Assembly (NCBI GenBank): GCA_019054805.1
Contig: JAHQIY010000022.1
Location: 310,001 to 374,000, forward strand
DNA from: Brachionus manjavacas
Taxonomy: Eukaryota; Rotifera; Eurotatoria; Ploima; Brachionidae
Length of the DNA stretch: 64,000 nt
Direction: 5' to 3'
Part shown: positions 1 to 64,000 of the stretch, one piece after another
Position numbering within the stretch: the stretch's first letter is position 1
Layout of the letters: each line of letters opens with the position of its first letter
Program-made: the position numbers and the translations under genes
Notes under the pieces: generated by a model
Databases searched by the model: none
The model's input: only the letters and a program-made list of their open reading frames with translations
Told to the model about the DNA's origin: nothing

Positions 1-167
1 TAACAGATAAATGTTTTTCTCAACAGATATTTGTTTTTTAAATGTAAGATTTTGAAAACTTTGAATTCTAAAACCTAATGAACATTTATTATTGGTTTCT
101 AATTAATTAATTGATTAACTAAAATTGATTCACCTAAAATTATATAAATTAAATTTGTAATTGATTT

Positions 168-245
168 CTGAAGGAGCTTTAGCTCGGTACAGTTAACAAA
201 TAAATAATTAAATAAATAATAAATAAATATATATTCCTCTAAAAA
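168..245 (+). repeat. LINE 3'-terminal tail (family A)
   Basis: The segment begins with CTGAAGGAGCTTTAGCTCGG followed by ACAGTTAACAAATAAATAA and further AAAT-type repeats. The same end sequence recurs at 2011-2041 (minus), 2639-2672, 3311-3360, 5428-5460 (degenerate) and 39003-39048 (minus). At 3010-3360 it lies just after a LINE C-terminal reading frame, so I read it as the 3' UTR end and simple-repeat tail of a non-LTR retrotransposon family. The core AGCTCTAGCT is self-complementary and may form a 3'-end stem. Confidence 0.6.
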
Positions 246-255
246 CTCTAAAAAT

Positions 256-567
256 ATGGATTTGACTGAATCATCTACATCAGTACTGAATATAAAAAAC
301 CATTTGAATGATCGTTCCGATGAAATCGACAATGATGCTGAGTTACTTGAAGAAGTAGCTAGTAAACGTGGTAAAATCAAGGTTTATGACGAGTTTACTG
401 TTTTTTCGAATTATCAAGAATTTGTAGAGTCGTTAGAACAAAGGCAGATTGACAATGTTAGGTGGGCTTCAAAAGACAAACGAAACACAAAAAGTGGACA
501 AAAGCTATTTAACAAGTGTAAAAATAATGAAGAAGGTGCGAAATCAACAAAAAAAAGTCATAATTGA
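256..567 (+). CDS. Small ORF resembling the N-terminal part of MULE-type transposon proteins
   Basis: The frame encodes 103 aa from an ATG. After an acidic N-terminus it carries YDEFTVFSNYQEFVESL and then RWASKDKRNTKSGQKLF. This resembles the FLYWCH/WRKY-like DNA-binding segment that precedes the catalytic part in Mutator-like transposases, but the full Cys/His set is not visible: only one Cys follows. It sits directly after a LINE tail and within repetitive DNA, so it is probably a fragment of a mobile element rather than a host gene. The family assignment is an inference from general look only; an unrelated orphan protein is possible. Confidence 0.35.
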   Translation: MDLTESSTSVLNIKNHLNDRSDEIDNDAELLEEVASKRGKIKVYDEFTVFSNYQEFVESLEQRQIDNVRWASKDKRNTKSGQKLFNKCKNNEEGAKSTKKSHN

Positions 568-569
568 TT

Positions 570-900
570 TTATATCTTTTTTATATTAATTGTCTTTTTG
601 CTAAAAATGATTATCTTTTCTAAACAACTTTTATCTATTTTTTTATCTATTTTTATTCAAATAAAATATCTACTAAAAAAAGAAAATTATCTACGACTAG
701 AAAATATATCCAATCTACAATTGTAAAGATGTAATTTCAAGATTAAAAAAGAAGAAAATTTTAATAAATTTTACCTTGAAGTTATTTTTAGAAAAGTTAA
801 TGAGAAAAACTCTTATAACTTTGTAATTTTCGTATATATATTAATTGTATTTTTAAATAATAAAATAACTAAAAAAAACTTGAATAAAATCTTAGAAAGA
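570..900. other. AT-rich stretch without a gene
   Basis: Very AT-rich sequence following the small ORF. I see no credible coding frame or structured element here. The minus ORF that could be opened across 813-1088 has no recognisable content. Confidence 0.5.
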
Positions 901-904
901 AAAT

Positions 905-1175
905 TATATCTTAATTTACTTTCCGGAATAAGATATTGAAAAGTATCTTTTAGTTCAATTTTATAGGTGATTGAAAAGTCATCTATCAGGTTACTGAAAA
1001 GTATCCTATCATTAAAAAGTCCTATTGCTTCGTTCTTTGAGGCCCTAGGGACTAGGCGAAAGACTTGGTCATAAATTGACCAACTCAAGCACAGAGTAGT
1101 CTAGTTTTTCCGTATATTGAAAAGTATACAAAAAAGGCACTGAGAAGTGTCATAGGGACCCCTCTTTCGATCGTA
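905..1175. repeat. Cluster of short hairpins around a TGAAAAGT word
   Basis: The word (T/C)TGAAAAGT recurs near 935, 970, 993 and 1114, and a related CTGAGAAGTG near 1140. Several copies are flanked by complementary bases: GATATTGAAAAGTATC, GTATATTGAAAAGTATAC and GGCACTGAGAAGTGTC can each fold into a small hairpin with an A-rich loop. The cluster ends at GGGACCCC. Other elements in this window have inverted-repeat arms built from repeated short words, so this may be one arm of a degraded DNA transposon. Its partner arm was not found. Confidence 0.4.
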
Positions 1176-1471
1176 TATCAATCAAGCAAATCAATAATCG
1201 AAGATCGATTAAAAAACCACTCATCCGTGACGGATCATAAACTCACGCGAAGCATTACACAATTATGAAAAAAATAAAGGCTTATATTTTAGCGGATTTT
1301 TAAAATTTTCATAAATAATTGAAAAATATTTTTTTCAATTTTAAAAGCTTTTAACTTTTTTATTTTTTTTTCAAAATTTAAATTAACTAAAACTTTTTAA
1401 AATTTCAAAATTCAAAATTCTCATTGACTAATTTATTTTCTTTTTTAATTTTAAAAATCATTTATTTGATT
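1176..1471. other. AT-rich spacer, nothing recognised
   Basis: Low-complexity AT-rich DNA without a supported gene, RNA or mobile element. Confidence 0.5.
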
Positions 1472-1669
1472 TTTATTTGATCTTACTACTATTACTCCTA
1501 CTATTTCATTTATCTTAAATTGTTTATGTTAATTTGACGAGAAATTCAGAGCAAAAAAAATAAAAACACAATTTTGTAGAATTTTTTTTTCCCTACAAAT
1601 TTTCGTCAAATTCAATAAATAAACAATTTAAGATAAATGAAATAGTAGTTTAATAATAAGTCAAATAAA
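1472..1669. mobile_element. Long inverted repeat (hairpin MITE)
   Basis: The left arm beginning TTTATTTGATCTTACTACTA and the right arm ending TAATAAGTCAAATAAAG are reverse complements over roughly 70-80 bp. A shared inner block runs TACTATTTCATTTATCTTAA. The loop is short and non-coding. This is the structure of a miniature inverted-repeat transposable element or foldback element. I did not find a convincing target-site duplication. Confidence 0.6.
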
Positions 1670-1894
1670 GCTTTGGGAGTAAATACTTCTTTTATTTTTT
1701 TGAATGCATTAAACAAAATAATTAATTTCTAAAATTTTTGCAACCTACTGTATCTCTTAGTTTAGATTTATATTTTCTTAATTTTTCCTGGAAAAAACAT
1801 AAAATAAGACTTTTCTAATATTTTCAAAAAAAAATCAAAATAAAGTAAATAAGCTAAAATAAAATGTAAGGAAATTTAAACCTTAGATAATTAT

Positions 1895-2470
1895 AAATTT
1901 GTCAGGATCCGCTAAGATCTGGTGGTTCGCGGTTATAACACAAATAATAAAGAAAATAATACAAATAATAATTCTAACAATAGCAATAATGATAATTTTA
2001 TTTATTTGTTTTATCTGTGCCGAGCTAGAGCTCCTTCAGATTAAAAAAAAATAAAATAAAATAAAAATGTAAAGAAAAATTAAAAAAAAATTAAAATAAG
2101 TTAAAATATAATAAAAAGAAAATTAAAAATTGATAAATTGTAAGAGGTGACATGTGAAAAGTATTTAAGTATTGAACAGTTCAGGAAAAAAGAAGAAATA
2201 GTTGGATAGCAATTACACAATGGAGTTGGAGATTAAACATACCTTGATTCAAAACCCGCTTTATATTCATCTACCAGCTTGACAACCAATGGAACAGAAT
2301 GACGCAGTCCTTCCGCTCAATATTTTTCGCTCTTTGTCTAGTTTTACACAGTTTTAAATACTAGCGACTTGCTAAGCGCATGAGATCATAGTATTGCACT
2401 TTGAAATTATAGACTTTTAAGTTGGCTTTAGTCAGTGTTGTAGTTAATATTTATAATTAAAAAACTACAT
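1895..2470. repeat. Dispersed repeat family B with embedded LINE 3' end (minus strand)
   Basis: The blocks at 1900-1940 (GGATCCGCTAAGATCTGGTG) and 2355-2460 (CTAGCGACTTGCTAAGCGCA) recur, diverged, at 15056-15100 and 15263-15360. Between them, 2011-2330 on the minus strand holds the LINE tail of family A and a C-terminal reading frame. That frame reads GLRHSVPLVVKLVDEYKAGF, then ESRYV and a stop. The same residues are seen in the plus-strand copy at 3010-3210. Confidence 0.55.
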
Positions 2471-2700
2471 TTAAAAATTAAAAAATAAAAGTCGGATTAG
2501 AAAGTTTAGAAATTTAAATAATCCAAAAGATTAAATAATAATAATAGCAGTCTTTTTTTCAAACCTTTGTGATAAATTCTTACGTTTCTTCCAATTTTGA
2601 CTAAATTGTGCTCTTAACTTCTCATTTTATTGTTTATTCTGAAGTAGCTCTTGCTCGGTACAGAAAACAAAAAAATTAATAATAACATGTCCTCAAAAAG
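2471..2700 (+). repeat. Isolated LINE family-A tail
   Basis: CTGAAGTAGCTCTTGCTCGG followed by TACAGAAAACAAAAAAATTA at about 2639-2680 matches the family-A 3' end. The upstream 150 bp are AT-rich and not recognisable. Confidence 0.45.
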
Positions 2701-3004
2701 AAACCAAGTTTCTTGGTATTAAATTTGATTCTAAGTTAAATTTTAATATACTGGTAAAAGAAATTTAAGAACGCTGCAATAACAGGCTGAATATTATTAA
2801 GGTATTGTCAAACAAAAAATGGAACTTAATCAAAATACACTAGGAAATTTATACTATTCTAGACTATTCTTTTACTTGCTTGAATTAATTTTCATAAAAC
2901 TATAATATTTAACTGCCTATTAATTTTTATTTCAATTTGTCCAAAGGACTTAAACTTTAATTAAATAAATAATACTCCCTATATAATACTCCCTCCAACT
3001 TCGC

Positions 3005-3362
3005 CCATCATGAAGCTATTAATAAACTTAAATTACTAACGTTTTCGGATCGGCTTTTTTAGCTGAGTGAGAGATATTTTGGGACAGGACTGAGTCATCT
3101 TGCTCCATTGATTGTCAGACTGGTGGAGAAATACAAAGTAGGTTTCGAATCAAGATACATTGAATACCCAACGCCAATTGCTACCTTACTATTTCCTCTT
3201 TTTTTCTTGAAGCTTCAACTATGACTAACTTTGTCTTTTTAATTTTCTATTGATTTTCTATTAATTTTATTTAAGCTTATTTTACTTTATTTTGATTTTT
3301 TTTTATAATTTATTCTGAAGGAGCTCTAGCTCGGTAAGGAAACAAATTAATTAAATAAAAAA
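3005..3362 (+). mobile_element. 5'-truncated LINE: C-terminal codons, 3' UTR and tail
   Basis: One frame reads SERYFGTGLSHLAPLIVRLV, then EKYKVGFESRYIEYPTP. This matches the minus-strand copy at 2170-2330 and the usual extreme C-terminus of CR1/Jockey-like LINE ORF2. It is followed by a 100-bp AT-rich 3' UTR and the tail TTCTGAAGGAGCTCTAGCTC with AAAT-type repeats. No upstream reverse transcriptase is preserved, so this is a short dead copy. Confidence 0.6.
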
Positions 3363-3391
3363 ATGTCCTCTCAAAATAACGTTACCAAAAA

Positions 3392-4010
3392 ATGTATATA
3401 TTAGGTGTATTTCCAAAATGTGTCTCTTCAGCTATAAAACGATATGAAGAGACTGGTACTGTGTCTGATCGAAACCATTCTGGTAGACCTCAGAAACTAA
3501 CTTTTAGAGATGAAAATTACATTTTTAGGTTTCAAAACGGTGGAGTATCAGTCGGTTTATGGGGCTGCATTTCTTACAAAGGCACTGGGAAATGCAACAT
3601 TTGTACAGGATGAATTAATCAATTTTTCTATATCAGCATCTTGGAAAACAGTATTTTTACGTCTGTTGAACTCCTATTTCAACCAAATGACTTTTGGATT
3701 TTTCAACAAGATTGCGCTTCGGCAGATCCCGCTCACTCAGTAAGCGACTGGTTCAAAGAACATAACATTTAGGTTCTGCCATGTTGCGCCTGTTCACCAG
3801 ACCTCAACCCAATCCAAAACTAATGATCATACATGGATGCCAAAAAGGTAAATTTTAAAGTAATCTCTATCGAGCATTTAAAAGGGGTTTTACACACAGA
3901 GTGGTTAAAGATTATAACTGATTATCTAAAAAAATTGACTGAATCTATCCAAAAAGAGTTGGCTTGTGTTATGACGCCAAAGGCGGTCATTTCAAATATT
4001 AAATTGTAAA
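3392..4010 (+). pseudogene. Degenerate Tc1/mariner transposase
   Basis: Across shifting frames the region shows the helix-turn-helix piece CVSSAIKRYEETGTVSDRNH with SGRPQKLT, then SVGLWGCISYKGTGK, the acidic-motif piece FWIFQQDCASA and the CSPDLNPIQN motif. These are the classic landmarks of Tc1-family DDE transposases, in the right order. Several in-frame stops and frameshifts and a missing middle part make it a dead copy. The sequence GCAACATACTGTATA at about 4217-4231 may be its right end; the left end was not recognised. Confidence 0.85.
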
Positions 4011-4231
4011 AATTTCTAAACTTTTAAAACGTTTATTTAATTGTATCCAATTTTTCTTTTTGTATTTTTTTAGGATTTTTTTTTCGCTTAATTTTTTTTA
4101 ATTGACTTTATGTTTTTGGATTGATGACAAATAAAAATTTGAAAAAAAAGCCGCTTCCTTAATTATCTAGCCTTAAATACGAAAAACAATTGATTTGAAA
4201 AAAAATCTAATCATTGCAACATACTGTATAT

Positions 4232-5950
4232 GAAAATAAACTCGATAGTCAAAAATGATTAATAATAATAATAATAATAAAAGAACATTGAAAATCAAGG
4301 TTAAATTAAATTAAAACATAGTCAAATAAAAATGGGGTTTAAATACTTATTCATTAGATAATCTCTACAAATCGTTAGTAGGTTCAATTTCATTCCTTTC
4401 CTTGTCTCAACTTATTTTCAGAATCAAACATTTAAAGAATTCAGGCTATTCAGGTTCGATTCATAATAAGACCAAATTAAGATATACCCTTCGACATTCT
4501 AAATTTCAAAATAGAATTTAGACGAGCAGTTTTAGATTATGTGAACAAATTTAAAAAAGCTGTTTAATAGAATTCCTAATTCTCGAAACTAATGTAAAAA
4601 TTAGTTAATAATTATTTTATTTTTAATTTGAAGAAGCTTTAGAAATAGCTGAGCATTTGCTCTGATCTGGTTGACTTGGTATTACTCTTTCAACAATCCT
4701 AAATACTCAAATGCGCTCTCTACTTTAACCTTTGCCTTTCAGCATAAAATAATAAAAATTAAAGAAAATTAAAATTTAATTTTTCGCCCTTCAAGTGTTT
4801 GACATTGGGGATCAAAGTTTGATCTATTCCGCTAAAATTTAAATTTTCTATGTAATTATTTTTTCTATCTTATTTTTTAATATTACTTTAGCTCTTTTCT
4901 AAATAGATGAAAAAATTTCAAAATAGTTTAGCAGCTTTTAGATTAGGTGAACTAGTTCATCAAACCTGAGAAGAATTGTTCCATTATCAGGTGAACTATA
5001 GTTTATCTAACTGACAAGACCCGAAAGACTTTGTTTTTTTCTTATATAATTTTGATTTTAGTGATAATTGACTTTCGTTTGGTGCATTTTAAAAAATACT
5101 TAATTTATGAAAAATGGAAAACAGAAAGTAGTAAGTTTTAACTACAAATATTACCTTTAAGGATCATCATATCACTAACCCAAAGTCAAAATTTATAAAA
5201 AAAACAAAGTTTTTCATGTTTGCAATATTAACTTTAAATAATTTTTTTTTGAACCTGAAAAAAAATATTTGAAACATCGCACTTTTTCAATGTTATTTCA
5301 ACATTGCATACATTTTGTAATTCAAACACAAAAAATTAAACCATATTTTAATTTATTTAATTTTTTTTTCTTAATTATATTATTTTATTTAATATTAATT
5401 AATTTTAATGGTTTTTCTTTTATACTTGGAGCATTAGCTCGTCACAGAAAACAAATAAATAAATTTTGTTGCTATTTTTAGTTTTAACAAAAATATTCGT
5501 AAACAAAAATAATTGTTTATTTGTTTGATCAAAAAATAAAAAAACTGAAAAAAATAAATATTTTTTTTAACAATATAACTGGCCATTTATCTGCCAAAAC
5601 CATCCGCCAACCTAACCGCGTGCCACACTAATTTCTATCATCCTAATCAAATCAATTATTTTGCTCGAATGGCTAAATAATGCTAACAAAAACTCTAGGT
5701 TTATGTTGAAAAATTTTTAACAAAATCAACAGGTTAGAATGGGAAAAGGGAAATGTGATTTGCTATGAGTCGACTTTATTCTAGTTTATCATTTCAAAAT
5801 ATTTATTCAACGATATCCTTTTGTTTTTTGTTTAAATAATAAACGAAAAAATTTAAAAATTCTAAAAACTCTTTAAAAAAAGGTCAGTTTCTTAAAAAAA
5901 AAAGAAAAAAAAAAGAAAACAAAAAACAAAAAGAGAAAACAAATTTTCCT
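4232..5950. other. AT-rich intergenic DNA with minor repeats
   Basis: Contains an ATA/TAA microsatellite at 4258-4282, a degenerate LINE tail at 5428-5460, and patches near 4520-4560 and 4930-5030 that end in GACAAGACCC. That end resembles the terminus of the inverted-repeat element at 23843-24675. No credible gene was seen. Confidence 0.45.
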
Positions 5951-5960
5951 GCTGTATGTG

Positions 5961-5966
5961 TTTATT
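5961..5966 (-). terminator. Polyadenylation signal of MASK
   Basis: AATAAA on the minus strand (TTTATT on the plus strand), within a few bases of the stop codon at 5968. The 3' UTR would therefore be very short. Confidence 0.5.
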
Positions 5967-5967
5967 A

Positions 5968-8900
5968 TTAAAAGTTATTAAAATTAAATCCAGTCGATTT
6001 GGAGCTGAAGAAAAAGTTGTCGATTAGACTTTGCTGTTGACTGGGCGCGTTCTGAACGCCAGGTGGCATTAGCGATGAAGAAGTGTTCAACATGTGATTG
6101 TGTTGAATGAGTGGCGCTTGATTGGCCGGAAAGTTGGCATAGCTTCCGGCGTAATTGATCATTGCAGTGTTTATGGGGCCGATGGGCATTGGCGGCGTGT
6201 GCGCCGGTGTGATCGGCTTGTGAAAATTTTGATACATGCCCGGGTTGAAGTGGGCTTGATTGAAGTGTGCATGAGAATTGTGGGCATTGGCGGGCACAAC
6301 GTTCATTTGGGAGCTGAATAGCATTTGGTGATTGAAGCTAGACAAAAAATCCATCGAATTGCTGGGCATCCATCCGTTCTGGTTCATGTTGTTCTGGTCC
6401 AAGTTTTGGTTCGAGTTTCTGAACTGTTTTTCGTGTCTTTCGTAGCCGATGGGCTTGGTGGGCTTGATGGGCATGGGCTCGTTCAGGTTCAGGCTGGGGC
6501 TGCTCAGCGGCTTGTTGACGCTGTTGTGGCTAAAACTAGGAGACAAAATGTCGGACAGGACCTCGTTTATGACTTTGTTGGAGATGAGCGGCTCGTAGGG
6601 GTGATCGTGTTGGCCAGCGGCGAATTCAACTTTGGCGGGCAACGGGGCTGACGGAGGCGCACCCGGATGCTTGATCGGCGCTTCGTTTTCTTGTTTGCCA
6701 ATCGGCGCCACTATTTGCACGGGCTTGTCCATTTTTTTGTCTGGCTTGGGCGGCGACACCGAATGACGTCGACTCCAATTGACCGGCTTGGCAACTGCTT
6801 CGGCAAAATTCCTAGGCTTGACGTTGGCGTGCTGAAGAGCGGACGCAGTCTTGGGCTTGGCGTGCTGGGAGAGAGCAGTGTTGGCCTTGTTGGGTTTTGA
6901 GTGTGTGTGGTGGTGGTGGTGTTGGTTGTGGTGTTGTTGGTTGTGGTTTAGTGGCAGGGGTTCGTTGGACTCGGCCTCAGCGCTCGCGGGCAACAAATTG
7001 GCCAAATTGACCAACGGGTCGTTCATCAACGTTTCCACGAGCTCATAGGCGTACTTTGTCTGATCAAGACTGTTGCCTGCTATCGCAACGTACTTGTCCA
7101 CGCCTGATTTTACTCTGACCTCTTCGATCCTAAGCGTACACTTGGTCAAATTTTGAATGACCTGAATGTTGCTCAACGACTTGGTGCACATGGCCATCAT
7201 GCGATCTATTCGGTTCGATGGCAGCGGCACACGTTGTTTAAAATGGGTCAAATCGTTCAAATCGAATTGATCCAAATCGTTGAGTTTGGTCGGCGCCTGC
7301 TCTAGCTGCTGCTGCTGCTGCTGTTGTTGTTGTTGCTTGCAAACTTCAAAATCGTCCAAATCGGCCAATTTGGAGCTTTTTTTTTGCATCGATTGAGACA
7401 TTGAGGATTTTTTTTTCTTTTTTCGCTGCTGTTGCTGCTGCTGCTGATTCTGATGCGCTGCCTTGACTACATGCTCCACTTGTGAAGTTGGAACGACCTG
7501 CTGTTGTTGTTGTTGATGTGGCTGTTGGAGGACCTTGAGGTCAAGGTCAAGGTCAAGTGCGGTGTGACATGATGGTGGTGTGAGATTGTGTGTCGTCGAT
7601 TGTTTGCTATCTGGTTGATTGTGTGGGTCGTGTGGATCGTGTGAGTCGTGTGAGTGGTGTTCAAGTGCGGTCAAGTCTTTGTTGGTTTGTTTTTTTTTGA
7701 GCTTTCGCTTTTCGCGTTTTCGCTGAGCGGCCATTTTTTTGCTCTGCTCTCGACACTTTTCCTGATCGAGTTGTTTGAGCAAAGCGCTGGCGTACTTGTT
7801 GGCCTCCTGGGCCTGTTTCTCCTTGGCCCTGAGTATGACATCCATGCAGTCCTGGCACTTTTTGAGCAGCTCTTTGTCGGCGCCGGCCGCCTGCTGCTGC
7901 ACCAGCGAGCCAATGTAGCGGGTGAGTTCGTGATCGGGCGCAAAGTGCTTGACATGACGCACCAAAAATTTGCTAATCTTGAGATGACCGCGCCTGAACG
8001 CGGCCACCAGACAGGATGTGCGCCGCGAGTCACACGAGTCCGCGTCCGCATTGTTCAACACGAGCGTCTGCACGACATCAAAGTGGCCGGCATTGCACGC
8101 CAGCCACAGAGCAGTGCAGCCCTTTTTGTTCTTGGCCTCCAAATGGGCGCCGTACTGCACCAGCAGTTCGACAAATTTGACGTGGCCCTTTTCGGCCGCG
8201 ATCGTCAACGCAGTGTCCTTGGTGGTGGGCACGGGCAGCGCGTTCTCGTCGGCGCCCCGCTCCAGCAAAATGCGGCCCACTTGGTCGTAGCCGCCCGAGG
8301 CCGCCTCCATCAGCGGCGTCAGGCCCGTCTTGGCCCGGTGCTCTATGTTGGCCTTTTTGTCCAGCAGCAGGCTGACCACGTCCGCCCGGCCCTGGAAGCA
8401 CGCGAGCGTGAGCGCCGTGTTGCGGTTGGTCTCGATCTGCGAGTTGACGTCGGAGCCGGCCTCGATCAAAAAGCGGACGGCTTGCGTGTGGCCGTTCATG
8501 GCGGCCAGCATCAGCGGCGATATGCCCAGCTTGGAGCCGGTGCGCGAGTTTATCTCGGCGCCGTGCGACAACAGCAGCTTGATGATGTTGACGTAGCCGT
8601 TGGAGGCGGCCAACGACAGCGGCGTGTAGTCGCTGATGTTGCGGTGCTCTTTGTTCGCTTGGCCTTTGGTCAGCAGAGTTTCGCAGCATTCGTACTTGCC
8701 GTTTTGGGCGGCCACGCACAGCGCCGTGTCCTTGTTGCGCTCCGACTGCGCCTCGACATTGGCGCCGTACACGAGCAGCAGCTGAACGATGCGATGGTGG
8801 CCCACGCTGGCCGCCAGTATGAGCGGCGTGTAGCCTTTTTTGTCTTTGTGCTCGATGTGGGCGCCCTTCTCGATCAGCAGCTTGACCAGGTCTTCGTGGC

Positions 8901-11900
8901 CGCCCTGGACCGCAACGGTGAGCGCCGTGTCGTTGTTGGTCTCGGTGGCCATGTCCAGGTCGATGTGCGGCGAGTTGTGCTGGCTCGCTTTCGACTTCAT
9001 CGACTGCTGGATCAGGTAGGCGGCCGCGGCCGCGAACGGCGGCGGTGGCGGCGGCAACCATTCGTCGGCGCTCTTCGGCGTCGACCCGCTGCTCTGCTGC
9101 GGCTGTGTTGCTGTGGGCGCACACTTTTTGGCCAGCGACAGCGATGACGTGTTGTTCGATGTGTTGTTCGACGTGTTGTTCGACGAACACTTTTTGCTCA
9201 CTTTTTGTTCGGCCTTTATTTCGTTTATTTTCTGCTCTTGCAGCTGCTTCAGTTTTAGTTTGTACAAGCGGTTTAGTTCGCACTGGCACCGCTTTATCAA
9301 GTACTTGTTTATCATGCTCATGTGGTCGTAGTTGGAATTTTGGCTTTTGATCTTTGACTTTCGCTGCACCTCGAGCTGTTTTTCTATCTTGAGCAATTCC
9401 TGCAGTAGGTTTTCTTTTTTTTTTATTTGTTCGTCCTCGTCCTGGTCGCTGTGTTGATCGACGCTCGTGGCCACCGCCGCCTCCGCCGCCGCCGCCTGCT
9501 CGTCCTCGCTCGCCTCCTCGTACTCGACCACTTGGTCGCACTCGATTTCGTCGTGCTCGTCGTTTATCTTAGAGTCGATGGACAGCGACAAATGCAACAG
9601 CTTGTCATTATCGGACGTTGTTGACGACGACGACGACGACGACGACGACGAAGATGACGATGACGTCACCACTTCATTGCAATTTCCCTGGCACTTGCAC
9701 TCGCAAAACTCCTCGATGGACACCAGGCTTATGTTGTCGTCTTTGTTGCGCTTTTTTTTCGCCTTGCTCTCACTGGCCATGTCGCCAAAAGCAAAATGGT
9801 GCAGCACATTGACCAAATTTTCTACGCCCAGGTCGGACGTGGTGTCCAGCTTGGTGACCGATTTGCGAATTTGTTTCACTAGGCTGGACGACGACGACGA
9901 CGACGAGGACAAGGCCGGGACCGGGGACGGCGACGGCGACAACGTTTGTTCGCCGGTGGGCAGCTGCGACGCCGCCTTTGGCTTCAGATTTATTTTCAAG
10001 TTTTTTCTCTTGGTTTTTTTGGCCTCGTCCATTTCGTTCAGCGAGTAGTTCCAATCGATGAGCAGCTCGACTATTTTGACGTGGCCGTTTTTGGACGCCT
10101 CGATCAAACAATTGCTATTGTCCTTTAGGACGTAGAGAGGATTGGCGCCGTGCTGCAGCAAGCACTCGATCACTTGGATGTGGCCGTTGGAACAAGCGAG
10201 ACTGAGAGCAGTCGAGTCGTTGTTTTTGGTGGTTCGATTGACGTCAAGCGAACAATTGGCGAGCAAATATTGAACTGTACAAAGTTGGCCCGATCTGGAC
10301 GCCTTCATCAGCGGGGTCAAGCCTTTGTCCGGATCGGCCATGTCCGCTTCGGCGCCCGCTTTCACCAGCGCCGCTACGACGTCCGTGTGGCCGTTTTCGC
10401 ACGCAAGGCTCAGTGCGGACTCGCAGCTCGTTATGTTCTGACTGCTGCCTTGTCCGTTGGTGATCAGAGCCGTGTAGAATTTGTTGACGTCGGCTCCCGC
10501 TTTGATCAGCAGCTGAACAAGTTCGAGGTGGCCTTCCTGGGCCGCTTCCATGAGCGGCGTGGACGCATTGCCTAGATTGGGATCGGCGCCGGCCTCCAGC
10601 AAAAACTTGGCCACTTCGTAGCACCCGCCGCAGCAAGCGAGCGTCAGCGCTGTTTCTTGAGTCTCGTCTGTTATCGCGTTTATGTCCGCGTCGTGAAATA
10701 GAAGCAGAGCTACCATTTCTTCGTGGCCCTCGCGAGCGGCCTCCATCAGCGGAGTGTAGCCCTCGTCGTTGCGCTCCTCTAGATCTGCGTGGTTGTCTAT
10801 CAGCAAGTCGGCCAGTTCTACATGACCTCCGCAAGCTGCCAGGGTCAGCGGCGACTCGAATGAGTCCGGAGGCATGTTCACATTGGCGCCGTGTTCGATT
10901 AGCACTTTGGCTACTTCGATGTGACCGTCCATGCACGCTTCCATCAGTGCCGTGTGCATTTCGTCCGTTTTGTGCTCGCAGTCGGCTCCCTTTTCCAACA
11001 AGTATTTCACAACTTCCACATGACCTTTTGATTTAACAGAAAATTAATTGATTACATTCGAAAAAAAAATTTTTATATGTCAAAAAAATGTCATTTTTTT
11101 TGCTTTTTCATAATTATCAATAAAATGATTTCAATCAACAACTTTTTTTTTTCCATTTTTTTTAATTGCCAAATTTAAATGACCATGCTCCAAGATTACT
11201 GCAAAAAAAGGTTTTTAAGTAATTTTTCAAAGTAAACATTCAATTTTGAACTTAATTTGTTTAAGTAGTTGTTTCTGCGACAACTCTAAATCCTTGTGGA
11301 ACAATTCAAGCTATATTTGGTTAGCTTGTAGAAGCATTGCTGCTTATAACAGAGTTTTTTTATACTCGCTACTTACGTCTTTCGACGCCATTGTTTACAG
11401 CCCCCTTGACTCGCGAGTCCAGAAACTTTCCCATAGGAAGCTGTTCTAATGCCAGGTTCCATTTTTTAGATCAATGGTAAAAACCATCTAGAGAAATGAT
11501 TTGGCGATGAATTCAAACCAGATTTAAGGTTTAAGCACAAATCCATATTTTATTATTTTTTTAACGCTACATTTATTTAACTTGACTAAGATTTGAACCC
11601 CGGCTCGCAGTCTCAATAAGCTGTTGTTCTACCAACTACACTACCACCTTTCAATTTGTTTAAATAATGAAGAATTATGATACATGGGTTTGTATCTCAT
11701 AAAGATAGAATGGGGTTTTTGAAGATAGAATATCCTTTGAAATCAGCGGGTTTAGTCTTTCAAAAAGATAAAGCTATAATGATGAGAAATTTCACCTTAA
11801 ATGGTTATGAAATACCTCAAACTGAGAATGTAGAATATTTAGGCCTTCCAATAGGCAATAGTGAATTTGTTTGGAATTTTGTCGAAGAGAAATGGAAGAA

Positions 11901-14900
11901 AGTAGAAAAGAGCTTCTACTCTCTTTATGGCCTCGGCTGTAAACCAAAATCTGCACCACCGGGATTATGGTTTACAGCCGGTTTTCTATACAAGCAATTT
12001 TGTCAATCGATTTTTCGATACCACTTAGACATGGTATTTGTAGGTGAAACTAAACTTGGTGAACTTGATATCAGGCAAAATTTACTAATTAAGAGAATGT
12101 TTGACATAAAGAAATATGCCAGGTTCAGACCGATATTAGAGTCTCTACGTCTTGAAACGGTAGAACAAATTTATATGAAACACAAGATATTTTTTATGAA
12201 ACAGCTTAAAAACATTAAAATCTGTTGGGAACCTATTTTTACATTCGGATTACTCGACTTTTGAACAAAAAAATACCTCATATTGCAAACAGCACAAGAA
12301 CCTAGAGAAAAAGATACACTTTGATCCGATGGAATATAGTACAAAGACTTCAATAGTCATAATTGGTCATATATTTACTGTACTCTTTGGTGTACAGTAA
12401 GGCCTGTATTGAAACTTCGAATGCAAGTTCGATGCATCATTTTGTAGAGAATTTCTTCCTGTTTTTTTTTAAAGGATAAAACTAAATGCTGTTGGAAGAC
12501 TCTCAATCATTGAAATCATGTAATGATCTCTCATCAAAAGCATATGTACCAAATAGGCGACCAAGCATGCTTGAAAATATTGTGGAATTAATTGAAGAAG
12601 AAGTAAAAATGGGTGCCATGCGAAATTTGTTGGAAAAACATTCAAAAACAGTCAAAAGCCAACAAAAAGATCTAAAGAAAATGAGGAACCTAAACGAACT
12701 GAAACTGACCATGTACAACTAACTAACATTTTTTTTAAATTAAAGCATCATAATTTTTATTTTTTTTATTTAAAAAAAATATTATCCAAAAATTAAAATA
12801 AACACCTGAAAGATTTTTATTTAAATTTTCCTTTTTGCCACTTGGATAAACTCAATAAATAAACCTTATAAAGAATCAAAAAATTAAAAAAAAATGACAG
12901 TTAAGTAAGTTTTTGAGGTTTTTTCAGATTTACTTCCGCAAAATTTATCAGAAAGAAAAATTTATTGTTAGTTTTCATTAGTGAAATCTCTTTATAGTGA
13001 TGCATCAAAAACGTAGATTAAATTTTATAACAAAGTCCGGTAAGAGTATTTGTCAATCTGAGGGTTGGATTTACAAAAAAAAAAATTAATTAATATTTAT
13101 AATTATTAAAATCTAGATAAATATATTTAATTATGATTTTTTGTTTAATTGTAATTTCTGACAACCATTTTTGATTCCCCGTTATATAAATTTGCTGCAC
13201 ATGAAAATATGTCTTGCATTTAATTTTACAAAAACCTTTTTTTAGGATAATTTTTGAGCATAATCATGAAAACTTCAATTTTTCAAACTATTCAAATTAT
13301 TTTTTTTTTGTTTAATCTATCAATTATTTTTATGAAATATTAAAAGAGATATTTTATAAAGGTATTTTATTAGAATTACAATGATTTTGGTGAAGCAATA
13401 TTGTGATTGTGAAGTTTTTCACTTTTCGGTCGTTCTAATTCAAAATAAATACCCCTACTAACTTTAATAACTTTTTTACTATGAAAAAAAATAAATTGCT
13501 TATTGTTTGAGCAATTTTCATTAATCATATTTTTTAATGGCGTGACAAATGCAGAGTTTTTTGTAGACCTTATTTAACTGCACTAAGCAAATTTGCTTAA
13601 AATAAAGCATTTTACAGAATTAAATTATACGAATTTCCTGAATTGAAAAGATCAAATTGAAATGATCTTTACAACCCTAGCAATATTTTTATTGTATTAT
13701 TTTAAAAATTAACTAAATCAATTTATCGATATCAACTCATAAACTTTTGAATACTTTGAATTTAATGAGAAAAATCGTTCATAAATTATCATAACATAAA
13801 TTTATCAGGATTTACTTTTTAGAAATAAAAATTTAAAACTAAAAAATTTAACCAAGATATTGAAAAAATTGATATTAAAAAATGTTATAATTTTTCTTCT
13901 TCTAATAATCCAAAAGTGGTTCAGCAAATGAAACCAATATCAACGTCAATGTCACACTATATGAAACAAATAAAATTTAGTTATTTAAGTTACTTTTAAA
14001 GCTAAATTGCTTCAATCAGTAACATTTGCAGAACAAATTTTAGATTAAAAGCACAAAATTTAAAGCATTTTTTCTTTTTAAAAGTGAAAATTTTTGCATT
14101 AAATTTTTGTATACTTGATATTATTCAAAAAACAAATCATTATTAACATTTTAAAAATATCGTTTAATTGATAATACGTAATAATGGATAATTACCAGAG
14201 TTGTCTAAAAGTCACAAGTCAAATAAAAGCCATGACTTTGACCTGAATCAAATTTGTTAGAGATTTTATTTTCATGACATCTATACAAATCCGATTATTA
14301 CGTATCTACTAATAGAATAAAATCTTGAAAATAGAATGGAATCTACGTTAGGTCCCTGATATAAAAAAAAAATATGGTGTAGCATGAATATCGCCATATA
14401 GAATTGCTCTTTCAATAGATAAAACCATCGATACCATTGATAGAACCAGGTACTTAAATTTTAACTTATTCATTTGAAATCAAATATTAGTTTATTTTTT
14501 TGCTAAAAAATTATAAATAATCTTGTCGAATTTTACTATTGATTATTTTAATCGAAGAAAATTTAGTAAAATAGTCCATTTTATATATATTGAAAATTTT
14601 TGCTGTTGATGAAATTTCATACAAAACTTCCAATACAAGAGAAATTTCTCACTTTTGTTCCAATTGTCAGAAACTTGTTCTGCAGATGAAAAAAAGTGAA
14701 AAAACTTTTGTTTCAGCTACTGCGAAAGTCTCCAAAAGCTGTTTGAATCTGTCATGCTAGTTAAAAGCATTTAAAATAAAACGCAATTATTTGGCACAGA
14801 ATTCGCAGACTTCCGCAGTTTATCGAACAAAAGTTGTTGCACTTTGTTTCACCTGTAGAACAAGTTTTTGGCAATTGGAACAAAAGTGAGATTTTTTTTT

Positions 14901-17050
14901 TTTTTTTTATTGGAATTTTTATGTAATTTCACAATGCCTAATATTTTCGGTTACAAATGTAAATATCTTTTTTTGCTAAACATAGTTTTGATAATAAAAA
15001 AAAAAATCAATTTTTATTCAATGTTATAAGCCTTATATCTTTCTTCTTATTTACCGGACCTGTTAGGATCTAGTGGTTCACGGTATAAGTGACATAAAAT
15101 GACAAAGAAAGGAATAAAATGGTAGCTTTATTTATAAATTTTAACTTTGAGTCTAAATAAATAATAAAGAAAAAACAACTATAGAGCATGAAAAAAATCA
15201 CAGAATTATTAGAGATTCGCAATTTCAAATCCCAATGACCAGGATTTTACAAAGCATTAAATACTAACGACTTGCTAAACGCATGAAATCATAGTGTTGC
15301 ACTGTGAAACTATAGACATTTAAGTTGACTGGAGTTGGTGTTGTAGTTAATAAATATAATAAAAAAAAAATTAAATAATTTAGTCTTCATTAAATATTTA
15401 GTTATTGAGAGAACTACAACAGACCGATCAATTTATCCATATTTTTTTATCCGAAATAATTCTCATTTTATGTGCATTAAAAAAAAATTTCAAAATTTTC
15501 AAATTATTGATTTTTCAAATTGGCTTATTTTTCTATTTTTATTGCTGAATTCTTACGATCAAGAAACAATACTCAATATTTTAATAACCGAAAGAAAAAA
15601 AGAAACTAAAAGCAACCAACCAACCTTTGTAACTTGCCAAGGTCAAAGCCGTTTCCTTGAATTCGGCCGAGTATGTGTTCACATTTGCGTGGCCTATGTC
15701 GACAAGAACTTTGGCACAGTCGAGAAACCCGTTGGACGCAGCCTCCATTAGAGGCGTGTGTCCGTTTTCATTTGTCTGCTCGATCAAAATAGTGTCCTTG
15801 CACGTTTCAGTAAGTTTTTTGACAATATTGGCATGCTGATTCTGAATTGCATAATGGAGCGGACTAGATCCACTAGAGGACTTTTTGTTCGGATTAGCTC
15901 CGTGTTTTAGCAAGAGTTCGACAATTTGCTCGTGTCCGTTCGAGCACGCTTCGATCAGCGGCGTCGATTCATTTTTTATTTTCGATTTGGACACAGTGTC
16001 CAGATTCGAGTTGGAATTGATGGCGAGAAGCACGCTAACAAGCTCGAGATAGCCGCTGGCGCACGCCAGGCCCAGGACCGAGTCCGCATTCTCCTCGAGC
16101 AGTTCGGTGAGACTTTTGCCGACGGCAATTTTTTTATTAGCCACCTGGGTGAGTGCGTCGATGGCTTCTTTGTCCGAATTGGCCAGATCGGGCTTCAAAT
16201 CGATCAATTTGTTAAGCAAAGATTCGGGACTAGTGAGATTTCCTATACATGAATTGATGGTTTGTTTAAGAGACGAGCTGGATGAGCTGGAGCTCGAGCA
16301 GGCCGATTTTTTGTCCGTTTTTTCCAGCTTTTGAATCATGTAGTTGTGGTGCTGGATGTCGGCCTCGGTGAGCTCTTCGTCGTCCTCGTCGCCGTTATTC
16401 GACATGGTCGAGTTGGACGACGACGAGGCGGCAGCAACGGCCGCCGCCGCCAAGATAAACTCCTCGAATGTGGACTCGACCACTTCGTTTATGCTCTTGG
16501 TCTCGTTTTTAGGCTTGGCTTGATTCTTCTTCAGTTTGGTTTTGGCCACAACTTCATTGAGTGTGCGCACATAAGTGGTTGTTAGGGTCTGCATTATCTG
16601 CGGGTCTTTGAACAAGTCGCTGGTAATGGACTCGATGCCCGCATTCGCCAGCAGAGTCTCCAGCTTAAGCTTTGTGTCGTTGTCGATTTGGGCGTAATTT
16701 TTGGGCCTGTTTTTGAGGAGATTGAGGCCGTCGTCGTCGTCGTCGTCGTCGTCGTCATCATCGTTGTCGTCATCGTCGTCGTCGTCCACTTCCTCGACAT
16801 TTTCCGGATCGTCCTCGTTGAACACAAAGCTCTCGATTTGGTTGATCTCGTTGTCCTCGTCGGCTTGATTCAAACTTATTTTTTGAATAAAATTTGAGTT
16901 CAGCTTGGAGTTCAATCGTTCGAGATTGTTGTTCTTGTCCGATGGCTGTGTGGACAAAAGAAATTTGGTCTTTTTGGAGATTTTGTTGCGTGCCGCATTT
17001 GTGCTGTTACGGTTTCGCGGCTTCAGTTTGTTCAGCTTTTCGATATCCAT
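5968..17050 (-). CDS. mask: MASK / ANKHD1-ANKRD17 orthologue (multiple ankyrin repeats, KH domain)
   Basis: Two coding exons, 17050-15625 and 11024-5968, are joined across a 4.6-kb GT-AG intron in phase 1. The junction falls inside ankyrin residues YKG^HVEVV. The protein is 2,160 aa. Seen: an acidic N-terminus with a poly-Asp run, about 14 ankyrin repeats at ~320-805, a Ser/Asp-rich coiled spacer, and about 10 more repeats at ~1165-1505, including NRNTALTLACFQGRADVVSL. Next come a basic MAAQRKREKRKLKKK segment, poly-Gln tracts, a KH-like region at ~1735-1815, and tail motifs KPRNFAEAVAK and KPIGYER. The two-block ankyrin plus KH design is diagnostic of MASK, a scaffold and cofactor known from Hippo/Yorkie and receptor-tyrosine-kinase signalling in animals. 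Odd points: the KH GXXG loop is lost (MMAMCTKSLSNIQ), and the ankyrin exons are far more GC-rich than the surroundings. The ATG at 17050 lies 19 nt after a splice-acceptor-like CTTTTTTTCTAG. Confidence 0.95.
11583..11650 (-). repeat. tRNA-derived SINE or tRNA pseudogene
   Basis: On the minus strand, TGTAGTTGGTAGAACAACAG resembles a Pol III A box and GGGGTTCAAATCT a B box, at tRNA-like spacing, preceded by a GGTGGTAG start. The 3' acceptor strand does not pair with the 5' end and the anticodon stem is poor, so it is not a functional tRNA. It lies inside the large MASK intron. Confidence 0.5.
11660..12270 (+). mobile_element. LINE reverse-transcriptase C-terminal fragment
   Basis: An open frame at 11677-12264 reads through KSAGLVFQKDK, VEYLGLPIGNSEFVW, SFYSLYGLGCKP and GELDIRQNLLIKRMFDIKKY. 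The same series appears in the LINE copies at 39487-40287 (YLGLPIGDHVF) and 50481-50600 (KELDTRQNILIKNTIGISKY). It is the region after the RT catalytic core in a CR1/Jockey-like ORF2. It lies in the MASK intron, opposite to the gene, and is truncated at both ends. Confidence 0.75.
12486..12722 (+). CDS. Unrecognised 78-aa ORF in the MASK intron
   Basis: An ATG-started frame of 78 aa is rich in Lys/Glu, with an amphipathic stretch IVELIEEEVKMGAMRNLLEK. I do not recognise it. It follows the LINE fragment and may be part of a transposon protein. It is in the opposite orientation to the host gene MASK, and no support for expression is visible. Confidence 0.25.
   Translation: MLLEDSQSLKSCNDLSSKAYVPNRRPSMLENIVELIEEEVKMGAMRNLLEKHSKTVKSQQKDLKKMRNLNELKLTMYN
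13402..13678. mobile_element. Degenerate MITE, relative of the one at 42476-42831
   Basis: The ends TTGTGAAGTTTTTCACTTTT and GAAATGATCTTTACAACCCT and the inner block GCACTAAGCAAATTTGCTTA with TTTTGTAGACC match the intact MITE at 42476-42831, including order and spacing. It is diverged and carries no coding frame. It sits in the MASK intron. Confidence 0.65.
14610..14933. mobile_element. MITE with ~100-bp inverted repeats
   Basis: The left arm TGAAATTTCATACAAAACTT...CTCACTTTTGTTCCAATTG and the right arm CAATTGGAACAAAAGTGAG...TTATGTAATTTCACA are reverse complements over about 100 bp with scattered mismatches. They share the inner motif ACTTGTTCT(G/A)CAG. The body is short and non-coding. Located in the MASK intron. 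Confidence 0.65.
15056..15365. repeat. Dispersed repeat family B, second copy
   Basis: GGATCTAGTGGTTCACGG near 15068 and CTAACGACTTGCTAAACGCA near 15267 match the copy at 1895-2470 in the same order. There is no coding content. Confidence 0.5.
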
Positions 17051-17067
17051 TGTTTCTCGAAATAAAC

Positions 17068-17082
17068 AACTAGAAAAAAAGT
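17068..17082 (-). promoter_or_regulatory. Splice-acceptor-like site just upstream of the MASK start codon
   Basis: On the minus strand a pyrimidine run, CTTTTTTTCTAG, ends 19 nt before the MASK ATG. It would fit either a 5'-UTR intron or a spliced-leader acceptor. Confidence 0.4.
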
Positions 17083-20031
17083 GTAACTTTAAAATAGATA
17101 ACGTTAATGTTATTATATAAATTTTAATTGGATAGAACGAGAGAATTTATTCTCTTTATTTTATTTTCTTTTTTCTTTCTATACTATGAACAACAAAAGC
17201 TCTTCGTGTTATGAGTTTATTTTGTTATAGAATGAAAATTTTCGATTTTCTTCTTTCTCTTAAATAATTTATAATAATTTATTTTTGTTAAGTTGTTTTG
17301 CATTTGCACAACTAGACAGCACACAGATACATGTTTGCATCTAGATGAAAATCAAATCGTTTAAGCTTTGCGGGCTAGGACCATTTGTTTGTCTGGCAAG
17401 CAACCTGATATCTCAATGAGCTTGTAAATTAATACAAGAATAAAAAAAAATAAAATTTTATCAGGATTTTAAATATTTGTTGTACAGATAGATGCTAGAA
17501 TTTTTCTAATTAATTTTTTGATCACTAACAAGTCCTTTTGCAAGCATCTTCATTAGAAAAAAACACTTTTTTTTTCAATAATAAAATTATGCTATAATTT
17601 AATTTTAGTTCAATTTCTTTAAAATCAGTTTGGTGCTACTCTAATTAAAAGTGCAGTAAGAAAATTATATATTTGAAACTTTTTTTAATTTAAAATTCCG
17701 ATCAAACATTGAATAAAATTTTTATTTGAAATATTTAATTCAAACAGTAATTGAACAGACTTTATTGATACGAACATTGAACATTTTTAGAAAAATTCAC
17801 CTATCTCTTGAACAATTTCTATCAATCAATATTTTTGTGTAACACAAAAAAAGAATTAATTGTAAAATTTCAAGATAAATTATCAAAAGATTAAAAATTA
17901 TTTAAGATGAAAAAAATATAAATAATCCCCGAACACAAACATAATTTTAAAATTTTGTAATATTAAGATAAATGGATTTTGACTGTAAATTCTGATTTAT
18001 TGTGCTTTTTCAAAGATCAGATTTAATTAACACAGAAAAATTACGTTTAAGTTTACAATTTCAAAATTTATTTAAAATTTAAATAAGCTCTATATTTTTT
18101 TTAGAATGCTATTTTTAAAATTTCCATACTACTGAACAATCAAATACTAAGAGCAAGAACATTCGTCTTGACGGCTAAAATTAATTTTTTTTTAATTGAA
18201 TGTAATTCCAGATTTTCGGAAAAATAAATTAAGCTCGATGAATTATTTTTTAATTACAAATAAAATTTTTAGATATGAATAGAACTTCTAAGGGTGTAAA
18301 TAAAAGTGAACTCAAGAATTATTCTATAAAAAATATATTTTGCAAGAAATCCATCTTATTTTCACTTAATGAAATAAAATTTGTCTTTGGCAAAATAGAA
18401 GATTTATTTTTGTCTTCTGGAATTGTTGCATGTTTTTAATTTGCTTAATATAAATGAGTTAAATGATTAAAATTAAAATTTATTTATTGTAAATTTATTT
18501 CAATAATTCTATAGTTTGTTAAAATTAAAATAAATTCTTTTAAATGAATATAAAATGAATGATATTATCGTCAATTTTCGCACATTTTTTAAATTTTAGA
18601 CGGACAACGCAGAAATCCCAAAAAATTGATTTTAAGTCGCTTTTTTTGTAATTTTTTATTAAGATTTTGCTTGAAAATGCAACTAAATTGCTGATTATGC
18701 TCTTCCTGTAACAAAATTTTGCAAAATCCATAATAATATATGCTGACTAGTATTTCAGAAGTTGAATAAAGTATGCTCTAAACTTTGAATATAATTTATG
18801 TAGAAAATAATTATAGCTGAATAATTTGCTACTTTTAAAATGAGATAAAAACAAATTTCTAACCTTTTAAATCAATCTGCAATTTTTATATAAAACAAGA
18901 TCATATTTACCTACAAAATTATTACAAGAAAAAGTTTCGAGGCAGTAAACAGAGAAAAAACTTTGAATGGTGCATAATAAAAAAATTGAGTTGAAACAAT
19001 TTTAAATTTTTCTCAAAAACTCTTATTATTTTGTATAGCTCATAAATTATCATCTAGGCCAGTCAAAGAGCCCTCATAAATTAATGGTCATATATTAATA
19101 ATTTATAAAAACAAAATATACAATTATGCAAAAATATTAGTATTTCAGAGTATTTTATTTTCTAAATGATGAGGAAAATAAAGCTGTTTTTCTAAATTAT
19201 TTTGCTGGCAGATAAAAAATTGTAAATTTCAAAATAAAATTTTGAAAATTTTAATCGATGCATTGTCACGCATCAATGTTCATGTTTATTTTTGAAATTA
19301 AAATTAGGTTGTGATAATATGGAAACCATAAAACAAAATTCATTGACTGATTATTCAAATTTTTGCAATATTTTAAATTTTAAACTATTTTTACACAGTC
19401 TTTTTTTACACCTAAAAGAAGAAATAATTTTTTTTTTTAATTTTCAAGTTTCGTTAATTAACAAAAGTAGAGTTCAAAACAGACATTTTCTAAAGTTTTA
19501 AAGATTAAAAATTTATTTAAAAGAGAGCATGCTCATTAATTTTCTTGTAAGTTCTCATTCAAAATTTGAATCAGAGCATTTTTATTTGGTCTCGAAAATT
19601 TATTTATTGTTTTAAAGTTATTTTATTTTGCTCAAAAATCAATTTGGGTGAAGACTAATTATGAAAAGACAAATTCGGAACACAATTCTAAGCTAATGGA
19701 AATCGATATTTGTCTAGAAATGCTGCGTATTTTCATTAGGCCACCTAAAATCATCTTTGGAAAAATTCCTTGAGAGTCGCAAGCTCACAGGCATCTCGTG
19801 CAAATCACACAAATATGTAAAAATTTAAACTTAAAAAATTTCAAATTCAATTCAATTAGCATAATTTTTCTGTAGCTCTAAAATTTTGTTTCATTCTCTC
19901 CTCTATTAAAATGTTGCTTATATTTTCTCTTTCTTACTTGCTTTGCATCGAAACTTTCTCCAATTTAGAAATATTTTTAAAACTACACAATTAAATTCTT
20001 TACTTATTTGCATTCAGATCATCCTTCAAAA
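17083..20031. other. Intergenic AT-rich DNA between divergent MASK and the chimeric gene
   Basis: Roughly 3 kb of AT-rich sequence without a supported gene. It must hold both promoters. The segment 19083-19240 is duplicated, diverged, at 21685-21825. ORFs at 18540-18731 (minus) and 19292-19501 (plus) are compositionally random and were not accepted. Confidence 0.5.
19083..19240 (+). repeat. Direct repeat shared with 21685-21825
   Basis: Both copies contain AAAAACAAAATATACAATT, GCAAAAATATTAGTATTT and CAAAATAAAATTTTGAAAAT in the same order. The second copy is inside the large intron of the chimeric gene. Confidence 0.6.
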
Positions 20032-23000
20032 ATGACTAGCTTCTTAAAGTATAAAAATTTGATCGACGAATCGATCAGTCAACTAGACCAATTCGAAGAA
20101 GCTTTCAAACAATTGCGACAATCTGATAGCCCAGATGAGCACGAAGAAGAAACAAATAATCTTCTAGGTAATGAGCCAGACCTTAGTTAACCATTTTGCT
20201 AAAAATCATTTGTCAAGATTCAATCAGTTCGTTTATTCTAGAGCTTTTGCAAGAGTCGAGGCTGATGAGCGATGAGGAGAACGCTAACAAGTGTTCGCTG
20301 CTCAAGATTTTGGCTATCAAGGCTATTTGTCTTATTGATTGGAACCTGAACGAACTAGAAAAAGAGTACGTTTAAAATTGACAATTCGTCAAAAAGCCTA
20401 AATTTCAAATTAAGAATCCCGTTTGTTGAATTGTGCGATTTGATGGACTATCTAGTTTTTTTGACCAACTTACATCAGAATTGTTCAAAGTCGAAAACTT
20501 ATAAGCTTAAAAAACTTACCAATTTAGATCTGATAAAGCTTGAGAAGGAGCAAATATTTGTTTTGCAGTTTTATCTTAGATGGAATCTAAGGCTAAAGTT
20601 GTCCTCAAAAAATCACTAGTAAGATTGGAATAAACCAATTTTTCTGTCGTCAACAAATTAAATTTGTTAAGTTGTGGTAAAGTGAATAGCAATAAACTCG
20701 CTCTTACTAGTACCAAAGAGACAATTGATTATTTAGACTTTTTTTTCAAATATCTCAATAATAACGATCTATACAGGCCAGGATCGTCGTGTTTTAGCAT
20801 TCGCAATGATCAGTCTAAAAAAGATGTCTATAATTTTGATCTCAATTGGAATAATATGATTAAATATGATAAAAACGAAATTCGAAATATTGTAAGTAAC
20901 ATGAAGATTTCTACAAGTTTGCTCTATTAAACTTGCAGGGTCAGACAGATTTTTCCTTTGTTATTCACTCCTTGTGGAGCATAGGCTCATTGATTCTCCC
21001 CTATGTCATTCCCATTTCGGTGAGCTCTTTGGTGACGGGTGGGAAACCGGTTTTGTACAAAACTGGTTAAAACAGAGCAATAATAAGAGGATTTTTGAAA
21101 GTTTAACTTTTTTAGCTTTTTTAATTTTAAGTTTTTTTTAATAAAACGATTATTAAAAGTTAAATTCTGAGAAAAAAAATTAAAATTTTTTAATGTTTTA
21201 TTATAGAGCCGGCGGTTCCTAATCGAACCGGTTTCAATGAGCTTTTTTTAATACTAAAAATTTTTTTCATTGTTTCTGGCTAAAAAACAAAAAAAAAAAC
21301 TTCCCTTTAATTTAAATAAACCCGATTTCCTTAACCGATTTTCCTTACCACTTGTTCATTCTAGGAGCTACAAAGCTCAAGAAGTCGTAAACGTCTTGGA
21401 ATAATAAAAGGACACAAAAGGACAGAAAAGAATTTTTAGTATTAAAAATAACTTTATTGACTTAATGGCTCTGAATTTGTTCTTGTGTATTGATCAACAT
21501 TCGACAATGACTCAGGACAGTGTATCCAGGCTTACAGTGTGGAAGGTCTTTAGGCTCTACCTGTCAGATTCTCACATTCCTCAGCATTCGCTTTCGATCA
21601 TCAGTTTTGCTTTTACTACAGTACAATTTTTTTTTCCTTTTCGCTCCTTGTGGAGCATAGGGTCATACTACAGTGCAGTAATGATCATGTATTAATAATC
21701 TTTAAAAACAAAATATACAATTTTGCAAAAATATTAGTATTTTAGAGAATTTTATTTTTTGAATGAAGAAGAAAATAAGGCTGTTAAGTTTCAAAATAAA
21801 ATTTTGAAAATTTTCTATCCTATATTTCTGTGCCATCGATAGTGATCGGGCTTACATATGCACATAGCGTTGTTCGCCAAATTTTGTGTCTTCATATGAA
21901 TTAGATATTAGCACAAGGTCTAAATCTTCAAGCCTTACTGTTAATAAAAATTGTATTCCTCTCGCACTGGCAGTTGTTTTCTTCATGACATAGTCAATCA
22001 GTATTAGGAAAAGTGTAGGAGAGAGAACGCTCCCTTGCCTGGCTCCTGCCTGTACACACTCTGAAGCTCTCAGATTGCCTTTTTTCCAGAACCACGCTAC
22101 ACTCGAATTTTTCGTAGAAGAGTTTTATCAACTTAATCATCTTCAGTGGCAAGATCTTAGTATGGCTCACAAGGTTTCAAGGTTAGAGAGAGAGTCTTAA
22201 TTTTTTTTTTCAATTTTACAAAAAAAACATTAAGAGCCTATTTTTGATTGAGGAAATAATTTCAAGTAAAATTTCACCTATGAGATCATTTTCTTAAGAT
22301 TAATAATTTAAATAAATAAGCTTTATATCAACGATATTTAGTAGATAAAAATTTAATTTTTCTTCTATTATTTCATTTAGCTTTAACTTGAATTTGATGC
22401 TATTCTAATTGATAAAGGGTTAAAGAATAATTGTGCAAATTTGTTTATTTAATAAATATTGAGTAATAAAACTTCCTTAATTGATATTGAAAAACAATTT
22501 TTTCTGATTCTGTTATGAATTATTGATCAACTTTGAAAAATTAGGAAATCAAATATTTCAGAAAAGTCTAAATTTAATCTGTTTTGTTTGTCTGTACGTG
22601 CAAATCTGAATTGTATCAAGATAAATTAAAATATCTTCCAGAACTGATATTCTGATTTAAAATTGGAGTTGAATTATAACCTATCTGTAATCAAAATTAA
22701 AAAATCAAGTTTTTTTTTTTATTTCCTATTTCATATTATATTAAAATTTCAAGAATCTATTTCAGCTAATTATGCATTAGTTCATTTATAAATAAATATT
22801 TATTATATAGAATTCAACTAATAAAAATTTTTCTAATATTTTTTTTAACTAAAAATTTTTCGTTTTAAAAATTAAGTGAATTGGAGTTTTGAAATCGTAT
22901 TTTTTAAGTATTTTTTTAGGTTTAAAAACACAACAAGTTAGAACTTAATAAGTTTCAGTTAATTTTTTGTATATTAAAAATGGCCTTTTAAGAACCTCTA

Positions 23001-26000
23001 AAATAATTTGATCATTTCATTAGTAAAAGTCATTAAGTTGTTAAAAATTAAAAAAAAATAAACAAATTCAAAATTTTGTTTGTTTGTTCTGAACTCTTTT
23101 ATTAAAAAAATTTGGAAAAAAAAACGAAATTCTTTAAATATTCTATCATTTAGATTAATTATGACCTTGGAATGTATTTTTTCCAGCAAGAAGAGTACGA
23201 AGAAGCATTTTATTATTTTCATTCGGTAAAAGACTACAAAAATAAAGTAATTATTAAATAAATTGATTAGAATCAAATTTCAAATTCATTGTATTTTTTA
23301 CTCTTAAAGTTGATTAATGAAGACAACAACAAAGTGAATGAACTAGACTCGTACGCAAACGAATTGGAAAGCTATTTAATAGCCTGTAAATCAATGTTAA
23401 ATATAGATATTGATGATGACAGTTGTACGACAACAATCATTTCAAATAGCTCAAATTTAAACGAAGACGACTTAAACACAAAGCAAGTAATAACCAAAAT
23501 GGTTTTGATAGAGAATTGTATCAAAAACAATTTAAAAGTAAATCCAAGTCAAATCAAGAATTTTAATTAATTACTATTTTTTTACAAGAATGTTTTTACG
23601 AAAATTCCCGAAGAGTCGTTTTTGGTACTAGTTCAAAAAATGAATCATAAGAATATAGACAAGGATTTGAAAAAAAAATTTCAACAATTTATGGAATTAA
23701 TAATGGAAGCAAAAGAAAAAGGTGATTTTGTCTTTATTGAATTTTTGAGTTGAGATTTTTTTCCGATTGATTCAATGAAAAAAAAAATTCATTACAATGC
23801 AGTTCAATGAACGGACTGTGTCCGATGGGACAAAGATTCTAAGGTCTTGCCTGTTAAGTGATCAGTTGGTCACATATTATGTGACCAGTGACTTTATGTC
23901 AATTTGGTGACCAGGTATTTTTCTGACTAGTCAAATATTCAATGGTCACCTAATATGTGACCAGGCAATATTATTATTAAAAAAAAAAATTTATTATATA
24001 AGTGACCAGTTATTAATTTATGTTGCCACTTTTTTTATTTACGTAACAAATTTATATATTAATTTAAAATTATGAAAATTCAATAAAAAAAATTATTTAT
24101 GTAATTTTGCGATGTGTTGTTTTACACTACGCTCATTTTTCATTAATTTCCCGCACTCCGGGCAAGCTATTGGGTTTTTATGTTTGCTAAGAGCTTTTTT
24201 TGCAGCAAATTTTAAGCCTAAATCTACAAGTTTGTTAAAAAAATTTTTTTCATCATTCTCGTTTTCCATTTTTTTCTTAATAACAGTAAAAACTTTTTGA
24301 TTATTATTAACATAACTTCAATTTTACATCATCGCTTAAAAAATTTTCATATAACATCAACAATAATGAAGAAAAAATCAAATCTTGAAAGGATAGTTGC
24401 AATTGTAATTATTCTATTATATTTACAATTAAATTTTATTTAACTTAAAAGAAATTTATGTGACAAATTGCAAAATTTTCGTGACTCAATGCTTATTTAG
24501 GTGACCAAGTTAAAAATATCTATAAACATTTTCACCAAATAAATAATATTGACTGGTCACATATTAGGTGACCATTGAATATGTGACCAGTCAGAAAAAA
24601 TACCTGATCACCAAATTGACATAAAGTCACTGGTCTCATAATATGTGACCAACTGATCACATAACAGACAAGACCCAAATGCTGAATAATGGATTAATGA
24701 TCCCTCGGGGCCCATAAATGCTGTTTGAATAGACTAAAATGAGTAGAAAAAAAAGATTCATAAATCTTTGTAAAAGAATTGACAAATAAGAATAATAAAT
24801 GATAAATAAATGCTATTGAACAATTAGATCAAAAAATAAAAATAAATAAAGAATAGGTAAAAAAAGTGAATTAATTCTTTTTTTTTAATTTTTTTTTGTT
24901 GATCCCTTTGTGTCACATAGAAAAAACAACATAATTTCTCCTTTTTTTTTAGAATATGACATTGAAAATGAAGAGGAAGAAGAACATCAATTCGAAGATG
25001 AGGACGAAGACTATGACGATGAAGAAAATGAGGACAATTTTGATGACGACGACCAAGAATTGTATCCTGATCAAGAACACTTTCATGGACATGAAACATG
25101 TTGCTCAAGTCATTCTATCAAATTGCCAAAAGAAGAATTGAGGCCCATAGATTTTTTCCATCAGATGGAAAATTTCCAATCAAGTCAAGTTCCGAAAAGT
25201 GCGGCACAGCGCAAAAAAGAGAAAAGAAAGCTAAAAAAAAAGCTAAAAAAGTTACAAAAAGAAGAAAACATGGACAGACTGTCGACTACTGCGTCCACTA
25301 CTTCCTCAAATACAACTACTACGACAAGTACGGTAAATGTGAACGAAATCATAAATCAAAAAGGAAAGGACTTGAAGTTAATCCGCAAGAAATTGAACAA
25401 AGAAGCTAAAGAACAAGCAGAGAAAGAACTTGAGAAGCAACTACAAAAAATCGTCAACTCAAGTAAGAAAAATTCTCAGAGCCAAAATCAAAGCCAAAAA
25501 AATCAGACCAAACCGAGCAAAAAAAAGAAAAATAAGAACAAAAACACCAAACAAAACACCAGCAAACCGCCGAGAAACGACTGTAAATCAGAATCAACAG
25601 CTGAGTCATGTAAAGAAGATTTGGAACAATCAGAGCAAAAAGAAGAAAATGCCAAAACTCTGGCAGATTTGGACGATTTTTCCGAACCGGAAACATTTAA
25701 CAAATTGAATGATCTGGACGATTTTGAGCCAGTTAGAGTTAATTCTAGAGCCAAATTGGATTCATTAGATGACTTTAGTACAGATAAGCCAAAATTTGAT
25801 AAACTAAATGTGTTAGACGATTTTGATGACGTTCCTAAGAAGTCGAGCAATTTCCAAAGTATTATTGTACCAGAGGACATATTTTCCCGAGTAGTGGGAA
25901 CCAAAAACTCAAACCTAACGCTCATAGAGAAAATAACCGGCGCAAAATTGAAATTGGACAAGTACACCGTGGAAATTGGAGCCGATTCGATGGAATGCGT

Positions 26001-27057
26001 GGAGTTTGCCTTGGAATTGCTGCACACATTGATCAACGACCCTCAAGCAAGCTTAGCATATTTGCTACCAGTAGAAGCTGCGGAAAAAAATGAGTCCAAA
26101 CCGATCAAAAATGAGCCTAAGACAAAAAAAGCTTGCAAATTTGCAAAAAAAAATGCAGTGCCTCGAGTCGAGCCTGTGGTTTCTAGAGTTGAAAATAATG
26201 CGCCAGCATTTAAGCCTAGAAATTTTGCCGAAGCAGTGGCCAAAAAGCCGCCTTCGACCCACATTAAAACATTTTCATCTCAAGTAACAAACCAAAAGCC
26301 CAAAACCTTGCCAGTTTCGCAGCCGATTTTGGCGTCCAACAACACTTACAGGCCGGTATCGGTGGTTCCACCTTTTAAAAATGACAATATTGTCGAAAAA
26401 CTGCAAGAGTTGAAGATAGAATCGGACAGTGCAAAGCAAATTAACGCGCCGCCTTCAACCCCCATGTACACAAGTCAATCACTCGGTTCTCTGTCTTCGT
26501 CAGCCTCTTCATCGTCCTCTACCAAATTAGAACAAAAGCAAGAGGCAAGTGTTTTTGATGCAATCAGTCAGCTATGGTCTTTCAGTGAAAACGACTTGTT
26601 GGATCGTTTGTCGCCATTCATATCCACTTCGTCAACTAATGTAGACAAAATAAATACCACAGATACATGTAGTAATGTGGCGGTGAGCAAACCAATTGGA
26701 TATGAACGAAATGGAAAGCTTCAGCAAACAAACAGCAGCAGTAGCCAAAAGCAGTATGCGTTTATAAATCCAATTTCCAGCCAGAAGAAAACAAATGAAA
26801 CAATTAGAAAGCCAATGACCATTGGCTACCCTGCACAAGTTCAAACAAATCAATGGTACAATTACAATTTACCCTATTACCAACAAGAAGCAGCTTTGCC
26901 TTTTATCAATTCTAATTATGCTTTCCACAATTATGGCTACAATAACTTTGGGCTAAATGCAGGCTATGGAATTCAGATGACTCAGCAGACTCAACCTAAC
27001 ATGGTGTTACAATCGACAGTCGGAAATGTTTTCCCTCAACAACAGTATCGATATTAA
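20032..27057 (+). CDS. Chimeric gene: INTS8-like N-terminal half spliced to a MASK-like C-terminus (KH domain)
   Basis: My exon model is 20032-20167, 20242-20365, 20415-20618, 20672-20891, 23187-23246, 23310-23537, 23589-23721 and 24953-27057. All introns are GT-AG with consistent phases, giving 3,210 nt or 1,069 aa. Residues 1-368 parallel the INTS8 gene at 36859: LKILAIKAICLIDWNL against LRVLAIKAAAILDWDL, then IPFVELCDLMDYL, and LESYLIACKSMLNI against LKSYLAACKSMLGL. Residues 369-1069 parallel the MASK C-terminus: an acidic linker, AAQRKKEKRKLKKK, repeated LDDF motifs, a KH core at ~668-733 (SRVVGTKNSNLTLIEKITGA), KPRNFAEAVAK and KPIGYER. The junction intron joins AAAAAG to AATATG in phase 1. 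It lacks INTS8's WFEF motif and MASK's ankyrin repeats. About a dozen INTS8 residues are missing at the 20891/23187 junction. The open frames and a poly(A) signal argue for a live gene. Its function is unknown; an RNA-binding Integrator-like decoy or adaptor is only a guess. Confidence 0.8.
20939..20959 (+). other. Possible extra or broken micro-exon of the chimeric gene
   Basis: A typical 47-bp intron (20892-20938, ending TTGCAG) would lead into GQTDFSF. That could stand for the HDLAMFYF segment that INTS8 has at this point. The frame then runs into repetitive DNA (CTCCTTGTGGAGCATAGG, seen again near 21645), and no good donor is visible. Either the exon was damaged by an insertion or it is skipped. 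Confidence 0.3.
21870..22195 (-). mobile_element. LINE reverse-transcriptase fragment
   Basis: On the minus strand the frame reads CVQAGARQGSVLSPTLFLIL and then TVRLEDLDLVL. This covers the RQG..LSP..F motif and the segment just before the catalytic aspartates of a LINE RT. No complete YADD box was seen, and the copy is short. It lies in the large intron of the chimeric gene. Confidence 0.7.
23843..24675. mobile_element. Inverted-repeat DNA element with a zinc-finger ORF
   Basis: The left arm begins GGTCTTGCCTGTTAAGTGAT and the right arm ends in the reverse complement of GGTCTTGTCTGTTATGTGAT. The arms match over roughly 130 bp. They are built from repeated GTGACCA/TGGTCAC words, e.g. TTGGTCACATATTATGTGAC. 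The interior has one small minus-strand ORF with a C2H2 finger. I could not fix a target-site duplication. The element sits in the intron that joins the INTS8-like and MASK-like parts of the chimera. Confidence 0.8.
24093..24269 (-). CDS. 58-aa single C2H2 zinc-finger protein encoded inside an inverted-repeat element
   Basis: ATG at 24269 and stop at 24093. The protein has a basic, helix-prone N-terminus (LVDLGLKFAAKKALSKHKN) followed by one finger: CPECGKLMKNERSVKQH then IAKLH, i.e. C-x2-C-x12-H-x4-H, ending two residues later. The only ORF of note in the element, it sits on the strand opposite to the host gene. A single finger cannot usually give much DNA specificity alone, so it may bind the arms as an oligomer or be a leftover of a larger transposase. 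No known family was recognised beyond the finger. Confidence 0.55.
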   Translation of the reverse strand: MENENDEKNFFNKLVDLGLKFAAKKALSKHKNPIACPECGKLMKNERSVKQHIAKLHK

Positions 27058-27106
27058 TGGAACGAATATAATTTTATTTTTATGATTTAATTTTAACTTA
27101 TTTATC

Positions 27107-27112
27107 AATAAA
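27107..27112 (+). terminator. Polyadenylation signal of the chimeric gene
   Basis: AATAAA 50 bp after the stop codon at 27055-27057. Confidence 0.6.
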
Positions 27113-28167
27113 TGTTGGATACTTTAAAAAAAATCGATTTAAAAATTTGAATATTACTTTAGTTAGCAGGAAAATACCTCAAGAGAACATATAGGATGAT
27201 TTTTTTTATATATTATTTAAATATATATATATTTTTTACACAAGAATAAAATTTTTCAAGATAACTTAACTTTAAATTAAAAGTCGATTGAGCTTGAAAA
27301 CATGTCGATTTTTTATGGCAGTTCTAAATCAGTTCCAAATTTCAAAAATTAAATCAATAAAGTAACAATTTATTTGAATAAAGTTCTCCAAAATTCAAAA
27401 TAAAAGCTTACAAAAATAAAATGGAAGAAAATCGAATTTATGATATTACACTTATGAGGAGTCTGAAAGAACAGAGTAATAATTAGATTAAAAAAAGAAG
27501 TCGGTTCACAAATCTGACAAGCATTGGAACCGATTGACTCATTTCTGTCCAAACACACTTCTCTCTCAGTTTGAAAACTCTTTTCGAGATTCTTGATGTA
27601 AAATTTTAGAGGAAGTGTCATATTTTAGTGTGAGAATTGATTGAAGTGTTTAATTTTGAATTGTATCCTTTTGGTTTAGATAAATTAATCTCTGAGAACG
27701 AGTTTAGAAAACAATAAAAAAAATCCAAAATTGACCCTTTTAGCATTTGTAAAGATTTTCTAATATTATGAACATTTAGAACCTATTGTTTATTTCGAGT
27801 GGTATTTTGTTTAAAAAAAATTAGTCTTTATAAACTTGATTTATCAGTTTATTTGTTTATTTCATTTTCTTTAAAGTAATTGAGGAATTCATTTAAAACA
27901 CCAGTGCTAACTCAATCTCATTGTATGTAGTGTGGTGTAGTTTGAAAGAATATATTTGAGAGATAAATGATCAGATGTTCGAGAGGATGAAAAACTTATT
28001 AAATTAAATTTCTTGGTTATTTAAAAAAAAATGATGAAATGAACAAAAAAACTGATTTAAAACGTTTTTAAGTATAATTTAAGTTTAGTAAACTTAGTTT
28101 ATATGCAACTTCAATTTGTCCCACTTTTTACCAATTTGGTAAATTTTGTGCTTGAATTATATTGACA
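27113..28167. other. Intergenic AT-rich DNA
   Basis: No supported gene. A minus-strand ATG frame of 83 aa at 27370-27621 contains one CQIC and a Phe-rich tail; I do not recognise it and consider it doubtful. The last 45 bp before the tRNA are shared with the tRNA-Gln copies at 36654 and 54070. Confidence 0.4.
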
Positions 28168-28239
28168 GGTTCTATGGTGTAACGGTTAGCACTCTGGACT
28201 TTGAATCCAGCGATCCGAGTTCAAATCTCGGTAGAACCT
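28168..28239 (+). tRNA. tRNA-Gln (anticodon TTG), copy 1
   Basis: A 72-nt cloverleaf with acceptor GGTTCTA/TAGAACC and discriminator T, A box TGGTGTAACGGTTAGC, anticodon loop CTTTGAA and B box GAGTTCAAATCTCG. There is no intron. A T-run terminator follows (TTTCATTTTTTT). Confidence 0.97.
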
Positions 28240-29461
28240 TTCATTTTTTTATATCAAAAATTTTTTTCTTGAAAGCTTGGAATTTTGATATTGATGTTCA
28301 ATTAATTTTATTTAAAAAAAAAAATTTTTGAGTTCTACTCGAAGGTAGTTTCTATTAGTTTAGAAAATACTTGTAAATTTAGTACGATTTTATGTATTTC
28401 ACTGATAATACAATTTTTTATTGCGTCGTCATATTTAAATCACCATTGATAAGATTTAACTCAATTGTAATGTTGACATCTCCATTCATTTATTTGATAA
28501 GGCTATGTTTTAGTATTTCATTATATGAATTTTGATCTTTTTGATTATTTTACTATTTTTTTTTATTTTCTTTTAGGAAACTCTATTAAAGAATATGCAG
28601 ATTTTTTGGTCAATTTAATTTGGCCGCTATTTTAATGGTCAGTTTATTAAATTAGAATGGTAGTATTTAAAATAGAGTGACAGTTTACTTTAAGGAAAAA
28701 AAGTGTTCAAGAAATACATTTTTGGAAGCTTTTATTTTAAATTATTAGTTAAAACTCAGATAATTTAAAAATTCTTGTCTTTAATCATACTATATCTCCG
28801 ATTTTTAAGTCCATATCTGACTTTGAATTTTGACCAAATTACCTAATTGTACCAAATTTTTTAGTTTTGTCCTTTTCTCTCTTAATGTTTCCAAAATGCA
28901 GTTAGTTTTCATTTTGAGCTCATATAAATTTTCAATTTCTCATTTTGTTTTTTCAGACAAACTTTTTACTGTAAGCTTCTCATAATCTTGACATTTGGCA
29001 AGTTTTTTTTTTCTATTTTACATTTTTGGAAATAATTGCGTAATTATATTTCAAATTTTAACATGCTTAAGTATTGAGTTTTAATTAAACTACGTCATTT
29101 CAAAATTTCAAAAAAGTTAAATAGAAAAAAACTTGCCATTTATAGAATTACCTCATCGGAATAATTAGCTACTAAAAGATATTTTCAATTTTTGTTCAAC
29201 ATCAAGAAAAATAAAAAAGGAATTGAGAATTTATCATAGTTGTTTTTAAGTCACAAGTCATAAGTCAAGTCAATGACTTAAATTTTTTTTAATTTTTTGT
29301 CAAGTAAGTGATTTTTTTTGTAGACGGGCTTTAAATTTTTCATTTATTTTATCCAACTTCAGTTTAACTTAATTTTAAATGAATAATTAAAAGGAACAAA
29401 TTCAAATAAAAGTTTGTTAAAAAAAATTTTACTGACTTAAATAATTAATAATTATTTTAAT
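28240..29461. other. Intergenic AT-rich DNA
   Basis: Nothing beyond AT-rich sequence was recognised between the tRNA and the LINE-flanking repeat. Confidence 0.5.
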
Positions 29462-29639
29462 AAAAATATCCTATTCATTCAAAATTTTATTTTCAAGAAA
29501 CTTAAAATTTTTTATTAATTTTATTTACTTATATTTATTTAACTTTTTTGCATTTAAATTTAAAAATGATGACTGGAAAGAGGACTCTTTGCCGCTCGAA
29601 ACTGTCCCCGTGTCTTACTCCAAAATAATTTTTCAAATA
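29462..29639 (+). repeat. 178-bp direct repeat, left copy
   Basis: Appears identical to 30116-30293, both starting AAAAATATCCTATTCATTCA and ending TTTTTCAAATA. The two copies bracket a LINE fragment exactly. Confidence 0.9.
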
Positions 29640-30115
29640 ATAATAATAATAATAATAAAAGCTACAGCAGACTAGCTGCGGAGCAAGGCTATTTATAGAC
29701 TTGCTATGGTAGCTGTCTGATTTCAACATAATCCATCATAATGACACACTATGTAAATATAAATAAAAAAAATAGAAAAAATTAATTGTTTTGTTTTAGA
29801 TAATTATCAAGTATGTTTTTGAAATCATTTTTAGATTTTGCATTAACAACTTCAGTAGGTAATTTGTTCCACGCGTTAACCACTCTATTTGTCAAAAAGC
29901 TCTCCATGTTCTTTATTCTTGTCAATTGCTTGGTCAATCTTCTTTGATGTCCACGAATTCCTCCAGCTGGACAGTTACTTGGCAGTGCGTTTCTATTGAT
30001 AAACGGATTTTGCCGTTCCACTGTAATCAGACCGTTTAATATTTTGAAGGTCTCGATTAAATCTCCCCGTTCACGTCTTGTCTTTAGCGTCGTCAAACCT
30101 ATCCTATTTATTAAC
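29640..30115 (-). mobile_element. LINE 3' fragment with (TTA)n tail, between 178-bp direct repeats
   Basis: On the minus strand a frame (30132-29782) reads NRIGLTTLKTRRERGDLIET, then FKILNGL, RGHQRRLTKQLTRIKNMESF and NRVVNAWNKLP. This is the usual C-terminal end of LINE ORF2 as seen in many animal CR1/L2-like elements. A 120-bp 3' UTR follows, ending in a (TTA)n tail that directly abuts the left 178-bp repeat. The insert is 476 bp, i.e. strongly 5'-truncated. The first codons of the frame lie in the flanking repeat. The structure looks like insertion with an exceptionally long target-site duplication. Confidence 0.85.
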
Positions 30116-30293
30116 AAAAATATCCTATTCATTCAAAATTTTATTTTCAAGAAACTTAAAATTTTTTATTAATTTTATTTACTTATATTTATTTAACTTT
30201 TTTGCATTTAAATTTAAAAATGATGACTGGAAAGAGGACTCTTTGCCGCTCGAAACTGTCCCCGTGTCTTACTCCAAAATAATTTTTCAAATA
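30116..30293 (+). repeat. 178-bp direct repeat, right copy
   Basis: Appears identical to 29462-29639; see that entry. Confidence 0.9.
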
Positions 30294-30392
30294 TAATAAA
30301 AATTTCCCATGAATTATTCTATACTGCCTAAAATTGTTTGCACAAATCCAACTTTAAATAATGAGGTTCCATGAAAAATATTAATTGAATTC

Positions 30393-30398
30393 TTTATT
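30393..30398 (-). terminator. Polyadenylation signal
   Basis: AATAAA on the minus strand, about 22 bp after the stop of the 221-aa secreted protein gene. Confidence 0.5.
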
Positions 30399-30419
30399 AA
30401 AATTTAAATGATCAAATAT

Positions 30420-31085
30420 TTAAAAAATTAGTTTTTGAAAAGTTTGATTGATTGCTTCTGATACAATTCTCATATTGTAAAAAAATTTCGACTCGTTCAA
30501 AATACCAATAAGTTCATTAAAGCAAATATATTCCGTTTCGGATAATAATTTTGACTCGTTTTTAACGTCAGCATTGTTGGGTTGTTGAGTAACATTTACA
30601 TAAACATCAATTCCGTAGCCATAAATTGGAATAATATAGTCATACACAATTGTTGTTCTATTACTCTCTTTCTTTTTAAATGGATTCATTTTAAATTTGA
30701 CATATTGTGAAGAAACGCCAAATTTGCTCAGCGATAACTGTCCAAGAGCAAAAGTTTCTAAATAAGTATTTTCCAATTGTTTGAAATCGAAAATTGACGT
30801 ACAATTTAGCTCAGTTAATGGTCCTACACAATGAAGACAATTTGTCAATGAGTCATGGGTGCAATTTACCAAATTCAGGCTTTCTCCTTTAAAGACCAAA
30901 TTAACTATTTCGGGTACAGAATCGTTTAGGGAACGCTTGTAAAATTCTTTTAATGAGCGATTGTATTCTTTATAAGGGTGGTAGCTGTAGTAATACCTCA
31001 TGCCTGGCTGGTCATAAAATGATTCATATTTTTTGGCCCACACAGCTTTCAGGAGCCAAACTAAAGTCAATAGTATTGTTTTCAT
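30420..31085 (-). CDS. Secreted, N-glycosylation-rich orphan protein (221 aa)
   Basis: Single-exon frame from an ATG at 31085. The N-terminus MKTILLTLVWLLKAVWA is a good signal peptide, with cleavage likely after AVWA at about residue 17. The mature part has nine N-x-S/T sequons, among them YNRS, LNDS, VNCT, LNCT, VNVT and INQT. It has a few cysteines (NCLHCVG) and no transmembrane segment, so it should be exported. A TATA box lies 36-44 bp upstream of the ATG and a poly(A) signal just after the stop. That makes a compact, intact-looking gene. I do not recognise the family. The next gene upstream on the same strand (31234-31584) is also rich in sequons. Confidence 0.7.
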   Translation of the reverse strand: MKTILLTLVWLLKAVWAKKYESFYDQPGMRYYYSYHPYKEYNRSLKEFYKRSLNDSVPEIVNLVFKGESLNLVNCTHDSLTNCLHCVGPLTELNCTSIFDFKQLENTYLETFALGQLSLSKFGVSSQYVKFKMNPFKKKESNRTTIVYDYIIPIYGYGIDVYVNVTQQPNNADVKNESKLLSETEYICFNELIGILNESKFFYNMRIVSEAINQTFQKLIF

Positions 31086-31120
31086 TTTTTAAAAGTGTTA
31101 ATAATTTTAAAAGTCCTTCC

Positions 31121-31129
31121 TTTTTTATA
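31121..31129 (-). promoter_or_regulatory. TATA box of the 221-aa secreted protein gene
   Basis: GGTATAAAAAAGG on the minus strand, about 36-44 bp upstream of the ATG. This implies a very short 5' UTR. Confidence 0.6.
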
Positions 31130-31189
31130 CCGGAAATAAATTTTGTACATGTTCAGTTAATAAAACTAAGATGAACTGTAAGATATAAG

Positions 31190-31195
31190 TTTATT
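31190..31195 (-). terminator. Polyadenylation signal
   Basis: AATAAA on the minus strand about 40 bp after the stop codon of the 116-aa ORF. Confidence 0.4.
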
Positions 31196-31233
31196 TAAAT
31201 AAAAGTTCAATTTAAAAAAAACAAACATATTAA

Positions 31234-31584
31234 CTAAATATTTGTCTGATTATCAATGAAAAATTTCGATGAGAAATCTACATTGGATGCATTTATTTGG
31301 AAATGAACGAAAGGGTTTGTAAAATTATTCAAATAAGATAAATTTGATATTGTTTGATTGCTGTCACAGTGACCAAAATGGTTAAAACAGACTAGTTTTG
31401 TTATTACACTACTGACATTGTGTAATGGCAAATTTTTGCAAAAATCGTTTAAGTTTATCTCATCCAGAATATACGGATTACAGGAGGCAATGAATCTTTG
31501 ATCAAAATTTGGATACGGGTCTTGATTTCTCTCATACATAGATTTTAGATTTTTTAGCTTTTTTTGAGTATTTAGGCCAAACAT
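31234..31584 (-). CDS. 116-aa sequon-rich orphan protein
   Basis: ATG-started frame with six N-x-S/T sequons (NVSS, NQTI, NLSY, NFTN, NASN, NQTN) and cysteines in FCKNLPLHN and LVCFNHFGHC. The N-terminus MFGLNTQKKLKNLKS is not a signal peptide. Given the sequons this suggests either that an upstream signal exon is missed or that the sequons are chance. A TATA-like CTTTAAATAG lies about 37-46 bp upstream of the ATG, the same arrangement as in the neighbouring 221-aa gene. The two tandem genes may be related in type, but I see no firm alignment. Family unknown. Confidence 0.5.
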   Translation of the reverse strand: MFGLNTQKKLKNLKSMYERNQDPYPNFDQRFIASCNPYILDEINLNDFCKNLPLHNVSSVITKLVCFNHFGHCDSNQTISNLSYLNNFTNPFVHFQINASNVDFSSKFFIDNQTNI

Positions 31585-31620
31585 TGTGTTTTATTAAGAG
31601 AGCTAGGGATTTTTCATTTT

Positions 31621-31630
31621 CTATTTAAAG
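31621..31630 (-). promoter_or_regulatory. TATA-like element of the 116-aa ORF
   Basis: CTTTAAATAG on the minus strand, about 37-46 bp before the ATG at 31584. Confidence 0.35.
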
Positions 31631-31903
31631 ACAACGCTTGAGTGACCATAAGTTTGACCTTGAGTTTTAGTTAAGGGACTAGCGAAAAAAACTTCAATTT
31701 TTTACACTGCTTCAATTTTGTTTTATAAAATATATTTTTTCTCAATTTAAATGCTAATCAAAATGTTTGTTTTACTGCCATCAATAATTGATTAACGAAT
31801 ATGATAAAGCACTTTCATTTAATTTTTATTGAATATTTAGATAAAATTAAAGTAAAAGGATAAAAAGTAAAATCATCCCGATTTTTTTTCATCCCCAAAA
31901 AGT

Positions 31904-32080
31904 TATCCCGTTGAAAATTATCCCATTTTCTTATTTAAGACAATTATCCCGTTTTTATAATAAAGAATTTCATTCCCTTTTCTTATTTAAGAAATCTATC
32001 CTGTTTTTAAAATAAGAAAAAACGTCCCGTTTTTGCAAATAAGAAAAATATTCCATTTTTTTTTAATCCCAAAAAGAAAA
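31904..32080. repeat. Degenerate ~26-bp tandem array
   Basis: About six units start TCCC(G/A/T)TTTT and contain AATAAGAAA or TTATTTAAGA, with spacings of about 25-27 bp. Examples are TCCCGTTTTTATAATAAAGA, TCCCTTTTCTTATTTAAGA and TCCCGTTTTTGCAAATAAGA. The array lies just upstream of a MULE transposase remnant, so it may be that transposon's terminal arm. Confidence 0.6.
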
Positions 32081-32359
32081 AAGGAAAATAATCCTGTTAT
32101 TTTTTTATAATAATAAAAAAATGAGAATATATCCATTTTTTTAAGAAAAATAAAATGAGAAATTATAAAGGCAATTATTATTTATTTAATATATAAAAAA
32201 ATAGTAATATAATAAAAATTTAAATTTATCAAAAGAATTAACTATTCCTAAAAGTTAGCATTACATGAATATCTTTCCTAAAAATCCAAGTCTTTATTTT
32301 GATTTTCCTCAGTTCTTATTTTACTTAAAAAGCCAGTCGTTTCTACTCACGAATGGACT

Positions 32360-32830
32360 CTAGGCTTTGAATGAGTGCGCTTAAGAAGAAGAAAAGTAAA
32401 ATTTACTCATAGTGGACGAACAGTTTATATGATCACAGCCTCAAAGAATGATCAACAAGCAACAAAAGTAATATGCAAAGCGTAATTTCAAAAATCAACT
32501 TGGGACAGTTACAATGAATATAAAATTTGGAGTGATTCAATACATGTAACTGAAATAAACAATGAGATTTGGGAGTTGAGTATTTTCAGTTGTCAATATG
32601 GGAGAAAAAAATTTATATGCAAGCATGTGATTGGTATTGGATATCGATTAGAATTATTAAAATTTTCAACTCTAGATCTTAGCTTTGAGAAAAATTCTAA
32701 AAGAGACCGTCGAAAAAAAACTGTCCTGGCTCTTGAGAGAAATTCAACTGGTCCTTTAAATGCGAATGTTTTCAGGTCAATAGAAACCAACATTGAACCA
32801 TCGATTCAAATCATGAAGCCCAATCAGTGA
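32360..32830 (+). pseudogene. MULE transposase C-terminal remnant with SWIM-type zinc finger
   Basis: The frame reads GRTVYMITASKND, then (after one stop) IWELSIFSCQYGRKKFICKH and VIGIGYRLELLKF. The spacing around C..F.CKHVI and the following hydrophobic helix match SWIM fingers that follow the catalytic domain in MULE-type proteins. The first Cys of the CxC pair is missing. The clean part is 32576-32830 (84 aa). No catalytic domain remains. Confidence 0.65.
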
Positions 32831-32999
32831 CTCTATCGAATCAATTATATGATTTTCTGTTTTTACGTAATTTTACGTAGTTTCATGTAAAATAACGTAA
32901 ATTACCAAAGTAAAATTATCTCCCGGTAAAGTTCTGCATCCATTTTGCTCGTAAAAATTCTTAAAACACGAACCAAGGTCAAGAACGACGAACCTACTT

Positions 33000-33420
33000 T
33001 ATGCACTGAATATAGAACCTGTAGTCTCAAAAATAAAAAATTTAAAACTAGGATTTGCTAAGAGAATTGTCGATAACGATTTTACGTTGAAAATATTTAA
33101 ATCAAATGAAACAAAGAGTAACAAAACTAACAAATTCATAAACGAAATAAGGGAGTATATAGAGTCGGACGAACCAATATCTAAAGAAATACTTGAAGAC
33201 AAGATTATACAAATAAGAGAGGATGAAAAAAAAAATAGCAATAATGTAAAATACGAATCGATAAAATTCTGCCTTGATAACATGGAAGAAAGATTTCGAG
33301 AATTAAAACTATTAGTAAAAGTCAAACATCCAAATTTTCGATCGCCTACAAGGCGATGTAAAAAAAAGTTTATCTTTATTTATCTTTACTAATCTTTATT
33401 TAAATCTTTTAAATAAAGAT
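33000..33420 (+). mobile_element. LINE ORF2 extreme C-terminus and 3' end
   Basis: A frame through 33010-33390 reads LKLGFAKRIVDND, then NKFINEIREYIESD and ESIKFCLDNMEERFRELKLL. Its Lys/Glu-rich helical character and placement before CAAGGCGATGTAAA and repeated TTTATCTTTATT fit a LINE C-terminus. A similar GAAGGCGATGTAAAG end occurs at 51023-51040. No RT motif is present, so the assignment is by analogy with the frame at 55223-55693. Confidence 0.45.
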
Positions 33421-34151
33421 TTAATCTTCCCCCAAGTCTCCCTATTTGAATCACATTATTTAACCAAAGAAAAATGCAAAATTATATAAATTGTTTAAAA
33501 AAGGGGTTTTATTAGTTTTTATTTTCAATTTAATCTTTAAAAAAATATTAATATTAATTAAAGTAATTAAAGTGGTTAAAGAAAAAATGGAGATTAGTCG
33601 AATCAATGAATTATATTGGGATGTGTATAATTGAACATTTTTTAATTTTGAGTTTTAGTTTATTTTTTAAAATTTACTTTTTTTTTTACTAAAAATTAAT
33701 TTTAAATAAAATTTCACCTAAAATTACGTGAAAAAAAGTTATTTTTTTTCCGAAATCAGGCTGAATAATTTTAAAAAGTCAAAAAATGTCAAAATTCTCA
33801 AAAAAGTAGTATTTTTTGAAATTCTTACCTTTTACAACATTTATATAATTTCAGGTAATTTTACATTAATTCAGGTAAAATCGGGTAAGTTTACTTTTTT
33901 TAAACTTGTTAATATTACGTGAAACTACGTAAATTTCTTTGAGTCAAGGAAAGACTTTAGCCAGTGAATGAGGAAGTGAGGAAAGTTCATTTTTATGTTA
34001 AATTAGCGAAAAAAAAGCGTAAAAAAACACCGAAGATGGACAAAATGTGTGAAAATTTTACAAAAAATTATAATCATTAATAAATTAAATATTATTTTAT
34101 TTTCAGTTCATTTTTTTAAATTAAATTCAGTTTTAAGTTTATTTAGTTTTA
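33421..34151. other. AT-rich DNA with scattered ACGTAA words
   Basis: Contains several TTACGTAA/ACGTGA words, also seen at 32860-32905, 34730-34750 and 61260-61345. They are probably debris of inverted-repeat elements. No gene was seen. Confidence 0.4.
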
Positions 34152-34918
34152 CACTGCTGATTTTTTACTAGGGTTTTTGGTATTTTTACGTTATTTTTGC
34201 AAAATTTACATCTGTAAGAAAAGGTTAAATTACATTTTTAAGATGCAATTTTTTAGACCATTTTATACTTTTTCCAGTAAATTTAACAATCTTTATTATT
34301 TTCTTAACGATAGGCTTAATTAATATAAATTTATTTATTTCTTATTTAAAAATTAACCTCCAAATATTAAAAATACAAGTATAAATTTGATAAGTTGAAA
34401 AAGAAAAATTACATTTTATCATTCTACTTCGAATGTTTAGTAAGCTCCAAAAGTAAATAATAATAACTTTTGTTATGACTGATGTGGTTTTAAAAAAACT
34501 TTTAATTTCCAAGTATTTTTCAAAATCTTTTATGAGGTAAAAAGCCATGGTCTCATTTAAATCATCTAGGAATTTTTCTTTTAATATTTGAGTATTTAGA
34601 TAATGATTCCGTCCGTAATTAAAAAAAAAGGAGAATGATCTAAATATTAAAACCAAATGTTTAAAATAAAGCATTAAAAACCTTTGACTGAACTTTTTAT
34701 TTTTTTAACACATTTTTATCAAAATTTTCTAAATTTTACGTAAAATTACGTAAAAATCGGTAAAAAAAAATTTTCTTGAGATTTTTTAATTTGCTTAATT
34801 TACTGAAAAAAGTTTAAAAATCCTCTAAAAAATGGCATTTTTGGTCATTTCTGTGTTAACGTAATTTTTCGTAATTTTATCTTTTCTTACTGGTGTAATT
34901 TTTCACAAATCAGCACTG
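34152..34918. mobile_element. Non-autonomous Tc1-type element (CACTGCTG ends, TA target)
   Basis: The ends are CACTGCTGATTTTTTAC on the left and the reverse complement of CAGTGCTGATTTGTGAA on the right. Both are flanked by TA, as in Tc1/mariner insertions. Inner arms share GTAAGAAAAG and ACGTTA/ACGTAA words. The element is 767 bp. The only long frame inside (minus, 34342-34674) is not a transposase. Confidence 0.7.
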
Positions 34919-35226
34919 TATAATAACTCTTAAAGAGTTATATTATTTTTTAAAATACAAGAAAAATGAATTTATAAAAGTTGCAAATTTTTCAATTTGA
35001 AATAAATGAAAAACATCATTATATTTTTCAAGCTCATGGTAAAATTTTTTATTTAATTCTTATTAATGAAAAAGTAAATCATTTTAATTTTAAGTTTGCA
35101 AATCAAACAGTATTTCATTTTTGAAAATTTCCTTGATTTTTTTAATTTATCAAAAATTCATTTTTTTATAATTAAAGCATTTTTAAAATAATTAAAATAC
35201 TAATATCCATGATAAATCATTGATTA

Positions 35227-36408
35227 TAGTAAGACGGCCTAACCGGGTCATCTATTTTTTTGATAATTTTCCTTAAGACTCAGTAAAGATAGAAAACGCG
35301 AAATTTAATCACCCATTTAGGTCGAAATTTTTGGGTCACCCGGTTAGTTGCTGGGGTTGGTGGAGTGAGGGGTAATTCGGTTAATCCTATTTACCCAATT
35401 TGCCAATTTTTTCAACTGGTTAGCCCAGAAATTCACCCAGATAGACGATTTTTCACCCAATTAACCCATTTAGCCTGATTTTTTTAACCCCCTTTTGCCA
35501 TTTATTTTTATTTTATTGATTTTTAATTAAATTTTATTATTTTATCTTCTACTAAGTTAAAAAATATAAAGCCGAAATTTTTTTTATTAAATCAAGTCAA
35601 ACAATTTATCTTTTTTATTTTTTTTCTAAAAAAAAAACGAAGCTTAAATAAATAAAGTTTGGCGAGTCTTCAAAAAAATTAACTGAATTTTTAATAATAA
35701 ATAGACATTTTTTTGACAAAACTACGTAACTTAATTAAAAAATTCTATAATAAATTTTATGGCAAATTAGAAAAAAAATTAAACAATTATAAATAAGGAA
35801 AAGCTTAAGTTTTATTTTTTAAACTGTTGACACTCTTGACAAATATACTCTTTTGATTGATCTTTAATAAAACTTAACGGTAAACATTCGGGGCGAGTCC
35901 AGTTTTGACAAGTCTGGATTCATTAAGTTTTTTTTTTAAATTTCAAATCAGAATAAACTTATATTTTTAAAAATTTCAGATTTTTTTGTATTAAATGGTT
36001 TAATCAGTGAATAATATAAAAAATAAAGGTCTAAATGGGTTAATGGGTTTCCATGTATTTTTAAAAAAGGTTAATATGGGTTAAATAAATTATTTTCAAG
36101 GTTTATTGGGTGAATTTTGGCACTAATAGGGTGATACCCTATTAACCGAATTTGCCCGAAAATTCACCCCTTTAAAAAGTCCGCCTAAAAATGAAAAAGT
36201 GAAAAAAAATTTCTTTAGCAAATTCGGTGAACATTTTTGAGAAAAAATTTTTTTTTCATCAAGCTGTTTTTTTATCTAGATTATCTGGACACTCAATTAT
36301 TTATTTTTAGAAAAAAATTCCCAATCCCCTCAAAAAATTAACAATTTTTTAAGCTAATTTTAAAAATTCCATCCCGTTTACACTTAAAATAATTAGGCTG
36401 TCTTACTA
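35227..36408. mobile_element. Inverted-repeat element with TAGTAAGAC ends (TA target)
   Basis: The left end TAGTAAGACGGCCTAA and the right end TTAGGCTGTCTTACTA are inverted repeats flanked by TA (or TATA). Subterminal arms on both sides carry many GGGTTAA/TTAACCC and TTCACCC words in opposite orientation. The element is about 1.18 kb and has no coding frame. It is a Tc1/mariner-like non-autonomous element by target choice. Confidence 0.7.
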
Positions 36409-36485
36409 TATACAAAATAAATTGATAATTTACTAATACTTTATTAGAAACATTTTTGAAAAAATTTAAAGGACACAAAAATGAA

Positions 36486-36557
36486 AGGTTCTACCGAGAT
36501 TTGAACTCGGATCGCTGGATTCAAAGTCCAGAGTGCTAACCGTTACACCATAGAACC
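36486..36557 (-). tRNA. tRNA-Gln (TTG), copy 2 (divergent pair 1)
   Basis: Same 72-nt sequence as copy 1, on the minus strand. It is paired head to head with copy 3, with 96 bp between them. Confidence 0.97.
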
Positions 36558-36653
36558 TGTCGATATATTTGCAATTTAAATTCGATCTCTTTTTTTTCAC
36601 ATTTTTATCTTTTTTACCAATTTGGTAAATTTTGTGCTTGAATTGTATTGACA

Positions 36654-36725
36654 GGTTCTATGGTGTAACGGTTAGCACTCTGGACTTTGAATCCAGCGAT
36701 CCGAGTTCAAATCTCGGTAGAACCT
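36654..36725 (+). tRNA. tRNA-Gln (TTG), copy 3 (divergent pair 1)
   Basis: Same 72-nt sequence, followed by TTTCATTTTTTTT. The whole unit 36483-36732 recurs at 53899-54148. Confidence 0.97.
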
Positions 36726-36858
36726 TTCATTTTTTTTTAAATTTTAACTAAAGAAATTCAATTATATTCCAAGACAAATTTTTTTCTTTAGTTTGCAATT
36801 ATTATTATAAAATTAAAGTTTCTATTTTTTGAAAATTTTAAAATTATTAATTTTTGAA

Positions 36859-39800
36859 ATGCTCAATTCATCTCACAAAGATTGGTTTGAATTTATTTTG
36901 GACTTGGGTCTCTTAGAGCGTCATCTAGCATCCACTAATCCATGCCCGGGTAAAAAAAATCGCCCAAATTTTTAATCGTCTCTAAAAATTTTCTTAGATC
37001 CTTCTGGATGCTCATTGATCGTCCAGTTTTTGTACCATGCTAACTTGACTGAACAGGTTTACAAATCAGATCTACCTGATCCTCAGATCGAGCTAAAATC
37101 TAAAAGAATAAAAATTTTGAGGGTTCTCGCAATCAAAGCTGCTGCAATACTTGACTGGGATCTTTTGAAATTCGAAAAAGAAATCCCGATCGCAGTAATG
37201 AGCGATTTGCTTCATATATTTTTACGTTTAACAATGAACGACAACAATGAGCCCAAATACCATTCTCAGTTGGATCTCGACAAGTTGGACACACAAACGC
37301 TTTTTGCATTACAAATACTGCATCGATGGTGCATTAGAAGCGTGGTGTTTTCCAAATTTCCAAAAAAACCTCCCACCAAGCCCGTGAATGTGAATTTGTA
37401 AGTCAAAATAAAGAGAATTTAAATAAATTACTTGGGTTACTTTCTAGAATTTATAAAGGCCAGGATCCTTAAGCTCGCTTCAGCACATGAAAGATGCCAA
37501 TGAGAATATTCTAAAAGTCATAACCCAGAACGTCCAAGAATCTGTTGAATTTTTGGAAAAAATGTTCAAATCCTATGACGGTAAAGTGTATAAACCAGCA
37601 CCTGACTGCTTTACTAACATCAATCCAGAGACTGGAGGCTATAATCTAGAATGGTCTAATTCTATGCAAATAGAGCCAGCTGAGATCAAGGCTTATTTGG
37701 CTCATGACTTGGCCATGTTTTATTTCCAAGCTGACAACTTTGACAAGAGCTTTTATTATTTCAGCTTGGTGAAAGAATACATGAACAGTGTGGACGACAC
37801 AAAACTTATCGAAATAAATCAATATGCCCAAGATTTGAAGAGTTATTTGGCGGCCTGCAAATCAATGCTCGGCCTTGAATTTGACCTAGGTGACTCTTTG
37901 GTGAACACCAACGATGTGCATACTCGGCAAGTAGTGAACAAAATGATTGAGGTTGAAAATTGCATGAAAAATCACCAGTCTGAGCTCTATGGTATTCTGT
38001 TAGAGGACAACGTTAATTGTCTTTTGTCGGTGAGCTATCGTTTTAATCTGGAAAAAGATCTCATCAAGCTAAGTGCAGATGAAAAGCTTAAAGATCAAAT
38101 TTCCACCCTGAACCAAATTAGACTCATGCTTGAACCTTCAAGTATTTCCGGCCTGCAAAGACTGGACTCAATATCTCAAGTAGTTAGAGATGTCATTGCC
38201 AAACTAAATAATGACCAAAAAAATAGATTGATATTTTTTTTGAATGTAAATCTAAAACATTTTAATCAAAAAAACCAATTTGAACTCAAAAAAATATTTT
38301 CAACATTTAATTCGAGTGGAAATGAGATTAACATTGAGGAAAAAATGGAAGTGGATGATAAGAAAGTTTTCGACGCAGCACCCTCATCGCCACTCAATTC
38401 AGCAAATACAATCAACACATTTATGAGTAAATTAATTTCTCGCCAAACCTTATGTTTCTAAATACTTTTTTATTACTAGAAGATGATTCTCTGCTTAAGT
38501 TTGCTGTTTTGAGTCTACAGACTTGTGATCCTTTGGTGTTGAAAAACTGCATAAACAGATACAATCAAGTATCGCCCAAGCCAGGCTTGAGATTTTTCTG
38601 GCCAAAATGGCAGTCATACGCCAATGAACTAAATAACATTGTCTCAAACGCAAACTATATGGCAAATTCCTATAAATTTACCAACACAAACGATGCCGAC
38701 TATTTTTACATATGTTATGCCAAAATTCAACAATTGATTTGTTTGAACAAATTTTCGGATGCTTTAAAACTTTATAGATCATTCGAAAACTGCAATAGTG
38801 GCAGTCAAAAAGTATCCAAATTTATTCGCAACCAATATTTGTATCTCATGATTCGTAATTACATGTTCAACTACGACTATTCATTTGTCAAAGAAGATCG
38901 ATTTGAACCTGCTAAAAAATCTTTCAGTCAAGAAGAAATTCTAAAATCATGTCGAACATTTTTTGATCATTCAAAAAACGATCCAGGTAAGTCATCAATA
39001 AATAATTTATTTATTTGTTTTCTGTACCGAGCTAGAGCTCCTTCAGAATAAATTAAATAAAAAAATAAATAAAATTAAAGTTAATAAAATGAGATAAAAA
39101 AAATAAAATAAAAATAAAGTAAAATAAGATAAATAAATTGAAAATTCAATTTAAATGAATTAACCCTAAGAAAAAAAACATAATTAGACATTGTCTTTCT
39201 TTTATTTATCTATTTATTTCATTTAGCGCCAATTCCGGCGATGTATTTATATTAAAAAAAAATGTTCAATTAAAATGAAAGACAAAAATAATGATTAAAA
39301 TTAGAAATAAAAACGAAATATAGATTTTTTTTGTTAATTTAGTTTCAATTAAAATAATAAATTTTGATTTGTACATATAAGAGATTTAATTTTTGCAAAA
39401 TTTATTTATTTATTTATAATTTATAAACTGCACCTCATAGGCGACTTAAATAAAATAAAATAAATAAAAAGCCAAGGTTAAATTATTTAAGTTGCTGATT
39501 TATTCAGCACATCGTATAAAATATCGTTATAGTATTTAAAATTTACTTGATCTTTACAGAGCAAGTCACATAAATGTACAATTTTTCTATAGAGTTGAGC
39601 TTTGTCTATTTGAGTAATTTTTGACACATAAAATTGGTCTAGTGCATCCATACAAACTTTGCCATCTTCAGTGAAAGGATCTAAATGAATTATTTTACCA
39701 ATGTCTTTAATTTGTTTGATAAATGAGCCATCAGGGCATTTGAATTTATTATAATAGCGATTTAGATATGATATTTGATGGTAAAAAAGGATCTTAGACT

Positions 39801-42800
39801 TGTAATAAATTCTGCTTATTGATTTGACATTTAACGCCTCCAACAAAGCGGTATTTTTCGTGAATTTAGATAATCCAATGTAACGTTTAATAATACAGGC
39901 TTGTGATTTATCATAAATTTTAAGCTTACTTTTTTTAATATGACAAATTTCTATGCCATAATTAAAAATAGGCTGACAATAAATGCTATACAGTCTAGCT
40001 AAGATTTTAGGTTCTAGACCAAATGCTCTACAACCAACTCCATTTAAGGAGTATAGAGCTTTTTGTACTTTTTTGAATTTTTCATCCCAATAATTTTCTC
40101 TAAAAACATGATCGCCAATTGGTAAACCAAGGTAAAATAAACTGTTAACTTTTTGAACTTTGATTCCATTTAAGTAAAAATCTCTAGATACATCATTTTT
40201 ACTCCAATTTTGAAATGTAATGACCGATTTAGTCGGATTAAAATTTATTCTATATAGTTTTCCGAATTCGCCACACATATTAAGCAAAATTTGAAGATTA
40301 TATTTTGTTGGACTTAATAAAACAATGTCATCACAGTAGCCAACTATGGATGTATTAATACTACCAATTCTACACCCAATTTTTAGACTCGTACAAGCCT
40401 ATATTAACTCATCAATAAAGAAGTTCAATAAATGTGGAGACAAAACGCCACCTTGCTTAACACCTTCAGTTATTCTAATAAATTCAGACTTTTGATTTTC
40501 ATATTTAATAATGGGTCTACCTTTTCAACACAATAAATTAACCATTTAACACAATTTCAAAACGCTCAGCACAAAATGATTTCTTCTCAACACAAAAATT
40601 AAAAAATTTGAAAAAAATTACTTTTAGCACAAAAATCAAAAATAAAATAAATGCATTCAACACAAAAATTAATGGCTTGCTGGGAAAATTTAAAAAAATT
40701 TATTCAAGAACCGTTATAAAGTTGAGCTCAACAGTAAGAAATGTTCTTGCAAGTTTTTCACTAAATTAGGATATTTAGCACATTTATTGGCATTAAAAGA
40801 ACTGTTTAAAAAAAGGAAAAATTTATCAATAAGCCTAAAAGAGGTAGAGCAAAAAATGCGGAAACTGGTTTTTTAGAGACTAATTTTTTTTAAATTTCTT
40901 TTCTTTAAGCTTCGAAATTTACTTTATTTACCTAACTTCCACTTATAAATATCATTAAATAAAATTTAAAATTAAAAAAAAATTTATTTTATTGTAAATA
41001 TTTTTGTGTTGAAAAAAAAATTTCCTTTAGGAATTATTATCAAACGCCTTTTTTTTGTGTTAAATGTTTTTTTTTAAATATAATTTTTTGTGCTGAGAAG
41101 AAATCGAATTGTGTTGAATGTTTTTTTTCATTGTGCTAATCAGAAATTGATTGTGCTGAAATAATATTCCCTTTAATAATAATAAATGAAACATTATAAT
41201 AATTGAAGAGAGTTCTCCAAAACATCTCATGAATCGTTTCCTTTAATTTAAAAAATAGACCAGTTCTCCATAGCTTGTCAAAAGCTTTTTGGGCATCTAA
41301 AATTGCTAAATAAACTTTTGTCTTTTTAATATTATAATAGTTGATAGTTTCATTAACCATAAAATACGCATGTTTACATGAATATCTTAAAAATTTTTTT
41401 ATCTATTAATTAATTATTCATTTTTACTTACTTTCTTTTATTAACTTTGTTATTTTAATTTAATTAAAAATCTCTTAAATTTTTAGTAATCAAAAATGAG
41501 AATTAAAATGAAAAATTACGGCTTTTTAAAAAACAACCATAATTATATTTACAGCAATTTCGGGAGGATGCTCATTTAAAAATTACGAGTAGAATAATTA
41601 TTATTAAAAAAATTTAACAAAAAGTAAATTTGAAGATATTAAAAAAAAGGAATTAATTTCGTTTTTCCTTTTGTTCTTCCGAATTTTGATGGCCTTACAC
41701 TTTAAGTTTAATTTTTAAAATATTAAAAGATTTTTTGGGTTTAATTATAAAACTTAAAAAATTTCTTCTAATCCGAGAAAAATTTAGAAAAAATATTCCT
41801 AAAAAGATCAATCTAAAGATTTCGAAATTTTTAAGTTAATTATGTGACTTATTTATTTATTTGAAAAATAATTTAGGAGTTGGACTTCAGGGCAGTTTCG
41901 AGTTTGAAGTTAATTATATGAGTAATTAATATCTTCTTGGTTAACCCTTATCAGTCGAAGATATTAAAAGTTACATTAAAGACTAGAATTGGTCAAATTT
42001 GACACATTTCAATCTTCAAGAAAATGCTTGGTAATTTGATCCGATTTTAGAAGGATAAGAGCTAAGATCTTATAAATTCTTTAATTTTTCTTTTCTTTTT
42101 AAAAAATCCTACTTTTTCTTATATACTTATCACTTTAATATGAAGTAATAAATTTAAAAGAAATATCTGAATCTAAAATAAAAGATATTAGAGTTCCCAT
42201 ATCATACATACATGTTCCAATATATACATTTTAGTTTAAAATAAAAATGTTCAAGTATATTTAGTATTGAACATTTTTATTTTAAATTTTTTTATAATAA
42301 TCTTTAAAGATTTTTTATCCAAATTAAATAGCTAACTTCTAATCTTTCTTTACACCATTTAAAAGTGTGTGTAATAGTAAAACTTATTTGTTTATTTGTT
42401 TATATTCAGATTAACAAATGGCAAGATTTTTATTTCATGAGTAAAAAAGTACCTTAAAAATTTAAGCTAAAAAATGGGGTTGTGAAGTTCACTTCAATTC
42501 GATCGTTTCAATTCAGAAAAACTTGAATAATTTTTTTACTAAAAGAGATAATTCAGTTCCGTAAAATGCTCAATAGTTAAGTAACTTTGCTTAATCCAAA
42601 AATATATGTCTGCAAAAACTCTGCAATGTAATTGCACACTAGATTGGAATATTTTTTAATGGGGTGCAAAATGCAGAAAATTACAGAGTATTTTGCAGAC
42701 TTATTTTACTGCATTAAGCAAATTTGCTTATAATTAAGCATTTAACAGAACTGAAATATCTCTTTTAGTAAAAAAGTTATTCAAGTTTTTCTGAATTGAA

Positions 42801-45800
42801 ATGATCGAATTGAAACGAACTTCACAACCCCCTAAAAAATGTATTCATGAAAAAATAAGAATTCCTTCTAATAATGACCCTAAAAAACTGTTATATTCTC
42901 TGAAGGAATTCTCCGAAGTTAATTTTTTGTTAAATTAAAAAAATTTTAAAGTGTTAGAAAGTTAGCTAACTTTTTTCACACAGGGATTTTCTAAATAACA
43001 AGATAGAATAAGATAAAGATTATTTTTCTTTAAAAAAACAGCGTTAAATTTTTATTTAATTATATTGTTAATTAATTTTAGATGTAAATTTAATATTTAA
43101 AAAAATTGATCAAGATCTTTTTTAGCAAACTTATTTATGATCCTTGTCTTATTAAAAATCTAATTAAGATTTACCCTTTGTCTTGTTTTGAAATTTAATT
43201 ACTTACATTGCTGTTTTTTTTTATTTTAGTATCCATTACTTCTTTTTACGACATTAGTTAAATCCCTTGACTAGCAGATGCGGACATGTTTAAAATTTAA
43301 CACATTCTCTATTCTTAAACCGATTACCATTTTGATGTGGCAATTAAAGCAAACAGGGTGACTTAAAGAAGCACATCATAACTAAACAAAAATATATTTT
43401 TAAATTACAATTTTGTTGAATACTCTTTAATACAGCCAGTAAATTTGTTGACATCATGGAAATTTAAAAATTACGAGCCTTGAGGGTCATTTATTTATTT
43501 ATTTTACAAATAATCACCAAGGCCAGCCGCTTGAAGATTGCACGCTCTCCTTCCCATTTCAGTAAATAAAGCGCTTAAAAGATTAAGTTTTAATTACATA
43601 AAATGGAATAAAAAATAAAAATTTTAAAGTTTTTAATAATTGAAAAAAAAAGAATAAAATTTTTTTCTTATTAAATTTGAAATTTTGATTGATTTTAAAA
43701 TTAAGTTTTTTGATGTATTTAAAATTGTTTATTGAGAAATTTCAAAATTGATTTGGAAATTTTCTTCCAAGCATTATTGTTTGAGGCGATAATTTATTGA
43801 ATTTATTTATAGTGGTTGTACGAAATAAATAATTGATTGTTAGTGTTTTAAGTCTTTGTTCGACTGTGGCTCACTGGTGGTTCGGTTGATTTTGAAGATG
43901 ATTTTTAGTGCCTTGTTTTTTATAATTTGAAGTTTTTATAAAAAAAATTTTCGAGTAATATGGTACGGTAACATACTCTATTGAATGATTGAATGTATTG
44001 TAGTCTTAAAAACAATTAGCAGGGTTTTTGATTTGAGTGCATAGAGCTTAGAACTTAATATGTTCAGTAAGTTTAGCTTTCTAACGTTCATCTTGCCCCA
44101 CTTTGATTATTGTTTATCACTTGTCATTTATTTTTCCAAACCAGCCATGCAATCTCTATCCAATGCATTTTATATTTCACTTTTCGAATTGATCCACTTC
44201 AAAGCCAAAGTTAATTTTTCTAACGATTTCAATACAATTAATAATAATCTCGAAATTCTAGGTCTTTACGGTTTTCAACATAGGCTGATCATTAAGCTTT
44301 GCTGTTTTTCAAATAATAAGATTTTAAAGAACCCAGAATCACCTCCTCCACTTAAAACTCAACTTATAGTGAACGAATCTCTTAACAAATCATATAATTT
44401 AAGAAACAGCAATAAACTTTATACTCCAGGAAGTTTAGTGCTCAATTCTTTTGTTGAATTAACATTTTCTTTCTTTTTTTCCAAATTTATCTACTCTGGT
44501 ACACTAAATGATCTAGATTTAAATTTATCTCTATTTAGGCAAAGAAAAATTAATAATGTAAATCTACACTTTATTGAGTTTATTAAAATATTTCCCAAAT
44601 TTGACATAGATTACATCTATAATTTTCTTAAATATGTAAAATACAAAAAAAATAACCTAAAATAAAACCAAATCACCTTTTTCTCTCCTTTTCCTCTTTA
44701 AGTTTTATTTCATTCTTTTTATTTGAATTTATAAATAAATTTATATTAAAATTAAAATTTTTATTTCTTTAAATAAATGAGAGTGTCCACCATGTTCGCA
44801 TGAAAGACTAATGTCTGCTCTGGACACACTGGAAAAAGAAAAAAAAATATGTTCAGTAAGTTTAGTTTTCATCATTCACTAATTTACTTTATTTCTAAAT
44901 TTGTGTAACTTATTTATTTATTTCTTTATTAAATAGTTTGAGAAAATAACTCAGGCCACTTTGAATGGATCAAGGTCCTTCTTTTTAGCCTAACGATTTA
45001 GAAAATAAAGGTCGAAAATTAAACATCAAAAAAGAAAGAAAGAAAAAAAATTTGATTGAATTTAAGGAAAAGTAATTGCTAATTTTTGTAGCTTTTTTCA
45101 TCTTCATTTTATTATCAGTATTTGTTTAAAGGTTCAAATTTTAAATTGATAAATTTTTTAATTTAACAAAAAATAAAAATCGATTAATAAAATTTCAACT
45201 CTATTTAGATCTATCTTCTGAGTTGATGGTTCACATATTTGGATTCTTATTAACAAGCGGAGAGTTTAATTTCGTCATATCCCAAGAAAACACTTTTCAA
45301 ACTATTCAAAAGAAAAACATCATGAACATCAACTCACCAGTTTCCTTCTTGTTCAAACTAGTTCGTCAAATTTCACGTCTTTGCATAGATATAAACAGAC
45401 CAGAGAAGAATGCACAGCGCAAAATTGCTCGTGATTTATGGGACAATATAATAGAGATTTTTACAGATGTGGCCAAAGCTGACCAGAGCCAAATTCAGAA
45501 CCAAAATCGCGAAAGTCTTAGGAAATTTTTTTTACTCGTCAAAAATCGACATGTCCGCACCGTAATCATTTCAGTTTTGTCTACTATTTTCAATATAGCT
45601 GATACACAAGCAAACATAGAGATTCACAATGAATTCAGATATCTGTGGCCGTCGTCCCTAGCTACTATGACAACACTTAATCTTAATTCCCTCACTGATT
45701 TACTTAATACTTTATTAATAGATTCAATAGATTGTTTGAATCCATTTGAAGTAAATTGGTTGAAAACAAATTCTGACATAATGAACACTAAAAATTTCCC

Positions 45801-46284
45801 AAATGATTCAATTCGAGGGTTCTTACAAGTTTTGGTTTGTGAGACAAAGCATTTTTTTAGACTTTCAACAAAAGATTCGAGTGGTAAAAAACACATAGAG
45901 GAATTTGATGAGAAAATAGTCCGAAGTCTAATAAAATCTTGTGTCACACTCAACAAGCATACACAAGCTGCTTTGCTGTGTCAGTGTCTATCATATACCA
46001 ATAATTATGGACCAGCTTTTAAATATTTACAAGATAGTGCATGGTCAAGTCTGACTAGTGATGAAATGGATGATATGTATTCGTGTGTGTGGGACATTGC
46101 CCTTCTCGAATACTTGGCCAATGTAAATTATCAGCGAGGCTATTTGAGCCGCAAAAATATTTGCATGAAATTGATCAGCAAAGAAAACATAAATCCCTTG
46201 AACCCAAGTGACATTTACAAAAAAGCTATCGACATTAAAAAAACTCTTCTGTTTTTAAAATTATTAAATTATTATTTTTACTAA
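36859..46284 (+). CDS. INTS8: Integrator complex subunit 8
   Basis: Five exons by my model: 36859-36949, 36998-37397, 37474-38426, 38480-38986 and 45209-46284. Introns are GT-AG, of 48, 76, 53 and 6,222 bp. Phases are consistent and give 3,027 nt or 1,008 aa; human INTS8 is 995 aa. Residues 8-16 read DWFEFILDL. The WFEF motif is the known PP2A-recruiting element of INTS8. CPDP then GCSLIVQFL and LRVLAIKAAAILDWDL follow as in animals. The C-terminus QAALLCQCLSYTNNYGPAFK, WDIALLEYLANVNYQRG and the final LLNYYF match the family end. Integrator with PP2A dephosphorylates Pol II CTD/SPT5, attenuates transcription and processes snRNAs. The last intron is loaded with LINE and MULE-type insertions. 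A partial, rearranged INTS8 copy forms the chimeric gene at 20032-27057. Confidence 0.95.
39003..39048 (-). repeat. LINE family-A tail in the INTS8 intron
   Basis: The reverse complement of CTGAAGGAGCTCTAGCTCGG followed by TACAGAAAACAAATAAATAA. It starts within about 20 bp of the exon-4 donor site. Confidence 0.6.
39400..41400 (-). mobile_element. 5'-truncated LINE with RT domain, split by a MULE-type MITE
   Basis: Read on the minus strand, the RT starts near 41398 with RYSCKHAYFMVNETINYYN, then LDAQKAFDKLWRTGLFFKL. It is interrupted by the element 40513-41171 and resumes with EGVKQGGVLSPHLLNFFIDE, a stop, then the catalytic box VGYCDDIVLLSPTKYN and FYLGLPIGDHVF. It ends at the stop at 39487. 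A short 3' UTR with GCCTATGAGGTGCAG and AAATA repeats follows (39400-39470). The YCDD box is a YADD variant. The element belongs to the family of the copies at 11660 and 50408 and lies antisense in the last INTS8 intron. It is dead because of the stop and the insertion. Confidence 0.85.
40513..41171. mobile_element. MULE-type MITE (GGG...CCC, 9-bp target duplication)
   Basis: Flanked by TTTAATAAT at 40504-40512 and 41172-41180, a perfect 9-bp direct repeat. The ends are GGG and CCC. Arms are built from CAACACAA/CAGCACAA words (e.g. GATTTCTTCTCAACACAAAA against GATTTCTTCTCAGCACAAAA). The element is 659 bp with no ORF. Skipping the element and one target copy keeps the surrounding LINE frame continuous, which confirms the boundaries. 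Confidence 0.85.
42476..42831. mobile_element. MITE with GGGGTTGTGAAG ends and 9-bp target duplication
   Basis: Flanked by CTAAAAAAT at 42467-42475 and 42832-42840. The ends GGGGTTGTGAAGTTC and GAACTTCACAACCCC begin an inverted repeat that covers almost the whole 356 bp, apart from a short centre. No ORF. The 9-bp duplication and G-rich ends point to Mutator-like transposition. A degenerate relative is at 13402-13678. Confidence 0.85.
43490..44057 (-). mobile_element. LINE C-terminal/3' fragment, minus strand
   Basis: On the minus strand, fragments such as LQIIKNKALKIIFKINRTTS and a tail of ATTTATTTATTTATTTTAC type at 43487-43510 indicate a degenerate LINE end. The intact insertion 44078-44845 lies in it, as the surrounding repeat resumes after it. 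Confidence 0.5.
44078..44845 (+). mobile_element. 5'-truncated LINE with 20-bp target-site duplication
   Basis: The target repeats AATATGTTCAGTAAGTTTAG are at 44058-44077 and 44846-44865. The body encodes a C-terminal ORF2 piece (to 44662): TFILPHFDYCLSLVIYFSKP, then QSLSNAFYISLFELIHFKAK and KSYNLRNSNKLYTPG. The ILPHFDYC segment is typical of the region after RT in I/Jockey/CR1-like LINEs. After a pyrimidine-rich 3' UTR it ends in a GAAAAAGAAAAAAAAAT tail. The apparent start codon at 44060 belongs to the flanking target repeat. The open frame and clean duplication suggest a young insertion in the INTS8 intron. Confidence 0.85.
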
Positions 46285-46333
46285 ATGAGAAACGAACACT
46301 TAAATTTTATTTTTAATTTTCTTTTTACATAAT

Positions 46334-46339
46334 AATAAA
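46334..46339 (+). terminator. Polyadenylation signal of INTS8
   Basis: AATAAA 50 bp after the INTS8 stop; a second copy lies about 30 bp further on. Both are upstream of the SUPT3H start. Confidence 0.5.
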
Positions 46340-46429
46340 CAATTTTATCAATCCATTCAATTAATAAAGTAAAAATTTAAATGCTAGTAACTTAGTAAGT
46401 ATTTAATTACAGATGATTATTTTGCCAAA

Positions 46430-46441
46430 ATAATTTTTTAG
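46430..46441 (+). promoter_or_regulatory. Splice-acceptor-like site abutting the SUPT3H start codon
   Basis: AATAATTTTTTAG is followed immediately by the ATG at 46442. With INTS8 ending only 157 bp upstream on the same strand, this fits spliced-leader trans-splicing or a 5'-UTR intron. Confidence 0.4.
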
Positions 46442-49092
46442 ATGAACTTGTGTATTCCTGATGTTGACTTGTATGATTCGGGAAAAACATTATACCAAGA
46501 GCTGTGCCAATTGATGTAATTTTTTTTCAAATATCTAATACAAAACTCTGTTGTTCTTCTCTCAAAATTATAATTATTGTTTTAAATTTCTCCTAAGATC
46601 ATTTTTAAAGATCAATACTTTAAAAAAAATATTTTCATCACCAATTTATCCTGCAGAATTAAGTTGCCTCTTTTTTACTTCTGATGAGCACCTTTGTTGG
46701 AAAATTACTTAGGAACTCGATGGACCAAAAAAAGGTTAGCTAAAATTGCTTTAAAAAAAGAACAAAATTTTTTCTATGTTATTTCTCTAGGATGTTTTGC
46801 TTTTTTTTTAAATGGTTTTACAAAAAAATCCGGGATATAAATCTAATTTATTTATCTAAATTCTATTTTTTTTACTTGCTTGACCCTCACTGTTAATTAT
46901 CTATTTATTCTTTATCTCTTTTAATTTTGGTTAATGGTTTTGTTTTTAAATGTTCAAATTAATCTTTTTAATTTTTTTTTAATCAGTAAACTCCGCGAGA
47001 GAGATGAAAAAAAAAATAAATTTAAGTTTTGTTTTTCTTAAAAAATTCAAAAAATAAAATAGAATGTTTCATAATTGTGTTAGTCACATGATTTAATTGA
47101 ATAAGCGTAATCATCCCAATTGAGTGGCATGTTTTTAAAAAAGAGTACTCTATTTTTTTGACATGTTATTCAAAATTGAGCATAGTTTAAAAAAGAAATA
47201 AAATAAAATTTTAGTGACATGTAATAAAAAGTGAACACATTTTAAAACTATTATTAATTGTTAAAGCTTATATAAAATTCTTTAAAAAATGGAAAATTTA
47301 ATTAAGTATGTTAAAGCCGTATGTTTTTTTTTTGGCACTATATCGTTTCATAGTGAATCTTTTCATAGTGTGTTTAAATTTTCATAGTGAAAGTCAATTT
47401 CATAGTCACTATCATTTCATAGTGAATTTTTTCATAGTGTATTTTTATTTGATGTATACATCGAAGTTTGTCATTAAAAAATGAAAAATAAATGAAAAAG
47501 TTGATTGTTGGCATGTCGACGGAACTTTTGCCATTTGTCCTGATTTATTTTACCAATTGTATACTATAAACGGCGTGATAAATGGAAAAAATTTAATTCT
47601 AAATTAAAAGAAACAAAGATCAAAAATATTGTCGACAGATCATATTGTATATCAAATGATTCAAGCATATTAGAATATCTAGACTCGCTAAGTGCTGTAG
47701 TTTAAATTTTTTTTGACATTTTATTTAACGAAAATTATATCTTATTATCAATTAATTAATAAATTAGCTTTTTTTTCTTCTTAATTAATTTTTACATAAA
47801 CGTGTTTTACGGACACTATGAAAAAAAAAACACTATGAATAAATCACACTATGAAATGAATAATCACTATTAAATGATATACACTATGAAAAAACTCACT
47901 ATGAAATGATAAAGTCCCTTTTTTTAACATGTGATGAAATTTTTATATTTTCTTAGTCATATAATAAAAAAAGCAATGTTGATTTAGCTTAAATACATTG
48001 ATTAATAATTTAAGAATTTCAATTTTGGGCGATTTTACTGTGCCTCTGCCGGAAGTGTTGTATTTAGTTGAAAAAATTATCAAGAAGCAGATAATAAATT
48101 ATGTAATATTTTTTGATTAATGATTTTTTTTTTTAATTAATAAAATAATTTGTTTAAAATAATTAATTTATTTTTTTTTAATTATTATTTATAAATTATA
48201 AATAATATTTTTTTTTTAAGTAATAATAAATAATTTAATTTTTATTTATAATTGTTAAACTAATAAATACAATTAATTTTTTTCAATTAATTAAGGTAAT
48301 TAAGGCCGAATTGATCTCGAATTACCGTAATTCAAAGTTTATAGACCTTGAAGATTTTATTTTCATATTCAGACACGATATGGTAAGTAAAATAAATTTA
48401 GAACTTCTAGTTTAAATATTTAAATTTGATAAATTTAAGATCAAACTTAAGCGAATTTATGATTTTCTAACATTTGAAAAGCGAAACAAAAATTTAGAAT
48501 CGCACAAAAATGAAGATTTTCAAACAAACACTGAATACAAGCAAGGCAAGAACAAAAAAAAAATAAAAAGTTTTTTTAAAAATTTGGGACACATAAGCGA
48601 TTGTTTGATTGACAGAATTTCAAAAAATGATCCGATTATAATAGATAAAGCTAAAATAGACTATTTAAAGGTAAAACTTTAAATTTTTCAATTTTACTAA
48701 TTTGAAATTTTCTACAGAAAGTAGATCAGAACTATAAAAGTCTAACAGATCAGCAATACGTCGACATGATTGTTATGAGACAGAACGCATTTAAAAATTT
48801 AAGCTTCAAAAAGTATCTTAAGCTAAAGACAATTTTTCTTATTGATTTGAAGCATAAACCTATGACCGATCAATGCGGTGAAGTAATCGGATTCCTATTT
48901 CGAGAGCTACTTAATGAAATAGTTGATAGATTGATATTTTTAAAGCAAAAACAAGGCGAATCATCCGTAGAAAAGAAAAATTTTGACATTGATTCCAGTC
49001 ATGTTTTTGATGCATTTCGATTGACATTCAATGACAACTTAACTTTTGTAAATAAGTCATCGATTTCAAAAAAATACTTATTTTTTAGATAG
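46442..49092 (+). CDS. SUPT3H: SUPT3H / Spt3, SAGA histone-fold subunit
   Basis: Five exons by my model: 46442-46515, 48015-48102, 48296-48382, 48440-48670 and 48718-49092. All are GT-AG with continuous phases, totalling 855 nt or 284 aa. The N-terminal histone fold reads LYQELCQLI, LGDFTVPLPEVLYLVEKI and FIDLEDFIFIFRHD. It is collinear with the family's start, paired-helix and RKD segments, though HD replaces the usual KD. After a Lys-rich linker, the C-terminal domain has LTDQQYVDMIVMRQNAFKNL and EVIGFLFRELLNEIVDRLI, like the second conserved block of SUPT3H. Spt3 helps SAGA deliver TBP to promoters. The first intron (1.5 kb) carries a MULE-type element. The gene is closely spaced behind INTS8. 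TAF13, a related histone-fold protein, is excluded because it lacks the C-terminal domain. Confidence 0.88.
47334..47918. mobile_element. Small MULE with CATAGTGA-repeat arms and a transposase remnant
   Basis: The left end GGCACTATATCGTTTCATAG and the right end, reverse complement GGGACTTTATCATTTCATAG, are inverted repeats of about 110 bp made of five or more TTTCATAGTGA words each. Flanks are T-runs, so the target duplication cannot be read. The interior encodes part of a MULE transposase. It lies in the first intron of SUPT3H. Confidence 0.8.
47509..47705 (+). pseudogene. MULE transposase remnant (DGTF motif)
   Basis: One frame reads WHVDGTFAICPDLFYQLYTI, then NG. This is the first catalytic-Asp block of MULE transposases (DGTF..CP.LFYQLY.I). 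After a frame change the rest reads FNSKLKETKIKNIVDRSYC and a stop. The central catalytic part is deleted, so the element cannot be autonomous. Confidence 0.75.
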
Positions 49093-49192
49093 ACATTTTT
49101 TCTAAAATTTTAATCAATTGTAAATTTGTTGACTAAAATATTGAAATAATTATGTATGCCAAAAAATATTATTTATTGACATTTTTCGGGTG

Positions 49193-49198
49193 AATAAA
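49193..49198 (+). terminator. Polyadenylation signal of SUPT3H
   Basis: AATAAA about 100 bp after the stop at 49092. Confidence 0.5.
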
Positions 49199-49775
49199 AA
49201 CCATACTTACATTAGAAATTAAAAAATAATCACTTGGTAGATTTATTTTCTATTTTTGAATAAAAATAAGTTTTTTTTTTAAATATTATCGATTATATCT
49301 CAAAATTAAGTATTTAATTAGACAAAATAGCTAAATTCTGTTATTTTTAGTTGCATAAATACAAGATTAACTCTAATTATTTGTTATTTTAAATTACCTG
49401 AGTGGAGATGATTTTTCAGGAAATAGAGTAAATTACCTTCATTCGAATTTAATTAAAATTCATTATTTGTTTAACCAATATAGAAAATTTTAAAACCGAA
49501 AAATCAATAATTATTGCATCTCTTCAATAAATTAAAAAAAAACGATTTAGTGCGTTTTTCAAGTCTTTTCAAAAATATTCAGATCAAAAAATTTCAACTA
49601 TTGTTAAGCTCGAAATAATTAAAAGGTTAAATTGAAAATTAAAATTGAAAAATTAAACAAATTTTTTTTCGTTAAGAATAATGAACATTTAAACTAAGAT
49701 ATTTTGACTTTTTTTCCGAAATTAAAAAAAAGCAAAAACAAAAATATTAAATCGAAATACTATTTTTAACAATGA

Positions 49776-49966
49776 GACTTTGTGCAAAATTTATAAGCTG
49801 ATTCAAACTTTTTATCACCCAAATTTAGTCTCTGCAATGATTTACTAATACATTAAATGTATTTCAGACTCGCAGGTTTTTTTTGCAGAGACTTAATTTG
49901 GGTGATAAAAAATTTGTATTAGCTAATATATATTTTGCAGAACGAGTTTTAGACTCACGGTAAAAA
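49776..49966. mobile_element. Small inverted-repeat element (MITE-like)
   Basis: The arms share TTTTTATCACCCAAATT then AGTCTCTGCA and an outer GCAAAAT/GAGTCT part in inverted orientation, around a 60-bp centre. No ORF. No target duplication was identified. Confidence 0.55.
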
Positions 49967-50319
49967 AGTTATTTGAATTTAAAATTTTTGCTTTTGATTT
50001 TTGTTCAAAAATCACAATGTGGTTAAATGTTACAATCAAAAAGCCTGCCAAAATGTTGCAAAAGTGTCCAAGTTAGTAGTAATAGGGCGACTAATTGTCT
50101 TGTTAAATATTACTTTCCGCTTACTCTGCTATTTATAGCTAATTTGATTAACTAAAAACATAAATTATATTTTTTTTAAATTATTTTTTAGGTATTACCT
50201 TAGATATTTATTTATAATACTTTTTTATATTCGATTAAAATGTATATAGTATAGATTTTAAAAATACAACTAAATTTTTTTTTTTAAATGTTGGTTTTCT
50301 TTAATATTTAATGATGGGT

Positions 50320-51600
50320 CTTAACTTAACTAATTTAGTTTAGTCGGCTAAAATTAAGGCGACTTAAAATAAGTTAACTAATTCTTAGTCGACTAATTTT
50401 TAGTTAATTTTTCTTTAAACAATTTTGTCAATCAATTCTGAGATACTCAGTGGATATAGTTTTTTTAAACAGACAATAAATTGAAAGAACTTGATACTCG
50501 GCAAAATATCCTAATAAAAAACACGATTGGTATTAGTAAATACTCACAGACAAGACCATTGTATCAATCTAGCTATCAATCTGGAATATGTTTCTCAAAT
50601 TTATATGAAACATTATATGAAACAATTATTTTTTCTAGGACAAATTTTGACTACTTGAATCTTTTACTTAAGACTGCGATTTCTTGATTATTTAGATTTT
50701 TTTCTTTTTTTATCCCTCTTTTTTGTAATCAAGACTTTAAAATTTTAAATTTTAAATGGATTAAAATTTAATACTTAATTATTTATGAAAATTAATGCGA
50801 TTTTCACACTCTGAAAATTTGAAATAATTTCTTTTTTTCTTTTTTTTTAATTGTAATTTTTATTTTTGTGTTTTTTTTTCAATTTGCCTATGAGGCTTTA
50901 AATTTTTAAAATAAAATAAATAAATTAGTTAACTTATTCTTAGTCGACTAATTTTTAGTTAAGTCGATTTAGTTACAGCAAGAGTACAAAATAATGTGAA
51001 TTTATTAAATTTATTTCACTGGACGCCTTGAAGGCGATGTAAAGTTATAAGATTAAAAAAAGAAAAAAAAAAGAAAAAAAATTAGATAGTTTCTAAATAA
51101 ATATATAAAAAAAATGTTAATTTTTTTTTTTTTTCTTTTTTTTTTAATTCAACAAAATTATTATTCATTTTTTCATTTTTCAATTAAAATAAAAATAAAG
51201 CAACACAAAATGCGATTCAACATTGATGGATTAAACAGATGTTTTTTGAGATGCAGTCTCGAGATAAGTATTATTTTAAGAAAAAAATAGTTGTTGTGAG
51301 AGGAGTGAGATATCTTAGTGAGACAATAAAGGGACAGCAGGAAATCATGGAAGACACGAAATATAAGGGGAATAGTGATAAAAAAATAAAAATTTTAGAA
51401 AAAATTTATTTAACTTTTTTTATGTAAAATTTAATATTAATGAAGAAAAAATACATAAAATCAAATTACAAAAAAAACGATGCTAATTTCTAAGCTATAA
51501 ATATTATTTTGTGAAAATTTTCCCATAATAATTGAATTTAAAAATTAAACCGTTTAACTAAAATTTAGTTAACTAAAAACTAGTCGGCTAAAGTAATTTA
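50320..51600. mobile_element. Element with TTAGTTAACTAA / TAGTCGACTAA arms, containing a LINE
   Basis: The left arm (50320-50407) has TTAACTTAACTAATTTAGTT, TAGTCGGCTAAA and TTAGTCGACTAATTTTTAGT. The right end near 51550-51595 has TTTAGTTAACTAAAAACTAG and TCGGCTAAAG in inverted orientation. The LINE at 50408-50927 inserted into the left arm and duplicated part of it. There is no transposase. The boundaries are approximate. Confidence 0.5.
50408..50927 (+). mobile_element. 5'-truncated LINE with a ~35-bp target duplication
   Basis: The flanking copies GTTAACTAATTCTTAGTCGA...TAGTTAA (50373-50407) and GTTAACTTATTCTTAGTCGA...TAGTTAA (50928-50962) differ at one base over 35 bp. The insert encodes KQFCQSILRYSVDIVF, then KELDTRQNILIKNTIGISKY, paralleling the LINE at 11660. 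It ends in the 3' sequence TGCCTATGAGGCTTTAAATT with an AAATA tail, as in the LINE at 39400. Confidence 0.75.
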
Positions 51601-51936
51601 TATTGAAAAAACAGACAAAATTATTCGAATAGGTAAAAATGAAAAATCTTCCGATCAGTTTTAAGAAAAGTTTTCTTGTCTAGTTATATTACCTTGATCT
51701 AAATAAAGAAAAATTTTAAATACAAATAATGTAAATTTTGTATATTTAATTTTTTTTCTTAAATGTCTTCAAAACACAAAACACCATGTTAATTTTGGAA
51801 TTTCAAAAATAGATATATGTATTCTCAGTGAAATTTTTGTATATTTTGTATCTGGCTTAGAATTTTTTACCACTTGTTTTTCGTAATTAAGTTCAGTTGA
51901 CTCTAAAGCATATGATTTAGAAAAAATAAAATTATA

Positions 51937-52768
51937 AAGTCAAGCCTTGATAACCCGTAATTTTCGGGATTCAAGACCAAATTCAAATATCCCTTTAAAT
52001 TTAAATGACAAATCATCTCAAATGTCCGGCTTTTTATGTCGGATAATTTCTGTATTCCTTCGTTCATGAGAAATTATTTCAATTATCTGACATTAGTTTT
52101 TAACAAAATCAAACAAAATTTTACTCTGCAATCACGACAAATAAAAAAAATAAAAGAAATTCGATTATAAATGTCAAATTGAATAAGTTTGTTTTAAAAA
52201 ATGTTTTATTTTTAACACTAAATCTTGTTTGATAAGACTTAATATTTTTTTTTTATTTATTTAATGTGACACATATAATAAAAAATTTTTTGCTTGACAT
52301 AATAATCGAATAGATAAAATTGACATTGACAAAATACGTTCATTGCCTTACAGTCAAGTTTAAAAAAAAAGTGAACACATTTTGAAATTGTTACAAGACA
52401 AACAGATGAAAATTATTTTTTTTTAAATCAAGTTGTTAAAATTCAAGAAAGCCTTGTTATAAATAAAAACATTTTAGGGCTCTGGATTATCATTTAAGAA
52501 AAATTCACAAAGATCAACAAAAAGATCATGGAATAATCTGTAATTTTTTTTAATTAAAGAAAGCATTAAAGAGACATTCATTAAAAATAAATTTAAAAAT
52601 TAATTTTCAATTTTATTAGAACAAATTTAAAAAATTTAATTTTCTTTATATTGATTTTATTTTTGGTTATTTGTATTGAAAAAAAAGTTACATAAATAAA
52701 TCAATTTTGTATAATTTTCTTAATTAATTCTTAAAAACAAGATGGGTCGGATTATGGAGGGTTGACTG
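51937..52768. mobile_element. pogo/Tigger-like non-autonomous element (TA target)
   Basis: The left end AAGTCAAGCCTTGATAACCC and the right end, reverse complement CAGTCAACCCTCCATAATCC, are inverted repeats flanked by TA. The CAGTCAACCCTCCATAATCC style of end is typical of pogo/Tigger elements. The 832-bp body has no transposase. Confidence 0.6.
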
Positions 52769-53046
52769 TATTATCTAAATTATTTTATTTTTATTTTAAA
52801 AAACTAAATCTGAACTAAACCACAATTTTGCTAAGGCTCATTCTATTCCTTTTCATACTCTCAGATTCAAGTATTTTGCTGGTACTTCGAAAACTCAAAA
52901 CAACACCTACATGGCATATAATAATTTTTAAGTAAGAATTTTTCTTCGTTTATTTTTTGTGGTTTTAGATCACTAAAAAAACAAGTGATAAGGAAAATAT
53001 AATTATTTAATAAATTTATCAAATTTTAGCTGGCAATACATCGACA

Positions 53047-53118
53047 GGTTCTATGGTGTAACGGTTAGCACTCTGGACTTTGAATCCAGCGATCCGAGTT
53101 CAAATCTCGGTAGAACCT
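53047..53118 (+). tRNA. tRNA-Gln (TTG), copy 4
   Basis: Same 72-nt sequence as copy 1; T5 terminator in CCTTTCTTTTTGAG. It is preceded by ATCGACAG, as are the minus-strand copies. Confidence 0.97.
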
Positions 53119-53901
53119 TTCTTTTTGAGAATGATAAAAAATTTTATTTTCAAAAGTCAAATTTGTTTTCTAAATTCCATAAAAAAGAAACCCTCAACAA
53201 ATTCTTCTAATGCTTACTTCAAATTGAGATTTAAATCGATAAAAAGTTTTAGTTGAAAGAAAAAAAATTTAGTCACACAAATATTTACAATTACATGAAT
53301 CAAAAAAAAAAAACATTTCTTATACACGATGATTTAATTATGGTAAGAATTGAAGGAAATTTGGCTTTTAACCAATAATTTTCGAAAAAATTTAATTTAA
53401 TATTTGCCTTAATTAATTTCTATTTATGAAAAATTTTAAAAGGAAATTTGCTACAATCGAATGCGTGACAGTGCATATTTTTCTAATTACTTAACTATTC
53501 GGTCTTCATCGATTTTCATGCAGGTCCCGAATAATTTCAAATCTAGCGCTGCCTGAAGTCTTATCAAGCAAATGTTCACTGACGTTTTCTATTTTCACAT
53601 TGTTAATTGCATAAGAAACAAATTATACATTTCCATTAATTTTCCAATTGATTTAATTTAAAATCAATTATTTTCGAAAAATTAAATCAAGGTGTTTAGA
53701 AGAAGAAGAATGTCAACAACGGCTAGCTCAAACAATCCAAAAATGAATCTTTCAATTTCAAAATTAATGCATTTCTGCTAATGAAAAACACAAATCATTT
53801 AAATGACTGAAAGTTCAACTGATTTTGTCAATATATCCCTATTGTTGGTAAATTTCAAGAGCCAAAGCAAAATAATTAAAATTAAAAAATTAAAAAATGA
53901 A
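53119..53901. other. Spacer between tRNA genes
   Basis: AT-rich DNA without a recognisable gene or mobile element. Confidence 0.5.
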
Positions 53902-53973
53902 AGGTTCTACCGAGATTTGAACTCGGATCGCTGGATTCAAAGTCCAGAGTGCTAACCGTTACACCATAGAACC
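53902..53973 (-). tRNA. tRNA-Gln (TTG), copy 5 (divergent pair 2)
   Basis: Same sequence on the minus strand, head to head with copy 6 across an identical 96-bp spacer to pair 1. Confidence 0.97.
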
Positions 53974-54069
53974 TGTCGATATATTTGCAATTTAAATTCG
54001 ATCTCTTTTTTTTCACATTTTTATCTTTTTTACCAATTTGGTAAATTTTGTGCTTGAATTGTATTGACA

Positions 54070-54141
54070 GGTTCTATGGTGTAACGGTTAGCACTCTGGA
54101 CTTTGAATCCAGCGATCCGAGTTCAAATCTCGGTAGAACCT
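54070..54141 (+). tRNA. tRNA-Gln (TTG), copy 6 (divergent pair 2)
   Basis: Same sequence, followed by TTTCATTTTTTG. About 250 bp including both genes match 36483-36732. Confidence 0.97.
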
Positions 54142-54221
54142 TTCATTTTTTGAAAATATTTTTTTTTTAAAACGCATAGCTAAAAATGTGTATTTAGAAT
54201 TTGAAATGGTTTAAAAAGACC

Positions 54222-54956
54222 ATGACAATGGAGACGAAAAATTCATCTACAAAATGCATTATACTAATTCTTTCATCAATTTATGCGCCCAAGAAATTTA
54301 TTGTCGATCACGAACATCCAAACACAACTGTGCAATACACAGATCCCGACTTCAACGAAATATCCTACATGCTGAATATATATATGCCTATTTTCGTGGG
54401 TCTTTTTGTAGCTTTAATACTTGGCTGGATGCTGATCAGATACAAAATGAGCTCGCATCAGAGAAGTAATTACAATGGCTCAATTTATTGTTGTCCCCAA
54501 AAGTGCTTTGATTTTTGTGCAAAATTTTTCGAATGCAAAAAAAGATGCCCAAAGTTTTTCAAGTTTAAAAAAACCTCCAAGTCTTATATAAACTACAGGC
54601 TAGCAAACAAGCTTGCTACATTCAATGAATCAGATAAAACAAACGCTGTTCAAAAAGTTAGAACTGAACAAGCTAAGCGTACATCTATTGATCATGTGTC
54701 CAATGGCTCAATAACAATAACTGCTTTGAAATCTAATTTGAATAATAACTCGAATTCGACAAGCTCATCATTAAGAAGCCAAAATAACACTTTGAGTCCT
54801 AATCAACAGCATCTTCCTTTTAGTTTTTTAACACGTGACTCGTTTTCATCGCGACGGGATTCAACAGTTCAAATTCCTGACTTAATTAAATCGAATAATT
54901 TTTCAATGAATTGGTTCCACTCATTTCAGTCTAAAAATACTTCGCTTTTTTCCTAA
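54222..54956 (+). CDS. Single-pass membrane protein with Cys-rich juxtamembrane segment, orphan
   Basis: I start at the first in-frame ATG, 54222 (244 aa); another ATG is two codons on. Upstream codons have no ATG, and TATTTAG at 54191-54197 could be a splice acceptor. The N-terminus has a weak hydrophobic run (CIILILSSIYA) that may be a signal peptide. A strong transmembrane helix at about residues 52-73 (IYMPIFVGLFVALILGWMLI) is followed by RYK. Next come a Cys-rich basic patch at residues 90-109 (CCPQKCFDFCAKFFECKKRC), possibly palmitoylated, and a Ser/Asn-rich tail. The likely topology is a short exterior and a cytoplasmic tail. The family was not recognised. It lies 80 bp after a tRNA-Gln gene and has its own poly(A) signal. 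Confidence 0.65.
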   Translation: MTMETKNSSTKCIILILSSIYAPKKFIVDHEHPNTTVQYTDPDFNEISYMLNIYMPIFVGLFVALILGWMLIRYKMSSHQRSNYNGSIYCCPQKCFDFCAKFFECKKRCPKFFKFKKTSKSYINYRLANKLATFNESDKTNAVQKVRTEQAKRTSIDHVSNGSITITALKSNLNNNSNSTSSSLRSQNNTLSPNQQHLPFSFLTRDSFSSRRDSTVQIPDLIKSNNFSMNWFHSFQSKNTSLFS

Positions 54957-54993
54957 TTTTTTTTTCTCCAGCAAATAATTTAATTTCAAAATT

Positions 54994-54999
54994 AATAAA
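54994..54999 (+). terminator. Polyadenylation signal of the membrane-protein gene
   Basis: AATAAA about 37 bp after the stop at 54956. Confidence 0.5.
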
Positions 55000-55149
55000 A
55001 TTTCTTTTTCTCTAACTTTTTTTTTAATTTCACAAATCAAATTCTATTGAAATAAATAATTAATCGTGTGATAAAAATGATTATTTTATTTTAGTGTACT
55101 GCTTAAACTACTGCATCCGATCATGCCATTAAAAAAAAATTAAAAAAGG

Positions 55150-55696
55150 GCTGCTCTGCATTGGCTCGACTTAAGAACCTAGAAATTCTTACAGAAACAC
55201 TTGTCCATTTCTAAAGGGACATTTGTACAAGACTTATATTTTGCCAGTCCTAATGTATGGAATGGAAACAATCTGCCTTACAAAAACAAATATGAACGCT
55301 GTTACGAGGCTTGATAACAACTTGTTAAGATACGTGTACTACATACCCAAACGATGCAGGACAACTAATCTTAGGCTAATAAACAACGTCAAGAAGACTG
55401 ATGTTAGGCTCAAACAAATGCATATAGAATTTTTTGAAAGGCTTTTAGCAAATGAATTCACTAAATCAATCATAAAAGAGCTATTAAACGATGAGAATGA
55501 CGGAGATTATATTAGTAATACTCTTGATTTACTAAATGAAATAGAGTATGAGAGGAGGATGGAACTGATAGATAAATGTAAATATTATGGGTATGTTACT
55601 CAGTTGGAATTTGAGACATCCAAGAAAAATAATATAGTTTTTGAAGAACTAAAAAAAGTGTTCAATAAGCAGGAGCGGTCTTTTAAGATACAATAG
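55150..55696 (+). mobile_element. LINE ORF2 C-terminal fragment
   Basis: After a frameshifted start (ARLKNLEILTETL), an open frame reads LYKTYILPVLMYGMETICLT, then LDNNLLRYVYYIPKRCRTTN, and continues for about 130 residues to a natural stop. The YKTYILPVL.YG.E segment followed by R.D..LLR is typical of RT thumb and C-terminal regions in CR1/Jockey-type LINEs. It is 5'-truncated, with no clear 3' tail. Confidence 0.8.
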
Positions 55697-56070
55697 GATA
55701 AATTAAACATGGAATTTCTATGTTATTATTTTACTCTAATTTGAATGTCTGAAAATAATTGAACTATTTTTCATTTTTTGTTTGTTTTTTTTTTATTGAA
55801 ACTTCAAAATTTCAGAAAAAGATTTTTTTTTTGGAAAAATGTATGATTCGAATGGTTATGCCTAAGACGCGAAATATTTTGGCGGAATTCCGCAACTATT
55901 TTTAAATCCTTAAAAAAATTATCGCAAAAAAATACGTGGATTTTCCGCTATTTAGTCACTTATAAAGCTTTTGCGGAATAATTTGGCCAATTACAAAAAA
56001 TGTGGAAATATTTGAGAAAAAAATTTATTTAATAATAAAAGCCCAAAAGTATTAGAATTTTAATCATCTG

Positions 56071-56593
56071 TTGTTCATTCATAGCCATACTTATTACAAT
56101 GACATGCTTTACTTTTCCAAGTTTGGTAATAACGGCTTACATTTGCACATTCAAAATGATACCACAAATGACAAGTATCGCATTCAATTGATTGTTCTAA
56201 GCACAATTTATTATATAAAGGATAATTTGAATTTTTTACACGCCGATTGGACGCCTTTAAAAGATTTTTTTTTAAGATCGTCTAAATTTAAGCCTGTTAA
56301 AAAAAATGTCGCTTAAGCGAGTTTAATCCTTGATTACGAGTTTTGCCTGTAAAACATGTACCAATTAAAGCTTTGTTACCAATTAACTCTTTTAGAAATG
56401 GTTCATTTTTTAATCAATATTCTAATGGATCAGGTAGTTCTAATTGAATAGGAATCGGCTCAATTGAATTAGCCACATGACCTCGATTCTTAAAATCAGT
56501 AGCGCCAGAATTTTTGTTTCTTGTTAAATTGGCTAAACCTGGTATTCTATAATTTTCTTCAATATATACTCCGTTAAAAGTTTGTACGCCCAT
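56071..56593. other. Two unrecognised short ORFs on opposite strands
   Basis: Plus 56071-56316 encodes 81 aa (HSHTYYNDMLYFSKFGNN). Minus 56593-56414 starts MGVQTFNGVYIEENYRIPGL and runs 59 aa to a stop, then reads on as LKNEPFLKELIGNKALIG. The latter looks like a broken gene or transposon protein. I do not recognise either one. Confidence 0.3.
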
Positions 56594-56819
56594 AAAATAA
56601 ATAAAATTATATTTTTTCTTGACAAGAACAACTTATATTTGGAAAAATTTATATTTCAAAAAGGTTAAGGAAAGATACGAAAGCCAGAGCTTTCTTTCAG
56701 CCCAATTAAGAGGGATTATTAATTGAAAGTTATTGTTGTTAAGTATTGTTTGGTTGTAATCTATTGAAATTCAGTATTAACTATGAGGATATTCTTCTAA
56801 GCAAGCTGTTCTTCGTTTT

Positions 56820-58510
56820 TTTCTTGTTTTGTTTTGTTTTGTAGTTTCTGTTGATTTAATTTTGTTCAATTATTTCATTTATTACTTTGTTTTCTCCATT
56901 GATGATGATTTTGTCGAAGTAACTCTTAGTTAAATTAAAAAGCCGTGGCTTTATCATTTCGATTTTTGCCTGGGAGTGAATAAGTTCAGTACTGTTCATG
57001 TAGTGAGAGCTAAGGCTAAGGCGAAGAGTTTTGTTTTGGAGAATTTGTAGACGGTTAAGTGCATTCTTCGATGTAATAATTGCAATTATGACTGTATTCG
57101 AAAATGGATCGTATCCATGTTTTATAATAGGTTAAAAGTAATTCTGGGTTTGATAACCCGAGTTGTCCTTTCAAGGATTTTATTACATTTTGTCGGTCAG
57201 TGACTTTATAACTAATTTATTCAATGTTTTTCATGAAGCTTTAATTTTGGGTCGAATATTATACCGAGGAGTTTTGGATTTGTACGCCGATAATATGATA
57301 ACATTTTATTTTTTCTTGACAAGAACAACTTAGTTTTTTAAAAAGTTTAACTTGAAAACAGTCATTATTCTCGTCTTGAACTAGGTAAACCTTTAAATCT
57401 GAGTCTAATGTGATTCGATTCTTATTGACAAGCAATAATGATCCATCTTATTAGTCTACTATCAAAACAATAAGCCTCTTATTTTACTAACAACCTGCGT
57501 AGTGATACTTTGTCAATAGCTTTTGCAAAGTCCATTAATTTAAGTATAGATATTAATCCCAGTTGCAAGCCTCTGTTATTTTATCAATGGTTTCGAGTAG
57601 ATTTGTCAATCAAGATCTTTTTGGGAAAAATCCATTTTGCTCTTTTACAACGAGTCTATATTTTTCAAGATAATAAATCATAACATCTCTAATTATCCTC
57701 CATTTTCTTTAAGCTATTGATGTCTTAGAAACCGGCCTATAGTTATTAGCATTACCTTTTTTCATTTTTTGAAAATTGTTAAGATATTAGCCTCTTTCCA
57801 ACTACCAGGTACTTCACCAGATGCGAAAGACTTCGAGAATATTCTCTGCAAATGTTTTTACAGTGATTTTGTCATTTCTTAAAAACTTATTGATGCAAGC
57901 CATCATTGTCAAGAACTTTGTCCTCATTTAGTTTCGCAAATTTTTTTGGATATTTTCAACCGAAAAAATGTTAAGGTCAATTTTGCACTCTTTGCTGCAG
58001 CTCTCGCCAATGGTATATTTGTCCCGTCATCTAGGCTAAATGCTGGTTGAAATTAGTTATTAAGTTTATCTAAGGTCCGACTTGAACTTCGTATATTCTA
58101 TCTGGGTCGTTGGATATAACAAGGTTCAGTAAGTTTCTGTTAAAGGTAGAGTCTTTTACATGCTGATTTAAGAAATTATCCACAAGCATAACTTAAAATT
58201 TTGAACTCACAACACCAGCATTATTATTTCCTTGAACGAACCCATGTAAGTTCAACCACTTAATGCTTGGATAATTGAAATCTCCTGCTATTAAAAGTAT
58301 GCTATTTATTATTTTTAACAAGTTTTTTGGCATGGCTTATTGTTCTTATGATGTCCTCATTTATTTCAAATTTAAAAAATGGTGGTCGATATATGCATCC
58401 GATCAAAATCGAATCTTCTGCTACTCTAACATTGCACCAGATTTGCTCACTATTGACTCGATTTAAAACATTATCAATTATTTTAATAGATTATGTTTTA
58501 CATAATCTAT
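56820..58510 (-). mobile_element. Degenerate LINE with endonuclease and RT pieces
   Basis: On the minus strand, in order and in several frames: LIGCIYRPP (endonuclease), an AGDFNYPSIKWLN-like endonuclease motif near 58270, GEVPGSWKEANIL and a YRPVS motif (RT start), and QNGFFPKRS. Later come LSSHYMNSTELIHSQAKIEM and IKPRLFNLTKSYFDKIIING near the C-terminus. This is the order of a CR1/Jockey-like ORF2. It has many stops and frameshifts; the central RT catalytic core was not found. Confidence 0.75.
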
Positions 58511-58559
58511 TAGCAATTATTTATCGGTAATAAGAAACGCTATTCACAAAGATTTTGTT

Positions 58560-60066
58560 CCTAATTTTTTGGGTTCAAAAAAAAAGAGAGTCTACTTGAA
58601 ACATAATAATATTATGGTAAAAAAACTTCATAATTTTGAAGATGATGTTTTGGCAATAGTTTGCAATTGAACATTTACTCGTTTAGAAAAAATTTCTAAT
58701 GGATTTCAAAATCGTTGTTGGAGTTCGCAAAAATCGGACTCTCTTTTAAAACCTTTCATTATTTGTAGGGCAGACGGATGGATTATTGATTGTTATGGAG
58801 CATTTCAAGCAAGCGAGAATGATGCTGTAATTCTAAAATATATATTAAAATCATATTTGGATTTAAATAACCTCCTTCACCCAAATAAAACTATCCTTTT
58901 CCTAGACAGAGGTAATTATAATAATAAAGAAAAAATTTAATATAAAATTCATATTAAAGGCTTCCGTGATATATTTAAATTTTTAAAAGAAAATTATAAA
59001 TTCGAATTTAAACTACCAACTTGTCAACAGATCGAGAAAAGAACTGACCAGAAGAGTTCAAAATAAATACAATTACAATTAACTACTGAACAATCAAGTG
59101 ATACAAAACTAGTCACATAAGTAAAAATAAATCAAAAAAAATTTTATTTAATTTTTTTTTTAAAAGTGTCGGTTTATTGTAGAGAAACAAATTGGTATTT
59201 TAAAAAATAAAAAGGCTATTGACAATATATAGAAATTGTTGCGCAATGATTGATTTTGATTTTAAAACTTAGTTGTTAAGATGGAGTAATTGCAGGAAAA
59301 ATAGCAAAAAGGATATTAAAAAAATTGAAAAGAAACAAAACGATCTTGAATTCTTGCTTGTTAAACAATTGGATACTTAAGAGATTGTTCCAGTCAATTT
59401 TTCAGAAATAGATGATTTTCCTGTTTTAAAACGTAAAACAATGCAAAATAAAATTTTTCTGGGTTCTTTTCAATTAAGGCAAGCTAAAAGCTATATGAGC
59501 GATTTAGCAGAAAATCCGACTGCTTTTATTGATAAAAAAGATTTAATTGGGTAAAAATCAGAAAAGATGTATTCCACATTGAAGGGGACGAAAATTATTT
59601 CAGTAAAATTACCTTCAAGACATAAACGAGGCAAAAAGAAAATCATATCGACTCATTTAAGAATCCATATAAAGTTTTTGTTCAATATAAACTTAAGTTA
59701 GATTGTTCTAAAGGAATTAACATTTAAATTTTTTTTCTTCCTAAGATTTTATTAATAATTGACTTTAAAGCATAAATTTACAGCTGTTTGTCTGGTCGGA
59801 AAGTTGCTAATTGTTGCAGTCATGTTGCAGCATTAATATACTTTGATTTATTCAAAACACAAAGAACTTTTTCACCTGCAGAAGGTTTAAATAATATCCT
59901 AATTAAAATGGACAGTAAAACTCCTCCAAACGACCCAATATATTTCAGAAATAAAAGAAGAAAGGTACATGTTTCAAGTAACTCAGATTCATCATGTAGA
60001 AGTGATGAATTTTTCCTTTTTTTCTCGATTGAAGTATCACTTTTAAAAAGAAGTAAATTCAGATAA
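58560..60066 (+). pseudogene. Degenerate DDE transposase
   Basis: Fragments in order: KPFIICRADGWIIDCYGAFQ, then ASENDAVIL, TILFLDRG and GFRDIFKFLKENYKFEF, a later SFQLRQAKSYMSDLAENP, and finally SGRKVANCCSHVAALIYF at 59788. The DG.I.D..G pattern, the DRGFRD-like block and a terminal CCSHVAA motif suggest a cut-and-paste transposase of the DDE type known from cnidarians and rotifers, though I cannot name the superfamily with certainty. Multiple in-frame stops make it a pseudogene. Confidence 0.6.
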
Positions 60067-60480
60067 AAAAAAGATTTGGATTAAGTTTAAATTAAATTTA
60101 GAAAACGAGATAATAAAAACAACGCTTTAAATAATTGTTTGTATCTTTCCATTTCTCTTCGAATAGCTTTGAAGCTTTCCTAAATATTTCATCAGAAATA
60201 CAAAAATTAAGAGATTCTATATCTCTCATAATAGAATCTTGTATTACATTGTATTTTTAACGACTCCACCACCGAAAACCTTGTCACGATCTTTTATGTT
60301 TGGCTGACCGGTGGATGCCCAGGAGTTACCACCGGTGGGAAGAGTTTACGGCATTTATAAGTGCCGCTAGATCTGTATTTTCATCTACCAAAGTATGAGG
60401 TTGCTTTTTTCATTTAAATCAATCAATTTGACGAAGAATACAATAACTTGATCTCGAGAATCACTACAATAATTTAAAAG
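60067..60480. other. Repetitive DNA with minus-strand protein debris
   Basis: On the minus strand fragments such as VIQDSIMRDIESLNF, then FRKASKAIRREMERYKQLF can be read, interrupted by stops. Probably transposon-derived. No intact gene. Confidence 0.35.
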
Positions 60481-60489
60481 CGGACTAAA

Positions 60490-60880
60490 GCAAGCTAATT
60501 AAGTTTTTATTGTGCATGGTCTATGTACCACCTCAAGATGTTTATGAATTATTTTCAAAAATGAAATTCAGTTACGATCATTTTGAAGACAATTATTTGG
60601 GCAAAGAAATGGTTAAAAAAAATGGAAGAGGCAGAGTTGTCAAGATAATACCAACAAGAGCCAAGCCATTATTCGATGTTGAACTTTGGAGTATTTATTC
60701 ATGAATATTAAACCAAATATTTTGTTGGCTAAGGTCCTTTAGCACCAAATAGACTGAATTCCACTGAAGCTATAATAAACAATATAATTTAAGAAAATTT
60801 TTCATCAATTTTTCATAACGAAGAGTTGAAACAGCCAATATTTTTTTGTAAAGCCTCGAATCTTAATTCAGATTTAGCAG
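60490..60880 (+). pseudogene. MULE transposase C-terminal remnant
   Basis: The frame at 60510-60704 reads MVYVPPQDVYELFSKMK, then HFEDNYLGKEM and PLFDVELWSIYS before a stop. The VP..DV...F.....YFE..Y.G...R....P.F....W..Y pattern is the conserved C-terminal region of MULE proteins. The next codons continue after the stop with lower quality. Confidence 0.6.
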
Positions 60881-61667
60881 TGGTTTTGTGAAATTCGGTA
60901 TAAAAGAACTTATCAATTTGCACAATCTGTTGTTCCAATAATAAGATAATACATCTTGAGAAATCAGATGGATAAAAAATTTTAGTATGACCCAGAGTAG
61001 TTTTTCAGAAAGTACTTTGAAATAAAAGTGAAAGTCAAATTAAAAAAAAAAACAAATGTTTAATAGAATTTTAAAGTATTGAATAAATAAGATACATAGT
61101 TGTTATTGTCAAAAGAACAAAAAACTATTCGAAAATTTCATATTATATTTCTTTAAAATAAGAAAAACTGATTTTTAATTTCTCTTACAAAAAATTCCAT
61201 AATTTTCATAATACTTTTTTAAAATCTTCTATAAAAAAACTAAAATACTTTTCAATATTTTGGAAATTTTTTTTTTACACCAATTTACGTAAATTCATGA
61301 TTTTTTACTATTGTAAATTTATCAAAATTTAGCATATTTTACGTGAATTGTTGCTAAAAACAAAAAGCGGAATACCACTGTATATAGGTCTGGATGAACG
61401 TGATTTGAAGTAACATACCTGTAAATTGAAATTATTCGCTGTAATTCAGTTTGAAAATTAAATCATAATCATTTAAAAGTTAAAAAATCTTTTAAAAAAT
61501 AAAATACTTTTAATTAAATAAAAACTTGAGATAACTTAAAAAATAAATAAATGTGAATAAGGCTTTAACTAAAAAAAGAATTTAATTTAAAACATCTTCT
61601 TTGGGCAAAAGCTTGATATCGATCAAATTTCTCCAATCGACTTTTAACTATTTAGAAAATAAATTAT
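60881..61667. other. AT-rich intergenic DNA before coilin
   Basis: Includes ACGTAA/ACGTGAA words near 61285-61345 similar to those at 33.7-34.9 kb. No gene was seen. The coilin 3' end is at 61668. Confidence 0.5.
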
Positions 61668-63257
61668 TTAATTTAAATGCATTTCTTTTTTTAAAAGTGA
61701 TCTTACCATTTCTTGTTCCTCTTGTTCGTTTAAATCCAATGCATTTTCTGGTTGATTTTCATTTTGCTTCAATCGCGTAACTTCATCATCAGTTTCATCA
61801 AAAACTACACTAAATTTGCTTGAGCGCTTCAATATAGAATTATACTTTGTGAACAATTTCAATGTGACTTCATTAGTGCCAGAATCGAAGTCAACAACTT
61901 CGCCACTTTTGTAGGAAGATATTTCAGGCGTGAAGTTAGACGAGATCTCTAAGATTTTAAAAGCTATTTTATCGTTAATTCTTGGAGCTGAATTCAAGGA
62001 CTCGAATTTTGCATAGTCAATTTTTGGCGATGGAGACTTGCGCTCTTTTCTTGGACTAGATTTAGGAGTTGTTTTGGTTGAGACCTCATGTTGATTTTCA
62101 CTCAAAATTTCGTCTATGAAATTTTCAGCTTTGGGAGCATTTAGTTGTTTTGGGTTAAATGCTTTATTAAATTTGTCCAATTCGTTGGGGTTTTTGACAA
62201 CATACGACTTGTTCTTACTCACCGCATTCAGTTGTTGTTGTTTAGTTGGCTCGTAAAAATTATCCTTCGCTTCAGGTTTTTTCGTCTCAGCCTCATGAAC
62301 ATTATCTTCGTCAGAAGAGGAATCAGAGCTCGAAGATGATGACTCTGATGATGATGATGAGGGAAACCGTATATGTTTTGGCATTTGGTTTGTTGATTTG
62401 GAACTATTTTTCCATTTAGCTTGACCTGATGATTTCAAATTATTGGCAATTTTATCAATATCCACTGACTTTGAGCTTTTTTGCATTGAATTTGTCTCAG
62501 AGTTGTTTGGCTCCTCATTTGTGCAATCATTATCACGGACAGGCTCTTGCACGTCCTCGTTCAATAAGTGCGCATAGTTTCCAATTGAGAATTTTTTGTA
62601 GCAACTTGTAGGCTTAGACTTTTGTGAATTAGTCTGCTTCTGCTTTTGCTGAGAGTTGGCCTTGATTTTTTGGGATTTTTTTTGGTTGTCTTTAGAATCA
62701 AGTGAAATGTTCTGTTCGCTTGAATTAAGAGAAGATTTTGAAGAATTTTTTTTTTTCTCAGTTTTTTCTCGCTCAGCTTTTTCAAACATAGAGGCATAAT
62801 TCTTGTAATAGTCATTGAAGTTGGCATAATCGAAACCATTCATGTAGTAGGCAAGCTGTGGCTGCTGGTGAGCATAAGCATTTTGGTCATATTGAGTATT
62901 TGAATAGTCTGAAATGAGCTTGGCAGGCTTTTGGACATTTTTGGCTAGGTTTTCTTCCAGCTTTTTGATCGCCTGGGTCTCACTCTTAGATTCGGCCTTT
63001 ACTAACTCCACTTTTACCACATCGTTCTCTCTTAGAATGACTGAGCTCTCGTATGACGGAAGCCAATAGTCATCCAAGTAAAGCTTTACACAGAATTGTT
63101 CTCTGTCCTCTTGCACATAAGTTTCTTTGATATGCTGGCAAATGTGCTCAATTGTTGGCTTCTTATCATAGTTAAGACACATCCACAAGTTCTTCACAGC
63201 GGCTGTTTCATCTGCCTTTGTTATGTGAAGCTTAATTCTAACTTGGTCGCTTTTCAT
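61668..63257 (-). CDS. COIL: Coilin (Cajal body scaffold)
   Basis: Single-exon frame of 529 aa from the ATG at 63257. The N-terminal self-association domain spans residues 1-85: VRIKLHITKADETA, LWMCLNYDKKPTIEHICQHI, KLYLDDYWLPSYES and VILRENDVVKVEL. The middle is Lys/Ser/Glu-rich and low-complexity, with a poly-Ser/Asp block (SESSSSSSDSSSDEDN). The C-terminal atypical Tudor domain begins near residue 419: INDKIAFKILEISSNFTPEI, then SSYKSGEVVDFD. It matches the family's GEKIAFK and Y.EG segments. Coilin organises Cajal bodies and snRNP maturation in the nucleus. An acceptor-like CTTTAG lies 18 nt before the ATG. Animal coilins are about 576 aa, so the length is normal. No damage is visible. 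Confidence 0.92.
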   Translation of the reverse strand: MKSDQVRIKLHITKADETAAVKNLWMCLNYDKKPTIEHICQHIKETYVQEDREQFCVKLYLDDYWLPSYESSVILRENDVVKVELVKAESKSETQAIKKLEENLAKNVQKPAKLISDYSNTQYDQNAYAHQQPQLAYYMNGFDYANFNDYYKNYASMFEKAEREKTEKKKNSSKSSLNSSEQNISLDSKDNQKKSQKIKANSQQKQKQTNSQKSKPTSCYKKFSIGNYAHLLNEDVQEPVRDNDCTNEEPNNSETNSMQKSSKSVDIDKIANNLKSSGQAKWKNSSKSTNQMPKHIRFPSSSSSESSSSSSDSSSDEDNVHEAETKKPEAKDNFYEPTKQQQLNAVSKNKSYVVKNPNELDKFNKAFNPKQLNAPKAENFIDEILSENQHEVSTKTTPKSSPRKERKSPSPKIDYAKFESLNSAPRINDKIAFKILEISSNFTPEISSYKSGEVVDFDSGTNEVTLKLFTKYNSILKRSSKFSVVFDETDDEVTRLKQNENQPENALDLNEQEEQEMVRSLLKKEMHLN

Positions 63258-63274
63258 GCTTTATTTTTTTGCTG

Positions 63275-63604
63275 TCTAAAGCTTAAGAAAATTTAGCTGA
63301 ATTTTAAAGCAAAAAATATCGTGTTCGAAATCTTTTATAGTTGCTGTGTTTAAACAGTCACTTTGATTTTTAGAATATAGTCTCTTAAACTTGAAATTAA
63401 ATCAAGTTAAAAAAAATAATTTTAAATCCTTTGAGTCTTTTATTTAGAAATTAAGCAATACGAAATAATTTGTCTTGGAGAACAATTAAGATTAATTTTG
63501 TTTATGCTACATTCTGTGACACAACTAAAACAAGGTAGCATAAAATTACTGTCACTTCTTCACTCTAAAATTTTAATCAAATTTAGTACTTATGTTATAA
63601 CATT
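63275..63604. other. Upstream region of coilin
   Basis: AT-rich DNA that must hold the coilin promoter. No clear TATA box or other element was recognised. Confidence 0.4.
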
Positions 63605-63997
63605 TCCAACAGCTCTCCCCTTTCTTTTGGAAATGATCTCAAGCATTTGTTACAGTTCACTAATAAAAATCTAGACTCAATATTAGCAAATATTGGTCAA
63701 CTGAAGTTGGATCTTAAGCGGCAGTTCTACATTCGTGACGGCATCTCGGATTCAATAGAGCTTTGTTTGAATAACTTAAGATTTAAATCCTTTCAAAACC
63801 TTCTAAAAGAACTAATCAAACAAAGGTAGATCAGTTCACTTCTTCTGGTCCAAAGGAGTTTATAACACAAATTGTATATTCTTTTCTACTTTAGAATTGT
63901 ACTTTTTTTTTTTTTTTTTTATTTTAAACTTTATTTTAATTTTTACTTCTCCTGATGGAGGTTAATTTGAATCAAATAAATAAATAAATAAAATTAC
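63605..63997 (+). mobile_element. LINE C-terminus, 3' UTR and AAAT tail
   Basis: The frame reads LDSILANIGQLKLDLKRQFY, then SIELCLNNLRFKSFQNLLKE and a stop at 63827-63829. A pyrimidine-rich 3' UTR with CTCCTGATGGAGG and a tail of AAATAAATAAATAAATAAAA follows at the right edge. The layout is like the other LINE ends here. The family is uncertain. Confidence 0.5.
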
Positions 63998-64000
63998 TGT

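Follow-up and report, generated by a model that had tools for sequence, protein, structure and literature searches.

Three genes were detected within about 40 kb of the 64,000-nt window analysed here (Table 1). Two of them, a member of the MASK (ANKHD1/ANKRD17) family and the gene of Integrator subunit 8 (INTS8), which belongs with INTS5 to the shoulder module of the complex, are complete; the local INTS8 matches the human INTS8 chain 7cun_H with an E-value of 1.4e-60. The third gene, hereafter the chimera, displays similarities with both.

Table 1. Position of the genes and related features in the 64,000-nt window
Feature	Position	Strand	Description
MASK (ANKHD1/ANKRD17 family)	5968..17050	-	two exons, about 17050-15625 and 11024-5968; 2,160 aa; intact source gene with ankyrin blocks
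Chimera exon 1	20032..20167	+	45 aa, start codon; no clear match to INTS8 or MASK
Chimera exon 2	20242..20365	+	INTS8-derived; aligned to INTS8 62-91
Chimera exon 3	20415..20618	+	INTS8-derived; INTS8 93-150
Chimera exon 4	20672..20891	+	INTS8-derived; INTS8 180-241
Chimera exon 5	23154..23246	+	INTS8-derived; INTS8 246-273
Chimera exon 6	23310..23537	+	INTS8-derived; INTS8 276-336
Chimera intron 6	23538..23588	+	51 nt, phase 0; likeliest position of the INTS8/MASK seam
Chimera exon 7	23589..23721	+	3' half from 23658 MASK-derived (MASK 1525-1546, 12/22 identical)
Chimera intron 7	23722..24952	+	1.2 kb, phase 1; within MASK-derived sequence; fusion intron of the sequence-only reading
Repetitive element in intron 7	23843..24680	.	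terminal inverted repeats of ~133 bp, mutually 94% identical
Chimera exon 8	24953..27057	+	MASK-derived tail, preceded by an acidic stretch
KH domain in exon 8	25852..26079	+	Pfam KH_1, E 2.6e-5, 24.3 bits (cut-off 21.5)
AATAAA 3' of the chimera	27107..27112	+	sequence
INTS8	36859..46284	+	five exons: 36859-36949, 36998-37397, 37459-38426, 38480-38986, 45209-46284; 1,013 aa; intact source gene

The chimera (20032-27057, forward strand) is composed of eight exons joined by seven GT-AG introns. The phase is consistent and there is no internal stop, as proposed in an earlier reading of the nucleotides alone (the sequence-only reading). The length of the stop-free frame, given there as 3,210 nt, is in fact 3,243 nt with the stop included (1,080 amino acids). 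The Glu codon made of G and AA across 23721^24953 and the poly(A) signal, an AATAAA at 27107, are present as it described. Intron 6 resembles four other short introns of the gene (49-74 nt). Codon scores calculated in three frames per exon were best in the gene's own frame for 8 of 8 exons, the other frames being penalised by their stops. The in-frame scores of exons 3, 4, 5 and 7 (-0.01 to -0.11) are in the non-coding range (best-frame 95th percentile -0.09, 99th 0.06), and around 25140-25275 in exon 8 a second frame equals the score of the gene.

The comparison of the two halves of the protein with the neighbouring genes reveals that the front (codons 1-380 supplied, of which 43-364 align) has identical residues at 108 of 297 aligned positions of INTS8 (z 37 from 200 shuffles) and that the rest (codons 381-1080 supplied, of which 458-1063 align) has them at 164 of 484 positions of MASK (z 23, 200 shuffles). 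The crossed comparisons, front with MASK and rest with INTS8, score no better than shuffled sequence (z 0.3 and -0.4). Taken singly, exons 2 to 6 each have a score against INTS8 that was reached by none of 1,000 shuffles; against MASK, the scores of exons 2 and 3 were reached by 25 and 34 of 1,000. The alignment starts at INTS8 residue 46, exons 2-6 end at about residue 336, and introns 1 and 3 of the chimera have the phases (1 and 2) of INTS8 introns 1 and 2 at roughly comparable places, which is weak evidence. In 247 aligned columns, 77 residues are common to the local and the human INTS8 and 42 of these are retained in the chimera; one-sided matches to human number 35 for INTS8 and 17 for the chimera, which is thus the more diverged. 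When the front alone was searched against the PDB, the INTS8 structure was not among the five matches up to E 10. The tail conserves the order of the motifs of the MASK family, namely the linker motif DKxLKK...AKEK, AAQRK(K/R)EKRKLKKK, the LDDF motifs, the KH domain, KPRNFAEAVAK and KPIGYER; exon 8 contains SAAQRKKEKRKLKKK and four copies of LDDF. It differs from MASK in its acidic stretch, about 75 residues long, at a place where MASK has fewer than 30 linker residues. No relatives turned up in collections of viral and prokaryote sequences, although none had been anticipated there.

The assignment of exon 7 determines the position of the seam. Its score against MASK was reached by 0 of 1,000 shuffles and that against INTS8 by 520 of 1,000; in further shuffling the score was reached 0 times in 20,000 when the target was the 86-residue linker of MASK and 2 times in 5,000 when it was the whole of MASK. 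The match is 22 residues long, and its tblastn E-value in the window is only 0.15. The MASK homology is colinear across intron 7, since MASK 1525-1546 is found in exon 7 and MASK 1569 onward in exon 8. A continuation of INTS8 into exon 7 was rejected: the eight-residue likeness NIDKDLKK/NLEKDLIK is equalled by 5,200 of 20,000 shuffles, though the front-half alignment spans it. For exon 1, scores were reached by 427 of 1,000 shuffles against INTS8 and 240 of 1,000 against MASK. Against INTS8 1-60 alone the result was borderline (578 of 10,000), and a remnant of INTS8 exon 1 was discarded (5,981 of 10,000). The sequence-only reading had counted seven INTS8-like exons and one MASK-like exon; exons 2-6 and exon 8 keep these assignments, whereas exon 7 is MASK-like and exon 1 is clearly neither. 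Its fusion point at 23721^24953 has to be abandoned, as MASK homology already starts in exon 7. With exons 2-6 INTS8-like and exons 7-8 MASK-like, the seam would therefore fall either within intron 6, the likeliest place, or within the 5' half of exon 7.

The same region might be read as two adjacent genes, a short INTS8 copy ending by read-through into intron 6 (stop at ~23568) and, after it, a gene for the MASK tail whose start codon would be ATG 23640 or a later one, perhaps in a spliced-leader operon. We consider this quite unlikely. The ATG at 23640 in exon 7 is indeed in frame, and an acceptor-like CAG lies 14 nt upstream of the chimera ATG, which would suit either trans-splicing or an intron in the 5' UTR. 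However, the gap from stop to start would be only about 70 nt and intron 6 is devoid of AATAAA. The ATG first met past the acceptor is out of frame in exon 7 (23590) as well as in exon 8 (24956), and exon 8 has ten ATGs ahead of its earliest in-frame one (25165), which speaks against a 5' end in either exon. The location of intron 7 inside colinear MASK-derived sequence also favours one gene. The bdelloid spliced leader has no match in the genome within 3 mismatches, which weighs little. Intron 7 contains seven AATAAA (19 in a 5,200-nt non-coding control), so a transcript end there is possible in principle.

A second alternative is a dead or dying pseudogene, joined in the DNA only, in which the frame is still open through recent death. 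The chimera diverges faster than INTS8, intron 7 carries a repetitive element (123 genomic places among the matches listed) and key motifs are gone in both halves. Against this, 1,080 codons are open over eight exons, and the 42 retained residues of 77 have to be accounted for. At the given base composition, a frame free of stops would arise by chance with a probability of 2.5e-13 over the first 335 codons and of 1.4e-23 over the remaining ones. In pairwise comparisons both halves reject omega = 1 (2 delta lnL 48.9 and 65.8), with dS saturated and branches pooled; a dN/dS near 1 in both parts, which the sequence-only reading had named as evidence against the gene, was thus not found. The dS estimates are 6.7 and, for the tail fit, 77 with t at its upper limit. 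The numerical dN/dS values are unreliable and were set aside because dS is saturated, and since omega in a pairwise comparison is an average over the two branches, it indicates constraint on the chimera itself only indirectly. We regard a pseudogene as very unlikely; to judge from these comparisons the chimera is probably old. Its KH domain is nearer to the Pfam model than that of the present MASK (24.3 versus 14.3 bits), which together with the saturation of dS makes a recent copy of today's MASK unlikely.

A mis-assembly or a prediction linking unrelated exons is extremely improbable. One apparently bacterial contig (C21) indicates that the assembly was incompletely cleaned, but every part of the chimera is on one contig, the MASK-like parts are colinear on either side of intron 7, and both halves have diverged from their sources and are not collapsed copies. 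Queries with INTS8 exon 3 (334 of 1,013 aa) and with chimera exon 8 were run against the 114-Mb assembly with a threshold of E <= 0.001, and each recovered a single further match, in both cases inside the window. The proposal of one chimeric gene built from two neighbours is upheld by these single matches and by the proximity of the three genes. It is likely that the locus is one intact, spliced protein-coding gene derived from local duplication at the DNA level, in which the front of INTS8 was joined to an inverted copy of the MASK tail.

In this gene, a copy of INTS8 residues about 46-336 would have been connected with a copy of the part of MASK that follows the ankyrin repeats, the latter in the orientation opposite to its source; the connection would run through intron 6 or the beginning of exon 7. 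The neatest route would be a tandem duplication of the MASK(-)/INTS8(+) pair, from which the observed order MASK, INTS8', MASK', INTS8 results, followed by loss of the 3' part of INTS8' and of the ankyrin part of MASK' and by a flip of the MASK' tail to the forward strand. We infer this route, as remnants of the 3' exons of INTS8' or of the ankyrin exons of MASK' were not detected between 17.1 and 36.9 kb (tblastn E <= 1). Duplication followed by fusion is known to have given rise to other chimeric genes. The present gene is similar to them in that pieces of neighbouring genes share one spliced frame, with a seam probably at a phase-0 intron, and differs in that one piece runs opposite to the gene it came from. 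For rice, chimeric genes formed by duplication and fusion are described in PMC9199173.

The sequence-only reading had also placed a MASK-type KH module on an Integrator-type scaffold. The KH domain is present and colinear with MASK, but its GxxG loop, the criterion for a nucleic-acid-binding KH, reads GTKN; the KH of the local MASK also lacks GxxG. The WFEF segment, encoded by INTS8 exon 1, is absent from the chimera, as is the C-terminal two thirds of INTS8 beyond about 336-367 (the alignment is over by residue 367), and in exon 8 Pfam gives KH models only, without ankyrin repeats. These losses leave the idea of an Integrator scaffold carrying an RNA-binding module unsupported. Searched alone against the PDB, the KH matched one archaeal protein (E 0.0067) and nothing further; six designed leucine-rich-repeat proteins matched by a two-row KH profile were judged spurious. 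No solved structure of the MASK linker was found, the best 60 of 298 matches all stopping inside the ankyrin part. The WFEF segment of INTS8 has a role with PP2A; searching the literature for both together, or for INTS8 together with ANKHD1, returned nothing.

The chimeric gene is real and, judged from its sequence, probably functional. As WFEF and the C-terminal two thirds of INTS8 are missing, PP2A recruitment in the manner of INTS8 is not expected, and the KH without GxxG might serve in structure or protein contact and not in RNA binding. Tentatively, and with low confidence, the product could be a nuclear adaptor in which the INTS8 helical segment keeps a protein contact and the MASK tail adds short-motif contacts; the chimera could act beside INTS8 or compete with it. 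A rather doubtful possibility is a neofunctionalised INTS8 derivative whose front would dock on an Integrator or PP2A partner, with no phosphatase delivery in the absence of WFEF, and whose tail would link it to MASK partners. It would then represent a lineage-specific natural modulator or competitor coupling Integrator-controlled termination to MASK signalling. The birth of genes by fusion of neighbours is already known; the combination of INTS8 with MASK, and its function, look new. If transcribed, the locus would be an old gene built from its two neighbours in which all three genes still stand together, with the seam, the change of orientation and the motif loss directly readable. It would also provide a naturally occurring separation-of-function version of an Integrator subunit, the helical part without WFEF, in which the role of that part itself may be asked.

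The chimera, an eight-exon gene with an INTS8-like front and a MASK-like tail, lies between intact copies of both source genes: MASK, of the ANKHD1/ANKRD17 family, and INTS8 (Integrator subunit 8), whose product matches the human INTS8 chain 7cun_H (E 1.4e-60). As the sequence-only reading had proposed, the eight exons join in phase, all seven introns being GT-AG with agreeing phases. The frame, given there as 3,210 nt, measures 3,243 nt with its stop and encodes 1,080 residues. The front is identical to INTS8 at 108 of 297 residues (codons 43-364 aligned; z 37, 200 shuffles) and the tail to MASK at 164 of 484 (codons 458-1063; z 23), and the crossed comparisons (front with MASK, tail with INTS8) were no better than shuffles. 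The assembly (114 Mb, 61 contigs, the window being part of contig C22) was queried with two segments, INTS8 exon 3 (334 of 1,013 aa) and chimera exon 8. The first query matched two places at E <= 0.001, INTS8 itself and the chimera, and the second also two, exon 8 itself and MASK.

Features of the window (window positions)
Feature	Position	Strand	Remark
MASK	5968-17050	-	intact, 2,160 aa
KH of MASK	6979-7242	-	
Pyrimidine-rich stretch ending CAG	20004-20031		14 nt upstream of chimera ATG
Chimera	20032-27057	+	eight exons
Chimera intron 6	23538-23588		phase 0, 51 nt
Inverted-repeat element	~23843-24680		in intron 7
LDDF-type motifs of chimera	25660-25824		four motifs
Six tRNA-Gln(TTG) genes	28167-28240, 36485-36726, 53046-53119, 53901-54142		
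Open frame	30423-31088	-	222 codons
INTS8	36859-46284	+	intact, 1,013 aa
Reverse-transcriptase fragment	39490-40398	-	in 6.2-kb fourth INTS8 intron
Coilin gene	61671-63260	-	~15 kb from INTS8

Taken singly, exons 2, 3, 4, 5 and 6 reached scores against INTS8 that none of 1,000 shuffles attained, and the crossed matches of exons 2 and 3 to MASK (25 and 34 of 1,000) were weaker. Exon 1 matched neither parent clearly (INTS8 427 and MASK 240 of 1,000; 578 of 10,000 against INTS8 1-60 alone). Exon 7 is MASK-like and not INTS8-like (0 and 520 of 1,000, respectively); exon 8 was excluded from this test, its match to MASK coming from the genome query and the tail alignment. The exon 7 segment DKDLKKKFQQFMELIMEAKEKE aligns with MASK 1525-1546 (12 of 22 identical), a score that no shuffle out of 20,000 attained with the MASK linker as target and that 2 of 5,000 attained with whole MASK. 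Weak on its own by tblastn (E 0.15 in the window), this match is placed as colinearity predicts, directly ahead of the MASK region of exon 8 (MASK 1569 on). The first half of exon 7 matched neither INTS8 nor MASK. These alignments put the seam either in intron 6 or in the opening half of exon 7, and they leave intron 7 inside MASK-derived sequence. The seam had been put at intron 7 (23721^24953), after seven INTS8-like exons and before one MASK-like exon, a position contradicted by the MASK homology on both sides, already in exon 7; the parentage stands for exons 2-6 and 8, and has to be changed for exons 7 and 1.

Exons 7 and 8 belong together because the MASK homology spans intron 7, and the size of intron 6 is that of the other short chimera introns (49-74 nt). 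As a transcript start, exon 7 would place an out-of-frame ATG (23590) before its first in-frame ATG (23640), and exon 8 an out-of-frame ATG (24956) and nine more before 25165. The gene's own frame has the best codon score of three in all eight exons, a comparison in which stops penalise the other frames, and the score in exon 8's frame goes up at ~24,950. In parts of exon 8 another frame scores equally well, and the absolute scores of exons 3, 4, 5 and 7 (-0.01 to -0.11) are inside the non-coding range (95th percentile -0.09, 99th 0.06). Intron 7 is long because of a repetitive inverted-repeat element with at least 123 matching places; an early transcript ending there is possible, given its seven AATAAA. 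The pyrimidine-rich stretch before the chimera and a T-rich stretch ending TAG upstream of the MASK ATG are candidate 5' UTR introns or trans-splice acceptors. The bdelloid spliced leader had no match in the genome at up to 3 mismatches, and a Brachionus plicatilis EST study reports no spliced leader in that species (PMC1925144).

In the dN/dS comparison proposed for both halves, omega = 1 is rejected (2 delta lnL 48.9 for 266 codons in the front, 65.8 for 484 in the tail), with codons picked via the protein alignment, which biases towards low omega. The fitted values, 0.10 and 0.01, are unreliable because synonymous sites are saturated (fitted dS: front 6.7; tail 77, with t at its limit). Over 247 columns shared with human INTS8, INTS8 matches 77 and the chimera 59, 42 of the 77 being kept by the chimera; the one-sided matches (35 versus 17) indicate that the chimera diverged further, though much was kept. 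The chimera KH scores higher with Pfam KH_1 than the MASK KH (24.3 against 14.3 bits), so it was copied before the MASK KH decayed or has decayed less since.

The order MASK(-), INTS8', MASK', INTS8(+), where primes denote the duplicated copies, is as would be left by tandem duplication of the MASK/INTS8 pair, inversion of the MASK' tail and loss of unused parts. This route stays an inference, tblastn at E <= 1 over 17.1-36.9 kb having found no remnants of the lost INTS8' and MASK' parts. The phases of INTS8 introns 1 and 2 (1 and 2, respectively) recur in chimera introns 1 and 3 at roughly comparable, not alignable places, an agreement that weakly fits DNA-level duplication and not a retrocopy; the chimera carries additional introns absent from INTS8. 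The reverse-transcriptase fragment scores just below the RVT_1 cut-off (29.2 against 29.6 bits).

Elsewhere in the window, the tRNA-Gln genes form minus/plus pairs at two sites, with starts 168 nt apart in each, and this equal spacing suggests a duplicated segment. The coilin gene (Coilin_N and Tudor_Coilin over cut-off) shares snRNA biology with INTS8, and its proximity is probably chance. The open frame has a signal-peptide-like start by eye and no Pfam match at E <= 10. On another contig, C21 (L021), bases 1-2400 carry genes that read as bacterial-type terminal oxidase genes, judged by eye and from a match to the COX1 family, and the contig appears to come from a bacterial contaminant or associate.

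The WFEF segment, an N-terminal part of INTS8, serves PP2A recruitment, and the GxxG loop is required for nucleic-acid binding by KH domains. The chimera has neither WFEF nor the MASK ankyrin repeats, and no INTS8 sequence past residue ~336-367; GxxG is absent from the KH loop of both the chimera and the local MASK. The KH of the latter, the one MASK gene found, is decayed, lacking GxxG and scoring below the KH_1 cut-off of 21.5 bits. The chimera has the motifs LADLDDF, KLNDLDDF, KLDSLDDF and KLNVLDDF; MASK has KLADLDDF and KLNDLDQF. Published work describes INTS5/INTS8 as the shoulder module required for PP2A recruitment (PMC9006982; PMC9525679) and MASK as two ankyrin domains plus one KH (PMC10454556). 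A literature search for INTS8 together with ANKHD1, limited to open-licence papers, found none. Our best guess for the product, a doubtful one, is a nuclear adaptor that would keep one INTS8 contact and the short motifs of the MASK tail. The mode of origin is of an already known kind; judged from its sequence, the chimera is real as a fused gene, probably functional and unusual in composition.
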